Positions 1 to 64,000 of a stretch of DNA of 64,000 nucleotides are shown in pieces; positions within the stretch are counted from its first letter, which is position 1; each line of letters begins with the position of its first letter. Source of the DNA: a virus. The translations under genes were made by a program, and so were the position numbers. The notes under the pieces were generated by a model. It made no database searches, was not told the DNA's origin, and saw nothing but the letters and a program-made list of their open reading frames with translations. The stretch spans positions 34,651-98,650 of IMG/VR virus record IMGVR_UViG_3300035113_000077, one strand, 5' to 3'.

Positions 1-706
1 ATGTTGCACTATCTACACTCCACCAAGGAAATTCTAGCATTGAAGAAATATAAGTGAACGCGAACCCATGACAGTTAACTTTGTATTCTTCAGCAATTCT
101 AAATATCTTTTCAAAGAACTTTCTTTTAGGTAGAAATCCACGTCTCTTAGCTGGATAGGCGCCGATGCATATGAGTTTGTATCCTTCGTCGCAGTATCTT
201 TTGAAAAAATCTAAACTCATATCTCCATGATACACAGGTGCTGGTCTAATTCCTTTTTTCTCTAGGTACTTTTGCATATCCCAAATTATATCGCAATCTT
301 TTTTATAATCAAAATTGCAGTAGACATCCCAATGTTTACTATCGCTCTTTACAAAATCTATATACTGCTTTACTGTCTTATTCTTCTGTTCTTCGAATTC
401 TTGTTCTGTCAGAATCTTTTTATTTGCTGATAGTTTACCACCTTGCTTTCTTACAAACTGATAGAATGAGAATGCAGAACTATCCATAAATATTCCAACA
501 TTCTTAGCTATAGCTGCATCATACATTTCTCTTATTTTCTCTTGATAGTAAAATGCACCCGGGCAGACATATGCAAAATTTAAGCAACGATATTTTGTTC
601 CAGACCGTTTTATCCAGTCTAGCTCAAATTCGTAGTTCCGATTTTTATGTTCCTTGAGTACAGCACGAAATCCACTCAAGTACATTCTAGGCAATTTAAT
701 TTTCAT
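1..706 (-). CDS. dpdA: DpdA/TGT-like 7-deazaguanine transglycosylase (partial)
   Basis: The start codon is at 706 and the C-terminus lies beyond the left edge; 235 residues are visible. The protein looks like a member of the tRNA-guanine transglycosylase superfamily, which in phages (DpdA) exchanges guanine in DNA for a 7-deazaguanine. Residues 72-80 (IFMDSSAFS) match the place of the TGT catalytic segment TDSGGFQ, with Asp75 as the conserved acid. A middle segment, PVYHGD followed by LICIGAY, resembles the substrate-loop and barrel strands. The last visible residues, FPWWSVDSA, fit the second catalytic Asp (about 232). The preceding gene ends in an ATGA overlap. QueC, QueD and QueE at the other end of the window make the substrate pathway. 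A tRNA-specific TGT is the alternative; the missing C-terminus would help decide. Confidence 0.7.
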   Translation of the reverse strand, partial: MKIKLPRMYLSGFRAVLKEHKNRNYEFELDWIKRSGTKYRCLNFAYVCPGAFYYQEKIREMYDAAIAKNVGIFMDSSAFSFYQFVRKQGGKLSANKKILTEQEFEEQKNKTVKQYIDFVKSDSKHWDVYCNFDYKKDCDIIWDMQKYLEKKGIRPAPVYHGDMSLDFFKRYCDEGYKLICIGAYPAKRRGFLPKRKFFEKIFRIAEEYKVNCHGFAFTYISSMLEFPWWSVDSAT

Positions 707-963
707 GGTCTATCATGATCTCTAGCCACTTTTTGCCCAGTAAATACATTATGAGAATCTTTCATTTGTTGCATCATTGGATTTGTAAGATTTCTAATTT
801 TATTAAATAGATTGTTCCAAGTTTCAGCTTTGTAGGCCTTTGTAATATGCTGAACAATAGTACTTCCAACTTCATAACTACTTAAACAATTCAGTAATTC
901 TATTTCATCATTTTCTAGTTCTAATGATAAACTAAATTTTATTTCTTTTGCTTCTATTTTCAT
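703..963 (-). CDS. hypothetical 86-residue protein
   Basis: No family recognised. The protein begins MKIEAKEIKF and is mostly helical, with an acidic first half and a basic, His-containing C-terminus. The chosen ATG at 963 overlaps the stop of thyX (ATGA), and its own stop overlaps the start of the next gene in the same way. This supports translational coupling. A longer reading frame extends upstream inside thyX but has no ribosome-binding site. The gene sits between thymidylate synthase and the DNA-modifying transglycosylase. Confidence 0.7.
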   Translation of the reverse strand: MKIEAKEIKFSLSLELENDEIELLNCLSSYEVGSTIVQHITKAYKAETWNNLFNKIRNLTNPMMQQMKDSHNVFTGQKVARDHDRP

Positions 964-1826
964 ACTAACTCCGGATGGTTTGGTTTGAAATCTGTAACAT
1001 ATTCTTTTGGAAGTAAGTGACGATATGATCTCCACCCAATGTACTTAGCATATCGTTCATTATCACCCATTGCTTCACAAACATGTTCGAAAGGACTAGC
1101 GTGCATTGGAGTAGAATTAGCTAGACGTTCAAATAGTTTTACGTCTTCAGCAAAATCTCTTTTTCCTTCTTGAGTCAAGTAGGATGTTCTAGCACAGCGA
1201 CCAATTGAAATTCGTTGCCTAGTTAACCAAAGATCATGAACCATTCTTATTTGTAAATCTTCTTCCTGAGTAATATAAGGTGTATGCCAATCACCTTTAA
1301 CTAATTCTTTTGGAGTTGATTTGAAATAAGCAAGTTGAGCCATATAAGCTTGATCTGCAATTGCTTCTGCTGCATCAGGATGGCATCTAAGAGCAAAGTA
1401 ATTTGACCAAGCACCCCAGTCTCCAGTTACACAAACTGTAATCCACATCCAAGGTTCTACTAATCTATTCACCAATTGCTTATGAACATTTAGCCCATTT
1501 TTATCAGCTAAAAATTTAGCCCAACTAATAGCATTATCTCTTGCTTCTAACCAAATACCCTTAGCTTCTTCATAATCTTTTCCTTTCAAAATTTCTGAAT
1601 GTTGCATTCCCTTTTGATTTATTCCAAAAGTTCTAGGAATGTAAGGGTCAACAATTACTCGTTTCAACATTGTTTCAAAAGGAATAGCTCTACTACTAGA
1701 GGCGTTACGAGCAAACATACAATGAGTATTAAACTCTGCATGAATAATTCTAGGGTGGGTTAGTTGCATCGTAGTTAAACGATGTCCATTACAAATTGAA
1801 TCGGCAAGTATTTTAGCTTCGTACAT
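960..1826 (-). CDS. thyX: flavin-dependent thymidylate synthase ThyX
   Basis: This 288-residue protein would make dTMP from dUMP using methylene-tetrahydrofolate and FAD. The N-terminal third carries the ThyX region: LTHPRIIHAEFNTH, then ARNASSSRAIP. The latter corresponds to the RHRxxSxNExSxRY signature in a divergent phage form that keeps the Asn and the SSR. A later stretch, ISIGRCARTSY, also fits ThyX. ATG 1826 is preferred because GGAAGGA lies about ten bases upstream; a nine-codon longer frame exists without such a site. The start overlaps the DUF3310 gene by 14 bases. Together with the dCTP deaminase at 7.9 kb it points to phage control of the thymidine pool. Confidence 0.85.
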   Translation of the reverse strand: MYEAKILADSICNGHRLTTMQLTHPRIIHAEFNTHCMFARNASSSRAIPFETMLKRVIVDPYIPRTFGINQKGMQHSEILKGKDYEEAKGIWLEARDNAISWAKFLADKNGLNVHKQLVNRLVEPWMWITVCVTGDWGAWSNYFALRCHPDAAEAIADQAYMAQLAYFKSTPKELVKGDWHTPYITQEEDLQIRMVHDLWLTRQRISIGRCARTSYLTQEGKRDFAEDVKLFERLANSTPMHASPFEHVCEAMGDNERYAKYIGWRSYRHLLPKEYVTDFKPNHPELV

Positions 1827-2127
1827 TTTGTTTTCTTCCTTCCAATCGTTCAATTCGTCTATTCAAATACCAAGCTGCTTTTTTCAAGTCTTCAATCGTT
1901 TTAACTTTTTGTTTCTTACCTGCTCTAGCAATATACTTCACTGCATTGCCAAGATTAAAATCAAAGTCTAATCCCCAAGCCTCCAAAACTTTTATAACTT
2001 CATAAGTAGTGTCGCCACCATAATGGTTAGGATGATTCACCCATTCTTTCCTCCTATTCTTTCTTGAATTGGATGTTACTGACTTTGATTGAACCATCTC
2101 TTTCTTCATAGTGCCATGTTCTGCCAT
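1813..2127 (-). CDS. DUF3310 family protein
   Basis: This 104-residue protein carries the DUF3310 signature common in phage nucleotide-metabolism regions: VNHPNHY near residue 30, then GNAVKYIARAGKK and EDLKKAAWYLNRRIE. The molecular role of the family is not settled. ATG 2127 has GGAG five to six bases upstream. The in-frame GTG at 2139 lies within the Shine-Dalgarno region and is unlikely. Its 5' part overlaps the previous gene by about 74 bases, and its end overlaps thyX. The stretch before the domain is Ser/Lys-rich and probably disordered. Confidence 0.85.
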   Translation of the reverse strand: MAEHGTMKKEMVQSKSVTSNSRKNRRKEWVNHPNHYGGDTTYEVIKVLEAWGLDFDFNLGNAVKYIARAGKKQKVKTIEDLKKAAWYLNRRIERLEGRKQNVRS

Positions 2128-2302
2128 AGTGCTCTCCACTCCTCAAAATTTTAATTAACCTCTGCTCACCAGTGCTACCAACTTTTCTACATAGCTTTTT
2201 AATTTTCTTAAATGTTGTGCCCACCATTGCCAGAGAAAATGCTTTATAGATCAATGAAGTAGAATGGGCCATTGGATTTCCGGGAAATCGTTTACGACGC
2301 AT
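2054..2302 (-). CDS. small basic hypothetical protein
   Basis: An 82-residue, Lys/Arg-rich protein without a recognised family. The middle (FKKIKKLCRKVGSTGEQRLIKILRSG) could be a small nucleic-acid-binding helical unit, but no firm motif is seen. ATG 2302 has GAGGG eight bases upstream and overlaps the end of the preceding gene by 11 bases. The last 74 bases overlap the DUF3310 gene in another frame, an unusually long overlap here. This lowers confidence, though the start signal is good. Confidence 0.55.
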   Translation of the reverse strand: MRRKRFPGNPMAHSTSLIYKAFSLAMVGTTFKKIKKLCRKVGSTGEQRLIKILRSGEHYGRTWHYEERDGSIKVSNIQFKKE

Positions 2303-2534
2303 ACTTTTCGACCCTCACATATAATCTGCATATTTTTCTATCTTGGCATATTTTACTACACACTAAAGAATGTTTATCATACTGATCTATTTTTCCGAAA
2401 CAAACTGTTTTGTCTTTTTTGGCTTCATTATAACAACTACTACAAATACAAGTCGATGGAAAGAACTTCAAATCTTTAAAGTCTTGTTCAGAGAATTTCT
2501 CTTCACACAAAACACATTGGAAGACTTTAGTCAT
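2292..2534 (-). CDS. small Cys-rich zinc-binding protein
   Basis: An 80-residue protein with cysteine pairs typical of a zinc ribbon: FQCVLCEEKF near residues 6-12, then CICSSCYNEA and later VCSKICQDRKIC. No enzyme family is recognised; a role in binding nucleic acid or protein is inferred from the zinc ligands only. Its start overlaps the stop of the HNH gene (ATGA), so it is probably cotranslated with it. Confidence 0.7.
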   Translation of the reverse strand: MTKVFQCVLCEEKFSEQDFKDLKFFPSTCICSSCYNEAKKDKTVCFGKIDQYDKHSLVCSKICQDRKICRLYVRVEKYAS

Positions 2535-3079
2535 CTTCGTAACCAGGTATTAAAATTTACAACATCACATATTACATTTTTATGTACTTTAAATAACTTA
2601 GCTAATCTAGTTTGTGTATACTTTCCAGTAGCATATAGCTTTCTAATTAATTTAACTATTTTCCAAGTTAATTTTGCATTACCATTATTTTCACCAGTGT
2701 GATCTTTACCATACATCGGATTATTTTTACCACTTCTATTTGTAACTGTATTTCCAATTTTAACTCCATTTCTAACAGCATGTCGCATATTTTCACTACG
2801 ATTACACCACTCTAAATTCTTATAGTGGTTATCACTTTTAATTAAATTCTTGTGGTTAACATGTGGTCTTTTTCTTGTTTTTCCATCAACAAAAGTTACA
2901 GCTATTAACCTATGAACATATAATACTTTTCTTACGCCACCATCTGTTTTTGCAAGTACTTGTATATAACCAGTCTTAGTAACATACTGATTCTTTATAA
3001 CTTTGGTTACACTATTACGTATATACTTACCATTTTTAGTTGCCTCAACTTGATAGCCAGTAACTTTATACCATTTCAT
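2531..3079 (-). CDS. HNH homing endonuclease (copy 1 of 3)
   Basis: This 182-residue protein is a free-standing HNH endonuclease. The N-terminus (WYKVTGYQVEATKNG) resembles a NUMOD4-type DNA-binding element. The core has VHRLIAVTFV, then VNHKNLIKSDNHYKNLEW, where the His and Asn residues are the expected HNH metal-site residues, followed by SENMRHAVRNG. The C-terminus (VKLIRKLYATGKYTQ...LAKLFKV) looks like a helix-turn-helix repeat. Two clear paralogues lie at 32203-32703 and 37573-38100. Such genes cut DNA at intergenic sites lacking them and spread by homing. It sits between the sigma-like gene and a Cys-rich gene, leaving both intact. Confidence 0.88.
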   Translation of the reverse strand: MKWYKVTGYQVEATKNGKYIRNSVTKVIKNQYVTKTGYIQVLAKTDGGVRKVLYVHRLIAVTFVDGKTRKRPHVNHKNLIKSDNHYKNLEWCNRSENMRHAVRNGVKIGNTVTNRSGKNNPMYGKDHTGENNGNAKLTWKIVKLIRKLYATGKYTQTRLAKLFKVHKNVICDVVNFNTWLRR

Positions 3080-3081
3080 GC

Positions 3082-3699
3082 TTATAACTCTACAAAATTA
3101 AATTCCGGTAGCCTACTTACAACATCATTTCTAATCTGTACACAATTCATTAGCTTTCGACAATCAGTTCTATCTAAGCCATACTTAGCTGCTAACTGTT
3201 TGAATTCTACTTTGTCCTTTCTAAATCTAACACTATGAGTATGTATCTTCGTGGCATCCATTTGCAGGAACCACCTTCTCATCGACTCTCTTAGATTGTC
3301 GCTAGCATCATTATATGCTTCAAGGAATGCCCTGCGTATATGTTCGCAGTCTTCAGCAGCTTCTTCCTCTTTTGAAACATCATGACCACCTAGCAACATG
3401 TCTTCTATCATTAGGTCATTAGCATCGAATCTCTTATTTGCATTTAATGTTTCAGCGCACCGATGATAGAAGTTTTCAAGCTTTGTCCACAGTATAGTTG
3501 TTAGCTTTCCTTTCTTTGGATCGAATCTTCCTTTTGCTAAAAACTTTGTTGTTACAAATATTCCATCTTGTATCATATCGCTAATTTCGATATAGCATCT
3601 AGTCTTTGGTGGTAATTTCTTCCATGACTCTATAGCCTTTTTTGCAATCAATCCTTTTACAGCATTTATATCACTATCAGTCACAAGTTTTACCTTCAT
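3082..3699 (-). CDS. phage sigma-70-like factor
   Basis: This 205-residue protein resembles bacterial sigma factor region 2: ISDMIQDGIFVTTKFLAKGRFDPKKG then LTTILWTKLENFYHR, matching the 'Q-G ... FDP-KG-F-T' pattern that binds core polymerase and the -10 element. The C-terminal part (KVEFKQLAAKYGLDRTDCRKLMN) could be a small region-4-like helix-turn-helix. Such phage factors redirect host polymerase to later promoters. The gene has its own candidate sigma70 promoter pair just upstream and a good AAAGG site ten bases before ATG 3699. A repeated TCTGTATAAT motif in this window is a candidate target. A divergent sigma-like regulator of another type is possible. Confidence 0.72.
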   Translation of the reverse strand: MKVKLVTDSDINAVKGLIAKKAIESWKKLPPKTRCYIEISDMIQDGIFVTTKFLAKGRFDPKKGKLTTILWTKLENFYHRCAETLNANKRFDANDLMIEDMLLGGHDVSKEEEAAEDCEHIRRAFLEAYNDASDNLRESMRRWFLQMDATKIHTHSVRFRKDKVEFKQLAAKYGLDRTDCRKLMNCVQIRNDVVSRLPEFNFVEL

Positions 3700-3733
3700 T
3701 TCGTTTGCTACCTTTGTTACTAGATTTAATTAA

Positions 3734-3774
3734 ATTATACCAGTTATTATAAATGGTAGCCAAGTGATTGTCGA
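3734..3774 (-). promoter_or_regulatory. sigma70-type promoter(s) before the sigma-like gene
   Basis: On the minus strand TCGACA (3769-3774) is followed after 17 bases by TATAAT (3746-3751). A second TATAAT at 3734-3739 is preceded by TGG. This 102-base spacer between the exonuclease and sigma-like genes is one of the few gaps in this region, so host polymerase may start transcription here. Confidence 0.6.
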
Positions 3775-3801
3775 GTGTTATATTGTGGGATATTTTACAA
3801 T

Positions 3802-4761
3802 CTAGGGAAGTACGCATATTTCCTGCCTCCTATCAAATATCTCATCTAACTCAAATTTTACTAAGTATTCTAAAGTTTTCCGATAGTTGTATAAATTCCA
3901 GTTTTGTCTATTCAGTCCTTTTTCATCCAGTTCTCGCATAATGTCTCTTATGAGTCTATTTATTTCATTGGATAATCGAGGACTATCCACTTCAGTAATA
4001 ATCTTACACAGATGATAGTTCTCATGCACTTGATACCACAACGATGCAAATCTATCACTATGTAAATTAAATGGTTCTTTAGAATGCATGTGAAAGAACT
4101 TCAAGCTAGGGTCTAATCCAGACTTCAATAGCTTTACTGCTGTCTTAGCTCCAATGCCTTTTATTATGTTACTTATATTGTCGCTCTTATCTCCACAAAA
4201 GGCTCGCATCTTTCTATAGTCTTCTGGCTTAACTCCCCATCGTTTCTCTACATACTTAGGAGTTATAATTGTTCCTTTAACTCCACTTCTCCCCTGAGCA
4301 GCCCAAATCACAATCTTATCTGAAAGTAGTTGTTGAAAGTCTCTATCTCCACTATAAATGATTACTTGAGTTTCTTTATCTGCAATATAGGTAGCTAGTA
4401 TTCCGATCAAGTCATCAGCTTCCAGCTTAGGAACTTCAAAATTCCAAATTCCCATCGTTGTCCATAGTTCTTTGAAAATTGGAATCTGAGAATTTACTAT
4501 AGTTCTAATCTTGCTTAGATGAGCACGATTGCCTTTGTATTCTTTCTTTCTGCCTTTTGTTAGTTCATGTCTCCATGTTTTTCCTGCACCATCCCACACT
4601 ATAATCATTGGAATGTAGTTTAGTTTTCTTTGGAGACTTAGTAACATATTTGTGGCCCCAAATATAACTGATGTCGATTGTCCATGGCTAGACAAAGCAG
4701 AATGAGTGAAATGTGACCTATATGCTAAATTTCTGCCATCAACTAGAAGTACTTGTTTCAT
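3802..4761 (-). CDS. 5'-3' exonuclease / flap endonuclease
   Basis: This 319-residue enzyme belongs to the PIN/FEN nuclease family (T5 D15, T4 RNase H, PolA N-terminal domain) that removes RNA primers and flaps. It shows LLVDGRNLAYRSHF at the N-terminus, EADDLIGILATYI near residue 115, YSGDRDFQQLLS near 140, FCGDKSDNI near 190 and the helix-hairpin GIGAKTAVKLL just after. All the acidic metal ligands expected of the family are present. The stop of the preceding gene is separate, and the downstream gene starts in an ATGA overlap. It belongs to the replication block with primase and helicase. Confidence 0.92.
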   Translation of the reverse strand: MKQVLLVDGRNLAYRSHFTHSALSSHGQSTSVIFGATNMLLSLQRKLNYIPMIIVWDGAGKTWRHELTKGRKKEYKGNRAHLSKIRTIVNSQIPIFKELWTTMGIWNFEVPKLEADDLIGILATYIADKETQVIIYSGDRDFQQLLSDKIVIWAAQGRSGVKGTIITPKYVEKRWGVKPEDYRKMRAFCGDKSDNISNIIKGIGAKTAVKLLKSGLDPSLKFFHMHSKEPFNLHSDRFASLWYQVHENYHLCKIITEVDSPRLSNEINRLIRDIMRELDEKGLNRQNWNLYNYRKTLEYLVKFELDEIFDRRQEICVLP

Positions 4762-5132
4762 CTTGGTAACTTCGGATGTTCATTAAATTCAATAACTAAG
4801 TGTAAGTACTTTCCAATATTACTTCTTAATTCTTCCATCAAGTCATGGCCACCAATAATTAAGTCTTCATCTGTCCAAAGATATCCTGTTATATCGCTGT
4901 AGGCCATACAATATGTTACTTCACCCATTCCGTATAGTTCTTTCAAAAATTCTTCTTCTGGGTTTTCTACTGGTTCATCACTTATGTAATAATGTACTGA
5001 TAAATAATTTCCATTTTCTCTAATATCTGATTCTATAGTTTCAGCTAAGATTTCATCATTTAATTTCAAAACTTCTGTTTCAGTATTATTTCCTTCTACT
5101 AATATTCCTTTGTATATCTTTTCAACTGACAT
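4758..5132 (-). CDS. acidic hypothetical protein
   Basis: A 124-residue, strongly acidic protein with no recognised family. It mixes predicted strands (GNYLSVHYYIS, GEVTYCMAYS) and helices (LMEELRSNIGKYLHLVIEF). ATG 5132 has GGAG six bases upstream; an upstream in-frame GTG would place the site inside the gene. It overlaps primase by 11 bases and the exonuclease start by four, so it is probably cotranslated with the replication genes. Confidence 0.75.
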   Translation of the reverse strand: MSVEKIYKGILVEGNNTETEVLKLNDEILAETIESDIRENGNYLSVHYYISDEPVENPEEEFLKELYGMGEVTYCMAYSDITGYLWTDEDLIIGGHDLMEELRSNIGKYLHLVIEFNEHPKLPR

Positions 5133-6096
5133 TCTGAACTCCACGATAATCTGTTGCCAACATCGACTTAATCTTTATTTCAATTGCCCAAGTGAATAAT
5201 TCTGCATGAGTAAATAGTCTAACAATATACTTTTTGCCATGATTTACATAAGCATTATTTATATCTTTAAACTTTGGATTCATAAAAGATACATAAACAT
5301 TAAACTCTGCTTCTTTCAATTTCTTCAAATCTTTCAATGCACCTTTTAGTCCAGGTCTGTCCATATCAGGCACACGAATTATTTTCTTATAGTGCTTCAA
5401 TAACTTTAGATCTTTATCTCTTAACACTCTACCCGGGATTCCAATTACATCTACTCCATATTGAGATAAAACTCTTTCACCAGATAGTTTATCAATAGCA
5501 CCTTCAACTAGCATTGCAACATCAGACTTTTTCTCAGGTACTCCATACAAAGTCTTTTTGCCCTTTGAATTCTTATAGCGCAGAAATTGCTTTCCTGTGA
5601 AATCTCTTCCAATGTATCCATAGAGCTTATCTTTACGAAAAATAGGTAGAATAATTCTATTGCTATATGGACCAGCAAGGCAGAAGCCAATCTGATATTT
5701 TTCAATTTGTCTATCACTTATTCCCCTATCCCTCAAGTAATGATAAGCTTTACGAAAGTCTTTATCTTTTTTCAGTGGCCATAATAGTTCAAATGATTTA
5801 GGTAGCTGACCATCGAATTCTTTCTTTTCTTCAATCCGAGAAGTTAGTTCTTCGATGTTTTCTTTTTCTATTTCTAATTTCTTAAGAACTTTATCTATAG
5901 TATCATGTCTAGATGCCCATGAGCAGTTAAAACAATAAGCAACATTCTTTTTTACATTGATTCCTAATCTAAATCTTGTATCTAATGTTTCACCTTGGTC
6001 AAAGCAAAATGGGCAACAGATATTAATTTCATTTGGTTTATCATCGCTAGCATGATTTTCAATTCCACGAATATCTAATAGCTCTTTGAAATTCAT
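5122..6096 (-). CDS. DnaG-type DNA primase
   Basis: This 324-residue primase has the CHC2-type zinc ribbon near the N-terminus (Cys28, Cys31, Cys55, Cys58; CPFC and CFNC). A catalytic core with a TOPRIM fold follows: MLVEGAIDKLSG near residue 200 supplies the acidic residue, and VPDMDRPG near 245 the DxD pair. GYIGRDFTGKQFLRYKNSKG resembles the primase polymerase core. It is shorter than bacterial DnaG and lacks an obvious helicase-binding domain, as in many phage primases. ATG 6096 lies three bases after the upstream stop; an earlier TTG is possible. The replicative helicase is two genes upstream. Confidence 0.9.
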   Translation of the reverse strand: MNFKELLDIRGIENHASDDKPNEINICCPFCFDQGETLDTRFRLGINVKKNVAYCFNCSWASRHDTIDKVLKKLEIEKENIEELTSRIEEKKEFDGQLPKSFELLWPLKKDKDFRKAYHYLRDRGISDRQIEKYQIGFCLAGPYSNRIILPIFRKDKLYGYIGRDFTGKQFLRYKNSKGKKTLYGVPEKKSDVAMLVEGAIDKLSGERVLSQYGVDVIGIPGRVLRDKDLKLLKHYKKIIRVPDMDRPGLKGALKDLKKLKEAEFNVYVSFMNPKFKDINNAYVNHGKKYIVRLFTHAELFTWAIEIKIKSMLATDYRGVQNVS

Positions 6097-6098
6097 TC

Positions 6099-6524
6099 TT
6101 ATTGACCCATTACGCAACCAGGGCTAATACCTACTGCTTCGCTCCAACAATATCCATCTTTATATTTTTTAATTCTAATAATATCATTTTCTTTTAGCAT
6201 TGAACAAACTTGAATATGGTCTCCCCACGCACGAAATGTCATTTGCATATTATCCACTTCAACATTAAATTGGCAACCTTCAATTTTATAAACTATAGTT
6301 GATTTGTCATTTTCTTTACCAGCAATTGCTCCAACAATGGCCCCCGTTTTTCCTGCTACTAACCCACCTACAATTGCACCCGGTATAGTATCATCTTCAT
6401 TATTCTTAGTTTCAGGTTGAAGTAATATTCTTACATCCGTAACTTTTGCTTTTAATTCAAGTGGTGGTTTATCTATTTCACATCCAATTACAAACAATAT
6501 AAATATTACAAAAATACTTTTCAT
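6099..6524 (-). CDS. glycine-zipper lipoprotein
   Basis: A 141-residue predicted lipoprotein. A short hydrophobic signal ends in the lipobox FVIGC, so Cys15 would carry the lipid. Around residues 48-68 is a glycine-zipper stretch (GAIVGGLVAGKTGAIVGAIAG), like outer-membrane glycine-zipper lipoproteins. The C-terminal half is a small beta-rich domain with paired cysteines. Lying between primase and helicase, it is out of place among cytoplasmic replication proteins. A superinfection-exclusion or envelope-altering role is an inference from phage lipoproteins such as T5 Llp; no sequence link to Llp is claimed. Confidence 0.8.
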   Translation of the reverse strand: MKSIFVIFILFVIGCEIDKPPLELKAKVTDVRILLQPETKNNEDDTIPGAIVGGLVAGKTGAIVGAIAGKENDKSTIVYKIEGCQFNVEVDNMQMTFRAWGDHIQVCSMLKENDIIRIKKYKDGYCWSEAVGISPGCVMGQ

Positions 6525-6525
6525 A

Positions 6526-7893
6526 TTAGTCCTTTTCCTTCTTTGCTTTCTTAGCTTCTCTTCGATACTGTTTTAATGTTCTATCTCTGTCAAAGAACGT
6601 ACCGTGCTCGAAGTCACTAAAGATGTTCCATCCAATTTCAGACTTATCATTTTTGTTCTTGGTAACATATATGAATTTACTATCATCACCCCAATCACCT
6701 TTACCTACACCTATGCAACAAAAACTTTTCTTGATCTTACCATAATCTTCCCCGATCAATTCTTTGGTAATATATTTCTTACCTTCACCTTTTCTATTTG
6801 TCTGAGCAGCAATCCATCCAAGAAGATTCCTTCTTGCCATTAATCGTCTATAATCTTTATGGATATCAGATAGTTCCATTCTTCTACCGGCAGCATCCTT
6901 ACCATACTTAACTGCCGGTTCGATTTCTTCATCATAGTCTGTTAGAATGGCATCAGCAATGAATCCTTTATTTCTTTCTCTCTCCCAAATTTCTTCTATT
7001 CTAGCAACAGATACTCCACCTTCAGTTCCATCTATAATTTTTAATCTAGAATGAATTAGTAATTTTATCTTTCTAAACTTTCTTCTAAATTTCCTATTCT
7101 GATCACCAAGTTCTTTTGTAGCTATTCCAGTTAATAAGGCATCAAATCTATCTTCAGTAATTTCTCTATTATCTTCAAGAGTAATATAAATAACATTTAA
7201 GCCTTGTAGGATATAAGCAAATGCAATCCAAATCAATAAAAGTGATTTTCCATTTCCAGAAGGGGCTAAAGCAATTCCATATTGCTTTCTAGTAATAGCT
7301 CTAATACTTTCATCCCACGGATCAATTAGTAGTAGTGGATATCTAACAAATCGTTTCTGAGCTTCTCTACGTTTTATTCTATCTTCTGTATTGGTTAGGT
7401 AGTCAGTTGATTCATGCTTATTCTCACTGAAGCTCTCAACACCATTCATGCATATCTTGTACCACTGTTCGTCGGATAATTCACCTTTTTCCAATAGCTC
7501 AGCAGCACGTTCTACAGCTATTTTCTTCAGTCTATTCTTTTTGAATTTAATTACTTTTTCAGCTACTGAATCTACTGATATAATATCTCGTTTTGTATCG
7601 CTAACTTCCTTTACAATTTTGAGAAGCTTTTCAGTTTGCTTCTCACCCATTTTCTTTTCATCAGCATAGTCAATGATGAAAGTTCTAAGTAAAGGACCAA
7701 TTGGTTCTCTAGTCTTATTCCAATGTTCAAAAGCTAATTTCGCAATTGTATGATTTTCATAACCATCATCTTTACTTACTGGTTTAAAGTCATCAGCAGA
7801 TAAAAGGTATCCAGTATCACGTAAAAAATTTCTATCTCTACAAATGAAACTAAGTAATATCTTTTGAAACTCAATGTCTCTGATGATATTCAT
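6526..7893 (-). CDS. DnaB-like replicative helicase
   Basis: This 455-residue protein has a RecA-type ATPase domain typical of phage replicative helicases. Walker A is APSGNGKS near residue 212, and a strand ending ILTDYDEE near 316 fits Walker B, although the usual DYLQL is changed. An arginine-rich stretch (RKFRRKFRKIKLLI) and IAAQTNRKG near 365 fit the DNA-contact loop and sensor. The first 170 residues are helical, like the DnaB N-terminal domain. With the neighbouring primase it would form the replication fork machinery. No separate loader is recognised nearby. Confidence 0.88.
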   Translation of the reverse strand: MNIIRDIEFQKILLSFICRDRNFLRDTGYLLSADDFKPVSKDDGYENHTIAKLAFEHWNKTREPIGPLLRTFIIDYADEKKMGEKQTEKLLKIVKEVSDTKRDIISVDSVAEKVIKFKKNRLKKIAVERAAELLEKGELSDEQWYKICMNGVESFSENKHESTDYLTNTEDRIKRREAQKRFVRYPLLLIDPWDESIRAITRKQYGIALAPSGNGKSLLLIWIAFAYILQGLNVIYITLEDNREITEDRFDALLTGIATKELGDQNRKFRRKFRKIKLLIHSRLKIIDGTEGGVSVARIEEIWERERNKGFIADAILTDYDEEIEPAVKYGKDAAGRRMELSDIHKDYRRLMARRNLLGWIAAQTNRKGEGKKYITKELIGEDYGKIKKSFCCIGVGKGDWGDDSKFIYVTKNKNDKSEIGWNIFSDFEHGTFFDRDRTLKQYRREAKKAKKEKD

Positions 7894-7897
7894 TTAG

Positions 7898-8437
7898 CTA
7901 AAATTTCCCACTCTTATAAATCTTAGCTCCTTCAACACTAGGATCATTATTATATCTACCTTTATACAAATGTTCTTCACGAACTTCTTCATGTTGAAAG
8001 AAAACTACTTGACCAATTCTAATTCCTGGCTTCAAAATAATACGTGTGTAGTTTGTCATATTCTTAAGTTCCATTGTTAGAACACTATTATGCCATCCCG
8101 GGTCACACCACCCAGCCATCATATGACTAAGTCCACATCTACCAGCAGTACTTTTCATTTTAAATTCTGCACTAATATTTCTAGGAATGAAAAACATTTG
8201 CTCTGAACATCCTAAAATAAATTGACCAGGAGAAAGAACATAACCATTACTAATGTCCACTTTTTGCATTTCCATTCCAGTTTTATTTATTTCAATTGTT
8301 TTATCACAAATAGTTTCAGTAAATATTTCTTTTCCAAGAGTTATATCTATGCTAGCAGGATTCATTAAGTCCATTGTAACATTTGTAATAACTCCATTTT
8401 TAACTAGTTCTTCAAGTTTATGTCTGACTAATATCAT
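7898..8437 (-). CDS. dcd: dCTP deaminase / dUTPase-family enzyme
   Basis: This 179-residue protein matches dCTP deaminase, which converts dCTP to dUTP (some members also hydrolyse dUTP). It has PASIDITLGKEIF near residue 27, LSPGQFILGCSEQ near 67 and MKSTAGRCGLSH near 92. The catalytic segment GWCDPGWHNSVLTMEL near 108 contains the Asp-Pro-Gly-Trp and the general-base Glu. Length is close to the usual 180-190 residues. AAGGTGA lies eight bases before ATG 8437, and a TCTGTATAAT motif lies 21 bases upstream. It would feed dUMP to ThyX. Confidence 0.92.
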   Translation of the reverse strand: MILVRHKLEELVKNGVITNVTMDLMNPASIDITLGKEIFTETICDKTIEINKTGMEMQKVDISNGYVLSPGQFILGCSEQMFFIPRNISAEFKMKSTAGRCGLSHMMAGWCDPGWHNSVLTMELKNMTNYTRIILKPGIRIGQVVFFQHEEVREEHLYKGRYNNDPSVEGAKIYKSGKF

Positions 8438-8458
8438 TTATTTTCACCTTCATAAAAG

Positions 8459-8468
8459 ATTATACAGA
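8459..8468 (-). promoter_or_regulatory. TCTGTATAAT motif before dcd
   Basis: One of five perfect copies of TCTGTATAAT on the minus strand, each just upstream of a gene. Here it covers the end and stop codon of the previous gene and lies 21 bases before the dcd start. No TTGACA-like box is seen 16-18 bases upstream. It is a candidate promoter -10 element for a phage-encoded sigma-like factor. Confidence 0.5.
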
Positions 8469-9074
8469 TTCGCGAAGTTGAACTATTTGGTCTAAAATAT
8501 CTTTCTTCAATTCTTTCATTGCTTCACTTTCAAATTGTTCGTTTGCCATAGTTGCTATTCCTTCTGATCTAGGTTTTATAACTGGTGGATTTCCTCTAAG
8601 TTTATATCTTAAGTCATTTGCAAAATTTTCACATTGCTTCTTCTTATTCCATCTTCTAACTAGCTTTATATACTGATCTTGAGTTGGCCTATAAATCCAT
8701 CCTTCACTTTTAGCTTTAATGAAGTTTCCAAATGATACTATATAGATTCCACGAAAGCCATGACTATTACCTAAATTTCTAGGTTGAACATCATTCCATT
8801 TAAGATTCTTTAACTCTTCTTCAGCTTCATTCAAAACTCCAAGGAATGTATTTCTTTCGATTGTAATTTTTCTTACTGTATTGTCGAATAGTTCATATTC
8901 TTGGTCTGGAGTAAAAGCCTTAGAGCTATTTTTTATTGTACGTGTCACAACATCATTGGCTAGTCTATTTATTTTCTCTTCTACTGATATGGATTGTTTC
9001 TGTACTGTTTGTTCCTTATTTCCTTCAACTGTTTCTGGTTTCTGCTGGATAAGTTCTTCTCTCTGCTCTTCCAT
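8460..9074 (-). CDS. hypothetical protein, Glu/Lys-rich N-terminus
   Basis: A 204-residue protein with no recognised family. The first 40 residues are Gln/Glu-rich and probably disordered. The rest is mixed alpha/beta, with VQPRNLGNSHGFRGIYIVSFGNFIKAKSEGW in the middle and a helical C-terminus. AAGGA lies seven bases before ATG 9074. Its first 94 bases overlap the upstream gene in another frame. The final codons form part of the TCTGTATAAT motif. Confidence 0.72.
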   Translation of the reverse strand: MEEQREELIQQKPETVEGNKEQTVQKQSISVEEKINRLANDVVTRTIKNSSKAFTPDQEYELFDNTVRKITIERNTFLGVLNEAEEELKNLKWNDVQPRNLGNSHGFRGIYIVSFGNFIKAKSEGWIYRPTQDQYIKLVRRWNKKKQCENFANDLRYKLRGNPPVIKPRSEGIATMANEQFESEAMKELKKDILDQIVQLRESV

Positions 9075-9577
9075 TTGATTTCCTTCTTATACTTACTAAT
9101 AAAATGCTGAGGATTATGTGCTTGCAGGATGCTGGTAAATCTAGCTTTCTTTCTTCGATCTTTTCTTGGTTGAATAAGACTTACAATTCGATCTTTTTCT
9201 GCCTGTTGCCAAGTTGACTTATTTTCACCATTGGGAAACTCTCTAAATATTCTTTCTCTAATTATTTCTTCTGACTTCCTACCCACTAGAGTTGCTACTC
9301 TACATCCTAAAGATGATTTAACTTTGAATCTACTAAATTGCTTTGACCAAATCTTTATAAGAAATTTAAGCATCCATCGAATACTAACTCTATACCTATC
9401 TCGCCAAGTATATAATGTCAATAACCTAAGCTCATCGTCGTGCTTTAAATTGTACAATCTACGATTGAAGTCTTCCTTTAATACTTCATTGATAATAACT
9501 CTAAGTCTAAATATTCTTTTCTGGAGTCTTAGCTTCTCTTGCTTGTAGAATCGTTTCTTAAGTTTCTTTTGATTCAT
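8981..9577 (-). CDS. very basic hypothetical protein
   Basis: A 198-residue protein extremely rich in Arg and Lys, with Trp-containing helices (YTWRDRYRVSIRWMLKFLIKIWSK). It probably binds nucleic acid; no family is recognised. GAGGAG precedes a tiny nearer frame (ATG ATA AAT ...) and ATG 9577. The last 94 bases overlap the next gene. Start signal and length support it, but the overlap and biased composition leave some doubt. Confidence 0.6.
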   Translation of the reverse strand: MNQKKLKKRFYKQEKLRLQKRIFRLRVIINEVLKEDFNRRLYNLKHDDELRLLTLYTWRDRYRVSIRWMLKFLIKIWSKQFSRFKVKSSLGCRVATLVGRKSEEIIRERIFREFPNGENKSTWQQAEKDRIVSLIQPRKDRRKKARFTSILQAHNPQHFISKYKKEIKWKSREKNLSSRNQKQLKEIRNKQYRNNPYQ

Positions 9578-9616
9578 TTATCATATTTCTCCTCTGCGTT
9601 CTCCCGCGCCACGGTG

Positions 9617-10012
9617 TTACTTTGCTAATTTCAATCGTCTAATCTCTGATCCTAATTCCAAAGCATTAAATTCGGGCGGCGATAGCACTGCGATTACCAC
9701 ACCGTTCTTAGTAATGCTGAACACTTTTCCCATTTGTGCCTGAAGCAGAATGTCTCCGGGGGTGCGCCTGAAGTCCATAGCTGTTATCGTTTCTGTCTGG
9801 CCCGAGAGAGCAACACTTTTTGCCAACGTTTTACGTGTTCTCTGTTGTATAACGAGGGTTCGGTCAGATGTGAGCCTAATAACGCCATCTGCAAGCATCT
9901 TCAATAATTCAGTTTTCACGTCTCCATCTGCAATCCCTTGCCCTGACAGTTTCTCTAAGAGAGCCACTGGCTTTATTGGAACGCTAGCTAAAATTTCGTT
10001 GTGAATGCTCAT
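9617..10012 (-). CDS. protein with Phd/YefM-like C-terminus, G+C-rich
   Basis: A 131-residue protein. The first half (LLEKLSGQGIADGDVKTELLKMLADGVIRLTSDRTLVI) resembles a winged-helix unit. The C-terminus (MDFRRTPGDILLQ...GKVFSITKNGVVIAVL) resembles the fold of Phd/YefM-type antitoxins, which dimerise on DNA. No toxin gene is recognised beside it, so an antitoxin role is only a possibility. ATG 10012 follows AAGGAGG by only three to four bases and overlaps the upstream gene by 29 bases. Base composition is far richer in G+C than the surroundings, which suggests recent acquisition. Confidence 0.65.
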   Translation of the reverse strand: MSIHNEILASVPIKPVALLEKLSGQGIADGDVKTELLKMLADGVIRLTSDRTLVIQQRTRKTLAKSVALSGQTETITAMDFRRTPGDILLQAQMGKVFSITKNGVVIAVLSPPEFNALELGSEIRRLKLAK

Positions 10013-10610
10013 TTCCCTCCTTGGTTGCGCTCTCCGGGGATGGAACGGGGCTGGGTTCTTCTTCAGGAAGGACTTCAAGGTATCCCGAAAACCCCCATGA
10101 TGGTTTCTGTTTTGGCTTCGGCCCCTGCCCCTGTGCGCCGTATCCGTGCTGGCGCAGAATGGCTGTAACTTCAGAAATGCGAGTGTGTTCTGGAGTTTCT
10201 TCAAACACTTGGTAATATTTGTCAATCTCCCTCGCCACTTCCTCTACCGGGGCGCTCTGGGCCGCAAGTCTCTTTCCGTATGCGCGTATCCAGTCCCAAT
10301 CTGGATTACACGGACAATGTTCAACAATAGTTCCGTCTGGCTTAACGATATTCGCCATCACGTTGTAATTGGCTCCGCAAATACCAATGCTTTGACAGTC
10401 AAACTCTTCACCGCATCTCATACAACGATGTTTGTGCTTTCTCGCCCGTGCAGTAATTTCTGTTATATCGCTTTTATTAGTTTGACAATCTTCAGCTACA
10501 TGACCAATATGAGAAAGAATTTCTTTGCGAATTATTACAGCACGTTTATGAGCTTTAAGATTCCATGATCCAATATCCAAAAGTTCATCAAGCAATTCTT
10601 TGACTTTCAT
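9984..10610 (-). CDS. zinc-ribbon hypothetical protein, composition chimera
   Basis: A 208-residue protein with no recognised family. The N-terminal part is helical and AT-rich. A zinc-binding pair CMRCGEEFDC lies near residue 65, with further cysteines in ICGANY and HCPCNPDWDW. From about residue 60 onward the DNA turns G+C-rich, and the C-terminus is a Pro/Glu-rich tail. This suggests an AT-rich phage N-terminus joined to an acquired segment. ATG 10610 has AGGA seven bases upstream and overlaps the previous stop (ATGA). Confidence 0.7.
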   Translation of the reverse strand: MKVKELLDELLDIGSWNLKAHKRAVIIRKEILSHIGHVAEDCQTNKSDITEITARARKHKHRCMRCGEEFDCQSIGICGANYNVMANIVKPDGTIVEHCPCNPDWDWIRAYGKRLAAQSAPVEEVAREIDKYYQVFEETPEHTRISEVTAILRQHGYGAQGQGPKPKQKPSWGFSGYLEVLPEEEPSPVPSPESATKEGNEHSQRNFS

Positions 10611-10855
10611 TTCCAATTCCTTCCTGTGAGAACACAGCTAATAGCAATAGCTTTACTGCTTCCAGTAAATTGACCTTCACTAAGAATTGTGCAATTCTCT
10701 TCAATTCCACTATCCTTGTCATGAAGGATAATAGCTCCAACTTGATCAGAAAGTTTCTGTACATATAAAACTTCTATTCTTTCAGGAGCACTAGCTTTTA
10801 CTTTATCTACTTTATCATTGTTGTCATCAATTATAGCTAATGTTAACAGCACCAA
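10607..10855 (-). CDS. small membrane-anchored protein, possibly broken start
   Basis: The readable frame begins at a TTG (10855) and gives 82 residues beginning with the end of a hydrophobic segment. Upstream in the same frame the codons spell KFSKQIFFVILILVLLTLAII, a good membrane anchor, but the only in-frame codon before it is a TGA. An ATG just upstream is one base out of frame: ATGAAAATTTTC would restore the anchor if one A of the AAAA run were missing. Either a one-base indel or sequencing error truncates the gene, or a non-standard start is used. The mature part is a small beta-rich domain of unknown role. Confidence 0.5.
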   Translation of the reverse strand: MVLLTLAIIDDNNDKVDKVKASAPERIEVLYVQKLSDQVGAIILHDKDSGIEENCTILSEGQFTGSSKAIAISCVLTGRNWK

Positions 10856-10900
10856 AATTAAAATTACAAAAAATATCTGTTTTGAAAATTTTCATTCATT

Positions 10901-11182
10901 TCAGTTTTCTCTTTCTGCTATCAATGTAACTTTATGCTTAGCTGAACCAAACTTCCCAATTCCAAAATTCTTCATCACTCCAGTAAATGCTAGTGGCTCT
11001 GATCTATATTTTGTCTGCTGAGTAATCATCAGTTCCACTACAGCTTTAGGTGGAAGCCTCTTCAGATACTTAATTAATTTCCTCACTGATAATGGTCTAT
11101 TTCTCTTTTGAGTTTCTTTACTTATTTTTTCAATTACTCTAGAATATTCAACTAGAAAATTATCTTCTCTTTTAATCTTCAT
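10901..11182 (-). CDS. small basic hypothetical protein
   Basis: A 93-residue basic protein with no recognised family. It has a helical N-terminal half (LVEYSRVIEKISKETQKRNR, VRKLIKYLKRLPPKAVVEL) and a beta-rich end. The LPPKAVVEL stretch resembles segments in small phage proteins of unknown role. It overlaps the end of the upstream gene by 11 bases. Confidence 0.68.
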   Translation of the reverse strand: MKIKREDNFLVEYSRVIEKISKETQKRNRPLSVRKLIKYLKRLPPKAVVELMITQQTKYRSEPLAFTGVMKNFGIGKFGSAKHKVTLIAEREN

Positions 11183-11570
11183 CTTGTTTTATCTCTGACT
11201 TCTTCAACAAGCTAACAACTTTCTCTACATTAGATGTTGCAGCTTTAATCTCACTAGACTTTTTATTTGCCTGTTTAATTATCTCTGCAATCAATTCGTC
11301 TAATTGATCTGATAATTGAATTCTAATATTACGACTACAGTCATTCAATGGAGTTATTGAATTTAGTGATTCTACATAGATTCTCCATTTACCATTGTGT
11401 TTTTTATAGACTAAATATAATTCAGATAGCTTTGTTGGAATACTAGCTTCTACTCCAAAGTGTTTCTGAGCTAGAATTTCTTCTAAATCTAAAATTGCTT
11501 TTCTTAATTGATCACTTGCTTCATTTATACTTCTAGCTGCTTCTTCAAAATCTTTTTCATAAAACTGCAT
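11172..11570 (-). CDS. helical hypothetical protein
   Basis: A 132-residue protein, mostly helical, with a probable coiled coil at the start (EKDFEEAARSINEASDQLRKAILDLEEIL) and another at the end. The middle (LSELYLVYKKHNGKWRIYVES) could be a small beta domain. No family is recognised. ATG 11570 is chosen because AGGA lies eight bases upstream; an earlier in-frame ATG at 11594 overlaps the previous gene and lacks a site. Confidence 0.7.
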   Translation of the reverse strand: MQFYEKDFEEAARSINEASDQLRKAILDLEEILAQKHFGVEASIPTKLSELYLVYKKHNGKWRIYVESLNSITPLNDCSRNIRIQLSDQLDELIAEIIKQANKKSSEIKAATSNVEKVVSLLKKSEIKQDED

Positions 11571-11580
11571 TTTTCTTTTC

Positions 11581-11919
11581 CTACTTAATTTCATTTAACT
11601 TATTGATTTCAGCAACAGCTAATCCTAGCTTATATCCTGCATAAAAAATATCAACTAATGAATCTCTAATTGGCAATTCTTCTATAAACTTCAATTTATC
11701 TTCCGATGATTGTGAACTTAAATCTTTTGGCATCAATAGCATTCCAAGTAAGCTAATCATCCCTGTTGCTTGGATTATAGCTTTAAACTTTTCACTGTTG
11801 ATTAATGCTTTGACTATTAATTGAAAATCTTCTCCATTTTTAATTCCAAAATTTGTTTTGCTGTACTGATGCATTTTAACTAAAATTTCATCAATCTGAA
11901 CTGCTGATATCTCTACCAT
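11581..11919 (-). CDS. hypothetical protein
   Basis: A 112-residue helical protein without a recognised family. A central hydrophobic stretch (AIIQATGMISLLGMLLMP) could be buried or membrane-associated, but it is short. AGGAG lies seven bases before ATG 11919. It is the first gene after a palindrome-rich spacer and may start a transcription unit. Confidence 0.7.
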   Translation of the reverse strand: MVEISAVQIDEILVKMHQYSKTNFGIKNGEDFQLIVKALINSEKFKAIIQATGMISLLGMLLMPKDLSSQSSEDKLKFIEELPIRDSLVDIFYAGYKLGLAVAEINKLNEIK

Positions 11920-12063
11920 TTCTTTTCTCCTATTTACATATACATTATGTATTATGAATAACGGTTATATGTAACATATACATATACGTTTATTAGTTAT
12001 TAACTATAGCTCTATAACTTAAGTTATGATCTTATACTACTTCGTAGTATAAGAAAGAACTTT
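11920..12063 (-). other. AT-rich spacer with several palindromes
   Basis: A 144-base gap with no coding potential. It holds a perfect hairpin at 12031-12053 (10-bp stem, 3-base loop), a 14-base perfect palindrome ATAACTTAAGTTAT at 12014-12027, and alternating TATAC/GTATA stretches. No clear -35/-10 pair is seen. It could be a terminator or processing region, or an origin-like site. Confidence 0.5.
12031..12053 (-). terminator. perfect hairpin after the 12064 gene
   Basis: Ten complementary bases (CTTATACTAC and GTAGTATAAG) flank a three-base loop. It lies 11 bases after the stop of the zinc-binding gene. No run of T follows on the minus strand, so termination is uncertain; mRNA stabilisation is the alternative. 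Confidence 0.4.
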
Positions 12064-12516
12064 CTACTTGAACTCTGGATTTCCAGCACACATAAACTTT
12101 CTTTCCAGAGATGATAACTTTTGTTTACTAGTCTTAACCCATCTACCCTTCGGAGAGAATTTTGTGTAAATCACTGATTTATTTCTCTTTAAATAAAACA
12201 CTGGTAGTGGTTCGTTGGATTTGAATGTAGTCTGTTTATCTTTCCAGATAACTTTCTTTTTTCTTGTAGCTTTAATTCCAATAGCTCTCTGGTTTCTTTT
12301 AATTTTACGTTTCTTAGCTTTATCTTTATCTTCACACTTACTACAAATTGTTTTTCTACCTTCTACTGTATTTTTACATTTCAATCGTCTACATCTAAAG
12401 ATATCACCTTTACTAAAATGAAATCTATCGAAACACTTTTGTGGTTGAAATCTCTCTGGTAGTTGTTTTCTATCATCTTTGGTTCCACCACAAGTTGGAC
12501 ATTTATCTTTTTTCAT
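12064..12516 (-). CDS. Cys-rich basic zinc-binding protein
   Basis: A 150-residue, very basic protein with three likely zinc-ligand groups: CPTCGGTKDD at the N-terminus, CRRLKCKNT near residue 42 and CSKCEDKDK near 58. A Lys/Arg-rich C-terminus follows. It resembles small phage zinc-ribbon nucleic-acid-binding proteins, but no family is named. The start overlaps the stop of the next Cys-pair protein (ATGA), and a third Cys-pair protein lies just before that, so three zinc-type genes are consecutive. Confidence 0.7.
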   Translation of the reverse strand: MKKDKCPTCGGTKDDRKQLPERFQPQKCFDRFHFSKGDIFRCRRLKCKNTVEGRKTICSKCEDKDKAKKRKIKRNQRAIGIKATRKKKVIWKDKQTTFKSNEPLPVFYLKRNKSVIYTKFSPKGRWVKTSKQKLSSLERKFMCAGNPEFK

Positions 12517-12716
12517 ATGGTCTCACCAAAGAAGTCTTTAATTTTATCTTTGCACGGAAGACAAATTGTCAATGTAACTTCTTCACCAAATTGAATTAGT
12601 GTAAATGCACCTTGATCTATGGTGTTCTTACAAAATACATTTGCACACCTAGTCTGTAACCATCCAGATTTTATAGGCTTATCAGCTTTAATTTTTTGTT
12701 TTTTCATTGTGACCAT
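12513..12716 (-). CDS. small zinc-binding protein
   Basis: A 67-residue basic protein with a cysteine-pair arrangement (RCANVFC about 36 residues before CLPC) that suggests a single zinc site. No family is recognised. ATG 12716 is only two to three bases from GGAG, and a second ATG at 12707 lies 11 bases from it, so the exact start is uncertain. Confidence 0.65.
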   Translation of the reverse strand: MVTMKKQKIKADKPIKSGWLQTRCANVFCKNTIDQGAFTLIQFGEEVTLTICLPCKDKIKDFFGETI

Positions 12717-12725
12717 TACTCCAAT

Positions 12726-13016
12726 TTAATTCCACTTTTGTAGTTCAGAGTGCTCTGTACCTTCAGAAGCTCTTTCACCATTTTTAATACGTTTCAAAGC
12801 ATCTTCTAAAAGAAGAATCGCACAATTTTTACAAAGCTCAGCTTCCCTTAATTTTCCATTATTATGAACTCCACTATTGTTTTGTATTCTCACGTGAAGT
12901 CTTTCCCAACAACTTCCCTCTGATAAAGATGTTACAATATCAATTGAGTTACTATACGTTTTCAATTTTTTATTACATTTATCACAATTATACGTTCTAC
13001 TAATTAATGTTGACAT
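12726..13016 (-). CDS. small zinc-binding protein
   Basis: A 96-residue protein with CDKC near residue 11 and CKNC near 62, a split zinc-ribbon arrangement. The middle is beta-rich (CWERLHVRIQNNSG). No family is recognised. AGGTGA lies eight bases before ATG 13016, and a TCTGTATAAT motif ends 17 bases upstream. This may be the start of a short transcript covering the three zinc-type genes. Confidence 0.7.
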   Translation of the reverse strand: MSTLISRTYNCDKCNKKLKTYSNSIDIVTSLSEGSCWERLHVRIQNNSGVHNNGKLREAELCKNCAILLLEDALKRIKNGERASEGTEHSELQKWN

Positions 13017-13033
13017 TATTGTTCACCTAATAT

Positions 13034-13043
13034 ATTATACAGA
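13034..13043 (-). promoter_or_regulatory. TCTGTATAAT motif before the zinc-protein genes
   Basis: Perfect copy of the ten-base motif in the short gap after the SF2 helicase stop, 17 bases before ATG 13016. No recognisable -35 hexamer is seen. It fits the pattern seen at 8459, 14552, 52839 and 61110. Confidence 0.5.
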
Positions 13044-13052
13044 AAGTGACAT

Positions 13053-14546
13053 TTATTTTATGATTTGTTTAAGTTTCCGTTCTGCCTTTTCGTATAGGTG
13101 TTTTGACCAGTGTTTATTATGCAGGTAATCATTAGGTATTCTGATGATTGGGATTCCTACTTGCTTGAACGTTTTTCTACGTTGTTCAGCTGCTTCTTCA
13201 AATCGATTATATTTGTCCGCGATGTCGAAATAAATAAGTCCTTTTTTCTTCTTATGCCTACGAACACCGCGCCCAAATTTTTGGATTGCATCCTCTTGAC
13301 TTTTCTTAGCCGCACCATCAATTACAACATCTAGTCTACTGATGTCAATGCCTTTCTTAAAAACGGTGTTTGCTATGATGAGCTTACACTCTCCAGCATT
13401 CATATCTTGAGCAGCTTCGAATCTTTCTTTGGCATGAATTTTTCCATAGGCAAGTTGATGCGGAAAGTGCTTAAGTCTACGAGATAAGTCTTCTAAATGA
13501 GAAACTCTTTCCACTAATAGTACAATATGCTTTTTACGTTTGATTCCTTCTTTAATAAGTCTATAAATAATTTCATTTCTTTTATCGCAATCTACAATTA
13601 GTTCATTATAATCCCTCTGATACTGTTTTAGTCTAGCCCAACGACCCATTCTTCCTCTACGTTTTTCTTTCTGATGATTGTGATTTACTTGAACTACTAC
13701 TCCAAAATCAAGAACTCCCTCTTCTTGACCTCTCTTCAGTGGATAAGAATACACAACTGGCCCACACAATGAATATGCTTTCATCCTAATGTGCTTTTTC
13801 TTTATAGCTAAAGTGGCAGTCAATCCAAATATGCAAGGAGCTTTAATTGCAGCGGTTGTTCTAAACGCTCTTTTGTTCATTGCAAGATGCACTTCATCTA
13901 CAATGATAACACTAAGAGTTTTTGTCCATTTTCTAAATTCTTTGTTGTTACGATACTTATCCATTGTCTGGATAGTAGCTACAGTTATTCTTCTTGGCTT
14001 AAACTTGGAATTGCCAACTATTCCAATCTTTTCACCTAACGTGGCTGCCAACGATGCTCTTGTCTGTTTTAATAGCGTTAGTTCATCTACTATAAATACT
14101 CCACTTCCTTCTAGCCATGAGAAAAACATTCCAGCTATTCTTGTCTTGCCTGTCCCGGTCGCATTTAAGACGAGACCACCCCCTTGCTCTGAAGTCTCCA
14201 ACATGGATTTCAAGCAATCGTTTTGAAATAGCCATTTTTTCTCCTTAGAAGTTTCTCCAGTTCTATTAAAGAACACTGGATCCAAGTCTGTTTCAACTTT
14301 AAATTTTATCTTTGTCTTTTTAGTTAGGTCTTCATGGATAGCACGAAAAAGACCTGCTGGAATTGAATCGTCTCTCTCATCCAGCAGGTTAACGTAACCG
14401 TCCCAATCAGTGTACCTATAAGCAGGAGTGAATTGATAGTTTTTTGGTCTGAAGCGAAGTAGTGGTTTTAGTAGCTTACGTTTTCTTTTACTAAGACTTA
14501 AATAGGATACACGATTGTTTAATAGGACGTCGCAAGTTCTTCCCAT
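13053..14546 (-). CDS. UvsW-like superfamily 2 helicase
   Basis: This 497-residue protein is a DEAD/H-box helicase. Motif I is NATGTGKTRIAG near residue 130, motif II IIVDEVHLA near 215, motif III GLTATL near 240 and motif VI IQKFGRGVRRHKKK near 430. Motifs IV-V are seen in HIVLLVERVSHLE and IIANTVFKKGIDI. The order and size fit T4 UvsW and related phage helicases that process branched DNA and R-loops. ATG 14546 has no Shine-Dalgarno site, but TCTGTATAAT ends five bases before it, so the mRNA may be leaderless. Confidence 0.88.
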   Translation of the reverse strand: MGRTCDVLLNNRVSYLSLSKRKRKLLKPLLRFRPKNYQFTPAYRYTDWDGYVNLLDERDDSIPAGLFRAIHEDLTKKTKIKFKVETDLDPVFFNRTGETSKEKKWLFQNDCLKSMLETSEQGGGLVLNATGTGKTRIAGMFFSWLEGSGVFIVDELTLLKQTRASLAATLGEKIGIVGNSKFKPRRITVATIQTMDKYRNNKEFRKWTKTLSVIIVDEVHLAMNKRAFRTTAAIKAPCIFGLTATLAIKKKHIRMKAYSLCGPVVYSYPLKRGQEEGVLDFGVVVQVNHNHQKEKRRGRMGRWARLKQYQRDYNELIVDCDKRNEIIYRLIKEGIKRKKHIVLLVERVSHLEDLSRRLKHFPHQLAYGKIHAKERFEAAQDMNAGECKLIIANTVFKKGIDISRLDVVIDGAAKKSQEDAIQKFGRGVRRHKKKKGLIYFDIADKYNRFEEAAEQRRKTFKQVGIPIIRIPNDYLHNKHWSKHLYEKAERKLKQIIK

Positions 14547-14551
14547 ATAAT

Positions 14552-14561
14552 ATTATACAGA
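14552..14561 (-). promoter_or_regulatory. TCTGTATAAT motif, leaderless position
   Basis: The motif ends five bases before the helicase ATG. A -10 element here would put the transcription start at about the start codon. That agrees with the absence of a ribosome-binding site. Confidence 0.55.
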
Positions 14562-14571
14562 TAGTAGCTAT

Positions 14572-14958
14572 TTATCTTTCAGGATGAAGAAACGAATGTC
14601 CTTTTCCTATTAATTTTGTAATTACATCCACTATCGTATCTGTTGGATTTAGCTTACAATAAACATCTAGTGAATCATAGTGACTTTGATGTTTTCCTTT
14701 ATTCTTTTTTGCTAAATGATTCTTCAATGTAATATTTTCCGATAATGATGGGTGCATTGCCACAGTATCATGGTCACCTAGTAATTGATTGAAAGCATAA
14801 TCTTCCAATTCAATCGTTCCAAAAATAACATTATTATCTATTCTAATCCAATTCACTCTAGAAATTCCTTCCAGTTTTCCTAGAATAGATTTCTGAGATT
14901 CATGGTGAGGGTCTTCATGACCTGTTAATGATTCCGAAAAATATCTTAGTCTAATCAT
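14572..14958 (-). CDS. hypothetical protein after the tail gene
   Basis: A 128-residue protein with several His-rich stretches (GHEDPHHES, GKHQSHYDSLD, GKGHSFLHPER) and a central beta-rich segment (RVNWIRIDNNVIFGTIEL). No family is recognised. It overlaps the end of the giant tail gene (ATGA) and so is probably the last gene of the tail operon. Its His content might mean metal binding, but this is only a guess. Confidence 0.7.
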   Translation of the reverse strand: MIRLRYFSESLTGHEDPHHESQKSILGKLEGISRVNWIRIDNNVIFGTIELEDYAFNQLLGDHDTVAMHPSLSENITLKNHLAKKNKGKHQSHYDSLDVYCKLNPTDTIVDVITKLIGKGHSFLHPER

Positions 14959-17900
14959 TGCTTTGGCAAAACTCCATTGTGCGTTAATATACTTCCTGCA
15001 AACAATGTATGAATTGGCAACACTACTAGCTTAACTACTTTCTTAAATCCAAGATTTTCTACCGATTTAACATTTGATAGATTACCATCAATTGTAAACA
15101 ACTGTAAATCGCCAGTTAAATTCCAAGGGAGTATATAGCCAATAAATTTATTATCTTTCCAAATAGGTATCTCAGTGTAAATTGAGCAACTACCTTTTGA
15201 CCCATCTTCCAATTCAATCTTTACACAACGTTCTTGTCCAAAAACAATTGAATCTATTGTACTATGATGAATTGATCTATCTTCAGGATTCGCACCCTTT
15301 ATAAAGTGCTTCATAGTTACATCAGATCCAAGTATTTCTCCTTCTGATGTATGTAATATTTCATCAACTGGAATACATTTACTTCCACCACCAGTTCCAC
15401 CACCACTTGAAGGTGGACCAGCAGCTGGTGCTGCTGGAACATTAAATGTTAATGCAATTGTCGTTCCACCTAAAGCAATAAATCCATCAGTCTGACAAGC
15501 AATAGCATCGTTTGAACTAGCTGTTGTATGAGCTTCATTTACAAATTCTACAAGTGTTCCAGGTATTCTAGCTTTAACTCTTGGATAAAATAAATAGGGG
15601 GTTACTCCACCTTGTGACGATGTCAAAATTGTTCCAGTATCTAATGTACCACTAAGTATCGTTTGAAAAAATAAATCTGGAAAAGCTAAAATAAATGTAG
15701 GCCATGTAATTACTATTCTACCTGTAGCTATTCCCCCAGGCGATACTGCTGTAGCTGTATACGTAAATAATGGAGTAACTTGATTATCAAACGATGGTGG
15801 AATACTTCCCTGTCCACCAATAAATGATGAAGCAATTAAGTTTCCATAGGGAATGTATAGAATTGGGCTCCAAGGTCCATCACTAAAGAAATCAGTTCTT
15901 TTCGACCTAGCAAAGAAAGAATTTCCACTACCAATAATTGGAGCATGTACATTAAATGTCGGTGGCTGAGCCGAACCAGTTACACTAATAGCCCCTGTTG
16001 ATAAGAAATTTCCATCTGTTGAAATCTGTAACTGTGTTCTACGAATATCTCCTCGATTTAATTGATCTAAAAATAATACTAAAGCATTTGACAGTTTTTC
16101 TCCTAGTGTCATATTAGGAGCAGGTGGACTAGAAATTGGCACAATCGTTGCTTGACTGTAAGCCCACATTAAATTGAAGAAATACAAATAGAATAATCGC
16201 AAGACATTACCATTTCCTAGGTATAGTGTCGCAGCATTACCATATTCTAGCTGAGCACCCCACACATATAAAACTTGAGCACCTACAGCAATAGTAAATC
16301 TTGATCCAATGTATATTCTTAACTTACCACTAGGATTCGAGCCAAATGCACCAGAAAATGAAAATCTTTGCCATTGGTTTGTAACAGTTATTAGCTGATC
16401 AATAATATTAGTAGTCTGTGGTGAATCTTGAACTACTAATTCAGTTGTTATATTGGCTCCAGATGTTTTCAACCAAACTGATACTGTAAAAGTTTTATTA
16501 GCTATTAATGGAGCTATTAATGATTGCTGAACTCCTGAATCTGCATTTGTTCCTTTAGGAGCTAAGTTTATTTGATCAGCAGTTAAAAATCCATTTGGAT
16601 CAAGAGTAGCATCTGGTGAAACAGTTGTTAAATAATTTACCTTAATTAAACTAACTGCTAAATAGAATACTGGTAAATCGCTTGGGAAAGTTATTGATCT
16701 AACTTTCTTTGTTGGATCTAAAGCATATTGATAATGATAGACATTTACTGCACCACCTAATGTGGTTGCAGCTTGAGTAGAATGAGCCATTGCCTTTGCT
16801 AATAGCTCATTTGCATTTCCACTAAACAATGTCCAAGCACTATATATTTGTGAAAATGTTGTCTGCGTTCCATCAACATAAGTTACTGTAATTAAGTCAG
16901 TTGTTGTTGGAGCTGCTCCTCCAAGTATTCTTAGTGAGTTATAATAATCTGGAACTACAGGAACAACTTGTCCTGTACCATACATTATATTCTGAGGTGG
17001 AAAACCACCAGCAGCAAAGCTAGATAATTTTGTTGATGGAGCAGCAACGCCTACTCCAAATATTCCAGGACTACCAGAAGAAATAGGAGTTGCATCTATA
17101 GCAGTAAGAACAACTACTCCATTTGTAATTCCAATAATTACATTTCCTTTTATTTCTATTTGCATCACGTCATTTAGTACAACTGGCCTATTAGTTGATG
17201 CAAATAGAATACCTGCTCCATTAACTATTCTAACAATATAAGTATTAGTTGTATCTCCATAATAAAAATAGCCATTTATTGATCCTAAAGGCCCACTTGC
17301 TCTAACACCTACACCCATATTGTTTGTATTTGTAGGAGCCACAGCAATTGTAGCTTGAGCAAATTGATCTGCTGGATAAGACTGATCTGTTCTTATTGCC
17401 AAAGCATGTGAATCAGCAGCTAGTGCTGTAACTGATACTTGTCCTCCTGCTACTGCAAATGTAGCCTCTACTACTGTCCAGTTTGCAGATAAAGCCCCAC
17501 CAGCAAATGCATCAGTAATAAAATTACTAGGTTGTGGTCCAAAAGCAAAAGATACTCCAGCAAAATTCAAAGATGTTCCCAATAAATTTGCAGAATAAGC
17601 TGCTGTTTGTAGTCCAGCACCAACTGGATTTCCTTGTAATGAATTATTAAAAGTTATTCCATCTTGAACTATTCCCTGAAAATTATACGGTAATGACAAA
17701 GCTACAGCACCACCAGTTACTGATGGGCCAGAAGACGTAGTCCAAAAATCAGTATTATCAAATTCTTCTGTTGCTTGGATATAATTTTTAACATTATAGT
17801 TATTTACATTAACATCATAGGTACTTGGTGATGTTCCAACTTCCAGTTGTGCTCCCCATGCAAATATTGCCTGTGCTCCAATTGCCTGTCCAAATGGTGA

Positions 17901-20900
17901 TCTTATCCAAACTCTAACTGAATTATTTGTTCCCGACCCCATTGTTCCACTAATAGAAAATCTTTTCCAAGTACTAGTAACTGTTTGTAATGCAGAAAAT
18001 CCACTTGTAAATGGTGAATCTTCAACAACCATTTCTATTGTTGCCGTACCCCCAGATGTTCTTAGCCAAGTAGAAAATGTAAATGAAGTTCCAGCAACTG
18101 GTAAAGGTTGACTTAGGTCTAAGCTAGGAATATTTACTACTTGAGATAATCCATCTAGTGTGTTTATTACTTTTCCGGGTATCTGTAATAAATCAGCATT
18201 TGTTGCTAAATTATTTGGATCTAGTGCTGCATTAGCTGAAACACTTACACTACCAAAATTTGCCCAAACAGGATTATCAAATTCTTCAGTAGACAATAAC
18301 AAATTAGGAGATACCCAAAACTGATTAGCTTTTAGTTTGATTAAATCCAGCTCCATATCTGTAGGAGTAGAAACTGGTTGTTGCGTTAGAATAGTTGCAT
18401 TATCTGGGCCCCTTAGTTCTATTCCATAAATATTTCTTATGTCTCCATTGAAAAATCCTTTTATTCTAGATGAGTCAGCATATAAAAGTTGTGGTGAAGC
18501 TGGAGTAATTGGAGCATAGACTCTAAGTACTTTTGATCTACGAGAAATTAATCCACCAACATTTAGATTTCTATTTGTAAAAGTTCCCTGTAGTAATCTA
18601 AAGTACCAAGTTCCATCAAATCTAGTTCTAGGTAATGTAAATGTTCTAGTTTGAAATAAGCCCAAACGATCATTATTTGATATTCCCCAGCCAAAATTTG
18701 TTTGCCTTGCTTCTATAAATTGTCCTGCCGTTGGAATAAAGCCAGCATCAATATAAATATTAGAACTATCAAGTCCTAAGCTAGGTACTGGGCCACCTGA
18801 TAATGATACTAAATCTAGATCAGTAGTAAAAGCAGAGCCAACATTAGCTAATTGAATAGGAGTTGGCTGAACAGCTGTATCTTTTGGCATCAAAACCCCT
18901 TCAGGCTTTGGTACAAATGTTGCCAAAAGATTTTCTAGAAATTGAGTTGGTCCATAATTTAATGTTATATTAGCTTGCTCGGACATTAGTTCAATATACG
19001 AAATTGTTACTGAACTAACCATTACTTTAAGATTATTTATATTTCTTTTTGGAGCATTGATCGTAAAGAATAATCCAGGCCTTGGATAATCTTTATTTAC
19101 AAAGTCAAAGAAAATATCTCTAATTGGCCCATATGAACCCTGATAGATAGTATTCGTTCTATCTAGTAAAACAGCTTTTCCTGCTAGCTCACATTCTTCA
19201 CTAGATCTAGGTAATGGCTTAAAATCGGTCATAATTGTCATTCTATGACCATCATCACCTACAACAGAAGCTTCTTTTGCTATAGAAGTTGAATCTTGAA
19301 CCCTAGCTATAGCAGTTTTTGATTCCCAAGATTGCAAGCGTATTCGTGATCCTACTCCTGGTATCGAGTCACTATAGAATTGTAAAACACTACCAGTTCC
19401 ATCCGATGCTGAACCACCACCTCCTGATTGGCTATTTCCAATAGTAGCTATTTGTCGACCTAAGCCAAATCCTAATTCGTAGTCAAATAGACTTCCAACA
19501 TTATTTGGTAATAGTGGTAATAACCCACCTGATACACCTGATATTCCTGCAGCAGACAAACTAGCTTGTGGTGGATCAAAAATTTGTGTCCATTGAATGG
19601 TTAAATTAGCATTTTTAACATTATATAAAACGTATAAAGCAAACGCAGGAACGTTTTGATCTCTTAGTGTAAATCTAGTATCTGTAATTGGTGGCTGAAC
19701 GTTAACGAAACCAGGCTGCAACGGATTAGTGTTATTTAGATTTATATCTGATATTACCCATGTTATATCAGCTGTTGCACTATTTGTTCCACCAGAAATT
19801 ATAGCGCCGGTAAAACTCTTAAACGTAGAAGTGTATCTGTTAACAGATTGTCCATTAACAATTGTTCTAAGTATATAATAGTGATTCTGTTGAGTAATTA
19901 CTGGTGTTCCTACTAATTGACCTAATCTACGTGGTTGTATTTGTAAGCCAGACGTACCACTTACTGAACTAGCAACAGTAAATCCAGAAGCGGGTCTAAT
20001 ATCAAATCCAAACTCACATTGTCCAGAGCCATTTACTTCAGCAAAGGTATTTGCGTTATCATATACTCCACCGATTATTGCTCCAGAACAATTTCCAACA
20101 AAGAATATTTCTCCATGCTCCAGAACGATTTTTCTTCCTAAGTCTAATCCTGTTCTTAGATACTGATAGGTTTCTCCAAAATTATTGGTTCCTCCATTTA
20201 TATTCAAAGCACCTACAAGAGAAACAGAGTTTACTGGATCTTGTATCACCCATTTACTAGTGTCAACTGATCCAGATGACCAATCTTCTTTTAGTAATAG
20301 ATCAGTATCTGTTTGGAATCCAACATATCTAAGTGGAAAGTTTGTCTGAAAGCCATCTCCTACAAAGTAATCTTCATGGTTATCTGAAGCTTCAGCATCA
20401 CCAAGAACAAAGACATCATTCACCAGTGGAGTATCGAAAATAGTTGTCTTTAGTAAGGTAGGATCAAAAGTTTTCTGATTCTGAGTTTCATCATAAGTAA
20501 TAGGAAAAGCTTGATCTCCCCACGGCTTATAATATAAAACTTTATTTAGTATCTTTACTCTATATCTAAATTGATCAGCTAATTCTTTTGCCATTGCGAT
20601 CCAATTTTTATTTGGATCATATTCCATATAAGGAACTAAGTCACCGGAAGCAGTTTGAGAAGTAACATCGAAGTATCCTGGTGCTAGTACATTAGCTAAA
20701 TAGCCCAAGATTTGACCTGCACCCATATTTACAAATGGTGGCAAAATTGGAACAGCTTTTTGTCCTAATAAATACTCATCTCCTGTAGCTTGAATTAAAA
20801 ATCTATAGGTCTGAAAATTCATACTAGGAGTAGTAGAATTTAATCCAACAAAATCTTTTGGAATATCATTAGCTATAAAACCAGTAAACACATAGCGATT

Positions 20901-21494
20901 ATACTGATTACTAAAAACTTGAATATAAGCTTCTCTACTAGGAATAATGAATGTATCATCGTTATTGGTTAGGCTAAACTGACACTGAGCAGGCTGATTT
21001 AACTTATCTGTAATTGTTAATGAGCCATTATTTACATATTGGGTGTAATCAATCGTTCTATTTTGACTCTGAGTTACTATTACAGTTGCCCCACTAAAAC
21101 TATTCCAGTTTGTTTGAAACGTTGTATCTGTTGAAATAATCAAATTCGTAGTTGGAGCTTGTGGTGTATACTGAACTGGATTCCAAACAATAACATCAAT
21201 TGGATCGCCTGCTGCTTGTGTTTGAAATATAAATTGAAATGATGCTGCACCATTTCCTTTTGATTGTAATCTTATTGGTACAAACTTTGTTCCTGGTTGA
21301 ATTGTTATCGAACCACCAAGATTATCTAAAATAATTACTGGTTTTGTTCCTTGGTTCTTAATCCAACAAGTAGTTACATATGTCTGACCATTAACAGATG
21401 GAATTACAGTAGAATGAAAATACTTAGTTACATTTGACCCACCTGAACTTTGTATTCTAGTGGAGTCTTTATTTGTAATTAATACTTGTAGCAT
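14955..21494 (-). CDS. giant tail hub/receptor-binding protein with C-terminal Hint domain
   Basis: This 2179-residue protein follows the tape measure. The N-terminal 120 residues look like a jelly-roll (carbohydrate-binding-like) domain. About residues 145-420 resemble phage tail hub proteins (ITDKLNQPAQCQFSLTN, then WIAMAKELADQFRYRVKIL). Two clear repeats of a binding-module type end in FAWGAQLEVG (about 1065-1226) and YVWGAQLEYG (about 1621-1758). After a Gly-rich linker a Hint/intein-like domain starts at Cys2040 (KCIPVDEILHTSEG) and ends in IHTLFAGSILTHN with Asn2173, six residues before the C-terminus. The protein probably forms the tail tip and binds surface sugars. The Hint part could cleave itself off. 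Confidence 0.85.
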   Translation of the reverse strand: MLQVLITNKDSTRIQSSGGSNVTKYFHSTVIPSVNGQTYVTTCWIKNQGTKPVIILDNLGGSITIQPGTKFVPIRLQSKGNGAASFQFIFQTQAAGDPIDVIVWNPVQYTPQAPTTNLIISTDTTFQTNWNSFSGATVIVTQSQNRTIDYTQYVNNGSLTITDKLNQPAQCQFSLTNNDDTFIIPSREAYIQVFSNQYNRYVFTGFIANDIPKDFVGLNSTTPSMNFQTYRFLIQATGDEYLLGQKAVPILPPFVNMGAGQILGYLANVLAPGYFDVTSQTASGDLVPYMEYDPNKNWIAMAKELADQFRYRVKILNKVLYYKPWGDQAFPITYDETQNQKTFDPTLLKTTIFDTPLVNDVFVLGDAEASDNHEDYFVGDGFQTNFPLRYVGFQTDTDLLLKEDWSSGSVDTSKWVIQDPVNSVSLVGALNINGGTNNFGETYQYLRTGLDLGRKIVLEHGEIFFVGNCSGAIIGGVYDNANTFAEVNGSGQCEFGFDIRPASGFTVASSVSGTSGLQIQPRRLGQLVGTPVITQQNHYYILRTIVNGQSVNRYTSTFKSFTGAIISGGTNSATADITWVISDINLNNTNPLQPGFVNVQPPITDTRFTLRDQNVPAFALYVLYNVKNANLTIQWTQIFDPPQASLSAAGISGVSGGLLPLLPNNVGSLFDYELGFGLGRQIATIGNSQSGGGGSASDGTGSVLQFYSDSIPGVGSRIRLQSWESKTAIARVQDSTSIAKEASVVGDDGHRMTIMTDFKPLPRSSEECELAGKAVLLDRTNTIYQGSYGPIRDIFFDFVNKDYPRPGLFFTINAPKRNINNLKVMVSSVTISYIELMSEQANITLNYGPTQFLENLLATFVPKPEGVLMPKDTAVQPTPIQLANVGSAFTTDLDLVSLSGGPVPSLGLDSSNIYIDAGFIPTAGQFIEARQTNFGWGISNNDRLGLFQTRTFTLPRTRFDGTWYFRLLQGTFTNRNLNVGGLISRRSKVLRVYAPITPASPQLLYADSSRIKGFFNGDIRNIYGIELRGPDNATILTQQPVSTPTDMELDLIKLKANQFWVSPNLLLSTEEFDNPVWANFGSVSVSANAALDPNNLATNADLLQIPGKVINTLDGLSQVVNIPSLDLSQPLPVAGTSFTFSTWLRTSGGTATIEMVVEDSPFTSGFSALQTVTSTWKRFSISGTMGSGTNNSVRVWIRSPFGQAIGAQAIFAWGAQLEVGTSPSTYDVNVNNYNVKNYIQATEEFDNTDFWTTSSGPSVTGGAVALSLPYNFQGIVQDGITFNNSLQGNPVGAGLQTAAYSANLLGTSLNFAGVSFAFGPQPSNFITDAFAGGALSANWTVVEATFAVAGGQVSVTALAADSHALAIRTDQSYPADQFAQATIAVAPTNTNNMGVGVRASGPLGSINGYFYYGDTTNTYIVRIVNGAGILFASTNRPVVLNDVMQIEIKGNVIIGITNGVVVLTAIDATPISSGSPGIFGVGVAAPSTKLSSFAAGGFPPQNIMYGTGQVVPVVPDYYNSLRILGGAAPTTTDLITVTYVDGTQTTFSQIYSAWTLFSGNANELLAKAMAHSTQAATTLGGAVNVYHYQYALDPTKKVRSITFPSDLPVFYLAVSLIKVNYLTTVSPDATLDPNGFLTADQINLAPKGTNADSGVQQSLIAPLIANKTFTVSVWLKTSGANITTELVVQDSPQTTNIIDQLITVTNQWQRFSFSGAFGSNPSGKLRIYIGSRFTIAVGAQVLYVWGAQLEYGNAATLYLGNGNVLRLFYLYFFNLMWAYSQATIVPISSPPAPNMTLGEKLSNALVLFLDQLNRGDIRRTQLQISTDGNFLSTGAISVTGSAQPPTFNVHAPIIGSGNSFFARSKRTDFFSDGPWSPILYIPYGNLIASSFIGGQGSIPPSFDNQVTPLFTYTATAVSPGGIATGRIVITWPTFILAFPDLFFQTILSGTLDTGTILTSSQGGVTPYLFYPRVKARIPGTLVEFVNEAHTTASSNDAIACQTDGFIALGGTTIALTFNVPAAPAAGPPSSGGGTGGGSKCIPVDEILHTSEGEILGSDVTMKHFIKGANPEDRSIHHSTIDSIVFGQERCVKIELEDGSKGSCSIYTEIPIWKDNKFIGYILPWNLTGDLQLFTIDGNLSNVKSVENLGFKKVVKLVVLPIHTLFAGSILTHNGVLPKQ

Positions 21495-21502
21495 TTATTT
21501 TC

Positions 21503-24500
21503 CTATGAGTACAAGTAGCCTGCTGCCCCGCCAAATCCCCCACGTGCGCGATTGGCTCTAATATTATTTAACCAATCTTCAATGCTACCACCCATACCAC
21601 CATTACCTAATGGTGCTGGTGATGCCATAGCAGAATTAAGCCCTAGAGCAGCTAATATCTGATCCATATTTGTTAATGGAGTTCCAGATTGCAACATTTT
21701 AACTATCTGAACTAGTGCCTCTATTCTAAGTATTTCTTTGTCCGTTTGTGCTTCTTGGAGTTTTAATAACTGAGCTTCTAAATCAATTCTAGTTGTTGCC
21801 AGGTCAAATATTTGTTTTTCACTATTTACTTTGTAAGTAGTCAATGCAATGTCTTGATCCATTTGTTGAAGCTGAATATTCATCTGATTTCTTGCCTGTT
21901 GAATCTGTTGCATTTTTGTCATTGCTACTGTTCTTTGATTAACTAAAACTCCCTGAGTCATAATGTCATATTCAGTTTGAGCTTCATCTGTTAACAACTG
22001 CTTTCTATCTCTAAGTAAATCATTCAGTTTTATTGCATCTTGAATTGCCCCTTGTTCTGCTTCATTCAATGCAGTTGCCTGAGTGTCAGCAAAGTTTCTA
22101 AGACTATCAGCTAAGAACTGATTTGCCATAGCTAAGTCTTTAGCATCTCTTGCAGCTCCAGCAAATTTCTTATACTGATCCATTATATCTTTTAAGCTAC
22201 CTAACAAGCCTTGGAATTGAGTCGGAGAATTTAAAACTTTTAATTGAAGCCCAAGATCAATAAACATGGCTTCCTGTTGACGTTGTAAAGCAATAATTTG
22301 ATCATTGATAGCTTGAGCTTCTTGTTCTAATTGTGCTTTTTGTTTTTTCTTACTATGTCCTTCTTGCGAAATAACACTTTGACGTAAACTTTGTAGTTGT
22401 TGTATTCCTTGCTGAATTCCAGTTGTACCATTTGAAATAGCAGCTTGCAAATCAGCCATTTGTTTATTAACACTATTTATAAATTGAGCAGTCTGATTAT
22501 TCTTATGTCCAATAATTCCACTTAGTATTCCACCAAAAGCCGCGCCTGCAACTTGTCCGATTGGGCCAGCAAATTTGCTAAACTTACTAAACATATCTCC
22601 AATATCTCCACCAATTCCCATTCCTCCTATTGCACCACCAGCAATATCTCCGGCTTTACCATGACTAGATCCAATCATTTGAATAAAGCTTCCAACAGCT
22701 CCAACAGCCCCTTTTATTCCTTCATTAAATTTTTGCATTGAATCAGACATATCATGCCAATCAAATCCTTTGAAGGCATCTGCCAAATCAGAGAAAGCAC
22801 CACCATCTTTATCTTGGGCTGATCGTTTTGCGCGAGCGCTACCTAATTGTTCTAATATCCCACCAGCAGCTCCAACACTTGCCCATCCACCGCGAGTCAC
22901 TCCAAATTGGCCGATTAAAGAACTTAGTTGCTGAAAAATACTTCCAACATTTACCATTACGCTCTTTGACTTAAGCAATTCAATATTCATCTTCATTAAT
23001 TCTTGAGTTGCTTTAGTCATATTTCCAAGAATTTGAAACCAAAGATTAGATAAGGGCATTGTACTATGAAGTAAAGCTTGCTGTTCTTCTTTATATCTTT
23101 TTGTTGCTTCAATTTGCATTTGAACAGCATTATTGGATAATGCTACGCCACTACCACCTGACATCATTTGGGCAATAGCTTGTTGTCCCTGAAACAGCCC
23201 CATTGATCCCTGATAACGACTTTCTGAAAAACTTAATCTTGTCTGAGTTTCATTTCTTAATAGGTCAGTTAATTCTCTCTCACTTTTTATTCTAGCTTCA
23301 ATTCTTTTGTTTTCTAATTGTACTAAAGCCTCAGGTGTCTTTTTTCCATTATTATATTCTTCTTGAGCTGCAATATTTGATAGCTCTACTTCATGTTTTA
23401 TTTGAGCTTCTCGTATTGCCATGTATTCGTCGACGCTAACTGTTCTTTGCTTCAATTGATAGTCTAATAATGACTTATCGTTGGTTAGAATCTCCTGTTG
23501 CATTTTCAAATTTTCAGCAATACGCAGCTGATTCGCTTTTATCTCTGAAGTTACTCCTTGAAGATCTAGTTGCTGATTTTCTTTTGCGAATTTTTCGTTC
23601 TCAGCTAATATCTTTTCTTTAGTTTGTACATTAATTATTTTTACTTTCTCAGCAGTCTGCTGATTCAATAATTTAATTTTATCTTGTTGTTCAGCAGCAA
23701 ATGAAGCTTTATCTCCACCCTCTTCTGGTTCCTCACCACCCAGCTGAGTTATCTGTTGCCTTGCAGCTTCTTGTACTTTTTGTATTTCTAACTTCTTATA
23801 TTCTGTTAAATACTTTAGCTTAGTTTCATGATCTTGCTTATCTAGTTCTCTACTTTGATTAAGAAACGATTCTTGTGTTATTAACCCCTGATCATAAGCA
23901 ATTGTTAGAGCAGATTTCTTTGTTGCAATTGCAGCTTCTTCTTGTTTCTCTTTTAATTGTGCAACAACTTCATTATATTTAATTGTCAGTTCAGTTACTT
24001 TAGCAATACTTTTAGTATTATCTTGTAAGCGTTTATCAAGACCGCTTGTAGCAGTTTCAGCTTTTTTCAGAGCATCAGGAAATTTTTGAGCAAATAGCTC
24101 AATCAAATCATTAGTTGGTTTACCTTCGCTTTGTAGCTCTAAATAAATATCCTTCCAAGTATTATTTTTACCAAAAGTCATTCTCGAAGCTTTTTGTTTT
24201 CCATATCTTTTTTCAGCTAAAGTTCTTTGAAGATCTTCAGGAACTTTTTCTTCCATATGACTTCGAGCATCTGTACTAAATTTCAGTTGTGGTTTTCCTG
24301 CCATCATTCCTTTAGCTCGTGCCCATGCTTCCACTTCATTTCCAAAATCTTTTACTGCATTAACTCCAGCTAGTTGATTCCAACCTTCTGCAATTTTATT
24401 TACCCAACTAGCTACTTGAACTAATAGGGGTAATATTCCTTCTCCTAGAGTAAATTGCAATTGGTCAAATTGCATCTTTAGTGCAGCAGTTTCGACATTC

Positions 24501-25498
24501 CATTGATGTTGCGATTTTATAAGGTCTTCATTAACTAAAACACTATACTTATCAGCTCTATCATATAGTTCTTGAATTGCTCCACTACCTTGATTTAATA
24601 GTGGAATCATCTGATAGCCAATTCTACGTGAGAATAAATCAGCAGCTAATCTACTCTTTGTCATTCCATCCGGTAAAGTTTGAAATAAATCAGATACTCG
24701 TTTTAATATATCATTAGCTGGAAGTATATTGCCATGAGCATCTCTTAAACTAACTCCAAAAGCTTTTAATTCTTTTTCAGCTTTACTTATTCCTTGTCCC
24801 CCTCTAGAGAGTTGAAGATTCATCAACATCATAGAGCGACCCATTGTTTGAATATCTATACCAGTCGCAGCTGCTGCTAGTTTTAATTCTTGAAATTGCT
24901 TAGTAGTTACTCCAGCTCTTGAAGCAGATCGTTCTAGTTCTTCTGCCATTTTGCCAGCTTTTTCTGGCATTTCACTAATTGTCTTTACTATTTCTCCTAA
25001 TGAAGATGCTAGTTTCTCAAATATTAAAAATGCTCCTCCACCAGCTGCTCCTGCAATGATAGTGTTTAACATTCCACCACCAGTAGCAGCTCCAGAAAAA
25101 CTAGCTAATAGTTTACTAAATCCTCCACCACCTCCTGCATCTGCTTTGTCTAATGATAACTGTTTTTCTTTCAAAGAAATTAACTGTTGCTGTAGCCTTA
25201 TTTCATTTGACTTCGTTGTAAGTCTTTTTATCTGTGAAGCAGCTAAAGATTTTTCGTAGTTTGTTTCTGCTTCTGCTGCTCTTTGTTTTGCTTTTATTAA
25301 GTTAATCTGAACTGCAGTTTGTTCTTTGGTTAATCTAATTGCTTCATCATGTTGCTTCTTTGCTTCAGATGCAGACTTACTTCTTTCGCTACTAAGCATA
25401 TTACTAAGTTTTTTAACAGTGCTTTCTACACCCTTAGCATTTTCAGTAAGAGCGGATAAATCACCTTTAAACTTCAGTAATAATGTTCTAGCATCCAT
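21503..25498 (-). CDS. tail tape measure protein
   Basis: This 1331-residue protein sets tail length and is packed in the tail lumen. It is helical and Gln/Lys/Ala-rich with long coiled coils (residues 30-115 and 470-760). Gly/Ala-rich hydrophobic stretches are seen near 125-165 and again near 855-1000 (GGAIGGMGIGGDIGDMF), as expected of tape measures. Its size and its position directly after the frameshifted chaperone pair and before the tail-tip gene are diagnostic. At roughly 1.5 angstrom per residue it predicts a tail near 200 nm. No peptidase domain is seen. Confidence 0.93.
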   Translation of the reverse strand: MDARTLLLKFKGDLSALTENAKGVESTVKKLSNMLSSERSKSASEAKKQHDEAIRLTKEQTAVQINLIKAKQRAAEAETNYEKSLAASQIKRLTTKSNEIRLQQQLISLKEKQLSLDKADAGGGGGFSKLLASFSGAATGGGMLNTIIAGAAGGGAFLIFEKLASSLGEIVKTISEMPEKAGKMAEELERSASRAGVTTKQFQELKLAAAATGIDIQTMGRSMMLMNLQLSRGGQGISKAEKELKAFGVSLRDAHGNILPANDILKRVSDLFQTLPDGMTKSRLAADLFSRRIGYQMIPLLNQGSGAIQELYDRADKYSVLVNEDLIKSQHQWNVETAALKMQFDQLQFTLGEGILPLLVQVASWVNKIAEGWNQLAGVNAVKDFGNEVEAWARAKGMMAGKPQLKFSTDARSHMEEKVPEDLQRTLAEKRYGKQKASRMTFGKNNTWKDIYLELQSEGKPTNDLIELFAQKFPDALKKAETATSGLDKRLQDNTKSIAKVTELTIKYNEVVAQLKEKQEEAAIATKKSALTIAYDQGLITQESFLNQSRELDKQDHETKLKYLTEYKKLEIQKVQEAARQQITQLGGEEPEEGGDKASFAAEQQDKIKLLNQQTAEKVKIINVQTKEKILAENEKFAKENQQLDLQGVTSEIKANQLRIAENLKMQQEILTNDKSLLDYQLKQRTVSVDEYMAIREAQIKHEVELSNIAAQEEYNNGKKTPEALVQLENKRIEARIKSERELTDLLRNETQTRLSFSESRYQGSMGLFQGQQAIAQMMSGGSGVALSNNAVQMQIEATKRYKEEQQALLHSTMPLSNLWFQILGNMTKATQELMKMNIELLKSKSVMVNVGSIFQQLSSLIGQFGVTRGGWASVGAAGGILEQLGSARAKRSAQDKDGGAFSDLADAFKGFDWHDMSDSMQKFNEGIKGAVGAVGSFIQMIGSSHGKAGDIAGGAIGGMGIGGDIGDMFSKFSKFAGPIGQVAGAAFGGILSGIIGHKNNQTAQFINSVNKQMADLQAAISNGTTGIQQGIQQLQSLRQSVISQEGHSKKKQKAQLEQEAQAINDQIIALQRQQEAMFIDLGLQLKVLNSPTQFQGLLGSLKDIMDQYKKFAGAARDAKDLAMANQFLADSLRNFADTQATALNEAEQGAIQDAIKLNDLLRDRKQLLTDEAQTEYDIMTQGVLVNQRTVAMTKMQQIQQARNQMNIQLQQMDQDIALTTYKVNSEKQIFDLATTRIDLEAQLLKLQEAQTDKEILRIEALVQIVKMLQSGTPLTNMDQILAALGLNSAMASPAPLGNGGMGGSIEDWLNNIRANRARGGFGGAAGYLYS

Positions 25499-25503
25499 AG
25501 TAA

Positions 25504-25878
25504 TTACCTCTGAACAATTGGTATCTTAATTCCTTGTGATGAAAGAAATCTATAAGCTTCTTTACCAGTTACTTTGCGAAGATCAATTTCACCCTCTTCA
25601 TTATAAAAGTTAGGTGATAAATCTTCCTCTTGTTCCTCTTCAATTTCTTCAGTAAATTTATTTCTTTTCTTCTTAGTAGTCTTAGAATTCTTTTCCAAGT
25701 TTAAGACTTGTTCACGTGACGAATATGACATCATTGCCATTTCAGATTTAGTAAACTTATCTTCTATTTCTGATAATGACATTTTAAATTCTTGCATCCA
25801 GCTACCTGCTGCACTTACTGCTGGGCATTTACTAATGTTGTCGCCACGTCGCTTTGGAAGCCTTGGAAAAGAATCGAG
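25504..25878 (-). CDS. tail assembly chaperone, frameshift extension (T part)
   Basis: This 124-codon region has no good start of its own and is read by a -1 frameshift from the upstream chaperone gene at TTTTTTC (25878-25884). The -1 frame is open from the slip site through the upstream stop. It gives a fused product of about 339 residues (215 from frame 0 plus 124). The T part is acidic in the middle (EEIEEEQEEDLS) and ends IPIVQR. A standalone ATG at 25797 lacks a strong ribosome-binding site. The layout just before the tape measure gene matches lambda G/GT and relatives. Confidence 0.82.
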   Translation of the reverse strand, partial: LDSFPRLPKRRGDNISKCPAVSAAGSWMQEFKMSLSEIEDKFTKSEMAMMSYSSREQVLNLEKNSKTTKKKRNKFTEEIEEEQEEDLSPNFYNEEGEIDLRKVTGKEAYRFLSSQGIKIPIVQR

Positions 25879-26522
25879 AAAAAATCCCTCATCTTGTTTA
25901 CCTCCACTTGAGCAAGAACTATGGTGGTTATTCTATAATTGGATAGATTCTCAATTACCCAAGCTTCAGTCAACCACTCATGTTTCTTTACTTTATTTTC
26001 TCCTCTAGGTGGATCTAAACAAAGTACACAACACTTTGCCAGTATATCTTGTAATGGTTGAAATAATTCCATCATTCCAAGAATCTTTTGTAGTACATCA
26101 CCTTCAAATGTTCTTAAATTAAAACCGCTAAATTCTTGAGATGCTGAAGCTAAAGAATTCTTTGCAATGGAATATAATTCACGTTCAACACTTTGAGGTA
26201 ATTCCTTCAATATAAAATCAATTGTATCGTTATCTTTTTGTAGTTTAACTTTAAAAGTTACATATTCTTTAGATAACAATTTCTGCAGTTCATCAGCGGA
26301 TAGGGGGATTCTTTTCTTTCTCTCTTCTTCTTCAAATTTTTGAACAGCTTCTCGCAACATCTCATCGTTGTTTTTACGTAGATCATCTTTAAATAGAGCA
26401 ATGTCTATTTCAAATTTCTTTTTAAATTCTTCACGTAATTGTGGTTCAAGTTCTAAGCGAAGTTGTAATTTTAAGGAATCAGTGGTGTCAATAGAATTTG
26501 ACACTATAGGTGTGGTTGACAT
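25815..26522 (-). CDS. tail assembly chaperone (G part)
   Basis: This 235-residue protein, the unshifted product, lies between the tail tube and tape measure genes where the tail-assembly chaperone is always found. The first 80 residues are a charged coiled coil, and the rest (LSADELQKLLSKEYVTFKVKL, then IDFILKELPQ) is alpha/beta. Near the end the message reads MRDFFSILFQ across the slippery heptamer TTTTTTC, allowing part of the ribosomes to make the longer GT product. The chaperones coat the tape measure before tube assembly and are absent from the virion. Confidence 0.82.
   Translation of the reverse strand: MSTTPIVSNSIDTTDSLKLQLRLELEPQLREEFKKKFEIDIALFKDDLRKNNDEMLREAVQKFEEEERKKRIPLSADELQKLLSKEYVTFKVKLQKDNDTIDFILKELPQSVERELYSIAKNSLASASQEFSGFNLRTFEGDVLQKILGMMELFQPLQDILAKCCVLCLDPPRGENKVKKHEWLTEAWVIENLSNYRITTIVLAQVEVNKMRDFFSILFQGFQSDVATTLVNAQQ
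25878..25884 (-). promoter_or_regulatory. -1 ribosomal frameshift slippery site TTTTTTC
   Basis: Read in frame as GAT TTT TTC, the heptamer T TTT TTC is an X XXY YYZ slip site. Slipping back one base continues as TTT TTT CTC GAT into the downstream frame, which stays open to 25504. It lies 20 codons before the frame-0 stop. Confidence 0.8.
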
Positions 26523-26574
26523 TCTAAACCTCCAAGCTTTCTCAAATAATATAAATTACTTCAACTAGAAAATA

Positions 26575-26606
26575 TTTATGGGTGACGATATTCTGTCACC
26601 CATAAA
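26575..26606 (-). terminator. terminator after the tail tube gene
   Basis: A perfect 12-bp stem (TTTATGGGTGAC with GTCACCCATAAA) and an 8-base loop lie 11 bases after the tail tube stop. TATTTTC follows on the minus strand. It may leak to allow chaperone and tape measure expression at a lower level than the tube. Confidence 0.75.
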
Positions 26607-26616
26607 AGGTTAATTA

Positions 26617-27747
26617 CTAAATAGGAACTCCAGTATTCGATGCTGGATAATATGCTCTATAGCATACAACAGTTTCACCATCTAGTGGATCATCAAATGC
26701 CAATGATTCAAAAGACGCATCTAATTCATATCCAGTTTCATCGGTTGTCCCTACGTTGCTAATGGCCCAGTTTCCTAAATCTTTAAATTGACTAATCGAC
26801 AAATGTGGATAATAGAATGCAATTTGATCACTATCAATTGTATCTAGTATAAACAATGCCGACCAATCCATAATGAATGTTCCACCTTCTCTGGAAGTCC
26901 ACCCATTTATTCTCTGGATTTTAGATCCAGTCGGTGGTGATGTTGGCCCAACTAATACAGAAGATGAAGCGCCACCACCTGTAAACACTTGTTTCAAAAC
27001 TAGGGCATCTTGGTTTCCAGCAATACCAGCAATTGGCCCAGCAACTACAGCAGTAATTAGATTCGTAAAGTCCGATGTTCTACGAATAAAATCAGTGTCT
27101 TGTGGAGCGTTGTTTACATATACTGGAACTCCATTTGATCCAATAAATCCAGTTGAAACTTTATCATAGTCAACATCTACTACTATCATTTGACCAGCAG
27201 CAAATAATGCACCAGATCCAGATGGTAGAAATACACAAGGCAAACCAGCTACTCCAGGCTGAGTAGCTGTTCCTCCAGTGGTCTGATATCCAGATGCTCC
27301 AAGAGCTACAGCAGTAGTTCCAGAAGTTCCTAGTGGGTTCGTTGTTGAAGCTTGACCAGCAGCTAAGAAATTAAACACTTCGCAGCCAGAAGCAATTTTC
27401 AAAGCTAAGCGAGAATACTCACGAAACTTAAATTCAATTTCCTCCGATACTTCACCACGAACCTTTGCTCTTGTTGCCCCACGATAGCCAGACTTGATCG
27501 ACCCCACTTTGCTACCTTGTGTTAACTTATAGTCTTTAATCCATCCAAGATCAAACCATCCTGCTGGCATGTTGTTTGTATTGAATGGTCCTTGAAATTG
27601 CAAATCTAAGATTGTAGGACCAACAGCGGAGTTTGTTTGGCCAGCCCAAAAGGGGGTATTGAATGGAGCAAAGAACCCTCTCCATCCTGCTCCAATTAAA
27701 AGTTGATTTCGTCTAAATGGTTGTACTATACCTTTAGATAGTGGCAT
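26617..27747 (-). CDS. major tail tube protein
   Basis: This 376-residue protein forms the tail tube. It begins MPLSKGIVQPFRR, and GWIKDYKLTQGSKVGSIKSG near residue 70 followed by RGEVSEEIEFKFREYSRLALKIASG is the typical tube-protein beta-sandwich region. The end is beta-rich. ATG 27747 has GGAGGA eight bases upstream; an earlier TTG is part of that site. It is placed between the tail terminator-like gene and the chaperone pair. A strong hairpin follows, consistent with high expression. Confidence 0.88.
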   Translation of the reverse strand: MPLSKGIVQPFRRNQLLIGAGWRGFFAPFNTPFWAGQTNSAVGPTILDLQFQGPFNTNNMPAGWFDLGWIKDYKLTQGSKVGSIKSGYRGATRAKVRGEVSEEIEFKFREYSRLALKIASGCEVFNFLAAGQASTTNPLGTSGTTAVALGASGYQTTGGTATQPGVAGLPCVFLPSGSGALFAAGQMIVVDVDYDKVSTGFIGSNGVPVYVNNAPQDTDFIRRTSDFTNLITAVVAGPIAGIAGNQDALVLKQVFTGGGASSSVLVGPTSPPTGSKIQRINGWTSREGGTFIMDWSALFILDTIDSDQIAFYYPHLSISQFKDLGNWAISNVGTTDETGYELDASFESLAFDDPLDGETVVCYRAYYPASNTGVPI

Positions 27748-27823
27748 ACTTAATTCCTCCAAATGTCCTTATTTTAAATTCCTGCTTTAACCATTCTTTC
27801 TTTTTTAATATGACACTATTTCT
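27748..27823 (-). promoter_or_regulatory. 76-base leader before the tail tube gene
   Basis: Non-coding, A-rich leader upstream of the tail tube start, with GGAGGA near its end. No clear promoter hexamers are seen. Confidence 0.35.
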
Positions 27824-28348
27824 TCAGCTAGTAATTACATCAGCAAACTCTCCAACAGTTACTTGACATGCTCCATAAATTATTCCTTCTTGCTTTTCAA
27901 ATCTAGTTGGCATAAATCGTGGTCTACTCCACCAAATACTATCTTGTGGTTGAACAGTTGGTACAGCCACTAATTTATTTCCTTGAACTTGGGGAGTGTA
28001 AACATTCTTATCACAAAAGTAAGGATATAAACCATTTATTAACTCAGACTTCATTTGATAATTAGATTGGTACCTACTTCCACGATTGTTTCCTACTTGA
28101 TCTTGTGGTAAATCTGCTCCTTCAATTGTCCAAACCCACTGAGTTAAATGAGAGAATCCAATTGATGTCGCTGTTCCAGATGTTGGCATTTCTCCCAACA
28201 ACAAAAGATAGAATGCTTCAGCTTGAACATTCTTCGGTGGCCAAGCATTTGCTTCAATCACTCCCATAACTGTACGTTTAGGATTTTTAGCTACAATTCT
28301 AGCTTTGACAAATTTAAAATAGCTATCGACGGCGTCTCTAATGTTCAT
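27824..28348 (-). CDS. putative tail terminator/completion protein
   Basis: This 174-residue protein lies directly before the tail tube gene, the usual place of the tail terminator in siphophages. It starts with a helix (MNIRDAVDSYFKFVKARI) followed by strands (FYLLLLGEMPTSG, HLTQWVWTIEGAD), in keeping with the small alpha/beta fold of terminators such as lambda gpU. No strict sequence motif is claimed. It overlaps the pentapeptide-repeat gene start (ATGA). Confidence 0.65.
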   Translation of the reverse strand: MNIRDAVDSYFKFVKARIVAKNPKRTVMGVIEANAWPPKNVQAEAFYLLLLGEMPTSGTATSIGFSHLTQWVWTIEGADLPQDQVGNNRGSRYQSNYQMKSELINGLYPYFCDKNVYTPQVQGNKLVAVPTVQPQDSIWWSRPRFMPTRFEKQEGIIYGACQVTVGEFADVITS

Positions 28349-28890
28349 ATAATTCGTCTGTCAAAGATAGCTTTCAATTTCAAATAACGATCAGGGCCAA
28401 CAAATTCTATCAATCGTTCTGTCCAAGATAATTTATCTTTGAATCTAAATAATAATTTACCTTCTTTACAGTAAAGATTAAAATTACCTTGACTACAGCT
28501 CTCACAGTGCTGAACATGAGTTTGCCAAGATTCTGGAAGTTTCATCAACGATGGCATAAATGACCACACTTCCAGCCAGTCAGAATCTACTTCCATGTCT
28601 CTAAATGTATCACATTTCCAAGTAAGAGTTATTCCAAAGCAATCGCGAGGCTTAAATATTACTTTCTGTAGCTGAGCCTCCATGAAATTTGTTCTATATA
28701 AACTAGTTCCAGTAAAATTCGATCCATAGCAATTAGCATTGGAAAAATTTGAATAGGAACAATCAGCATCTGTAAAATTACATTCTAATAATGAGCATCG
28801 ACTAAAATCTGAAAACTTCAACTTTTGCTTTGAGAAATCTTTTTGATAAAACTTCTGACCCGAGAATTTTGCACCATCTTGTTTTGTCAT
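28345..28890 (-). CDS. pentapeptide-repeat protein
   Basis: This 181-residue protein has about ten pentapeptide repeats in residues 8-85, shown by the regular Phe spacing in FSRCSLLECNFTDADCSYSNF and the following FSNANCYGSNFTGTSLYRTNF. Such repeats fold as a right-handed beta-helix; some (Qnr, MfpA) mimic DNA and inhibit gyrase. The C-terminal 90 residues carry HCESCSQGNFNLYC, possibly a zinc site. It is embedded in the neck/tail cassette, overlapping the tail terminator gene, where such a protein is unusual. It could be structural or a host-directed passenger. Confidence 0.85.
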   Translation of the reverse strand: MTKQDGAKFSGQKFYQKDFSKQKLKFSDFSRCSLLECNFTDADCSYSNFSNANCYGSNFTGTSLYRTNFMEAQLQKVIFKPRDCFGITLTWKCDTFRDMEVDSDWLEVWSFMPSLMKLPESWQTHVQHCESCSQGNFNLYCKEGKLLFRFKDKLSWTERLIEFVGPDRYLKLKAIFDRRII

Positions 28891-28905
28891 TCCAAATTAC
28901 CTCAA

Positions 28906-29466
28906 CTATAAATTTAATGTTCCAATTGTATTAATCATATCTGATGCTAGATCATTTACACCTTTTAATATTTCATCACCTGGTTCAACAACTTGTAAGC
29001 TATCGTATAAATCACCACTATCAATTGGTACGTTTTCTTGCAGTATGACTAAACACTTCTCTGAAATTCTTTTGTAAGCACCAGTTAACTCTTGTTTTAA
29101 ACTATCTTCCGTAATTGATTCTTTTGAATCAAAACTTACTTTAGATAACTCATCTTGAATTATATTCCAATACTTATCTTCATTTATTGCAATCCATCCA
29201 CTAGGAGCTTGGGTAGAAAACCACCTATTGGTAAATTGTCCTTTAGGATTTCTACCTTGAACTGTCTTTGGTCCTTTCTTCGTTTGTCTAATATTCCCCC
29301 ACTCCCATACAAGTGCATAATTTGCTGGCGGCCCCACGCTTTGCACTCCAGACTCAACAATAATGGCCATTTGGTTTAGCCAACTAACCAACTTGTCGAT
29401 ATCTTCATCTGCTATTTCAGCAAAGATGGAACCGAGCGCTACGCTTGTTGTGTCTACCGCCAGCAA
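28906..29466 (-). CDS. HK97 gp10-like neck/tail completion protein
   Basis: This 186-residue protein resembles the HK97-gp10 family in layout. An N-terminal helix (DEDIDKLVSWLNQMAIIVE) is followed by NYALVWEWGNIRQTKKG, a long middle, then LQENVPIDSGDLYDSLQV, the family's 'P-DTG-L-SL' type signature. These proteins join tail and head. The proposed start is TTG 29466, since GGTG lies seven bases upstream and the stop of the previous gene is beside it. A later ATG at residue 33 is the alternative. Confidence 0.75.
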   Translation of the reverse strand: MLAVDTTSVALGSIFAEIADEDIDKLVSWLNQMAIIVESGVQSVGPPANYALVWEWGNIRQTKKGPKTVQGRNPKGQFTNRWFSTQAPSGWIAINEDKYWNIIQDELSKVSFDSKESITEDSLKQELTGAYKRISEKCLVILQENVPIDSGDLYDSLQVVEPGDEILKGVNDLASDMINTIGTLNL

Positions 29467-29470
29467 TTTA

Positions 29471-29767
29471 TTACACCAATACCTGTCTAACAGAATCTAA
29501 TGCAGTAAAGATGGTTGAATCAGTTCCAGTCTTAATTATTGCATTAGTAACTCCAGAACCACTTGGATCAAGAACTAAATCATTACATATTTTCTTTAGT
29601 TCTTCTGCTTTAATCAGAGCGACATTAATCATTCCTGTAATATCTTGGATCATGCCTGCTCCACCACCACTATTAAGTGGGCTAATTGCATCTGATTGTG
29701 CAGTAGCACTAGGGGTAGTTGCTAATGCAGACTTTAAATCTGTAATTACTTGTGTACTCTTTGCCAT
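29471..29767 (-). CDS. small structural-cassette protein
   Basis: A 98-residue Ala/Thr/Ser-rich protein, unrecognised. Pattern MAKSTQVITDLKSALATTP then GMIQDITGMINVALIKAEELKKIC suggests helices separated by a Gly/Ser linker. It lies between a signal-bearing protein and the gp10-like protein. AAGGAG lies seven bases before ATG 29767. Confidence 0.7.
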   Translation of the reverse strand: MAKSTQVITDLKSALATTPSATAQSDAISPLNSGGGAGMIQDITGMINVALIKAEELKKICNDLVLDPSGSGVTNAIIKTGTDSTIFTALDSVRQVLV

Positions 29768-29783
29768 GTTTATTTCTCCTTTT

Positions 29784-30317
29784 TTACTTTAATTTAATAA
29801 CTGTTAATCTAGCTAAGCCACCAATAAGAGAATCATTATGACCAGAAAATGCTCTTAAAACATCTCCTGATGAAAGTATCGTTGTATTTGAACAAGTTTC
29901 TACTAACGTTCCACTTGTGTTGCTTATAGTTCCCTCTTCATAGCAAAGAGAACTAGCAAAGTTTGGTTCATCATCATTTACAGTGACATTCATGATATTA
30001 GAAATACCAGAACTCCCAGTTGTGGCATTTCCATCAGTGTAGCTTATTGAATAAATCCCACTAGAATTTATTGTTAAAGTTGCACCATCAGTAGAGTTAT
30101 CAGCATAAGTTATATCTGATCCAACATTAATACTAACTGTAGTAAATCGCCTTACTCCTGATCCACTACCATTCCCATTTCCACCTCTAAGAATAATTTC
30201 TGATTCAAGACATGGAGCACTAGATTGGGCCATTACTTTTTCTAGCTCACGTGTTCCAAGTAAAGTAATGGTTATAGCCAAAATTACAATACTAATTTGT
30301 CGAAATACTTTCTTCAT
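29784..30317 (-). CDS. exported beta-rich protein with signal peptide
   Basis: This 177-residue protein starts with a clear signal peptide (MKKVFRQISIVILAITITLLG; a likely cleavage at VMAQ-SS near residue 31). The mature part is Ser/Thr/Gly-rich and beta-predicted, ending SLIGGLARLTVIKLK. Short segments such as GSDITYADNSTDGATLTINSSG and IYSISYTDGNATTGSSG resemble a jelly roll (C1q/TNF-like), but this is not firm. AAGGAG precedes ATG 30317. A secreted protein within the neck-gene cassette is unexpected and may be a passenger gene. Confidence 0.72.
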   Translation of the reverse strand: MKKVFRQISIVILAITITLLGTRELEKVMAQSSAPCLESEIILRGGNGNGSGSGVRRFTTVSINVGSDITYADNSTDGATLTINSSGIYSISYTDGNATTGSSGISNIMNVTVNDDEPNFASSLCYEEGTISNTSGTLVETCSNTTILSSGDVLRAFSGHNDSLIGGLARLTVIKLK

Positions 30318-30326
30318 TCTTTCTCC

Positions 30327-30620
30327 TTAGCGATAGTTATTGATTAAACTGCCTATTGTTCTGTACGTTGGATTGACACTTACTACTGCACGTCCGCCAC
30401 CAAATATTTTTCCCGATAGTTCAAGATTCTCCACAAGAATTTCTCTGCGTGCTGAAGCTTGCAATGATCTAGGCTTTCTAGGGTCATCTTGCAATGACAC
30501 TAAAGCTATTTCATTATTATCACCTTTGAAAGCCATCACTGTTCCTAAGCGAATCTTAGTACAATTGAATAGCTTTTCTTTAAATACTACTTGACTATTT
30601 ATTTGAATTCCATGATCCAT
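30327..30620 (-). CDS. hypothetical neck-region protein
   Basis: A 97-residue protein with no recognised family. It is beta-rich (IQINSQVVFKEKLFNCTKIRLG, NNEIALVSLQDD). From its place between head-tail adaptor genes and gp10-like genes it could be a small neck or stopper protein. This is position-based inference. Confidence 0.65.
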   Translation of the reverse strand: MDHGIQINSQVVFKEKLFNCTKIRLGTVMAFKGDNNEIALVSLQDDPRKPRSLQASARREILVENLELSGKIFGGGRAVVSVNPTYRTIGSLINNYR

Positions 30621-30630
30621 GAATCACCTC

Positions 30631-31131
30631 TTATCCAGTAACATTAATTTCGCCACCAACTACTGTTATATTCCAAGAAATAACTTGACCACCAGCATGC
30701 TCTGGCCAAATAGATTCTACGGAAGTTAATTCACCTGCATAAACAACTCCAATTACTCTAGGGTCTCTAAATACTGACATTGGATTCTGAAATGAAAATA
30801 AATCCATTTGACTAAGAACCCACGTATGAGAAACTTGCATTGTCGTTCTATTTAACTGCAACTGAGTTTCTGGATTTCCTCCTCTTCTACTTGGAGTTTC
30901 TACTACTATAGGTTGTGGAATAATTGGATAGTCAGTGTAACCAGCTTGTCCAGATAATGCCGTCCCACTTACTGAAACTGAAAATCCAATATCAGCAACA
31001 TCACTAAATTCATAGTCTGTTGTCTGCATCCTAACAGCAACTACTGTTCCTTCTCCAGTGAATTTCATGGTTTGATCGGTCATATATCTTGCACCGAATC
31101 CAAACCCCAAGGGTGCTGACATTCCACTCAT
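30631..31131 (-). CDS. hypothetical structural protein
   Basis: A 166-residue beta-rich protein (VAVRMQTTDYEFSDVADIGFSVSVS; VISWNITVVGG) with no recognised family. Its place near the neck genes and composition suggest a virion protein, possibly a head-tail stopper or decoration protein. ATG 31131 overlaps the previous stop (ATGA). Confidence 0.68.
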   Translation of the reverse strand: MSGMSAPLGFGFGARYMTDQTMKFTGEGTVVAVRMQTTDYEFSDVADIGFSVSVSGTALSGQAGYTDYPIIPQPIVVETPSRRGGNPETQLQLNRTTMQVSHTWVLSQMDLFSFQNPMSVFRDPRVIGVVYAGELTSVESIWPEHAGGQVISWNITVVGGEINVTG

Positions 31132-31412
31132 TGAAATAATCCAATTTGTCTAGGATCTTTAGCTGCTGCCTGTCGCCTTTCTTCCTCTGTCATTTGTGAC
31201 CATTTCTTTTTGCTTGATCCTTTCTTTCTTCCGGAGCCTGGGCCACCACCTTTTATGTGCTTGAAATATTCCACCTGTCTTAATCTGCGTTTAGCACCTT
31301 CTTTTGATGGTTTACATCCAAGATTTTTAGATCTATCTTCTGACTTGACACAATATTCATTTCCTTCTTTTACCACTACACAATTAAGATCAATTGAAGC
31401 TTGTAAATTCAT
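31128..31412 (-). CDS. small basic protein with GGPGSGR motif
   Basis: A 94-residue protein with a two-cysteine N-terminal domain and a basic C-terminus containing HIKGGGPGSGRKKGSS. The same GGPGSGR motif, with an identical 14-base G+C-rich DNA core, occurs in the 35328-35648 protein. This motif recurs in phage head-region proteins, with unknown function. ATG 31412 overlaps the upstream stop (TAATG); an earlier frame extension is unlikely. Confidence 0.72.
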   Translation of the reverse strand: MNLQASIDLNCVVVKEGNEYCVKSEDRSKNLGCKPSKEGAKRRLRQVEYFKHIKGGGPGSGRKKGSSKKKWSQMTEEERRQAAAKDPRQIGLFQ

Positions 31413-32203
31413 TAGACTGCAATTACCTTTTGGTAAGGGGCTAACCATTTCTTCACTGTTGGATCAACAAGATCTGGAGTAAAGGTAACATGAACTTTTC
31501 CAGCATCATAAGTTTGCACTGATGTAATTCCTCCTGCTCTTGCTATAAAGTTCTTAGCTAAAGCAGCACATGCATGCTTAACTCCCTTGGGCATATTCCT
31601 AGGATCATAGCCAGAATTGTAAATGCATAAAACCTCTGTATACGATGCCATCATTTGCCCAGCTGGCACCCATACTTCTCCTACTAGATCATAGTAGTCA
31701 GTCAATGAAACGTCTAAAGCTACAAACTGTGGGGGCCCACCAAAAAATGCCGCGACTTGCAGTATGTTTGCTGCATACTGAGAATCAGGATACACTTGAG
31801 CAGCACTTTTTCTTCCATAGCTATATCTGCCACTTATTCCAACAAATGCAGATAAATTTCCATTCAACTGATTCGTAGTATTCGGTAAAAAGCCAGTATA
31901 AAAATGATTTCCTGAAACTGCATTCAATCCAGATAGAGTTAATTGAGTTGTAGTATCTAATCCAGTTAATGGAGCATATGCTGTTCTAAAGATATTTCTA
32001 GATTCTGAAATTCCAATTCTTTCTGCATAGGTGGAATACACTAAAGAACCACCACCAGTTGCATCCACTCTTCCACATTCACTATCAATCAAAGTGCTTG
32101 CTGCATCAACAATTGTCATTATATTTGGCAATTGCTTGACAGATGGCAGATCAAAAGTTGCAATCTCTGCGTCTAAAAGATATCTGGGTTGAAAATCAAC
32201 CAT
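31412..32203 (-). CDS. putative head-tail adaptor protein
   Basis: A 263-residue protein beside the capsid gene. The first third (LLDAEIATFDLPSVKQLPNIMTIVDAASTLIDSECGR) resembles the helical start of head-completion adaptors that pack under the portal. The middle is Gly/Ser/Tyr-rich beta, and the end has a basic helix and strands (VHVTFTPDLVDP). The assignment rests on position and helix pattern. It shares its first base with the stop of the HNH gene. Confidence 0.55.
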   Translation of the reverse strand: MVDFQPRYLLDAEIATFDLPSVKQLPNIMTIVDAASTLIDSECGRVDATGGGSLVYSTYAERIGISESRNIFRTAYAPLTGLDTTTQLTLSGLNAVSGNHFYTGFLPNTTNQLNGNLSAFVGISGRYSYGRKSAAQVYPDSQYAANILQVAAFFGGPPQFVALDVSLTDYYDLVGEVWVPAGQMMASYTEVLCIYNSGYDPRNMPKGVKHACAALAKNFIARAGGITSVQTYDAGKVHVTFTPDLVDPTVKKWLAPYQKVIAV

Positions 32204-32703
32204 TAAACACCCACTATATAAGTACTATAATTAACAATGTCATGGATTGCGTCTTTACCTACATTAAACATTTTGGTTATCTGTTTTTGAGTGTATTTGC
32301 CAGTAGCATATAACTTTCTAATTTTTCTAACTTGTTTGGGTGATAATATTCTATTACTATAAATTGGAGTTACACTCGCTCCATATTTTACGCCATTCTT
32401 TACTGCATGATCTTTGTTTCCCTTGCTAGTAAGATACTCTAAATTCTTATAATGATTATCATACTTAATTAAATTTTTGTGATTAACTTCTTTTCCTTTA
32501 GGACATTTACCATGAAATACTCGTGCAACTAATCTATGAACTTTAGCCGTTGTATTGCTACCATCTTCTTTTGTTACCATTATATACTTATAGCCATTTT
32601 TATCGTCCCATTGTGTCTTTATCTTGTTTGTTATTGTATCTATAACACAACTACCATCATTTGTAACTTTTAATCCATATCCAGGTACTTTATAAAATCT
32701 CAT
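32203..32703 (-). CDS. HNH homing endonuclease (copy 2 of 3)
   Basis: This 166-residue protein is closely related to the HNH proteins at 2531 and 37573: FYKVPGYGLKVTNDG at the N-terminus, VHRLVARVFHGKCPKGKEVNHKNLIKYDNHYKNLEY in the core, and VRKIRKLYATGKYTQKQITKMFNVGKD as a C-terminal helix-turn-helix. It lies between the capsid terminator and the adaptor gene. AAGGA precedes ATG 32703. As in the other copies, no conserved neighbour gene is interrupted. Confidence 0.88.
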   Translation of the reverse strand: MRFYKVPGYGLKVTNDGSCVIDTITNKIKTQWDDKNGYKYIMVTKEDGSNTTAKVHRLVARVFHGKCPKGKEVNHKNLIKYDNHYKNLEYLTSKGNKDHAVKNGVKYGASVTPIYSNRILSPKQVRKIRKLYATGKYTQKQITKMFNVGKDAIHDIVNYSTYIVGV

Positions 32704-32734
32704 AAAATTAATTCCTTCATCTAGTATTAAGTAT

Positions 32735-32756
32735 GAGGCCCCATTTCTGAGGCCCC
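32735..32756 (-). terminator. hairpin after the capsid gene
   Basis: On the minus strand GGGGCCTCA, a GAAA tetraloop and TGGGGCCTC form a nine-pair stem with two G-U pairs. It lies 15 bases after the capsid stop. The downstream T-run is weak (ATACTTAAT), so it may be a partial terminator or a 3' end stabiliser. Confidence 0.65.
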
Positions 32757-32771
32757 TTTAGTTTGTATTTC

Positions 32772-33761
32772 TTATCTGGTCGTTTTTATAGCTGCGTGCG
32801 CATAAGACGCACCCTTTGCGACCACTGCTCCGAATTTCAAGATGATAAACTGAGCAGCTAAATTACTAACTAATCCAAGTTGGAACACCCTTGGAATGGG
32901 CGATGTCAACCAGTGGTATTCTACAAACTCTTCCGAGATAATGAATCCTGTATATTGCTTCAATGCACCAGATGGTAACACTGACAATGCAGGATCAGGA
33001 ATTAAAGGTAATAGACCAATCTGAGTAGGAATGGCTTTTACAATAACTCCCGGAATTACTTCCACTTCGTTGTAGTACAATTGAACTGACTTGGCTTCCT
33101 GATCGAACAAATCTCCAAACAACGGGTTCAAATACATTCCCGATGGCTTGACCTCATAATCCGTTCTAGAAGCAATTGTAGCTACTTGAGTTTTTACACC
33201 ATCCACTAATGATCCAGAAGCGGAGATGGTGGCAATATGAGCGATTCCATTTACGTCAGCTGCTGACATGATCTGTCCAGAAACACCAAAGTAATCGTTC
33301 GATGTTTGCAGAACTAGATCAGTATCGGCACCTGTCCACAGGTTCTGATCGTGCAATTTCAACACGGCATCAACTTGATCTGTAAGATCTTTCGCTTCGA
33401 GATATGCGAACTGGCCCTGCTGCTGATTGACTTCCACATCGAAAATGGAGTAGTTAATTCCACTAACGATGGCTTTCAGCATCAAAGGTCTTTCCAAGCG
33501 AATCGGTTGTGATGCTGTAGTTGATAATGCACGAGGATTGGTTGTATTGGCTGAGCCAATTGCCGTCTGTTCGAAATAGCGAGACGGATGGCCAGTGGCT
33601 GGAGTTTGTGAGATGCGTTGTCCGAAAACGAATCTACGGCGAACCAGATCAAAAATTTCAGTCTGATAACGATTAATTTCAATTGCACCAGGCCCAAAGA
33701 AATCAGCGGCAGCGCCGATATCACCGGCGAAATGAGCCTGTACGATAGTTTTACCTGCCAT
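32772..33761 (-). CDS. major capsid protein (HK97 fold)
   Basis: This 329-residue protein follows the protease/scaffold gene and has the features of an HK97-type capsid: an N-terminal arm, an E-loop/spine region (GQRISQTPATGHPSRYFEQTAIG), a P-domain with LEAKDLTDQVDAVLKLHDQNLWTG, and a C-terminal VPxx-type beta stretch (PLIPDPALSVLPSGALKQYTGFIISEEFVEYHW). It is slightly richer in G+C than its neighbours, as highly expressed genes often are. AGAGGA lies nine bases before ATG 33761. A hairpin follows it. Confidence 0.88.
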   Translation of the reverse strand: MAGKTIVQAHFAGDIGAAADFFGPGAIEINRYQTEIFDLVRRRFVFGQRISQTPATGHPSRYFEQTAIGSANTTNPRALSTTASQPIRLERPLMLKAIVSGINYSIFDVEVNQQQGQFAYLEAKDLTDQVDAVLKLHDQNLWTGADTDLVLQTSNDYFGVSGQIMSAADVNGIAHIATISASGSLVDGVKTQVATIASRTDYEVKPSGMYLNPLFGDLFDQEAKSVQLYYNEVEVIPGVIVKAIPTQIGLLPLIPDPALSVLPSGALKQYTGFIISEEFVEYHWLTSPIPRVFQLGLVSNLAAQFIILKFGAVVAKGASYAHAAIKTTR

Positions 33762-33783
33762 TATCTTTTCCTCTTTTCTTCAA

Positions 33784-34758
33784 TTATTGTAACTGCCTGC
33801 GATCCATTTCTCCCTGCTCCATCAAATCTTTCTCCAGCAAATGATTCTTCATAGTCATTCTTTCCATTGGACTTAGTGTTACTTTAGACGATGCAAACAT
33901 CTCATCTACTTCAGCAACAGTTAGTTTACGCCCACTAGCTTGAAGTTCGTTAATATCAAAGCCACCCTTTTGCAGTAGCATCCTAACATCAGCAGGTAAA
34001 GCTTTTGGAGTCATAGTTTCCGTAAAGTTATCGACTTGAGCTTTTACTTCTTCTAATTCTGTTTCTAATTCTTTTTGTTTCTTAATTGATGCATGGAGCT
34101 TCTTGCGAGTTTTCTTTTCGCTAGCTTTTAAGGTATCAATTCGTTTAGTTGCAGATGCAGCAATCGATCGAACAGTCTTAATCACTGCGGCAGCGTTCAC
34201 TGATGTTTTGTGTCCCTTGCTCTTTGCATTTTTGTTTAATTGCCCAAGATCAGGATCAGCAGATTCTTCATCTGGACCTGCTTTAGTTCCCTTTGCCGGA
34301 GCACTAAGTTTAGCCAACTGACTATCAATATCGTCGTCTAAGCTGCTGGAGTCATCATCAGATGAATCATCGTCATCTTTTGCTTTCTTCGCTTTTACTG
34401 TTCCACCTTTTGCTTTTCCAGAAGATGAACTACTGGCACTTCCACTTGCAGCTGCAGCCAGTTCATCCTCTTCATCATTGCCTGAATCAGCACTAGCTCG
34501 AACAGACGATGCAGAGCTTTCAACAGCAGAAGATTCTTCACCAGCATTGATTGTTCCTGCAGCTTGAGACGCAGCCATTTCAGTAATTAGTTCTCCATGT
34601 TCTTTTACTGAAGCAGCAATTGTTTCTAGTTTAGCTCCAAATGGTTTCAGCCCTTCTGCCAAGCCATTTTGAACTGATTTTCCAATTGCAGTAACTAAGT
34701 TGCCCAGCGATCGCGATGAGCCGCTGAGGTTCTTTGATTTCTTTTTCTTGTCGCTCAT
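33784..34758 (-). CDS. nested scaffold protein
   Basis: An in-frame internal ATG at 34758 (Met191, MSDKKKKSK) is preceded by AGGAGG seven bases upstream, an excellent site inside the protease gene. It would make a 324-residue scaffold without the protease, as lambda Nu3 is made from within gene C. The product is low-complexity acidic with an alpha-helical end. Confidence 0.78.
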   Translation of the reverse strand: MSDKKKKSKNLSGSSRSLGNLVTAIGKSVQNGLAEGLKPFGAKLETIAASVKEHGELITEMAASQAAGTINAGEESSAVESSASSVRASADSGNDEEDELAAAASGSASSSSSGKAKGGTVKAKKAKDDDDSSDDDSSSLDDDIDSQLAKLSAPAKGTKAGPDEESADPDLGQLNKNAKSKGHKTSVNAAAVIKTVRSIAASATKRIDTLKASEKKTRKKLHASIKKQKELETELEEVKAQVDNFTETMTPKALPADVRMLLQKGGFDINELQASGRKLTVAEVDEMFASSKVTLSPMERMTMKNHLLEKDLMEQGEMDRRQLQ

Positions 34759-35328
34759 TCTTACTCCTCCTATTAGTGATTGTAGTTCTCGCACAGCGGC
34801 CATTGCTGCTAGCGAAGTCTTTTGATAAGCTGCAGAGTTTTTGTATAACGCTGTAGCACCTGTAAAGCTAAAGTCTATTAATTTCCAAACATTATCGTTT
34901 TTATTTTTTACTAATACATTGGCCAATTCCATTGACATGCCAATATTAGAGCCTTTTAGTTCTTTTGCTGCTTCAGGGAAGTCCTTTGCGTAAATTATTC
35001 CACTACACTTTACTTGATTACCTTGAATCCATGCTTTTGTTATTACACCAACTTTATGTCTAGGATTATGTCCCTGAAGTTTATTAGGTTGATAGTTAAT
35101 TCCCATTCCTATCAATGAACCTAAATTCTTTTTTGCTATATCTTTAGGAACTAAAATTCTATGTCCATCTGCGCCGTTTGGTGGCCTCGTAGATGGCTCA
35201 TCTACTACTAAAAGAGTTCCAGTGAATTTAGATTTATTAGGATGCTCATCGCTGCTCTCTATCCCACATAGATCGCCACATTCAACAGCAACTGCAGCAT
35301 CAATTTCAAATGTAAGTAGTTTACTCAT
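33784..35328 (-). CDS. prohead protease fused to scaffold
   Basis: This 514-residue protein has an N-terminal protease of about 180 residues: GHNPRHKVGVITKAW near residue 80, with the likely catalytic His, and GSNIGMSMELANV near 125, with the likely Ser, as in phage prohead serine proteases. A Ser/Asp/Ala-rich scaffold with coiled coil (KASEKKTRKKLHASIKKQ) follows. An in-frame start at residue 191 allows the scaffold to be made alone. ATG 35328 overlaps the upstream stop (TAATG). The protease would cleave scaffold and capsid arms during maturation. Confidence 0.85.
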   Translation of the reverse strand: MSKLLTFEIDAAVAVECGDLCGIESSDEHPNKSKFTGTLLVVDEPSTRPPNGADGHRILVPKDIAKKNLGSLIGMGINYQPNKLQGHNPRHKVGVITKAWIQGNQVKCSGIIYAKDFPEAAKELKGSNIGMSMELANVLVKNKNDNVWKLIDFSFTGATALYKNSAAYQKTSLAAMAAVRELQSLIGGVRMSDKKKKSKNLSGSSRSLGNLVTAIGKSVQNGLAEGLKPFGAKLETIAASVKEHGELITEMAASQAAGTINAGEESSAVESSASSVRASADSGNDEEDELAAAASGSASSSSSGKAKGGTVKAKKAKDDDDSSDDDSSSLDDDIDSQLAKLSAPAKGTKAGPDEESADPDLGQLNKNAKSKGHKTSVNAAAVIKTVRSIAASATKRIDTLKASEKKTRKKLHASIKKQKELETELEEVKAQVDNFTETMTPKALPADVRMLLQKGGFDINELQASGRKLTVAEVDEMFASSKVTLSPMERMTMKNHLLEKDLMEQGEMDRRQLQ

Positions 35329-35648
35329 TATTTTATAGCATTAAGATGATGGCTTAAATCACCAAGAGTTAATCCACCATTTTGTTTTATTCCAGCGTTC
35401 TTAATCCCAGTATGGCTCCACTCAGGATTTCTGCCATTAGGACCATGTTCAATTGTAACTTTACCATTTCCTGAATAATGGTGAGTAGTTACTCCATGCT
35501 TAGTTTGACTACCTTCATACTTATAACCATGTTGTTCTAACTTTTCGTGCCAACCACCTCTAGGTGCCCCTTCTGGTCGTCCGGAGCCTGGGCCTCCGGC
35601 ATGGAGTGTAGCTAATGTATACAATTGAGCAGCTTCTATGCAATTCAT
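35328..35648 (-). CDS. small protein with GGPGSGR motif
   Basis: A 106-residue protein with LHAGGPGSGRPEGAPRGGW near residue 15, then His/Gly-rich strands (HGVTTHHYSGNGKVTIEHGPNG). A second GGPGSGR protein is at 31128. The C-terminal half could be an HicA-like or dsRBD-like alpha/beta unit, but this is not shown. It overlaps the portal stop (ATGA) and lies between portal and protease. The function is unknown. Confidence 0.7.
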   Translation of the reverse strand: MNCIEAAQLYTLATLHAGGPGSGRPEGAPRGGWHEKLEQHGYKYEGSQTKHGVTTHHYSGNGKVTIEHGPNGRNPEWSHTGIKNAGIKQNGGLTLGDLSHHLNAIK

Positions 35649-37576
35649 TTTCTTAATGCCTTCCTATCTTCAGGATTTAGTGATCTAGGAAATTTTGATG
35701 TTGCTTGATTTACTTTCAAATCATTTGCATTTCTGTATCTAGAGCTGTAGCGCGTGTTAATTGCCTTTTCTTGCCATGTTGGCCTATGTTCAGCTTTCTT
35801 GAATTTCTGTGCTTGATCTTTTTCATCTTGCCTAGAAACTTTAGCTGGCCTAGTATGAGCTTCTCCTTCTTCATCCATTTCATCTGCAACATCGAAGAAC
35901 TGTTTCAATTGCTGAGTTAATGTCTGCAGAATTCCTGGTGATTGCTGCTCCATTTGTTGGCCAAGCTCATCTGTCTCTGGAAGCAAATTGTTTTCTTGCA
36001 GCCACTCAATATCTTCGGGTGACATATCAGCAATATCGTCAGCAGTAAATGCAGAGCCACCAATTCCCATCCCAGTTCCTGTACCTAAGCTTCCACCTCC
36101 ACCACCTCCCGGTATTCCAGTTCCCATTCCTGTTGAACCACCATAGCCTCCACCAGCTGCTGCGCCAGTCGGTGGTTTGGCAGCCATAATCATCATCTGC
36201 ATTTGCCCGAATGATAATTTGCCCCATCCACCAGGCAATGGAGGCCTGCCATCATCTTCTCTTATTTCATCTGGAACTAAAGCATTCATTTGATACTTAC
36301 GTTGCTGAATAGTAGCTTTAGTTAACTGATCTGGGTCTTCGAGGCCGATGAATACAAATTCTAAATCTTCCCATCCCAATCTACGATGCAACACTTCATA
36401 AGTGTAGGCTTCGGATAATCTAATTGCCATTGGCACAACGGCACTTAGAAAATCCTGGTCGGACATGACTTTGCCCACTGCCTTATTTACATCTTGAGTC
36501 ATGTTTAGGGAGATTGGACTAATGTCGAAGGCAGCTCCAATGATTTTAATTTGGAACTCTTGCCAATCTAATAGAAGGTCATCAGGGTTGACAGCTTTGA
36601 TATCGATTACTTCTGGCTTTGGCATATTGGCAATCAAACTAATCTTCGACTGCCCTTCTAATTCGTTTTGAATGTAGCGACGAACAGTTTGCATATTCGC
36701 ATTCTGTTGTGCCGATGTCCACCAAAGCATTGTCTTATGAATCTGATCTGCACCAGCTTTACCGGCTGCATCTTGAGATCCAAGAAAATAATTTATTGTA
36801 TTGAATGCAACTTCCATCTTGCCTAATCCAAATGGAGTTGATGATCTGCTGTTATCTCTGATATAAACTAATTCTTTATCATAGAATGCAATGATTCCAC
36901 GTTCACCCTTTAGCCCAGTCATTTGAGCATAATGTGGTTTGATGTCTGCCATCGACTCAGTCCAATCAGCATAAATTCTAATTGTACTGCCGTCTACTGG
37001 CCACATCATAATTGGTCGTTCATAGCTAGGAGTTATTCTAGGTTCGAAGCATCCATAACCACCCAATAGCAAATCTTCCAAAACTTTCTCAGAGAAAGTT
37101 CTAAAACTATCTTGACGATTTGGTCGCTTAAAACATTTCTTAGCAATACGAATTCTTTTTTCTATTTCTGGAGTCAGCTCAACTTCATCGTCTTCTCTTA
37201 TTTCCCAAGGTAAAGTCATAATGATTGAGTTCTTAATTAAGTTTATGGCTCTACGTGGAATTGGAGTCTCGCTGAAGCGACGGAGGTTGTACGGGGTGTT
37301 CTTTAGGATGGGTTGGTTCAGACGGTGCAAAGATTCCGGAAGATATGGGTACTGCCAACTTCTTCTATCTATTATATCTAGCTTTCCTGCTGTTACAGCA
37401 TTTATTCTTTCTTTATGCTGTTGAATTGTCGATGGCCATAATTCTATAGGAGTACTTTTTAATTCTTGAGCATGAGCTACAGATAAAACTTTAATTACTT
37501 CTTTAATACGCAGTCTTTTTACAATACTGGCTTTTAAATCGTTATGCCAAGCTTTTATGTAATCAGTTATTTTCAT
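35645..37576 (-). CDS. portal protein
   Basis: This 643-residue protein forms the portal ring through which DNA enters the head. Typical portal regions are TPIPRRAINLIKNSIIMTLPW near residue 105, PVDGSTIRIYADW, VYIRDNSRSSTPFGLGKMEVA and KIIGAAFDISPISLNM, plus QDVNKAVGKVMSDQDFL near 370 (stem and wing). The C-terminal 170 residues are Gly/Met-rich (GGGYGGSTGMGTGIPGG) then acidic and basic, and probably disordered. Its start overlaps the end of the HNH gene (ATGA). Confidence 0.9.
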   Translation of the reverse strand: MKITDYIKAWHNDLKASIVKRLRIKEVIKVLSVAHAQELKSTPIELWPSTIQQHKERINAVTAGKLDIIDRRSWQYPYLPESLHRLNQPILKNTPYNLRRFSETPIPRRAINLIKNSIIMTLPWEIREDDEVELTPEIEKRIRIAKKCFKRPNRQDSFRTFSEKVLEDLLLGGYGCFEPRITPSYERPIMMWPVDGSTIRIYADWTESMADIKPHYAQMTGLKGERGIIAFYDKELVYIRDNSRSSTPFGLGKMEVAFNTINYFLGSQDAAGKAGADQIHKTMLWWTSAQQNANMQTVRRYIQNELEGQSKISLIANMPKPEVIDIKAVNPDDLLLDWQEFQIKIIGAAFDISPISLNMTQDVNKAVGKVMSDQDFLSAVVPMAIRLSEAYTYEVLHRRLGWEDLEFVFIGLEDPDQLTKATIQQRKYQMNALVPDEIREDDGRPPLPGGWGKLSFGQMQMMIMAAKPPTGAAAGGGYGGSTGMGTGIPGGGGGGSLGTGTGMGIGGSAFTADDIADMSPEDIEWLQENNLLPETDELGQQMEQQSPGILQTLTQQLKQFFDVADEMDEEGEAHTRPAKVSRQDEKDQAQKFKKAEHRPTWQEKAINTRYSSRYRNANDLKVNQATSKFPRSLNPEDRKALRK

Positions 37577-38100
37577 GCTATTAAAGATTTATCTTTCCAA
37601 GTCTCATAATTTACAATTAAATTTATTGTCCTTTGGCACACTTTAAACATCTTAGATAATTGTACTTGAGTACATTTTCCAGTTGCATATAGCTTTCTTA
37701 TTAACTTAACTTTCTTCCAATCCAATTTAGATATTCCATGATTTTCTCCTGATACATCACCTAAATTTTTTCCCGGAGAATAACCATTTCTAACTGCGTG
37801 GTGCATATTTTCACTACGAGTAATCCATTCTAAATTCTTATAATAATTATTCTGTCTATTACAGTCAATATGATTTACTTCTAATCCTTTCTTATAACCT
37901 TTACAAAATACTAGAGCAACTAATCTATGAACTCCTACTATAGTACTTTTTCCATTATCTTTTCTAACACCTAAAAACTTATAACCTCGTTGTAAATAAA
38001 GTGTTCTTAAATTCTTTGTTATATTATCTCTTACATCACCATATTTTGTAACTTCAACTTGGTAACCTGGAACTTTATACCATTTAATTCCAATAGACAT
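37573..38100 (-). CDS. HNH homing endonuclease (copy 3 of 3)
   Basis: This 175-residue protein is the third paralogue: WYKVPGYQVEVTKYGDVRDN at the N-terminus, VHRLVALVFCKGYKKGLEVNHIDCNRQNNYYKNLEW in the core, and VKLIRKLYATGKCTQVQLSKMFKV at the C-terminus. It is the first coding sequence after a terminator and long spacer, immediately before the portal, and may ride on the structural promoter. AAAGGA lies eight bases before ATG 38100. Confidence 0.88.
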   Translation of the reverse strand: MSIGIKWYKVPGYQVEVTKYGDVRDNITKNLRTLYLQRGYKFLGVRKDNGKSTIVGVHRLVALVFCKGYKKGLEVNHIDCNRQNNYYKNLEWITRSENMHHAVRNGYSPGKNLGDVSGENHGISKLDWKKVKLIRKLYATGKCTQVQLSKMFKVCQRTINLIVNYETWKDKSLIA

Positions 38101-38615
38101 AGTTATTTCCTTTTCTTACCATAAAGATACTCAAACGTTTATTTAAGATATTTATTACTTTCATTATGGAAAATTATAAAGGAAGGGAAATAATTAATTA
38201 AGAACGAAGCACTAATAGCAGATTTACTGTAGAATTAGGCCAACGACTTAGCACTTCAAGTAGCGGATAGGCATAAAAATAGGGTCGCAGAGCTTTTATG
38301 CTCCACGACCCATTCTTTCAGTTACATCTTTTGTCTTGTTTGTTCTATTTTAATCGTTAGTTTTAGCCACAGATAATTCGCTGTCTTTTAGATCTTGTAA
38401 CCTTCTGTTTCTGCATTATGAATCTTATCTGATAGTTTCAAAGCTGATTCTAATTCAAAGTTGATTAATGCTTTTCGCAATTCTTTCTTAAACCTTTACT
38501 CCTCCAGATTTAATTCAATCTAGAGGATTTGATTTGTTCATAAACTATCCTTCCTTCTTTAAAAGTGTATCTAGAGCTATTGCCCTAAGCACCATTGTCT
38601 TTCAAATACTAATTA
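38101..38615 (-). other. long spacer: terminator, candidate promoter, gene remnants
   Basis: A 515-base region with no clear gene. It contains a strong terminator at 38282-38311 and a TATAAT at 38173-38178 on the minus strand, with no good -35 box, which could serve the structural operon. Between 38340 and 38600 are very short frames, each with a good ribosome-binding site, such as M-V-L-R-A-I-A-L-D-T-L-L-K-K-E-G and a tail ending KLSDKIHNAETEGYKI. They look like fragments of decayed small genes or minigenes. Confidence 0.55.
38282..38311 (-). terminator. strong intrinsic terminator
   Basis: GGGTCGTGGAGC and GCTCTGCGACCC form a 12-pair stem (two G-U pairs) with loop ATAAAA, followed on the minus strand by TATTTTTATG. 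It marks the end of the 39-54 kb transcripts before the structural operon. Confidence 0.85.
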
Positions 38616-38783
38616 TTACTGATTAGTACATTTAGTTAAAATACTTTTCTTATTAATTACCTTTTTGCAACCAATGCACTTAATCCCTTGCGTTCGAATT
38701 CCTCTGATTAAGTCTTTTAAATCAGATTCACTTCTCCTATCAAATCTATGAGTTGTTTGTCTTACTGTTTCTTCAATTGTCAT
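38616..38783 (-). CDS. small zinc-site protein (55 aa)
   Basis: A 55-residue protein, MTIEETVRQTTHRFDRRSES at the start and CIGCKK near residue 40, with a final Cys. GAGGA lies four to five bases before ATG 38783. No family is recognised; the CxxC pair suggests a small metal site. It is the last apparent gene before the terminator. Confidence 0.6.
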   Translation of the reverse strand: MTIEETVRQTTHRFDRRSESDLKDLIRGIRTQGIKCIGCKKVINKKSILTKCTNQ

Positions 38784-38833
38784 TTAATCCTCTTCATCAC
38801 TTGCTGTCGCTTCATGAATTACTATTCTTTCGT

Positions 38834-39010
38834 TTAGCACTTTATTAAAAGAAGTTCAAAGTTTTCTTGAGCCTCTAAGTACTTTCTCCACAATTGATTG
38901 TTTATTCGATATTTCTTTCCAGTAAATCCTTGATGAGCTTTTGGCACTTTTCTAACTACCTCTCTACCGATAAAATCATCATTCATAAATACTGGAATAT
39001 TTCTAGCCAT
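38834..39010 (-). CDS. small basic protein (58 aa)
   Basis: A 58-residue protein beginning MARNIPVFMNDDFIGREVV and containing GFTGKKYRINNQLWRKYL. GAGGAG lies seven bases before ATG 39010, four bases after the SWIB gene stop. Unrecognised. A further tiny GTG frame ending ASDEED follows and could be part of the same locus. Confidence 0.65.
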   Translation of the reverse strand: MARNIPVFMNDDFIGREVVRKVPKAHQGFTGKKYRINNQLWRKYLEAQENFELLLIKC

Positions 39011-39014
39011 ACAA

Positions 39015-39299
39015 TTACTCCTCTTTCTTCAAGTGCTTAAATATCTTTCCAGCCACTTCAGTCATTTTAACTGGCTTCTTTCCCATAACAGCTGCTAGCA
39101 ATTTATCTTTTTCCACATGAATGATTCTTCCATCTTTCTTGTCTTTCAACTTATGCTTCTCTGCATACTTCCAGAACCACTTAATTGCTCCACCACGAGA
39201 GAGCCTTTTTTCACCACTTACTTCACGAAGCTCCGAAGAGCACCGCAATGGAATTTTCAATGCCGATCCACGACCACTAATTTTCTTTTCTTTACTCAT
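39015..39299 (-). CDS. nested stand-alone SWIB protein
   Basis: The internal ATG at 39299 (MSKEKKISGRG) has AAAGGAG eight bases upstream, one of the best sites in the region, and begins exactly at the SWIB domain. A 94-residue SWIB protein may therefore be made separately. Confidence 0.65.
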   Translation of the reverse strand: MSKEKKISGRGSALKIPLRCSSELREVSGEKRLSRGGAIKWFWKYAEKHKLKDKKDGRIIHVEKDKLLAAVMGKKPVKMTEVAGKIFKHLKKEE

Positions 39300-39656
39300 T
39301 TGTTTCTCCTTTAGTTTATTAAATAGTCTAATATCAATCTGTAAATAATTCTCACAACATTCACAACCATTCCATACTAAATTCTTTTTCGCCCAATTAT
39401 AAACTATCTCATTTAGTTTCTTTTCTACTTTTGTCGAAATTCCAAATTGCCTTATCCCATTGAATGTGTATTCATTCAATTTTGCACATAAGAAAATTTG
39501 TAATGAACAAGGTTCTTGAGTTACTTCAGAATAGCAACCACAAGAGTTTATAAACTCAATTGCTTTATTTTCAAATCCTTGCTTAGGTGCATACTCAGCG
39601 CTTTTTATAACTTTCTTTATACATCTAAGTAAGTTATCTTTAATTTGTTGTTTCAT
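39015..39656 (-). CDS. SWIB-domain protein with N-terminal extension
   Basis: This 213-residue frame has an unrecognised Cys-rich N-terminal half (residues 1-118, including GCECCENYL) and a C-terminal SWIB/MDM2-type domain: LRCSSELREVSGEKRLSRGGAIKWFWKYAEKHKL then VEKDKLLAAVMGKKPVKMTEVAGKIFKHL, the characteristic 'SWIB' spacing. SWIB domains occur in eukaryotic SWI/SNF and in chlamydial proteins. In phages they are sparse; a DNA-topology role is inferred. AAAGGA lies six bases before ATG 39656. Confidence 0.78.
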   Translation of the reverse strand: MKQQIKDNLLRCIKKVIKSAEYAPKQGFENKAIEFINSCGCYSEVTQEPCSLQIFLCAKLNEYTFNGIRQFGISTKVEKKLNEIVYNWAKKNLVWNGCECCENYLQIDIRLFNKLKEKQMSKEKKISGRGSALKIPLRCSSELREVSGEKRLSRGGAIKWFWKYAEKHKLKDKKDGRIIHVEKDKLLAAVMGKKPVKMTEVAGKIFKHLKKEE

Positions 39657-39657
39657 T

Positions 39658-40065
39658 TTATTCCTTTACAATTGTTACAGGTATTCCTTTCTTCTGAGCT
39701 TTCTGAATCATATTCTTTGTTCCTTTACTATTTTCAATATCATTATGAAAGGCAAGCACTTCAGTTACTGGCATAAATTTAATCATCCATCCATTGCGAA
39801 TTGGACCAGCAGCTTTCTTATAGAACTCCCAATTTGCTTTACATTGAAAATGTGGAATTCCTAATTCATCAGCAACTACTCCTGCAAGATGATCTGCTCC
39901 CCATGGCTTTAAACGTTTATATTTCGCATCAGGATCATATGGACTAGTATCTTTTGATACTTGGCCTCCTTCTACAATTGCATTTGGCTTTTTCTTTTTC
40001 AACCATTTCTTAATTAGCTTTTTGTTCTTCCAATTGCGATCACCACAACATAAAATTATTTTCAT
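39658..40065 (-). CDS. DUF2493/SLOG-family protein
   Basis: This 135-residue protein fits DUF2493, a SLOG-superfamily Rossmann-like domain: MKIILCCGDRNWKNKKLI at the N-terminus, NAIVEGG then WGADHLAGVVADELGI, and KANWEFYKKAAGPIRNGWMIKF, the family's 'W-GK-AG-RN-M' segment. SLOG proteins bind nucleotide-like ligands; the phage members' substrate is unknown. It overlaps the upstream small membrane protein (ATGA). Confidence 0.85.
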   Translation of the reverse strand: MKIILCCGDRNWKNKKLIKKWLKKKKPNAIVEGGQVSKDTSPYDPDAKYKRLKPWGADHLAGVVADELGIPHFQCKANWEFYKKAAGPIRNGWMIKFMPVTEVLAFHNDIENSKGTKNMIQKAQKKGIPVTIVKE

Positions 40066-40169
40066 AAAGAGTTACTTTCTCTAATAGCCCTTATTAAAAG
40101 ACTTATAGCAAGAAATAAAGATAGGCAACTTGAGAAAATAGTAATGTATAAACAAATAATTACTATCAT
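40062..40169 (-). CDS. very small membrane protein (35 aa)
   Basis: A 35-residue protein, almost all one hydrophobic helix (MIVIICLYITIFSSCLSLFL...) with a short charged C-terminus RAIRESNSL. ATG 40169 overlaps the stop of the upstream gene and its stop overlaps the next start (both ATGA), strong context for a real gene. Function unknown. Confidence 0.7.
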   Translation of the reverse strand: MIVIICLYITIFSSCLSLFLAISLLIRAIRESNSL

Positions 40170-40558
40170 TTCTTTATCTCACAATTCAAGTCAAATTCAA
40201 TTATTCCATCTACTACTTTTACTTTGTATTCGCCAGCAAGATTTTCTTGTACCTCTCCTGGAAAACCCATTGCAGTTAAAGTTCCCATAAGGCTAATCAA
40301 TGGAGATGCAGCACCACCATTGCTAGCATAAGCAACTAAAGGACTACCATATTTTTCCATTAATTTTAAAGCTTCAGTAGGATTTTTAGCTTGATCAGAA
40401 ATAATTTTCCAATTAGCTAATTGAATTTTGCTCCCCTTAAAACTTACAGTAAACTTATCGCCTACTTTTGCTAGATTTGCTGCGAGTCTTGCTGTGCCAT
40501 CTTTTAATATCCTTACTGTGTCTATGCTCTTTGGTTGTCCTGCCCTTTTTCTTTTCAT
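40166..40558 (-). CDS. hypothetical protein
   Basis: A 130-residue protein with no recognised family. The beta-rich end (EVQENLAGEYKVKVVDGIIEFDL) and central GGAASPLISLMG are notable. Its first 104 bases overlap the upstream gene in another frame, and no strong ribosome-binding site precedes ATG 40558. The start may lie elsewhere, but the reading frame is convincing. Confidence 0.65.
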   Translation of the reverse strand: MKRKRAGQPKSIDTVRILKDGTARLAANLAKVGDKFTVSFKGSKIQLANWKIISDQAKNPTEALKLMEKYGSPLVAYASNGGAASPLISLMGTLTAMGFPGEVQENLAGEYKVKVVDGIIEFDLNCEIKK

Positions 40559-41102
40559 ATCTTTTTAACCTAGCTCCCTGTTGATCATTGATGGCCACCA
40601 AAGTTTCATTTTTGTACTGCAATTTATCTAGCTTTTGTTCCAACTTACGAATGTAATCCAATGTTGGTTTCTTTGATTGCCTTGCCGATAATCCACTAAG
40701 ATCTAATCTGAGCCACGCATCATCTGGATTATTTAATTTTCTTTCACTCACTGGAGTTTCTGTACTTATCCTATGAGGACTAAGCTGACGCTTAATGAAT
40801 AGGGCAATTTCAATTCCTCTGTACTTCAGAATTCCAACTCTACCATGAAGATCTATTTCACAATAACTCCAAGATGTAGCATACTTATAGTTTTTCTCAG
40901 CTTCTAATTCTTTTTTCAGAAAATGTTTTGCTCTATCACCAGTTGTTATTTCTTTTTTAATAATTGTCTTTAGTGCTGTTTCTAAACTATCTTTATCCAT
41001 TTCCAATATCGTTAGAGAATCATATCTAGCATTCTCTTGAAATACACCTCTACGATATGGAATGAGATTATGTGCACTTGCTGCTATTACTGCTTTGCTC
41101 AT
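40455..41102 (-). CDS. basic hypothetical protein
   Basis: A 215-residue protein with an alpha/beta N-terminal half (KTIIKKEITTGDRAKHFLKKELEAEKN; WSYCEIDLHGRVGILKYRGIEIAL). A coiled coil lies near residues 145-170 (YIRKLEQKLDKLQYKNETLV), followed by an Arg/Ser/Lys-rich tail. No family is recognised. It overlaps the upstream small gene (ATGA) and the downstream one by 104 bases. It probably binds nucleic acid, judging by charge. Confidence 0.7.
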   Translation of the reverse strand: MSKAVIAASAHNLIPYRRGVFQENARYDSLTILEMDKDSLETALKTIIKKEITTGDRAKHFLKKELEAEKNYKYATSWSYCEIDLHGRVGILKYRGIEIALFIKRQLSPHRISTETPVSERKLNNPDDAWLRLDLSGLSARQSKKPTLDYIRKLEQKLDKLQYKNETLVAINDQQGARLKRYEKKKGRTTKEHRHSKDIKRWHSKTRSKSSKSRR

Positions 41103-41239
41103 ACTAAATATCCTTTTGCTAGTTCATATGCATCTTTAGCTTTAGCTACAGCTTGCTCCATTGTCAAATCCATCCCCTCTTTGGATCTGTAAATAAGTAC
41201 AGCTAATTGTGCAATAGCACTTTTATCTTGTTCACTCAT
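41099..41239 (-). CDS. small helical protein (46 aa)
   Basis: A 46-residue protein, MSEQDKSAIAQLAVLIYRSK then TMEQAVAKAKDAYELAKGYL, resembling a small helical bundle. AGGAG lies nine bases before ATG 41239, and it overlaps the next gene (ATGA). Confidence 0.7.
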   Translation of the reverse strand: MSEQDKSAIAQLAVLIYRSKEGMDLTMEQAVAKAKDAYELAKGYLV

Positions 41240-41404
41240 TTACTTTACTCCTAATAGAACTAAAAATCTTTGTAATAGAGAATGAGATTCCCAATGGTCA
41301 ACTATTGTAACAAAGATACTTGATCCACATAGTTTGCATCTAGGTTTTCCAGGTATGGAACAATCGAATCTTTTCTCTATCCACTTCATTGAAAACTTAT
41401 TCAT
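41240..41404 (-). CDS. small zinc-site protein (54 aa)
   Basis: A 54-residue protein with KPRCKLCGSSIFVTIV, a CxxC site, and a further N-terminal Cys and His. AAGG lies five bases before ATG 41404. It abuts the next gene start. Unrecognised. Confidence 0.65.
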   Translation of the reverse strand: MNKFSMKWIEKRFDCSIPGKPRCKLCGSSIFVTIVDHWESHSLLQRFLVLLGVK

Positions 41405-41423
41405 ATTTGCCTTCTTAAAATTG

Positions 41424-41497
41424 TGGGCTCAGCAAGACTCGAACTTGCAACCTATGGATTAGAAATCCATTGCTCTATCCATTTGAGCTATGAGCCC
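41424..41497 (-). tRNA. tRNA-Arg (UCU)
   Basis: A 74-base cloverleaf on the minus strand. A 7-bp acceptor stem (GGGCTCA with TGAGCCC) and discriminator A are clear, the D arm is GCTC..GAGC, the anticodon stem is ATGGA/TCCAT with loop TTTCTAA (anticodon TCT), and the T arm is GCAAG TTCGAGT CTTGC. No CCA is encoded. AGA is a common arginine codon in this AT-rich genome, so the tRNA may assist translation. Confidence 0.95.
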
Positions 41498-41506
41498 ATG
41501 CCACAA

Positions 41507-41896
41507 TTATTTCAATAGCCAGCCAGAAGATGATGCTTTGAATGACAATCCATTCTTCTCAGCAAAAGCTTTCACTGCCTTCTGCTTAGCTACAATCATT
41601 TTTGCAGGAAATTCTTTCTTGCGACCTTTTACTTTCTGAATTTCTTTGCATAGCTTATCAATTGAAACTTTCTTTCCCTTGTTCTTCAAAAGATAGCGCA
41701 GTGCAATTGACTTAGCATTCTTCTTTCCACGAACAACAACTTCACCTTTCTTCTTTTCAGACTTCGATCCTTTCTTAGATGATTTCTTCTTTTTATCATT
41801 GCTGGAGCTTGCAGCAGAAGATGCAGCACTGCTGCTCGCGGCTGAACTTGCACTTGAACTATCCTTCTTTTTCTTCTTATCTTTTTTGCTACTCAT
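41507..41896 (-). CDS. nested histone-like basic protein
   Basis: An in-frame ATG at 41896 (MSSKKDKKKKKDSSS) is preceded by GAGGAG nine bases upstream. It would give a 129-residue protein consisting of the Lys/Ser/Ala linker and the C-terminal basic domain only. Confidence 0.6.
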   Translation of the reverse strand: MSSKKDKKKKKDSSSASSAASSSAASSAASSSNDKKKKSSKKGSKSEKKKGEVVVRGKKNAKSIALRYLLKNKGKKVSIDKLCKEIQKVKGRKKEFPAKMIVAKQKAVKAFAEKNGLSFKASSSGWLLK

Positions 41897-42529
41897 TAAA
41901 TTATTCTCCTCATCTATATTTTCTAATCGTTTAAGGTCAACGATTAACCTTTTGATGTAACCAGTACTCCGTACTTTTTCTTGCCAAGCTTTAAGTCCCT
42001 CACCAATTTGTTTTTCAACAATCTTATATTTTGGAACTTGATCTAATGGAATATCTTTTAAGTCAGCAATTGCTTCACGAATACTTTGTTGAAGTTTCTT
42101 CGTTAGTTTTTCTCGCTGAGCAAAGTCTTTCAGTTTGTTTGACATTGTTTCAGCAACACTAAATCTATTGCAGAATAACCCATATCTATTCTTTGCACAA
42201 GGATCATGAATTGCTGCTACGTTTGGCCACCAAACATCAGTAACACCCTTATCAAATGCTCGTCGACTAACTTTATAAATTTTTAATAAAGTAGGATGAA
42301 GTAAAATTACTTCACTATCATAGTCGATTACATAATAAAGAGCGTTTCCATGAACTGGTGGAGCAGCAACTCCTTTTCTCTTTTTACCTCCTAAATTGAT
42401 TAGAGTCAAACTAACTAATTTATATGACAGTGGTAATTCATCGAAGTCATTGTCGTGTTCTTTACGTCTCAACCGATGAAGTGTTTTCTTTAATCGGTTA
42501 CGAAACTTCTTATCCCACGACTGTTTCAT
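41507..42529 (-). CDS. basic protein with histone-like Ser/Lys linker and winged-helix end
   Basis: A 340-residue protein. The N-terminal 210 residues are alpha/beta and unrecognised (PLSYKLVSLTLINLGGKKRKG; ALYYVIDYDSEVILLHP). A Ser/Ala/Lys-rich linker (about 212-260) follows, then a compact basic domain (IALRYLLKNKGKKVSIDKLCKEIQKVKG). The last domain resembles that of the 53218 protein (LLLKNKGKTVSISAIKHAVKK). The linker and basic end recall H1-type bacterial/phage chromatin proteins. A nested start before the linker is likely. Function unproven. Confidence 0.7.
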   Translation of the reverse strand: MKQSWDKKFRNRLKKTLHRLRRKEHDNDFDELPLSYKLVSLTLINLGGKKRKGVAAPPVHGNALYYVIDYDSEVILLHPTLLKIYKVSRRAFDKGVTDVWWPNVAAIHDPCAKNRYGLFCNRFSVAETMSNKLKDFAQREKLTKKLQQSIREAIADLKDIPLDQVPKYKIVEKQIGEGLKAWQEKVRSTGYIKRLIVDLKRLENIDEENNLMSSKKDKKKKKDSSSASSAASSSAASSAASSSNDKKKKSSKKGSKSEKKKGEVVVRGKKNAKSIALRYLLKNKGKKVSIDKLCKEIQKVKGRKKEFPAKMIVAKQKAVKAFAEKNGLSFKASSSGWLLK

Positions 42530-42688
42530 TTAGTTTTCATCAACTTTCTCTAGTATAATGTTACAATCAGGACATTTATCTTTTAGGTTGCAATCATCAT
42601 GAGCAAATGGCCCAGCCTGTGATGGTTCCCAACTATGAACAAATACTAAATGGTTAAATATACGAAATCGAATTTCAATCTCGTCCAT
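42530..42688 (-). CDS. small zinc-site protein (52 aa)
   Basis: A 52-residue protein beginning MDEIEIRFRIFNHLVFVHSW and ending with CNLKDKCPDCNIILEKVDEN, a likely zinc-ligand group. Its stop lies directly before the next ATG. No strong ribosome-binding site, but position and frame support it. Confidence 0.6.
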   Translation of the reverse strand: MDEIEIRFRIFNHLVFVHSWEPSQAGPFAHDDCNLKDKCPDCNIILEKVDEN

Positions 42689-42691
42689 TTT

Positions 42692-42976
42692 TTATGCAAC
42701 CTTCTTTGTTCCTTTTGTAGTTGTCTTCTTTGCATACTTTTTGTTTAGCCCAGTAAGAGTGCTTACCACCCAATTGATGCTTGTCTTTTTAGTATTAGCT
42801 TTTTCAACAAATACTGGTTCACTCATTAATTCCAATCGCTTAAGGGCTTTGTTGAATTTAACAAAAAGCTTTGCTACTTTCTTACCAAGCTTAACTGATT
42901 TCTTTGCTGCCTTCAACTGTTTACGAATTTCTCTCTTATCTTCCTTCTTCAATTGTTTCGCTACTTTATTTTTCAC
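42692..42976 (-). CDS. Lys-rich basic protein
   Basis: A 94-residue protein of about one quarter lysine: MKNKVAKQLKKEDKREIRKQ and AAKKSVKLGKKVAKLFVKFN in its first half. It resembles other basic chromatin-like proteins nearby (41507, 46815 region). A nucleic-acid-binding role is likely from charge. Unrecognised family. Confidence 0.65.
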   Translation of the reverse strand: MKNKVAKQLKKEDKREIRKQLKAAKKSVKLGKKVAKLFVKFNKALKRLELMSEPVFVEKANTKKTSINWVVSTLTGLNKKYAKKTTTKGTKKVA

Positions 42977-42990
42977 TTTTATTGCTCCTT

Positions 42991-43248
42991 TTAGTTTATG
43001 TTGTTATCGTTAAATAAAGACTTAATTGCCATAACTATTTCTTTGACTCTTTCAGGTGGCCCACTTGTAAACAATTCAAAGTTAACAACTTTCTCTTTTC
43101 CTTCTTCCAAAGTAGTTATGCAAATAAGTCTCCCTCTAAGTTCCTTCGAAGCTTTCATCATAGATCGTGTTGAGTCATGATCTAAATGCTTAGCACCAAC
43201 ATCTTCCAGATTATAGCTAACTTCCTGCACTTCCAAGTTTGGTCTCAT
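42991..43248 (-). CDS. hypothetical protein
   Basis: An 85-residue alpha/beta protein (VQEVSYNLEDVGAKHL, LRGRLICITTLEEGKEKVVNFELF). No family recognised. ATG 43248 overlaps the stop of the glycosyltransferase gene (ATGA). Confidence 0.7.
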   Translation of the reverse strand: MRPNLEVQEVSYNLEDVGAKHLDHDSTRSMMKASKELRGRLICITTLEEGKEKVVNFELFTSGPPERVKEIVMAIKSLFNDNNIN

Positions 43249-44180
43249 TCGATTACTCCTAAGAATCTAGATGCACGTCGGACACTTGCCATCAGTTGAG
43301 ATGCATATATTTGCGATGGCTCAATCTGAATTGGAACTGTATTGTTTGCTCCCCAAGGGAATATAAAATGCCATCCAAGACATTGGGGATAAAATAAAAT
43401 ATGCTTTGCATCTTGGCTTGCCGCAAGATGGCCCATTCCATTATCAACTGTAATAACTAATTTGGAATTTTTCATTAGAACAGCCAAGTAGTCTAATCTA
43501 ACTCCTGTCATTACTTCTTCTTCGCTTAGCTGCCAACTTTCATCTGGTTTATCATCTGGAGCACCAAGCATTCTTACTAGACCTAGCGTTCGCATAAATT
43601 GAATCAATGGAATCCAATGGCCAGGTTGAAGCATTTTGTTTGGAACGTCACCTTTTCTGCTTGCGCAGCTTGCAGAGAATGGGCTAAATAAAACAAAACG
43701 TTCATCCACTTCAACATCATCTTTCAAGTGAGCTAATGTCACCCAAGGGTCATAATAAGGCTTCCATGCTTTGAATGTTCCAATTGAGTTCGTCAGTGTT
43801 CCAACTTTTGGTGACTCAATTCCAAGTTGATCGCAGAAGCCTTCTATGATATGGCACTGATGGTCGTCAGCATACTTGCCAGCGTCACCTGCGCCAAGAA
43901 CAAATATTTTATCATAAAAAGAATCTACTAAATCAATATACCGATGATCTTTTGGTAAACTCTCTTTTGTAAATATTTGTCTATCATTATCCATACTATA
44001 AAAAATGTTTGTCCACTCAACACCTATTCCTTTATAGAGTCTTGTCACATGATCTTGCTGAGTTAGCAAATCAACTTCATCATATTCTGATCGATGAAGT
44101 CTAAACCATTCACGAATGGCAACACCAGCACATAAAGCATCTCCAATCAAATTATGAGAAATTATAAATACTCTTTTCAT
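43245..44180 (-). CDS. GT9-family (heptosyltransferase-like) glycosyltransferase
   Basis: This 311-residue protein fits glycosyltransferase family 9 (GT-B fold, ADP-heptose:LPS heptosyltransferases): IISHNLIGDALCAGVAIREW at the N-terminus, VLLTQQ-type strand, and in the C-terminal half KNSKLVITVDNGMGHLAASQDAKHILFYP, the typical donor-binding 'D-G-HLA' segment. It might add sugar to a phage component or host LPS. It overlaps the genes on both sides by four bases. A second GT9-like gene is at 57926. Confidence 0.8.
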   Translation of the reverse strand: MKRVFIISHNLIGDALCAGVAIREWFRLHRSEYDEVDLLTQQDHVTRLYKGIGVEWTNIFYSMDNDRQIFTKESLPKDHRYIDLVDSFYDKIFVLGAGDAGKYADDHQCHIIEGFCDQLGIESPKVGTLTNSIGTFKAWKPYYDPWVTLAHLKDDVEVDERFVLFSPFSASCASRKGDVPNKMLQPGHWIPLIQFMRTLGLVRMLGAPDDKPDESWQLSEEEVMTGVRLDYLAVLMKNSKLVITVDNGMGHLAASQDAKHILFYPQCLGWHFIFPWGANNTVPIQIEPSQIYASQLMASVRRASRFLGVIE

Positions 44181-45043
44181 TTCCTTCTGCTCCTACGTTT
44201 TGTTTTAATGAGTCGTCTTGATAGCTTTGGATTGCGTTGACAATAGTTAATCAAGTTTTGAAGCATTTGAAAAATAGAATCACGATCTTTCTTCAGATCA
44301 ACAATCCATTTTCCTTTTTCTTCTTCGTTTGGCTTGTGTGCACATATTCTAGCAAGTAAATCTATCTCTGATAGTACAATTGGAAAGAATCCATCCTTTT
44401 TAAGAGTGGCTAACATTTGTTGAGCATATTCCTTAGAGTACATAATAGTACGAAAGTCAATAGATGCTGAGCGTGGCTTTTCACTCAAATCCCCCACTTT
44501 AAATTGTACAGAATCTCCCCGGGCATTTCTTGGTTGCAGAGCTTCTTCCAGAAAGCCAATCACTATTTTGAATTTTGATTCCAGCCTTAGTGATCGCTTC
44601 TCCAGTCTTGTTTGTATCTTTTTAAGTTTAGCATAAACACTAGCTAAAGTCTTTGTTCGAATGATTCCAACTAGAGCTTGTTCAAATTTTTCAATCAGCC
44701 TCCTAAGAATGTCTTCACGTTTACTAAGGTTGTTTGCATTAATTGACATTATTCGAAGGTCTTCAATTGAGTCAAGAATTTTAGCCTTTTTTGTTATTTG
44801 AAGTTTAAGATTTTTTCTCTCGTCATCCTTGATATAGTCTAGAGCAGCATCGTACCAATGAACTGCCGCAATCAACTGGTTCACTCTAGCTTCAGGAATA
44901 GCTGATAGTAAAAGTTTGTATATAGCTTTCAACTGTTTTCGATCTGGTCTTGGTTTACGTTTTCTTTTGCTACCTACAAACTGATTTAATTGAGTTGGCT
45001 TTGGTTTTCTCTTTCGTTTTGACTTTTCAGTCTTTTTTGTCAT
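44177..45043 (-). CDS. large basic helical protein
   Basis: A 288-residue protein, basic at both ends (KRKRKPKPTQLNQFVGSKRK; RRLIKTKRRSRRK) and helical in the middle. No family is recognised. It could coat DNA or RNA, as charge suggests. The chosen ATG 45043 follows GAGG by ten bases; an upstream in-frame TTG exists inside the previous gene. Confidence 0.7.
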   Translation of the reverse strand: MTKKTEKSKRKRKPKPTQLNQFVGSKRKRKPRPDRKQLKAIYKLLLSAIPEARVNQLIAAVHWYDAALDYIKDDERKNLKLQITKKAKILDSIEDLRIMSINANNLSKREDILRRLIEKFEQALVGIIRTKTLASVYAKLKKIQTRLEKRSLRLESKFKIVIGFLEEALQPRNARGDSVQFKVGDLSEKPRSASIDFRTIMYSKEYAQQMLATLKKDGFFPIVLSEIDLLARICAHKPNEEEKGKWIVDLKKDRDSIFQMLQNLINYCQRNPKLSRRLIKTKRRSRRK

Positions 45044-45060
45044 TGAAGTAGCGACCTCGC

Positions 45061-45243
45061 TCAAAATTCCCAATACTTTATAAAAACTATTAACTTATCT
45101 GTTAGTTTTTCACACCCTTCTTTGGTTGTGCTATTAACAACAATAGCAGCATAAGTGCTACTCACAGGCAAGTCTTTGTTATAGATAGTTGAAAAATATG
45201 TTCCATCAGATCTTGGCACATTTACACATCCCAATTCAAACAT
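45061..45243 (-). CDS. hypothetical protein (60 aa)
   Basis: A 60-residue protein beginning MFELGCVNVPRSDGTYFSTI, with a beta-rich start and helical end (LTDKLIVFIKYWEF). Unrecognised. It lies between DNA ligase and the basic protein gene. Confidence 0.6.
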   Translation of the reverse strand: MFELGCVNVPRSDGTYFSTIYNKDLPVSSTYAAIVVNSTTKEGCEKLTDKLIVFIKYWEF

Positions 45244-45245
45244 TT

Positions 45246-46547
45246 TTATCTCTCCATTTTGTCTTCTCTTATCTTCAAAAAGACCCCATTACGAACTGCC
45301 GGAAGTTTATCGCCTTTGTGCAGTCGAAGCGAATCAGTCAAACCATAGTGCTCAATTTCAACTACTAATCGCTTCAGTTCTTTTTCTGGCATCTCCCAAA
45401 ATTCAGTTCTATTTTCATCGCTTAACCCCTGACCCACTTCAGAGCGAAATTTCTTTCCATCAATTCTTCCTTCGACGATCAAAGCTCCTAGCTTACCTTT
45501 GTTTTTATGTTTGCCTTCGACTCTTCCAATCACTTTGCAATCAACATTGTCTTTGAATTTGTACTTAAGCCAGTTGCTGCTTCGTTTGAAGTCATAAGTT
45601 CCTTCAATTGGCTTTATAATTATTCCTTCTCCACCTTTCTCAATATACCTTTTGGCAATTTTCTTTATTTCTTTTACCGAGAATGTTCCAACTTCTGCCT
45701 TTGAAATTGAAACGTGTGGAGTTCCCAGAACTGCATGCTTCAAACACGATCTACGTTCCTCCCAAGGTTGTTTGCACTTTCTCTTTTCCCAATCTGTTAA
45801 GTTAAGAATATCAAATGCAACAAAATGCAATCCTTTTACTTTTTTGTTCTTGCTATGAGCACCAGAAACACTTGATCCCCATGACTTGTCTTCGCCTCTT
45901 AATTCTCCATCAACTATCCAACCAGTTCCATGTAGCCTTTTTAACTCTTCAAAAATTATCTCTGTGTTATAGATTGGTCTACCATTTCTAGAAACTGATG
46001 TTGGTTCGCCTTTCTTTGGGAAGATCAAATGACATCTAAGACCATCTAGCTTTTCCTCTATGGCAATTTCTTCTTCAATTTCTTCTTCACCCCATGTCTC
46101 AGCTAGCATAGGATAACACTTGGGAACAAATTCACCAAGATGTTTCTCGAATGACTTCAGTTGCATTCCAATTTTTATATCACGATTAAGAATTTGAATA
46201 AACCAATCAACAATATTGCAGGGTATATGCCCAACCATTGCTTCTACGTAGTCTCGTGCTTTGTCTCCAGTTATTTCTCTATTGCGAAGTTTATCCAACA
46301 TTTCTTTCCAACGAGACCAATGTTTGTCGTGAGGAGTATGACTTGGACGATATGCACCTTCTCCATCTTTCCACCTCACCCAGTAGTTCCAATACGGGTG
46401 GAAAGTGTACGTTAGCATTTCAGTTAGAAGAGCTTTTGTCTTTTCATCTTTAATCAACCTCTTCATTATTTTGTCTTTCTCTAATCTGCTATTTGTTTCT
46501 TTAATTAGAGTAAACGCATTCAAGATTAGTTCAAGTCGTGATCTCAT
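45246..46547 (-). CDS. ATP-dependent DNA ligase
   Basis: This 433-residue enzyme seals nicks. The nucleotidyltransferase motif I is EEKLDGLRCHL near residue 165, with the Lys that takes AMP. Motif III (GWIVDGELRG), motif IIIa (FVAFDIL), motif IV (EGIIIKP) and motif V (WLKYKFK) follow in order. A C-terminal OB domain (VIGRVEGKHKNKGKLGALIVEG) is present. The N-terminal helical part is like T4/T7-type DNA-binding domains. ATG 46547 overlaps the preceding small gene (ATGA). Confidence 0.92.
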   Translation of the reverse strand: MRSRLELILNAFTLIKETNSRLEKDKIMKRLIKDEKTKALLTEMLTYTFHPYWNYWVRWKDGEGAYRPSHTPHDKHWSRWKEMLDKLRNREITGDKARDYVEAMVGHIPCNIVDWFIQILNRDIKIGMQLKSFEKHLGEFVPKCYPMLAETWGEEEIEEEIAIEEKLDGLRCHLIFPKKGEPTSVSRNGRPIYNTEIIFEELKRLHGTGWIVDGELRGEDKSWGSSVSGAHSKNKKVKGLHFVAFDILNLTDWEKRKCKQPWEERRSCLKHAVLGTPHVSISKAEVGTFSVKEIKKIAKRYIEKGGEGIIIKPIEGTYDFKRSSNWLKYKFKDNVDCKVIGRVEGKHKNKGKLGALIVEGRIDGKKFRSEVGQGLSDENRTEFWEMPEKELKRLVVEIEHYGLTDSLRLHKGDKLPAVRNGVFLKIREDKMER

Positions 46548-46768
46548 TTTGACTTCCTTAATTCTTCAATTAAAGCATCTTTAACACTTTCAAACGTTGA
46601 TCCAGTTGCAAGTAAAACATTATTAAATCTTAAGCGCCACCTGCTCATTTTGCCTACAGCTCCTTTATTAGTTTTATAAGCAGCATAAATGTTAAACTTT
46701 AGTGTTGGCTTTTGTCTAGAAAGTCTATTTGGACGAGATTCACCAATTCCTTTCCCTTCATAATACAT
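46544..46768 (-). CDS. small basic protein
   Basis: A 74-residue basic protein (MYYEGKGIGESRPN start, FNIYAAYKTNKGAV). Unrecognised. ATG 46768 follows AGGA by seven bases; a 13-codon upstream extension is less likely. It overlaps ligase by four bases. Confidence 0.65.
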   Translation of the reverse strand: MYYEGKGIGESRPNRLSRQKPTLKFNIYAAYKTNKGAVGKMSRWRLRFNNVLLATGSTFESVKDALIEELRKSK

Positions 46769-46814
46769 CTTTAAGTCCTTTCTGCGTTGTCTGTATGCGC
46801 AGCCCACACTAGAG

Positions 46815-47012
46815 TTATTTCTTTTCGTGGAAAGTTACTTGGATTTCGATGCTCTTCACTCGATCAGGTTTCACTCCAGCTTTCTCCATTGCTTTGTGCA
46901 TCAGATACACTGAAGTTAGCAAAACACTCTTGTCATCTTTGTCTGCATTTGCACGAAGTGAATGTTTCTTTTCATCAAAATCAGTCATTGTTTGTTTGAT
47001 TACTTTAGCCAT
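46815..47012 (-). CDS. small hypothetical protein
   Basis: A 65-residue protein with helices (LLTSVYLMHKAMEKAGVKPDRV) and a beta end (SIEIQVTFHEKK). Unrecognised. AAGGAG lies eight bases before ATG 47012. Confidence 0.68.
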   Translation of the reverse strand: MAKVIKQTMTDFDEKKHSLRANADKDDKSVLLTSVYLMHKAMEKAGVKPDRVKSIEIQVTFHEKK

Positions 47013-47022
47013 TGTTTCTCCT

Positions 47023-47334
47023 TTATGTTTCCAACTGAGTTAAGAAATTATCAAATTCAGGAAAGTCTGCACGATGCTTCAATCGAAATTTAATTCTCTT
47101 CTTCAGCCACAATGGCAATGAAGAGAATGATCGAAGCGATTCGAATGTCTTCATTTCACCATTAACTTCCTCTTGTGATTTAGAGAAAATCAATTGTTCG
47201 ATTAAATTTTTAGGAACATCGAGTAGTTCGAATAAACCAACTCTTGTTCCTTCAATTTTTATTCCAAGTACTTGTTTTGTTAATGGCCCACTACGTTCTG
47301 CCCAAGTTTCTTTTTCTAGAAAATTAATATTCAT
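47023..47334 (-). CDS. hypothetical protein
   Basis: A 103-residue protein, alpha/beta at the N-terminus (VLGIKIEGTRVGLFELLDVPKN) and basic/helical later (LWLKKRIKFRLKHR). Unrecognised. AAGGAG lies five to six bases before ATG 47334. Confidence 0.68.
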   Translation of the reverse strand: MNINFLEKETWAERSGPLTKQVLGIKIEGTRVGLFELLDVPKNLIEQLIFSKSQEEVNGEMKTFESLRSFSSLPLWLKKRIKFRLKHRADFPEFDNFLTQLET

Positions 47335-47343
47335 TTTTCTCCT

Positions 47344-48042
47344 TTATTTAGATAGTTTTTTCCAATGCTTCACAACATTTGGGTGAGCGGCTTCTTTGTC
47401 GGCCAGTTGCTTCTCGGCCTGTTCCTTCAGCCATGGCTTCCATTCCTCCATCGCTTCTGCCAACTTACCCGGTAGATCGTATTGCGGGTAAAGAGCATCT
47501 TCCGCTTTGATTAGGATGAATGGGCCTTTTATGCCGCGAGTTCTGCGGATGAAATCGAGATCGGCGCATGAGGCTTGGATTACGGTCACGCCTAATTGGT
47601 GCGAGACGTAATTGAATGCTGCCGCTGCCGCAAGGCTGAGAGCATAGACGCAGGTTCCATAATCGTGCTGCCGGTCAACAAGCGAGGCGATGTATTCCGT
47701 TAACTGTGCCTGAGTATAGGGCCACGGCTCTTTCGTCTCTCGCATCTCCGCTTCCGTTTGCGCGGCTTCCTTCATAGAAGCAGATATCTTGCGCTGGTAC
47801 TCTTCGGCCTCTTTCTGTCGCGCCTCTTTGTATTCCGGAGAATTGCGGTAGGCTTCGGCAGCGGTTTCAAAATCGACAGACCATTTCTTCTCAAGTTGCT
47901 CTGGCGAATCTCCGGGCTGCGCTATTACTTCTGTGCCATTGAACTCAAAGCGGACTGAATCCCGCTCTGCATTGGCGCGGTCAACTGCTTCTTTGCAAGC
48001 AGCCGAAATGTGCATTCCTACGAAATTTTCTAGTGTAATCAT
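47344..48042 (-). CDS. hypothetical protein, G+C-rich island
   Basis: A 232-residue protein of unusual G+C-rich base composition (about half in the sampled part against about one third around). It is helical and Glu/Ala-rich (DFETAAEAYRNSPEYKEARQ; YALSLAAAAAFNYVSHQLGV). No family is recognised. GGAG lies seven bases before ATG 48042, and an earlier in-frame start lacks it. Codon use and composition point to recent acquisition from another genome. Confidence 0.72.
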   Translation of the reverse strand: MITLENFVGMHISAACKEAVDRANAERDSVRFEFNGTEVIAQPGDSPEQLEKKWSVDFETAAEAYRNSPEYKEARQKEAEEYQRKISASMKEAAQTEAEMRETKEPWPYTQAQLTEYIASLVDRQHDYGTCVYALSLAAAAAFNYVSHQLGVTVIQASCADLDFIRRTRGIKGPFILIKAEDALYPQYDLPGKLAEAMEEWKPWLKEQAEKQLADKEAAHPNVVKHWKKLSK

Positions 48043-48302
48043 TTTAATCTCCACTTTGCCGATTCAAATCCATTCATACTCATCACCGAATTACGATGAG
48101 CAATCAAATGCTGTACAACTGAAGTTGCTTCAGCATATGTTTTTACTATTCGATAGTAACCATCTTTGTCTTCAATTCTTATTCCACCAACAATCTTAGT
48201 TACTATTGGTTGACGATTACTCTTTGTGGCTGCCAACTTTTGAGAGCCAGCAGCCACAGCAGAGTTATTAGTTGATTGAGTCGCTACGAAAGGTCGAAGC
48301 AC
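48039..48302 (-). CDS. small protein with KLAA motif
   Basis: An 87-residue protein starting at GTG 48302 (GGAGG eight bases upstream), which overlaps the FtsK-like gene by 35 bases. It carries SQKLAATKS near residue 25, one of the KLAA-repeat sites. The rest (IVTKIVGGIRIEDKDGYYRI) is alpha/beta and unrecognised. The longer frame inside the FtsK gene is a shadow; start choice is by the GGAGG. Confidence 0.6.
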   Translation of the reverse strand: MLRPFVATQSTNNSAVAAGSQKLAATKSNRQPIVTKIVGGIRIEDKDGYYRIVKTYAEATSVVQHLIAHRNSVMSMNGFESAKWRLK

Positions 48303-49686
48303 TAGGGTGACCTCCACGATCACCCTTTTCTTGGTTTCCACGAGCAGTAATTGATTCAAGCAGAGTGCGAACATCTTCAATTGATGTCCACGGAGCATGC
48401 AGCCTACGAAGCTCAGGACGAGTTGCACTAGTATAGAGCATATCACCACGAGTCATCAAGTGCTGAGCACCAGTCGTTCCAAGAATCGTCGAACTATCAC
48501 GATGGCTTGGGAGCCTGAATGACAAACGAGCTGGGAAGTTGGCTTTGATTGCGCCAATTACTGTTTTAACATCTGGTCTCTGCGTTGCTGCAATCACATA
48601 GATTCCAGCTGCACGAGAGCGAGCAGTAATTACTTTCAGTTTATCTGCATTGGCTTTTGCTTCACTACGACTCTGCTCCATGCCAAGGATATCAGCCAGT
48701 TCATCAATTACAATTACTATCAAAGGTAGCCTTGCATGTTCAGGAACCTTTGCATTGTACTGATGAATGTTCTGCACATCTTGTTCGCCAAGCTTATCGT
48801 AGCGAATTTGAGTTTGCTTTACACAATAGTCAAGAGCAGCCATTGTCGAATAAACATCACTGCAATAACCACCATGAACCAATCGTGGGTCACTTATAAG
48901 GTGAGGTACATCACGGAATGCTTTGAACTCCACACCTTTTGTATCACTGATAATCAACTGCAACTCTTTTGGAGTCATTGCAAAAAGCATCGAGAGAACA
49001 ATTGCTCGAATGCCAGTTGACTTTCCAGAGCCAGTCGTTCCAGCCATAAGCAAATGTGGCTGCATGGTTAGATCATCAACGTAGGGCTTTCCAGCAACAT
49101 CCATGCCAAAGTTCAAAGGAATTGGCTTGTGCCCATCTTCAGTTTCGATCTGCATGAATTCAATGATATGCTCAAGAGTATCTTTCAGTTCGATACGTTG
49201 CTTCTTCTCGTTGGCTACAAAAACACCAACAGCAGAATCACCAGGCATCATCTTCACGAGAACTGATTCACGGCCAAGAGCTACTGCAAAGTCGCCACCA
49301 AGTTGTTCAAGTTGCTTCACTTTGGTGCGACGACCTGGCTTAAAGCGATAGGTGGTTACGTAAGGCCCAACAGTTACTGGCCCAACAAAATCCATCGAAC
49401 GCCCAAGAGCAAGAGTCTTATCCAGAACAGTTTCGATTACTTGCTTTTGTTCTGGAGAACATTTTGTCATTGGATTCTTTGCTTCAGCTTTCTTCTTCTC
49501 TACTTTCGGATCTTCCATGACAAACTTTTTTCTCGGTGAAGCCGCCAACTTCACACGTTCCTGGTGTGGCTCAGTGCGATAGTCACCTTTCTTTGAGCCT
49601 TTGGTAAATTTGCATTTCTTGTTTGTCCACGCACCACACTTTGGGCAAATAACATCTTTCCAAGTTTGCTTACTATGCTTTGACAT
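48268..49686 (-). CDS. FtsK/SpoIIIE-like DNA translocase
   Basis: This 472-residue protein has an N-terminal zinc-ribbon (CPKCGAWTNKKC), then an FtsK-type core: KPIPLNFGMDVAGKPYVDDL, Walker A AGTTGSGKST near residue 218, LIISDTKGVEFKAF, Walker B IVIVIDELADIL near 327, then ITARSRAAGIYVIAATQRPD and FPARLSFRLPSHRDSSTIL. Soluble; the DNA-reading gamma domain and membrane segments are absent. It would pump DNA; in a phage this could serve plasmid-like segregation or DNA transfer. It includes a VKLAAS repeat. ATG 49686 follows GAGGAG. Confidence 0.85.
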   Translation of the reverse strand: MSKHSKQTWKDVICPKCGAWTNKKCKFTKGSKKGDYRTEPHQERVKLAASPRKKFVMEDPKVEKKKAEAKNPMTKCSPEQKQVIETVLDKTLALGRSMDFVGPVTVGPYVTTYRFKPGRRTKVKQLEQLGGDFAVALGRESVLVKMMPGDSAVGVFVANEKKQRIELKDTLEHIIEFMQIETEDGHKPIPLNFGMDVAGKPYVDDLTMQPHLLMAGTTGSGKSTGIRAIVLSMLFAMTPKELQLIISDTKGVEFKAFRDVPHLISDPRLVHGGYCSDVYSTMAALDYCVKQTQIRYDKLGEQDVQNIHQYNAKVPEHARLPLIVIVIDELADILGMEQSRSEAKANADKLKVITARSRAAGIYVIAATQRPDVKTVIGAIKANFPARLSFRLPSHRDSSTILGTTGAQHLMTRGDMLYTSATRPELRRLHAPWTSIEDVRTLLESITARGNQEKGDRGGHPSASTFRSDSIN

Positions 49687-49695
49687 TTTGTTTCT

Positions 49696-49709
49696 CCTCA
49701 AGATTAGTT
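49696..49709 (-). repeat. leader element ACTAATCTTGAGG, one of three copies
   Basis: The same AACTAATCTTGAGG leader lies just before starts at 49686, 51060 and 53673 (sites 49696, 51070, 53682), with a looser copy at 52796. It includes the Shine-Dalgarno site, and the upstream AACTAATC part is not needed for that. Confidence 0.6.
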
Positions 49710-49731
49710 TTTGGTTTTTTGTTTAACAGCT

Positions 49732-50118
49732 TTAGAACTCTGTATCTCCATACTTAAAGTTCTTGTGATAAGCAAACGAATTAGGTTCTTTTCGCAAATA
49801 CTCATCTGTTGGTAACAACTTACCATTCTCAACATAAGAGCCTTCACCACCAATAAAACAATAACCCGGATCAGGTTCTTTGTATAAAGATAATTCAACA
49901 TTTTTCGTTTCCGTATCTTGCATTGCACATGCACAATAAGGAATACCTTTAAATTCGATTGTCCCCCAAACTGTCAATTCTTGATTTCCAGCTTTAATCA
50001 TTTTTTGATGCTCTTTTTCAGATCGCCAATTGTCACGACTATGACGATTCACTTTCATTTTGTGTTTACCAATTTGCAAAAATTGGTCAATCTTAACATT
50101 TTCAATTGTTGTTTTCAT
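49732..50118 (-). CDS. hypothetical protein downstream of attenuator
   Basis: A 128-residue beta-rich protein (TIEFKGIPYCACAMQDTETKN; DPGYCFIGGEGSYVENGKLLP), unrecognised. It is the first gene after the promoter at 50183 and a short leader peptide overlapping a hairpin, so it may be regulated by attenuation. AGGAGG lies six bases before ATG 50118. Confidence 0.72.
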   Translation of the reverse strand: MKTTIENVKIDQFLQIGKHKMKVNRHSRDNWRSEKEHQKMIKAGNQELTVWGTIEFKGIPYCACAMQDTETKNVELSLYKEPDPGYCFIGGEGSYVENGKLLPTDEYLRKEPNSFAYHKNFKYGDTEF

Positions 50119-50126
50119 TTTTCCTC

Positions 50127-50165
50127 CTACGCAAAAATAAGGACTTTTTCAAGTCCAGTAGTCAC
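50127..50165 (-). CDS. leader peptide (12 aa), candidate
   Basis: GTG 50165 starts a 12-residue frame (MTTGLEKVLIFA) 17 bases after TATAAT, with AGGTAG as site. The stop TAG overlaps the AGGAGG of the next gene. The peptide spans the hairpin at 50141-50156. The 53868-53939 leader has the same distance from its promoter and a similar start. Confidence 0.5.
   Translation of the reverse strand: MTTGLEKVLIFA
50141..50156 (-). terminator. attenuator-like hairpin
   Basis: GGACTT, GAAA loop, AAGTCC (six-pair stem) followed by TTATTTTTG on the minus strand, lying between promoter 50183 and gene 49732, within a short leader frame. It could be an attenuator. Confidence 0.65.
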
Positions 50166-50182
50166 AAATTCTACCTAAGAAT

Positions 50183-50211
50183 ATTATAGTAAAAACTCAT
50201 GATTACGTCAA
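50183..50211 (-). promoter_or_regulatory. sigma70 promoter TTGACG-17-TATAAT
   Basis: TTGACG (50206-50211) and TATAAT (50183-50188) are spaced by 17 bases, and ATTCTTAGGT follows. A second promoter at 53957-53985 shares the same architecture and downstream sequence. It reads into 49732 and the FtsK-like gene. Confidence 0.85.
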
Positions 50212-50214
50212 TGG

Positions 50215-50430
50215 TTATTTTTCACCCATTTTAATTGGATCAAATAGAGTATATTGATCTACCCACCCAATCCAAGACGTTGTTCCATTTTCAAATTGCT
50301 TCATCACTTTACGCTTTGGAGCTGCCATCGAATTGTTCTTTTTCATAAATACTGGTTGAATGATTAGTCTATCCATCCCATCAGCAGTTAATCGAAGCAT
50401 TGCAAATTTCTTCTCATAATCATCTGCCAT
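50215..50430 (-). CDS. small hypothetical protein
   Basis: A 71-residue protein, MADDYEKKFAMLRLTADGMD then MKQFENGTTSWIGWVDQYTLF. Unrecognised. It ends four bases before the 50183 promoter, and AAGGAG lies six bases before ATG 50430. Confidence 0.7.
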   Translation of the reverse strand: MADDYEKKFAMLRLTADGMDRLIIQPVFMKKNNSMAAPKRKVMKQFENGTTSWIGWVDQYTLFDPIKMGEK

Positions 50431-50439
50431 ACTTACTCC

Positions 50440-51060
50440 TTAAAGAATGTCTCCAGCACCAGCAACACTAATTGTCGCCGGCACTGAATTAGCTAGATCA
50501 TTGTTAAACCACAGCAACAGAGCATCGAAGTGATATCCACTATTAAATACTAATGGTTGGCCTGATGCTCCTTCAAATGGAATTGCAATTGGAACTGAGT
50601 GTGATGCTTGCATTTTGGACATGTGCAAAATTTCTTTCTGTCCGTTGTCGATTGCATAGAGCCACGTTACTATGCTCGTTGCATTGTTTGTCCACGGTTC
50701 CAATCCAACATTTCCACGAAGATTAACGATCGTACCTACATGAGGTACAAAAATAGGGCATCCAGAAAGCGTTGGGTCGTCGATCAATGCAACTAATCCA
50801 ATCTCCAGAGTAAATGACATCGAGTGTGGCCACATATAAACGTCACCTTGGCAATAACCAAGTTCTTTTCCATTTGCATCTTTAATGTGATGAACCCAGT
50901 GGCAATTGTCTCCACCAGTTACTGGGCCACAAGTCAAAGGAACTTCAGGGCCAATCGTTGGCGGAGCAGTTGAGCTTGCCTGCACAGATGAAACACCGCC
51001 GCAGCCAGTCATTAACATCACTGCGATCAAGATATAAGCGATTGCTGAATTGATTTTCAT
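50440..51060 (-). CDS. lipoprotein
   Basis: This 206-residue protein has a signal sequence (MKINSAIAYILIAVMLMTGC), with Cys20 as the likely lipidated residue. The mature part is beta-rich, with cysteine pairs (PLTCGPVTGGDNCHWVHH; YCQGDVYMWPHSM; SGCPIFV). No family recognised. ATG 51060 follows TTGAGGAG by eight bases; the frame from the earlier TTG is part of the shared leader element. Envelope-located, perhaps superinfection related (inference). Confidence 0.78.
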   Translation of the reverse strand: MKINSAIAYILIAVMLMTGCGGVSSVQASSTAPPTIGPEVPLTCGPVTGGDNCHWVHHIKDANGKELGYCQGDVYMWPHSMSFTLEIGLVALIDDPTLSGCPIFVPHVGTIVNLRGNVGLEPWTNNATSIVTWLYAIDNGQKEILHMSKMQASHSVPIAIPFEGASGQPLVFNSGYHFDALLLWFNNDLANSVPATISVAGAGDIL

Positions 51061-51098
51061 TTTATTTCTCCTCAAGATTAGTTTTTGTTTTTGTAGGT

Positions 51099-51680
51099 TT
51101 ACTTTACTTTAGACTTCGTCTTAACTGATCTTCCTTCAACTTTGGCTGCCAACTTTTTAAGTCGACGAAGTTCGTAGCGTGTACATTTTTTATTGTTGTC
51201 TGCAATATGAAGAAATTTCATTTCAGAAGCAGTAAACGTTTCGTCTAACTTTTCTATATCAACTGAAAGTATTTTCTTCAATATTGTTTTTGCTCTTTGA
51301 TGTAAGGGCTTTACTGTTTTCAATCCTTTCTTTTTGTGGCTCAACGTCATTTCATGTTTGCCATGGCAAGGGCGATGCACTAAAGATTTATTTCCACAAA
51401 TAGCAAAAATCAAATCTGGAGTAAATCGTTCTTTTAACACTTTGTGAGCTGTTAAATTATTCATCAAATACTTTCCAGAATTGTCACGATGCTTGCCATT
51501 GCGGTGGTGCGTAGTCAATTTCAGATTCTTCAATGGTGAATGAGTTTTGTTGCCAAATACTTTGTCTGCAAGCTTTGGATCGAGCAAAGGCAATCCACAA
51601 AACTCACAACACACAAGAGGTAGCAGAAAGTGAGCTACCTCTCGCAATGCACGAATTTCAGTTTTTGTGCTATTTCTCAT
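51099..51680 (-). CDS. HNH-type endonuclease
   Basis: This 193-residue protein has a Cys-pair start (VCCEFCGLPLL), then KLTTHHRNGKHRDNSGKYL and LVHRPCHGKHEM, an HNH core with the zinc-supporting cysteines. It is unrelated to the other three HNH copies. A KLAA site (LKKLAAKVEG) lies near the C-terminus. It might be a nicking or homing endonuclease. Confidence 0.75.
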   Translation of the reverse strand: MRNSTKTEIRALREVAHFLLPLVCCEFCGLPLLDPKLADKVFGNKTHSPLKNLKLTTHHRNGKHRDNSGKYLMNNLTAHKVLKERFTPDLIFAICGNKSLVHRPCHGKHEMTLSHKKKGLKTVKPLHQRAKTILKKILSVDIEKLDETFTASEMKFLHIADNNKKCTRYELRRLKKLAAKVEGRSVKTKSKVK

Positions 51681-52224
51681 ATGGGTACACTAAGTACTTT
51701 TTAATTATCTGAAGTATTTCTTTGTTTACATCAGCAGCAGCATCAGCAGCAGCACGAGCAGCAGCATAAGCAGCATAAGCAGCAGCATCAGCAGCAGCAC
51801 GAGCATCAGCAGCAGCACGAGCAGCAGCATAAGCAGCAGCATCAGCAGCATCAGCAGCAGCACGAGCAGCAGCATCAGCAGCAGCACGAGCAGCAGCATC
51901 AGCAGCATAAGCAGCAGCATCAGCAGCATAAGCAGCATCGTTAGTCGGATTTTCTATCCAAAATTCCGCTGCTTCAATTGCTTTAAGTGGCCTCAGTTCA
52001 TTTTCAGGAACAAACTTCAGAACCAATCGAGCAATTTGGCAAGCAACAATAACAAATTGCTTTTTGTCGTTCTTGTTTGTTCTACCAGCCCACCAAAAGA
52101 TCCAATCAATTCTTTCACATTCATTCCAACATTGTTGAGGAGTCTTATCAGATGCCCAAATTCTAGCACCTTCACAAGCACCCAAAGTCTTAAGATGAGT
52201 TTGTAGTTCTGTTAACTTTTTCAT
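51670..52224 (-). CDS. protein with DWLLW-type head and alanine-repeat tail
   Basis: A 184-residue protein. The N-terminal 90 residues match a family common in phages and bacteria, with ACEGARIWASDK, CWNECERIDWIFWWAG and CQIARLVLKFVPENE. A long alanine-rich repeat of DAAAYAADAAARAAADAA type (residues 95-163) follows, then a helical end. Function unknown; the family is sometimes annotated as immunity-like. The repeat tract is encoded by GCAGCA-type DNA and likely varies in length. Confidence 0.75.
   Translation of the reverse strand: MKKLTELQTHLKTLGACEGARIWASDKTPQQCWNECERIDWIFWWAGRTNKNDKKQFVIVACQIARLVLKFVPENELRPLKAIEAAEFWIENPTNDAAYAADAAAYAADAAARAAADAAARAAADAADAAAYAAARAAADARAAADAAAYAAYAAARAAADAAADVNKEILQIIKKYLVYPYEK
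51735..51945 (-). repeat. alanine-coding GCAGCA tract
   Basis: About 210 bases of imperfect repeats of GCTGCTGCTTATGCTGCT/GATGCTGCTGCT type on the minus strand, encoding the Ala-rich tail. Replication slippage could change its length. Confidence 0.9.
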
Positions 52225-52376
52225 TGTAAGTCTATCCCTTCTGTCCTTTCAGCTGCCAACTTTTGCATCGATGGTTCAGGATTGTAAAGATCAACATACT
52301 TGATGATCTTATCTGTGAAATGGTCGATGGCTTTCAATTGTGTTTTCCAGAATTGATCTTCAGTTCGAATTTTCAT
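52221..52376 (-). CDS. small protein with KLAA motif (51 aa)
   Basis: A 51-residue protein, MKIRTEDQFWKTQLKAIDHF start and PSMQKLAAERTEGIDLQ end, containing a KLAA repeat site near residue 39. ATG 52376 overlaps the previous stop, and its stop overlaps the next start (ATGA both). Unrecognised. Confidence 0.7.
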   Translation of the reverse strand: MKIRTEDQFWKTQLKAIDHFTDKIIKYVDLYNPEPSMQKLAAERTEGIDLQ

Positions 52377-52573
52377 GGCTTATCCTTTATAGGAATTTCA
52401 TTCACAGGGCCAAGTAAATGAGCAAAAACTTTTCCTGTTCGTGAATTAAAACCAACACCATTCACTTTAACAAAGTTAAGAGCATCATCTTCGGATGAGG
52501 CAAATATATGAATCGTTGTTGGTTTCCAACCAGGATACAAAGTATACCATACTTCAAACTTTTTATTTTCCAT
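52373..52573 (-). CDS. small hypothetical protein
   Basis: A 66-residue alpha/beta protein (FEVWYTLYPGWKPTTIHIFA, DDALNFVKVNGVGFN) resembling small phage 'fibronectin-like' or dsRBD-like units. Unrecognised. It overlaps the 52221 gene (ATGA). Confidence 0.68.
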   Translation of the reverse strand: MENKKFEVWYTLYPGWKPTTIHIFASSEDDALNFVKVNGVGFNSRTGKVFAHLLGPVNEIPIKDKP

Positions 52574-52575
52574 GT

Positions 52576-52788
52576 TTAGAACCTCCAGATTCTGCCAGTA
52601 TTGTTCTGTCCACGATTGTCAGCTTTCGGAATGTACGAAGGCAACGGCTGAGCTGCCAACTTTTCACGATCAAACTGAGATGCATGAGTTACACCAGTTC
52701 TACGGCCATGGCGAACTGCATAGTTAATTCGCTGGGCATCGTAGGCCATCATCGCAACCATTGAGAACTTTGAATTTTCGTTGGTCAT
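52576..52788 (-). CDS. small protein with KLAA motif (70 aa)
   Basis: A 70-residue protein, with YDAQRINYAVRHGRRTGVTH and DREKLAAQPLPSYIPKADNR, containing a KLAA site near residue 43. GGAG lies eight bases before ATG 52788. The gene lies downstream of a TCTGTATAAT motif at 52839. Unrecognised. Confidence 0.7.
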   Translation of the reverse strand: MTNENSKFSMVAMMAYDAQRINYAVRHGRRTGVTHASQFDREKLAAQPLPSYIPKADNRGQNNTGRIWRF

Positions 52789-52826
52789 AATTTTCTCCAA
52801 AAGATTAGGTTGATTGTTTAGAGTGG

Positions 52827-52848
52827 TCTGTATAAAGAATTATACAGA
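52827..52848. repeat. perfect inverted repeat containing the promoter-like motif
   Basis: TCTGTATAA and TTATACAGA arms of nine bases flank a four-base spacer. The minus-strand arm is the motif TCTGTATAAT (52839-52848). It lies over the stop of the 52840 gene, so it could be a bidirectional hairpin as well as a promoter element. Confidence 0.65.
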
Positions 52849-53154
52849 TTTTAATGCAATTTCTAAATCTTTTCTGACTTGCTCTTCATCTTTCACGTTT
52901 TGAAAATCTTCGAAAGAGAAACAACCATCAATGCAAGCTGAAAAATTCAGAACATTCAAAAAGTACCAACTTGCATATTCAGAATTGTTAACAATAAGAT
53001 GAGTTTGGCAACTCATCAAATTTTTTGCATGAGCAGGAACCTCATCTACTGTTAATGGAAGTGTAAAGGTTCGAAAGTAATGGCCATCAAAGTTGCCTTT
53101 GTAACAAACTGCAACATATCTACGAGTTGGCGATACAACTTTAGTTGTTAACAT
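52840..53154 (-). CDS. hypothetical protein
   Basis: A 104-residue alpha/beta protein (YFRTFTLPLTVDEVPAHAKN; FSACIDGCFSFEDFQNVKDE). Unrecognised. GGGAGGA lies eight bases before ATG 53154. Its 5' leader has a 10-bp hairpin (53173-53199). Confidence 0.7.
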   Translation of the reverse strand: MLTTKVVSPTRRYVAVCYKGNFDGHYFRTFTLPLTVDEVPAHAKNLMSCQTHLIVNNSEYASWYFLNVLNFSACIDGCFSFEDFQNVKDEEQVRKDLEIALKSV

Positions 53155-53172
53155 TTTTTAATCCTCCCGTTC

Positions 53173-53199
53173 AAGTCTACTGTCACACTCAGTAGACTT
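53173..53199 (-). other. 5' leader hairpin before 53154 gene
   Basis: AAGTCTACTG and CAGTAGACTT form a perfect 10-bp stem with a seven-base loop, 18 bases before the start codon. No T-run follows. It may be an mRNA structure or protein-binding site. Confidence 0.55.
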
Positions 53200-53217
53200 T
53201 GGCTTGAAGATTAACTT

Positions 53218-53673
53218 CTAGGCCGCCAACTTCATGCCATCTGATTTCACAACCAGCTTCAGGTTGCGTTGCTTTGCCCACAAAGCAACTTGAGCTGTCT
53301 TCTGCTTTATCCGTTTTGCAACTTTGGCATCGGTGAAGCCAAGCTTCTTCACTGCATGTTTAATTGCAGAGATGCTCACTGTTTTGCCTTTGTTTTTCAG
53401 AAGCAGGTTGATCATCGTTGCACGAGTTGTCTTTCCACGAACGGCTGCCAACTTTGAACTCGATTTTGAGCTGGATGAAGATTTTGCTGAGCTGCGGTTT
53501 GTAGCTTTTTTCACAACTTCTCCTTTTAATTTTTTGATGTGGATGCAGTTTTTCCAAATTTTAAAGCCGATGCACGAACAGGTTAAACTTTTGCCCACTC
53601 GATACTGCTTGTGAACGACATCTGGATGTGAGGAGCTTTTTGCTCTACCCACTAGAACTTTTTTAAGTTTCAT
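53218..53673 (-). CDS. SWIM zinc-finger protein with basic winged-helix-like end
   Basis: This 151-residue protein has a SWIM-type zinc finger, CSCIGFKIWKNCIHI (CxC...CxH), near residue 31. A Ser/Lys linker with SSKLAAV (residues 63-78) follows, then the basic C-terminal domain LLLKNKGKTVSISAIKHAVKK shared with the 41507 protein. The last residues are MKLAA. Ending exactly in LAA recalls a ClpXP C-terminal degron such as the SsrA tag. ATG 53673 follows GAGGTGA by four to five bases. Confidence 0.8.
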   Translation of the reverse strand: MKLKKVLVGRAKSSSHPDVVHKQYRVGKSLTCSCIGFKIWKNCIHIKKLKGEVVKKATNRSSAKSSSSSKSSSKLAAVRGKTTRATMINLLLKNKGKTVSISAIKHAVKKLGFTDAKVAKRIKQKTAQVALWAKQRNLKLVVKSDGMKLAA

Positions 53674-53713
53674 TTTCATCACCTCAAGATTAGTTAATTG
53701 TTTTGGAAAAGTT

Positions 53714-53866
53714 TTACTTCAGAGCTGCCAACTTTTTGGCAATTTCAAGTTTGATTTGCCGTTTATCTTTTGCAACAATTCCGTAAGCTTCATCTGCAAA
53801 TCTCAATTCATCTTTAACAGCTTTCACACAACGATCAACGACTTCTTTCATTTCAGAAGCTCTCAT
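53714..53866 (-). CDS. small protein ending KLAALK (50 aa)
   Basis: A 50-residue, mostly helical protein beginning MRASEMKEVVDRCVKAVKDE and ending IAKKLAALK. ATG 53866 follows GAGG by six bases. It is the first full gene after the 53957 promoter and leader peptide. Almost the same KLAALK codons follow the terminase stop. Unrecognised. Confidence 0.68.
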   Translation of the reverse strand: MRASEMKEVVDRCVKAVKDELRFADEAYGIVAKDKRQIKLEIAKKLAALK

Positions 53867-53867
53867 T

Positions 53868-53939
53868 TTAACCTCTTTGAATTTGTTGGATTTTAGAAGG
53901 CCCACGCCAGTTAAGGGTTTCAAGTGAACCGGTAGGCAT
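53868..53939 (-). CDS. leader peptide (23 aa), candidate
   Basis: ATG 53939 starts MPTGSLETLNWRGPSKIQQI..., with AGGTGG five bases upstream. Its stop lies in the region before the next gene's start (53866), and its start is 17 bases after TATAAT, as in the 50127-50165 leader. No strong hairpin in it. Confidence 0.5.
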   Translation of the reverse strand: MPTGSLETLNWRGPSKIQQIQRG

Positions 53940-53956
53940 ATCTTCCACCTAGGAAT

Positions 53957-53985
53957 ATTATAGGAAACTCAGGGGTCGATTGCAA
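53957..53985 (-). promoter_or_regulatory. sigma70 promoter TTGCAA-17-TATAAT
   Basis: TTGCAA (53980-53985) and TATAAT (53957-53962) with a 17-base spacer, followed by ATTCCTAGGTGGAAG. Its spacer end and downstream region match promoter 50183. It serves 53714 and following genes. Confidence 0.85.
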
Positions 53986-54082
53986 GGATTATTTTCTGTT
54001 ATTTTTAGTACGAAGAAAAAGCGAAGCTTATTTGAAGGTTTTTTTTAAATCTGCTGGAATATCACTTTAGAGCTGCCAACTT

Positions 54083-55834
54083 TTAGGACACAGATTCCAT
54101 CTCTTCCTCTTCGTCTTCTACTGTTCCATATACGTGGGCTCGCCAAGTCAAGGGGTCTAGGTACCCAAGAACGATAAGTCGTGTAATGTGAGCAACACTC
54201 GTGGCAAAGACCATGTCATCAAAATGTCCTTCCATTGCTGCCGGTCTGCCCGTTTCATCATATATGAATGTAAAACACTCCTGTACGAAAGTTATGTCCC
54301 AAATTAATTCTGGATGATGCCGTACAAACCACGCCGCTTTATTGAGTAGAATTTTTCGAGTCTTATTTGTTGTTGGCCATCCTTCGAACTCTGCCCACTT
54401 CCTCTTATCGACATTCTTATCTCTTTTCCACCACTCTTTGTGTCGATAAATATTTCCGTAGCCTAGTTCTCTAGCAGCAAGAATTACTGTTCCACCATGG
54501 TTATTTCTTTCGATTGCGAGCAATGCATCATTGTAGTGCTGGCAAATTTCCACAGCATCAGCAGCTGCATCTTCAGGAGCTAATCTTGCCCGATATGCTA
54601 AACACTCTTCACCGGTTTCTCTGTCGATTAATTTGCCACATGTCCAATCACCCACTTCTGTTCCTGCCTGAATAATTCCTTTGCCCTCTGCAGGGTCCAT
54701 TCCAAAGATATAATTACGACCTCTACGTGGCTTCTGGAAAATTGTCACTTCACCATTGCGTTCGATATCTAATGGCTTATAAACTTGAAGCTCTGCAATC
54801 CTTGCTGCAAGCACTTCCTGATCAAAGAATAAACGACCAGACGTTAAGAAGCACGTTGTAGAATCTTCAGGATACTTCTCTTTGAAGTTGTGGCGTAGCG
54901 AAACCATCTTCTTTCTGCGCCATGTCATTTGCTCTAAATCTAAATTGAATAATTGCTGCTTGCGTCTTTCTTCTTCATTTAGTTCTTCTTCTGTTAAAAC
55001 ATTATCTATAATTCTATATTCATCATGCCAAAACCACGGATGGAAGTGAGCAACAAATTCACAATCTTTTCCACCTTGTTCTGCTCTTTTATATTCTTCA
55101 TAATAATATCCACCCATTCCATTAGGAGTTGATTCGATATCATGGGTTCCACCAGCAGCTAAGGCTTCCTTCACGTTGGCCATTGTCTCTTCAGGATTCC
55201 CAGGCCATCTCGCAGTTTCTGTGCAAACAAGATGTTGCAAAGTGAACCCCTGCCCTGCCTCTTCCACCTCTGCTGATTCAATATTAACTCTGGAATCAAT
55301 CTGATCGAAGATTAATTCTTTCTTTGTTGATGCTGATGTATGAAGTAAATTCTGAAGCAATTGCCTATGTAGAACATTTATTTCATCATTCCAAGGGTCT
55401 AGGCATCCAACGTATCTATGGGCTCTTTTCAGAATGCTAAAATGCATTGCTGCATAATGATGATTCTGAGATACGAGCATCCCAGTTGTTCCTGGTTCTA
55501 AAAACGATGGAAGATATAAACGAGTATTAATAAAGAACGTGGTATATCCAGCTTGGCGAGGCTTATTGCAGATATTCTTTAGCCCCATCTTCTTATCTAA
55601 ATCACGTTGGATGCGATTAAATTTGAAGGGAACTAAACGACGATTCCAGTGTGCTGTTGGAAGAACTTGAACTGTATCTGGTTCGGGGTTCTTGCGAAGA
55701 ATCCAAAGAAGATTTTGAGCTACATACTTACGACCATAAACTCGATACATCGCTTGAAGAGCTTCAAGCTGCATTCGAACAATGCCTTGATCTGGGTCAC
55801 CTAATTTTCTGCCTTTTATTAGAGTTAATGGCAC
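54083..55834 (-). CDS. terminase large subunit
   Basis: This 583-residue enzyme packages DNA. The ATPase part has NKPRQAGYTTFFI near residue 90 (Walker A variant), LVCTETARWPGNPEE (Walker B/motif II) and LESTPNGMG-type motif III (IESTPNGMGGYYYEEY). The nuclease part has YIFGMDPAEGKG near 378, ALLAIERNNHGG and EGHFDDMVFATSVAH near 541, giving the three acidic metal ligands. The start is GTG 55834 (GAGG nine bases upstream). The DNA right after the stop continues in frame as KLAALK before the next stop. No small terminase is recognised nearby. Confidence 0.92.
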   Translation of the reverse strand: MPLTLIKGRKLGDPDQGIVRMQLEALQAMYRVYGRKYVAQNLLWILRKNPEPDTVQVLPTAHWNRRLVPFKFNRIQRDLDKKMGLKNICNKPRQAGYTTFFINTRLYLPSFLEPGTTGMLVSQNHHYAAMHFSILKRAHRYVGCLDPWNDEINVLHRQLLQNLLHTSASTKKELIFDQIDSRVNIESAEVEEAGQGFTLQHLVCTETARWPGNPEETMANVKEALAAGGTHDIESTPNGMGGYYYEEYKRAEQGGKDCEFVAHFHPWFWHDEYRIIDNVLTEEELNEEERRKQQLFNLDLEQMTWRRKKMVSLRHNFKEKYPEDSTTCFLTSGRLFFDQEVLAARIAELQVYKPLDIERNGEVTIFQKPRRGRNYIFGMDPAEGKGIIQAGTEVGDWTCGKLIDRETGEECLAYRARLAPEDAAADAVEICQHYNDALLAIERNNHGGTVILAARELGYGNIYRHKEWWKRDKNVDKRKWAEFEGWPTTNKTRKILLNKAAWFVRHHPELIWDITFVQECFTFIYDETGRPAAMEGHFDDMVFATSVAHITRLIVLGYLDPLTWRAHVYGTVEDEEEEMESVS

Positions 55835-55898
55835 ACAATAATTCCTCAACTAGAATTTTGTGATACCAATAACTCTTCATCTGATAATTAAATTTCTT

Positions 55899-56456
55899 TT
55901 ACACACCACTTAATGTCTTTGATTCTTTTGGATAGATAACAAAATTCTTTGAAAGAACTTTAAATGCTTCAAATGGATTTACTTTCTTTGGAAGTAAAAC
56001 TGTTTTATGAAGTAAATTCCAGAATTCTCCTTGAATAGCTTTTTCTGAATAGTTCAGCTTTGAAAATATATGGCCACTATCCATGATTCCATCTTCACCA
56101 AAGAAATTTGTAAATCCTTCTTTTACCATTCTAAATTCTTGTTCAGATGAAAATGAAAACGGTTGACCTGCATAATGCTGGAACAAAACATGATCACCAA
56201 CTTCTAAAGCAGTCTTAATTTTTAAGTGGTCTGCCTTCCATAATTTCACTACAACACCTTCTAGTGTTACTTTGTTCTGATGTTTTTCATCACCTGGAAC
56301 CCATAGAGAACCAATTCTCTGTTCACGTGGTAGTACATATACAAGCACCCACGGAAATTTAGGATACCAATTTCCATAGTCCGGATGAAATTCATTATGT
56401 AACTCAGCAGATAACAATGCAATCTTCTTCTTTATTTCTTGTATTCTCGTTGCCAT
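55899..56456 (-). CDS. GroES-like co-chaperonin
   Basis: A 185-residue protein with a Cpn10-like beta-barrel: PWVLVYVLPREQRIGSLWVP near residue 35, a mobile-loop-like DEKHQNK, then LEGVVVKLWKADHL and ALEVGDHVLFQHYAGQPFSF. This order fits GroES and phage co-chaperonins such as T4 gp31, which help GroEL fold capsid proteins. A helical C-terminal extension of about 60 residues is extra. GAGG lies five bases before the ATG at 56456. Confidence 0.75.
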   Translation of the reverse strand: MATRIQEIKKKIALLSAELHNEFHPDYGNWYPKFPWVLVYVLPREQRIGSLWVPGDEKHQNKVTLEGVVVKLWKADHLKIKTALEVGDHVLFQHYAGQPFSFSSEQEFRMVKEGFTNFFGEDGIMDSGHIFSKLNYSEKAIQGEFWNLLHKTVLLPKKVNPFEAFKVLSKNFVIYPKESKTLSGV

Positions 56457-56463
56457 CATATCC

Positions 56464-56766
56464 TCAAATAATAAGTTTTTTATTCGGTAAAAGCAATCCT
56501 GACCCTTGTTCTTGTGTCTTCATAGAGAAGATGCCGAAGCTCTTAACAACTACTTCCTTCATAACGAATTGATGTGGAGTTCCACATCCAGTACAACACT
56601 GAGGATTTTCGTGAATGAATATTGCCATTGAATAAGTTGCTTGATTATTTATTTCCATTCTTGGCATTATAAATGCATTCTTTGTCCCACACTTTTTGCA
56701 TTCAAAGTCAATTGAATTTCCAGTTTCACCAACATCAATAAAATTCTGTTCACCATTTCCACTCAT
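56464..56766 (-). CDS. zinc-ribbon protein
   Basis: A 100-residue protein with CKKCGTKNAF near residue 24 and QCCTGCGTPHQF near 57, a split zinc ribbon. ATG 56766 overlaps the stop of queE (ATGA), with GGGGTG seven bases upstream. Unrecognised; it is in the 7-deazaguanine region. Confidence 0.72.
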   Translation of the reverse strand: MSGNGEQNFIDVGETGNSIDFECKKCGTKNAFIMPRMEINNQATYSMAIFIHENPQCCTGCGTPHQFVMKEVVVKSFGIFSMKTQEQGSGLLLPNKKLII

Positions 56767-57491
56767 CGCACACCCCAAATTTTCTGTGATTGTTGAGTAA
56801 TTCTCCAAGTTGGATGTCTCTCAGCTATTTCTTTGCATTTATCCATATTTGATTTATCTAAAAAATCAATTCCATTGATTGAAGATAGCCAAATGATACA
56901 ATCATCTTTTGCAAAACTAACTAGTGCTTCTGCTTTTTGTTCATCAAATTTATCATCAACTAGAAGTTTTATTTCATTTGCTAGCATAGCCATTTTCATT
57001 TTACAGTTAAATTTTGGGCTAACTGTAAACCAAAGATTATAATGACCATGAGTGAATCTAGGAATTTTTGTTCCACTAGTTTCAATATGTATCTTTGCTA
57101 TGATTTTACTTTTATATAATAAATCAAAAAATTCTTCTAAATCATGAATTAAAGGTTCTCCACCAGTTATACAAATATGTTCTACACCTACTGGGATTCT
57201 TTTTATAATTTCTTCTGCTGTTAATCTTTCTTTAACTCTAAAATCAGTATCACATAAAAACTTACGACCATCCCATGATGTGCACTCTTCTTGCCAGATA
57301 GGGATGTTTCCATATTCTTCAGTATCTTTACCAGTACTTTCAGATATAAAAGAATCTTTTACTTTATCAATTGGTTTACCAACATTACATCCAGCAAATC
57401 TAACGAAACACATTCTGACGCCAGAAAATAATCCTTCGCCTTGCCAACTAGTAAATATTTCACTTATTGGATATTTCTTTTCTTCACTCAT
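56763..57491 (-). CDS. queE: QueE 7-carboxy-7-deazaguanine synthase (radical SAM)
   Basis: This 242-residue protein fits QueE, which converts 6-carboxytetrahydropterin to 7-carboxy-7-deazaguanine. It has EIFTSWQGEGLFSGVRMCFVRFAGCN (residues 11-36), a stretch ending CTSWDGRKFLCDTDF, and ICITGGEPLIHDLEEF with the radical-SAM GGEP. Cys35, Cys70 and Cys80 are the likely iron-sulphur ligands but their spacing is unusual. The C-terminus (TVSPKFNC... NEIKLLVDD) fits QueE. ATG 57491 follows GGAAGGA by eight bases. It overlaps the zinc-ribbon gene by four. Confidence 0.88.
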   Translation of the reverse strand: MSEEKKYPISEIFTSWQGEGLFSGVRMCFVRFAGCNVGKPIDKVKDSFISESTGKDTEEYGNIPIWQEECTSWDGRKFLCDTDFRVKERLTAEEIIKRIPVGVEHICITGGEPLIHDLEEFFDLLYKSKIIAKIHIETSGTKIPRFTHGHYNLWFTVSPKFNCKMKMAMLANEIKLLVDDKFDEQKAEALVSFAKDDCIIWLSSINGIDFLDKSNMDKCKEIAERHPTWRITQQSQKIWGVR

Positions 57492-57492
57492 C

Positions 57493-57936
57493 TTATTTAT
57501 CCTTCCTCTTTTGAAATATTGGTTCCCTAAGTTTTCGTCTAGCAACTTTCTTTGATGACTCATTGTCAGCCGTCGGATAGACAACTTTTTCTTGATCTAT
57601 TTCTTCTACTCTATTCTTTCCAAAGCCCAAAGCAGTAACGGTATTGACTATCATATCTAATAGATTGAATTTCTTCTTTGGCTTAGCCATTTGCTCAATA
57701 GTCATATTCGCATCTGGCGATCCAAATATCTCTCTAAGTAATTCTTCCTGTGGATTAAGTACTTCCGGTCTAGGTAATCCTTGTTCGCACCAGTAACATA
57801 TTGCCGATGAATATCCATTATAAGAAGTCTTACAAATGAAGTATCCACATCTCCGGCAGTGTATATTGACGGATCCATCTAGATTTCTTATTCTAATTCT
57901 TGATGGATCAGTTTCTGGCGAATCCCTAAAGGGCAC
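57493..57936 (-). CDS. zinc-site protein
   Basis: A 147-residue protein with CRRCGYFICKTSYNG and ICYWCEQGL (zinc knuckle pairs), then an Asp/Glu/Lys-rich C-terminus. Unrecognised. Its start overlaps the GT9-like gene by 11 bases, and its stop lies just before queE. Confidence 0.7.
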   Translation of the reverse strand: MPFRDSPETDPSRIRIRNLDGSVNIHCRRCGYFICKTSYNGYSSAICYWCEQGLPRPEVLNPQEELLREIFGSPDANMTIEQMAKPKKKFNLLDMIVNTVTALGFGKNRVEEIDQEKVVYPTADNESSKKVARRKLREPIFQKRKDK

Positions 57937-58600
57937 TTAGCATCCTCTCCAGTACTCGATATACAATGTGTAAATTACTATCAAATGATTCTATACCTTC
58001 ACCACAAAGCATACTATATCTAAGGTTTGAATGCTTCGATAAAAATTCTTTTGGGTATTCATTTAAATTATACAGTTCTAATACAGCTTTATTTTCACAA
58101 GCAGCTAAATACGTTGCTACTGATCTAGTGCCACAAAGAATTTTAGCAGAATCAAAAGTTGATGTAGTAACATTTACTTTAGTCTTAATACTATCAATAA
58201 ATTCAAATGCTTTACTGCTCCAAGGAATTATGCACAGATCATATTTTATTTCTTTACTAGGAATTGCAACTAATTCATTTACTTGTTCTAATCCGATCAT
58301 GGCCCCAAAGCAATTAGCAGCATGTCTATGATTGCTTCTCCCCATGTCAATTGCACTTTCATCATCTAAATCCATTACTAAATCAAATTTCACTTCAGCA
58401 AAATCTTCAAGCTTATTTGATATAAATACCATTGAAGGAATAATTAAGTTCGTTAGCCAGTTCTCTTCCATCAACATGAACGTTTGAAATGGCAATTTCA
58501 TTCTACGAAGCTTATTTTCGTAAGTAGAAACTGCTGCCCACGCTGCTACTAGAAGTTCTTCACCTTTAGGCATCTTGAATAATATGTTATATGTTCTCAT
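57926..58600 (-). CDS. GT9-like glycosyltransferase-related protein
   Basis: A 224-residue protein whose N-terminal part resembles GT9 enzymes (RTYNILFKMPKGEELLVAAW; KFDLVMDLDDESAIDMGRSN with a HAANCFGAMIGLE stretch). The C-terminus (AKILCGTRSVATYLAACENKAV) is like the donor-site region. It is shorter than the full GT-B fold of 300 residues or more. It shares its first bases with the next gene (ATGA/TGA overlap). The donor and acceptor are unknown. Confidence 0.6.
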   Translation of the reverse strand: MRTYNILFKMPKGEELLVAAWAAVSTYENKLRRMKLPFQTFMLMEENWLTNLIIPSMVFISNKLEDFAEVKFDLVMDLDDESAIDMGRSNHRHAANCFGAMIGLEQVNELVAIPSKEIKYDLCIIPWSSKAFEFIDSIKTKVNVTTSTFDSAKILCGTRSVATYLAACENKAVLELYNLNEYPKEFLSKHSNLRYSMLCGEGIESFDSNLHIVYRVLERMLSAL

Positions 58601-58860
58601 CAGCTTATCACTGTTGAATCAAGAGGAACTTTAATTTTTTCATTGATACACATCGGACACCACTTATGAGGTTCGCCGGTTTCTTCATTTTTCATAAATT
58701 CTATTAAATGCTTAGCTCTAAACAACCCATGCTTAGGGCACTCGTACATCGGTTCTCTTGGACTAGACTTTACTTCTAACTTTGATTCTATAATCAAAAA
58801 CAACAAATATAGTAGCGCCGATCCAATAAAGCATAAAACAATTATCAATTCAATATGCAT
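58600..58860 (-). CDS. membrane-anchored zinc-site protein
   Basis: An 86-residue protein with an N-terminal membrane helix (MHIELIIVLCFIGSALLYLL) and a cytoplasmic-type zinc site (ECPKHGLFRAKHL ... WCPMCINEK). Unrecognised. It lies between the two glycosyltransferase genes. Confidence 0.7.
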   Translation of the reverse strand: MHIELIIVLCFIGSALLYLLFLIIESKLEVKSSPREPMYECPKHGLFRAKHLIEFMKNEETGEPHKWCPMCINEKIKVPLDSTVIS

Positions 58861-58864
58861 ATCG

Positions 58865-59884
58865 TTACCCTAAAGCAGTTTTGAAAGCTTCATGCCACGC
58901 AACAATTCTTTTCTTCATATTGTAGTTTTCCATTACTACATTGTACATTTTATTTCCATAGTATAGTCTTTGGTCTTCATTTGTACTCAATTCAAACAAC
59001 TTAGTTTTCCAATCTTTCTCTGTTTCACAGAGCAACCACTTTAAATCATTATCTAATGAAGTAAATTCCAAATATGGTTGCACAGGTGAAGCTAAACATG
59101 GAGTTCTTATGGCACCCATTTCAACCATTTTTAATGCTGACTTACTTCTATTGAATCTATTATTCTCTAAGGGTGCAACTCCGATGTCCCAGTTCCATGT
59201 GGATAGTCTAGCAAAATACTCTTTCACTGGAACCCACGAATGTACTAGTACTCGATTATGATGTAATAAACTTTCACCCGGTGGAACCATTCCAATCCAG
59301 TGCAAGTGAACTTTAGGAACATTTTGTACTACATTAGCAAGCGTATTATGACCCATCTGTTCTAAATCTTTTAAGTGAGTATCTGACCCTGCCCATCCAA
59401 TAACAACTCTATCTTTATTCTTTGGTAGAATTGACTGTTTCAATAATGCAGGATCAATAGCATTAGGAATTGCAACAATTGGAATTCTAGTTCCTATCTT
59501 TTGTTCAACAACTGATTTCAATCTAGTAGTAGAACAAGTAATTATATCACATGTAGAAGCACACGTCATAAATCCACGTTCAAAGTCTTTTATTACTTTA
59601 AGATGATTTTTAGCTGGATTCGAAGCTTGTACACTCCACATGTCGTCGTCCAAATCAAAGCAAATTTTTATTCCAATCTGTTTCATTGCCATTAACGTTT
59701 CATAGTTTTTATCTGATGCTAATCTTTGAACTACTCCTAGTTCACAATCAGAAAAACTCTTATATGAAACTAGTCCCTTTTCATCTGGCATTATATACTT
59801 AGAATTTGGAGTTCGCAAATAAGGTAGCCACATTCTAAAGAATGCGCATCCATCTTCACTAGCTGGAAGAAATGCGACTCTCAT
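58865..59884 (-). CDS. GT4-type glycosyltransferase
   Basis: A 339-residue GT-B enzyme. The C-terminal half shows DRVVIGWAGSDTHLKDL near residue 160, then VHLHWIGMVPPG, LSTWNWDIGVAPLENNRFNRSKSALKMVEMGA (donor-site E) and the helical tail typical of GT4. The N-terminal half has FLPASEDGCAFFRMWLP and CFDLDDDMW. It may modify DNA bases, virion or host glycan; neighbours are QueD and QueE. It overlaps queD by four bases (ATGA). Confidence 0.78.
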   Translation of the reverse strand: MRVAFLPASEDGCAFFRMWLPYLRTPNSKYIMPDEKGLVSYKSFSDCELGVVQRLASDKNYETLMAMKQIGIKICFDLDDDMWSVQASNPAKNHLKVIKDFERGFMTCASTCDIITCSTTRLKSVVEQKIGTRIPIVAIPNAIDPALLKQSILPKNKDRVVIGWAGSDTHLKDLEQMGHNTLANVVQNVPKVHLHWIGMVPPGESLLHHNRVLVHSWVPVKEYFARLSTWNWDIGVAPLENNRFNRSKSALKMVEMGAIRTPCLASPVQPYLEFTSLDNDLKWLLCETEKDWKTKLFELSTNEDQRLYYGNKMYNVVMENYNMKKRIVAWHEAFKTALG

Positions 59885-60384
59885 TTTAGTTTCCTATTAT
59901 AATCAGCCCAACAGTTTGGGGTTTCATATACTCGTACATTTGTTAACTCTAAACCTTTTTCTTTAATTGAAGAACTAAGTAGTGCAAAAAAGTACCTAGC
60001 TAAATTTTCAGCTGTAGGGATAAAATTCATAATAATTAACTTGCCCATTAAATCATCGTGCATAACAAAGCTATTTAGTGTTTTATCAGATGTGTTACTA
60101 AGTACTATACCACTAGTTGTTAATTTTCTTGGTAAAGCAATATCTTTTACCCATAACATCATTCCATGATCATGAATACCATGAATGTCGTGCATCATTA
60201 ATTCTTTTAAAAATCCAAAGTCTACAACCATACCTTCTTCAGAACTTCCTTCTTCAACACATATTTCTCCACTAACTGTAGCTTGTATTTTGTAGCGATG
60301 CCCGTGAAAACTACGACAAGCACTTTTATGATTTGGGATTCTATGACCTGCATCAATTTCAATTTCTCTAGTTATTTCTTGCAT
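59881..60384 (-). CDS. queD: QueD 6-carboxy-5,6,7,8-tetrahydropterin synthase
   Basis: A 167-residue protein with the QueD/PTPS zinc-site and catalytic motif: IDAGHRIPN (His14), SACRSFHGHRY (Cys23, His27, His29), then GMVVDFGFLKELM, DHGMMLW, PTAENLARYFFALL and VYETPNCWADY with the Glu. It makes the pterin intermediate of preQ0 from dihydroneopterin triphosphate. Start ATG 60384 follows GGAG by five bases; a longer upstream frame lies in ruvC. Its GTP cyclohydrolase partner (FolE) is not in this window. Confidence 0.92.
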   Translation of the reverse strand: MQEITREIEIDAGHRIPNHKSACRSFHGHRYKIQATVSGEICVEEGSSEEGMVVDFGFLKELMMHDIHGIHDHGMMLWVKDIALPRKLTTSGIVLSNTSDKTLNSFVMHDDLMGKLIIMNFIPTAENLARYFFALLSSSIKEKGLELTNVRVYETPNCWADYNRKLK

Positions 60385-60871
60385 TTTGTCTCCGTCCGTA
60401 TTCAGCAATAAGAAGTGCATCGGCCCGACCATCATGTTTCTTTAATCTAAAGTACTTCTTTGATCTAGGAAATAATTTCTTAGCTCTTTTTATATTTGAT
60501 GCTTTCTTATTTTCTCTTTTCTTTTTGCCAAAATAAAATCTGGTCCAAGAGATCATTGGTACTAGTTCATATTCTAATCCTAACCCTACAAGGATTCCTT
60601 CCCACAATCCTTTACTTCTTCCAAGTAAGAAGTTAGATACTTTACTTCCTAGAAAAGGATGAACACCTTCAATGAATATTTTTGTTTTCCTCTTTGTTAA
60701 TTGCTTCAATAGCTTTCTACATTTTCTTAAGTCATAATCTTTTGTTTGCTTCTTTTTTCTTGAATATGTTTTTCTAATCTTTGTAGGAGTATCATATATG
60801 TGTGCTCTACCTTTTGAATCTATTAGAGCTACAGCTCCAGATATGCCGGGATCTATACCGATTGATCTCAT
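60368..60871 (-). CDS. RuvC-like Holliday junction resolvase
   Basis: A 167-residue protein with the RNase-H-fold acidic residues of RuvC: SIGIDPGISGAVAL (Asp7), IFIEGVHPF (Glu68), and HDGRADALLIAEYG (Asp147 and Asp151) near the C-terminus. The Arg/Lys-rich middle fits DNA binding. Such enzymes cut branched DNA before packaging. It overlaps the downstream queD gene by 17 bases and the upstream gene by four. Confidence 0.88.
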   Translation of the reverse strand: MRSIGIDPGISGAVALIDSKGRAHIYDTPTKIRKTYSRKKKQTKDYDLRKCRKLLKQLTKRKTKIFIEGVHPFLGSKVSNFLLGRSKGLWEGILVGLGLEYELVPMISWTRFYFGKKKRENKKASNIKRAKKLFPRSKKYFRLKKHDGRADALLIAEYGRRQNARNN

Positions 60872-61104
60872 TTTGTTTTATCTTTAATCATTTGATATAT
60901 CCTAGGGCTAACCATAAATGAGTTATCGGCTAATTTATAAATTTCATCTTCACAACTAATATGTGTAAAATTCTTCCGTTGTTTCGACCATTTCTTTCTA
61001 ATTCTTTTCTTTTTTGATTTAGGAAATTTAACTTGAACAAGTTTCATTGTAGGTAAATATGGGCTAACATAAACTTTACTTACAGCACTAATTAGTGTTT
61101 CCAT
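60868..61104 (-). CDS. small basic protein, leaderless candidate
   Basis: A 78-residue, Lys-rich protein (KLVQVKFPKSKKKRIRKKWS). Unrecognised. ATG 61104 has no ribosome-binding site, but TCTGTATAAT ends five bases before it, so its mRNA may be leaderless. It overlaps ruvC by four bases. Confidence 0.62.
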   Translation of the reverse strand: METLISAVSKVYVSPYLPTMKLVQVKFPKSKKKRIRKKWSKQRKNFTHISCEDEIYKLADNSFMVSPRIYQMIKDKTK

Positions 61105-61109
61105 ACTTA

Positions 61110-61119
61110 ATTATACAGA
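61110..61119 (-). promoter_or_regulatory. TCTGTATAAT motif, leaderless position
   Basis: Located five bases before ATG 61104, the same distance as at the SF2 helicase start. The upstream gene stops two bases before it. Confidence 0.55.
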
Positions 61120-61121
61120 TT

Positions 61122-61328
61122 CTAGTTTTGTACTTCTTTCACATATTTGTCATAGATTTTTTCAAAAGTAACTTGTTGGTTGCCAAAGAATTTAAACTTA
61201 TCTTCATATCTTTCTAGATTAGTTCTAATACTATCTAGAAATTTCGTTTCGAAGTCATTAAATTCAGTTTCAAAATCATCTAGATCATTAAGCATTTCAG
61301 CAACACGAACTGACTCAAGCTTTGCCAT
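61122..61328 (-). CDS. small acidic helical protein
   Basis: A 68-residue protein, Asp/Glu/Phe-rich with a repeated DDFETEFNDFETKF, probably a coiled coil. Stop codon is TAG. Unrecognised. It overlaps the upstream gene by 14 bases. Confidence 0.68.
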   Translation of the reverse strand: MAKLESVRVAEMLNDLDDFETEFNDFETKFLDSIRTNLERYEDKFKFFGNQQVTFEKIYDKYVKEVQN

Positions 61329-61743
61329 TGCTTATCACCTTTAAGTTCTTTTCTGGAACTTTAAATTTCTTTGTTGTTCCTACAATACAAACTTCATGCC
61401 TAATATGGCCTCTATTATTTGTATCTACATCAGTAGCCATAATAGTTACTTTTTCACCAGTAGGAATGTGTTGCATTATCATTCCACGTTTTATTTTACT
61501 GCTTAGCTTTTCTTTTTGTTTTCCCTTAGCTCTAATAATTGATTCCACTCGATCTGCTGGAATAGCTTTTTCAAGTATTTCTTTATCTCTATCTGATACT
61601 TGAGCATCACTGTAACTAGTTTGTGGATGACCTAATTGCTTTCCTTTGCTTTCAGCAATTTGAAATAGAGTTAAATTGCCGGAGCTAAAATTACGCCCCG
61701 GCAACTGTTTTTCTACAATTGTAACTTTTTCTTCTTTAGCCAT
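61315..61743 (-). CDS. hypothetical protein
   Basis: A 142-residue protein with a disordered start and a C-terminal beta-rich part (KRGMIMQHIPTGEKVTIMATDVD; HEVCIVGTTKKFKVPEKNL), perhaps an SH3-like barrel. Unrecognised. Confidence 0.7.
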   Translation of the reverse strand: MAKEEKVTIVEKQLPGRNFSSGNLTLFQIAESKGKQLGHPQTSYSDAQVSDRDKEILEKAIPADRVESIIRAKGKQKEKLSSKIKRGMIMQHIPTGEKVTIMATDVDTNNRGHIRHEVCIVGTTKKFKVPEKNLKVISNGKA

Positions 61744-61758
61744 TGTACATTACTTCCT

Positions 61759-61953
61759 TCAGAATGTTTTTGACAAACGCATTCCTTCAACTTGTCCAAG
61801 CGTAACTGGTGATCCTGTAACTTTCTGATATGCAGCAATAGCTGCTTCTACATCCTGAATTAGTTCTAGTGGAATGTCTGTTCCAAGTTTTAATTGAGAT
61901 AACAATGCTTCTAAACCAGCTAAGCCTAACTTAAGAGCTTCAATAATATCCAT
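61759..61953 (-). CDS. small helical protein beside lipoprotein
   Basis: A 64-residue Leu/Ala-rich protein (IEALKLGLAGLEALLSQLKL), amphipathic rather than a clear membrane helix. It begins directly after the lipoprotein stop. It may act with it. Unrecognised. Confidence 0.7.
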   Translation of the reverse strand: MDIIEALKLGLAGLEALLSQLKLGTDIPLELIQDVEAAIAAYQKVTGSPVTLGQVEGMRLSKTF

Positions 61954-62343
61954 TTATTTCACCAGTCCTTTCACATCATTAATTAATTGATTCAAATTTG
62001 CAAGAGCAGAATTAAGAGCATCAGCTTTAGAAGCAACAGGGGCACAAACAGTTTCTATTGGATCAGTAGGTTTAAATCCACAATATGTCTTAAGAGCTGT
62101 AATTGTTAAATTCTGAGCATCGACACTTTTATTTATTGTTACACAAGTTGTCTTTGATGGAGTAGCAGAGCACTCAGTTTGATATTGACTTTGTGCTTTA
62201 GAAATAAATCCAGTTGCTCCAGCAATTCCATCACGAGCACGTTGCTCGAGAGTTGTTGGTGTTCCCGTAGGAGTAGGGCCAGTTGATTTCTTACATCCAA
62301 ATAACCCAAGTACCATTAAACATACTACAATAGTTCTTTTCAT
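61954..62343 (-). CDS. lipoprotein
   Basis: A 129-residue predicted lipoprotein: signal MKRTIVVCLMVLGLFGC with Cys17 in the lipobox, then a Thr/Pro-rich linker and a helical domain with two disulphide-type Cys pairs. AAGGAG lies seven bases before ATG 62343. With the adjacent small protein it recalls an accessory envelope or lysis-linked pair, but no spanin motif is seen. Confidence 0.78.
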   Translation of the reverse strand: MKRTIVVCLMVLGLFGCKKSTGPTPTGTPTTLEQRARDGIAGATGFISKAQSQYQTECSATPSKTTCVTINKSVDAQNLTITALKTYCGFKPTDPIETVCAPVASKADALNSALANLNQLINDVKGLVK

Positions 62344-62354
62344 TATTTCTCCTT

Positions 62355-63077
62355 TTAATCATTTACTTCTTCAAGTCTTAGACTCATTACTTTACCCAAA
62401 TCATGCCCCCACGTTGCGCCGCCACGATGGCCCACCAAGGCTTTAAAACTACGAATTGTCAACCATCCCAAACTTTGTAACTTATATGAAATTTCATTAT
62501 CACTAAAAATATGAATGTTTCTTTGATTAGTTTCATCCAAATAAATCCCAGGCATTCCTCTTGATGCAGAAGCTTCATATAGAGCTTGCATATTCAAAAG
62601 CCAACAGTGTCCAGTACAGTACCCGGGGTTACCCGGGACACTAGGAGAAGTAATGTTTTGCCAGCGTCTAGGTTCTTCCATAGACATCTCTGAACCAACT
62701 AATCCAACATGAACTCCTAATTGAGCTTCAGCTTCATCTTTAACAGCAAATAATTCTTCTAACCATCCTTCTCCTAATTCTAAATCTACATTTAATGTTA
62801 CCACCCAAGAACTTCTAGCTAGTCTTAAGCCAAGATTATAGGCCCGGGTGAACCACCTCTGTTTCTGTGTTCTAATCAAATGTGAAGACTTGCTGAAAGC
62901 TGGATGATTGTCTACCATGTTTGAAATATGATTTCTACCTACTTCATCACTATTATCATCCACTGCAATAATTCTATAGTCTTTAGTATGCTGATGTAAA
63001 GTATCTAAGCATTTAGATAAACAGTCCTCTGCTGGATATTGTCTAGTTGATCTAATTGATAAAATAATATCTATCAC
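62355..63077 (-). CDS. GT2-family glycosyltransferase
   Basis: A 240-residue GT-A enzyme: VDIILSIRSTRQ-type start, YRIIAVDDNSDEVG near residue 35, RAYNLGLRLARSSWVVTLNVDLELGEGWLEELF (the DxD-type NVDLE), and GMPGIYLDETNQRNIHIFSDNEISYKLQSLGW near the end. The fold is a typical GT2 single domain. It overlaps queC by four bases (ATGA). The acceptor is unknown. Confidence 0.8.
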   Translation of the reverse strand: MIDIILSIRSTRQYPAEDCLSKCLDTLHQHTKDYRIIAVDDNSDEVGRNHISNMVDNHPAFSKSSHLIRTQKQRWFTRAYNLGLRLARSSWVVTLNVDLELGEGWLEELFAVKDEAEAQLGVHVGLVGSEMSMEEPRRWQNITSPSVPGNPGYCTGHCWLLNMQALYEASASRGMPGIYLDETNQRNIHIFSDNEISYKLQSLGWLTIRSFKALVGHRGGATWGHDLGKVMSLRLEEVND

Positions 63078-64000
63078 TTAATCATCCTCAATGCTTCTAA
63101 GTCTTCGATGCAACGTTTTTCGGAATAATGACTAAAATCTTTCTCATTCAAAGCTTTATTCAAATTGATATTGTACTTATCAATATATTCTTTGCACCCT
63201 ATCTTTGGGTGAATAGCATAGTCTTCAGATGTGTTCATTCCAAATGCTGAAATAAATGATAGATACTTGCGCAAACATGCTTGACACTTTCCACATTGAC
63301 TATGTTCTTTTGAAAAACAAGTTACTGTACTATATCTAATAATGTTTATATCATTTGTTTTAGCAAATTCTTTTAACCAACCGGCTTTAGTATGAGTAGA
63401 CAATGTATCTACATAAACTTCTTTCCCAGTTACTGCTTCATACCAATCTTGCCACTGCCCAATAAATTTCTTTGATTTATCCCCTTTATCTGATTCAAGT
63501 CCTTCACCATCTACTACTGAAAATATAACTACTCCATTGTCTTTAACACATTCAGCAGCAATAGTTAGAAACAAAAAGTTTCTACCTGGAATAATGTGTT
63601 TCCAGTTCTTATAAAGAGGAGTTTCAGAGTCTAAATTACCCAAATCTATATACCTATACTTTAATCCACAGGGTCTTAATTTATTTAAAGCCTCAATTTC
63701 TTTACTAGCATAATCTTGATTAATATCAATATATAGCCCTCTAGGTTTATCAGCTAAAAACCACGCTATCGTACTATCAGCCCCTCCAGATGTAAGACAT
63801 ATTTCATCTAACAATTGTTGACTATTCCAAGGTTTAACTTTTATATCAAAGCCTTCTGGTTTCTCTGGACAATCAATTGATGTTGATAGAACACTTTGCA
63901 ATAACTCTGGTTGTAACTGAGTATGAAAGTTAGTTCCACGTTTTAATGCTGCTATCACTTCAATTGCTGTCTGTACTACTACTGAATCTTTAATATCCAT
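63074..64000 (-). CDS. queC: QueC 7-cyano-7-deazaguanine synthase
   Basis: A 308-residue protein that would make preQ0 from 7-carboxy-7-deazaguanine and ammonia. It has the PP-loop CLTSGGADSTIAWFL (residues 68-82), later IPGRNFLFLTIAAEC, and the C-terminal zinc site TCFSKEHSQCGKCQACLRK (about 229-243). A 60-residue N-terminal region before the PP-loop is longer than in bacterial QueC. The ATG is the last codon of the window, so an upstream extension cannot be excluded. It pairs with QueD and QueE. Confidence 0.88.
   Translation of the reverse strand: MDIKDSVVVQTAIEVIAALKRGTNFHTQLQPELLQSVLSTSIDCPEKPEGFDIKVKPWNSQQLLDEICLTSGGADSTIAWFLADKPRGLYIDINQDYASKEIEALNKLRPCGLKYRYIDLGNLDSETPLYKNWKHIIPGRNFLFLTIAAECVKDNGVVIFSVVDGEGLESDKGDKSKKFIGQWQDWYEAVTGKEVYVDTLSTHTKAGWLKEFAKTNDINIIRYSTVTCFSKEHSQCGKCQACLRKYLSFISAFGMNTSEDYAIHPKIGCKEYIDKYNINLNKALNEKDFSHYSEKRCIEDLEALRMIK

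Follow-up and report, generated by a model that had tools for sequence, protein, structure and literature searches.

The closest described systems are those of the Escherichia phage CAjan and the Mycobacterium phage Rosebush, in which FolE, QueD, QueE, QueC and DpdA form the minimal set leading to dPreQ0 and no amidotransferase or QueF has been found (PMC6884629, second group). In Enterobacteria phage 9g (Queuovirinae), QueC is a Gat-QueC and the modified base is dG+, with dpdA lying beside folE and followed by genes for a clamp and a polymerase. The uncultured bacterial virus analysed here has all five enzymes of the minimal set in one 98.65-kb record, each matching its family, and it very probably encodes its own complete pathway for dPreQ0 modification of DNA. 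It thus resembles CAjan and Rosebush in its gene content but differs from them in that the genes are split over two distant modules and in that the cluster loop of its QueE is atypical. With 9g it shares the PHROG family of DpdA, an equivalent of His196 and the order of dpdA, folE, clamp and polymerase, whereas its QueC is devoid of a Gat domain. The new element is the QueE variant, which belongs to a virus-only group; the dPreQ0 pathway itself is already known.

The case is built on the five genes, their family assignments, their catalytic residues and their co-conservation in two separate modules of distant relatives. According to the enzyme activities that we infer from characterised phages, FolE would convert GTP to dihydroneopterin triphosphate, from which QueD would make carboxytetrahydropterin, QueE 7-carboxy-7-deazaguanine and QueC preQ0. 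DpdA would then exchange guanines in the replicated phage DNA for preQ0, with dPreQ0 as the presumed end product, and its role would be anti-restriction, the preQ0 in phage DNA blocking host restriction enzymes.

The window, that is the whole 64,000-nucleotide stretch under analysis, corresponds to positions 34651-98650 of the 98,650-base record. Its GC content is 36% and almost every gene is on the minus strand. Both record ends fall on gene ends: a minus-strand gene has its stop codon in the first three bases (L002 1-3), and the last three (window 63998-64000) are the ATG of queC. Since these ends coincide with predicted gene boundaries, trimming is suggested, and the virus may be larger, with further enzymes encoded outside the record. 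Elsewhere in the window, a 2179-residue tail-like protein (14955-21494) has a Hint-like stretch at its C-terminal end (KCIPVDEILHTSEGEI ... LTHNGVLPKQ), an ORF at 51670-52224 contains a long low-complexity AAADAAAYAADAAAR repeat, and a ThyX-like protein (960-1853) scores below the Pfam and NCBIfam cut-offs. The record also has four scattered genes for related HNH endonucleases (phrog_59 and others), at window 2531-3079, 32203-32703 and 37573-38100 and at L003 5050-5577.

The gene for the DpdA-like DNA guanine transglycosylase starts at window position 706 on the minus strand and runs off the left edge (window 1..706, continuing to record position 34361), so that the window holds the first 235 of its 331 codons; it had been overlooked in the preliminary description. 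The protein matches phrog_887 ('queuine tRNA-ribosyltransferase'; 1.4e-28 over its full length, 8e-14 over the portion inside the window) and, in tblastn, DpdA of 9g (2e-14) and of many other phages, and it is about 25% identical to characterised relatives. All 39 viral sequences compared keep D75, H213 and D232. D75 and D232 fall on the DSGAF and VDSSSW motifs in the alignment and, by comparison with TGT enzymes, are presumably the catalytic aspartate pair, while H213 aligns with His196 of 9g. Both aspartates and the His196 equivalent are present, as in 9g-type DpdA1, the lack of that histidine being the mark of DpdA2 (PMC6884629). The partial protein is modelled as a confident TIM barrel. 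In a PDB fold search with this model, TGT ranked eleventh and was not separated from other TIM barrels; its matches among viral structures include several annotated queuine tRNA-ribosyltransferases. The Pfam TGT profile (PF01702) does not match the protein, and no tRNA-type TGT was found in the 98.65-kb record.

The folE gene overlaps dpdA at record 33735-34379, some 270 bases beyond the window edge (NF006825 6e-57, over the cut-off; PF01227 5e-55), within a replication module and beside the clamp and PolA genes. The preliminary description had seen no FolE, QueF or amidotransferase. This holds between 56763 and 64000, and the search of the rest of the genome for folE that it recommended did locate the gene. 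With DpdA at the window edge and FolE just beyond it, the full minimal set FolE-QueD-QueE-QueC-DpdA is contained in one record, and for this reason the earlier interpretation of the que genes, as a set supplying preQ0 for the modification of DNA, is now even better founded and is the best reading. As regards other viruses, DpdA-like genes can be paired, either adjacent or two per record (L027 9935-11940, L018 9010-10939, L093 9842-11781 and G008), which suggests paralogues with different targets. One further DpdA frame (G018:C1:9247-10029) crosses a TAA, where recoding, error or decay is possible.

QueE, QueD and QueC were indeed found where the preliminary description had placed them, with the motifs it had quoted, and profile matches well above chance level identify all three as preQ0 enzymes. 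The 6-carboxytetrahydropterin synthase QueD is encoded at 59881..60384 on the minus strand, with an alternative upstream start at 60435. It matches PF01242 (3.4e-31) and, under the cut-off, TIGR03367 (9e-23), and it retains the CxxxHGH and DH motifs, including SACRSFHGHRY. The gene adjoins that of a RuvC-like resolvase (60368..60871, minus strand; phrog_1770 1.6e-26), which is outside the pathway. The QueC-like 7-cyano-7-deazaguanine synthase (308 residues; 63074..64000, minus strand) carries the motifs SGGADS and CGKCQAC and matches PF06508 over the cut-off (3e-13). QueC, QueD and QueE all score under the NCBIfam equivalog cut-offs and are therefore divergent members of their families, and their functions were checked via residues, fold and neighbours.

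The QueC of the window forms a clade with those of L004 and L095, both of which lie in clusters with queE, queD, folE and dpdA. Identities are 32-40% inside this clade and 27-28% to other phage QueC, and in a profile-profile comparison the clade joins the other viral QueC at a probability of 99.5%. Because the initiating methionine coincides with the end of the record, a Gat-QueC truncated there was considered and ruled out: the L004 homologue (37-40% identical) begins at the same methionine, the record contains no GAT domain, and the long N-terminal region of the 9g Gat-QueC has no counterpart in the alignment. The class II glutamine amidotransferase domain that precedes QueC in a Gat-QueC is accordingly missing from the window protein. 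In another record (G006:C1:70059-70793), the QueC frame crosses two TGA codons, with recoding, error or decay as possible causes.

These features also bear on the end product. Profile searches of the 98.65-kb record found neither QueF nor a GATase_6 domain; the sole QueF candidate was a weak cross-hit to FolE, another T-fold protein (E 0.015), and was rejected. Since QueF, GATase_6 and a tRNA-type TGT are lacking from the record and QueC is without a Gat domain, dPreQ0 is the best prediction, rather than dG+ or dPreQ1. There is a small but real chance that the product of this pathway is a different 7-deazaguanine, namely dADG, dG+, dPreQ1 or some derivative beyond these, either made by an enzyme that is divergent or went unseen or arising because QueC halts at the amide. 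The divergence of the QueC clade would fit such an outcome, as would the possible cut in the record, from which an amidotransferase could have been lost, and a methyltransferase gene lies between queC and dpdA in L004, which shares this QueC. Moreover, the modifications vary widely among phages (PMC6884629). Against it stands the lack of QueF, GATase_6 and Gat-QueC across 98.65 kb, and dPreQ0 remains the preferred product.

For phages that carry preQ0 genes without DpdA, a role in tRNA modification has been proposed (PMC6884629). The genes would then raise host tRNA queuosine, or serve metabolism in general, and the DNA would be unmodified. For this virus we regard such a role as very improbable, since a DpdA paralogue with its catalytic residues overlaps folE in a replication module that is conserved in distant relatives, and the record has no tRNA-type TGT. 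The folE-dpdA pair and the que genes form separate modules, queE, queD and queC being located about 57-64 kb away, near the terminase. The viral contigs L014, L015 and L027 share the replication module (helicase, primase, exonuclease, dpdA, folE, clamp, PolA and SSB) at 24-47% identity, and in L014 and L015 it additionally includes RecA, the clamp loader and SbcCD. The records from which L014 and L027 derive (G001 and G004, respectively) encode QueD and QueE away from dpdA, and G004 also QueC. Phage 9g and Stenotrophomonas phage Bhz54 likewise have folE, dpdA, clamp and polymerase in this order. More generally, of 80 viral loci located through their DpdA, 67 encode FolE within about 10 kb, 62 QueE, 56 QueD and 41 QueC. 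The full dPreQ0 pathway thus appears to have been kept in a deeply diverged lineage of uncultured phages, split between a replication module and a late-gene region, which suggests that replacement of DNA guanine is long-held there. The family A DNA polymerase of the virus (L003 11838-14708; record 28838-31708) bears an N-terminal domain of the uracil-DNA-glycosylase superfamily (PF03167 8e-14).

The three glycosyltransferase genes reported among the que genes are reduced to two: one between queD and queE (58865..59884, minus strand; phrog_7162 1.5e-38) and a GT2-family member adjoining queC (62355..63077, minus strand; PF00535 4.5e-15). The third candidate (57926-58600) has no match in Pfam or PHROGs and is unrelated to the GT9 of the phage. 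The further sugar modification that had been raised in this connection did not find support: no positive evidence was found for the 58865-59884 enzyme acting on DNA, and this gene is present in two of ten related records tested (G005 and G007), both of them the closest in the structural module. Chemically, a nitrile is not known to act as a glycosyl acceptor. That these glycosyltransferases further glycosylate the 7-deazaguanine is hardly credible, for although L107 and L109 also have a counterpart of the 58865-59884 gene between queD and queE and the record contains a dTDP-sugar 4,6-dehydratase-like gene, the glycosyltransferase is absent from the dpdA-bearing G001, G002, G004, G006 and G008, phage glycosyltransferases commonly serve other uses, and we know of no glycosylated 7-deazaguanine in DNA. 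Genes for a dTDP-glucose 4,6-dehydratase-like protein (L002 13851-14918), an FkbM methyltransferase (L003 471-1202) and the GT9 (window 43245-44180) hint that this virus also makes glycans.

The 7-carboxy-7-deazaguanine synthase QueE (242 residues) is encoded at 56763..57491 on the minus strand, its likely start being the ATG at 57491, with a longer TTG start at 57584 possible. It matches phrog_2076 (4.7e-25), contains the CDTDF and GGEP motifs, and the best five PDB matches of its model are all QueE (E. coli, B. multivorans and B. subtilis). It has the fold of the E. coli and B. multivorans enzymes and equivalents of Q13, E15, R27, the three cysteines, T40, G94 and S136, the substrate, SAM and Mg residues being kept as Q17, E19, R31, T82, G111 and S158 (residue roles from PMC11142719). 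The spacing of the cysteines is different. Verified QueE bind the [4Fe-4S] cluster via CX3CX2C, as in E. coli, or CX14CX2C, as in B. multivorans (PMC4389238, PMC11142719). In the window QueE, the corresponding loop (57252..57389, minus strand) reads C35-x34-C70-x9-C80-DTDF, that is CX34CX9C, and matches neither published spacing. An alignment of 34 sequences places C35, C70 and C80 with the three canonical cluster cysteines. Since both published spacings come from verified QueE, spacing is a variable feature of the family rather than a defining one.

The CX9C spacing is common to 18 viral records, namely 17 sequences that span the loop and the partial record L148, which form one clade and keep the other active-site residues. 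Within the 17, the first cysteine interval ranges from 12 to 53 and the second is always 9. The clade is supported at 99/98 with all columns and at 97/90 once those of the loop are excluded, and trees of both kinds do not favour independent origins of CX9C. An assembly error or an intein was ruled out as the source of the loop, as 17 further viral records have CX9C; the stretch in between is short, and its sequence varies. Most QueE of this clade adjoin queD or folE. Of the 18 records, 8 yielded a DpdA; the rest are fragments of 6-77 kb or cases in which the profile missed DpdA. In a motif scan of viral contigs for the CX9C spacing, 15 of 19 matching contigs had QueE. A scan of bacterial genomes with the QueE trio returned only canonical CX3CX2C QueE. 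Single-sequence scans of viral contigs with DpdA alone or QueE alone gave no matches; the viral relatives of both were found with alignments as queries.

In the QueE model (pLDDT 88), C70 and C80 lie in the strands of a beta-hairpin that is modelled with confidence, and residues 44-65 are disordered. Alignment, tree and model together suggest that this enzyme would bind its cluster via the unusually spaced cysteine trio. Extending this to the viral clade, we think it likely that its members hold the radical-SAM [4Fe-4S] cluster by CX(12-53)CX9C, with the last two ligands on a beta-hairpin and the first set apart by a disordered loop of variable length. Such an architecture would be new among radical SAM enzymes and might be an adaptation to a specific electron donor of the infected cell. 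A limited literature search found no published description of the CX9C spacing of QueE, which is a weak sign of novelty. The clade would widen the range of known radical-SAM cluster motifs. Because it is missed by searches for CX3CX2C and by Pfam Radical_SAM at its cut-off, QueE of this kind are probably under-annotated. In four other viral QueE frames (L092, L081, L078 and L021), a long intein-like insert (CFGVMPG..., Hint-like) is found at the radical-SAM CxxC.
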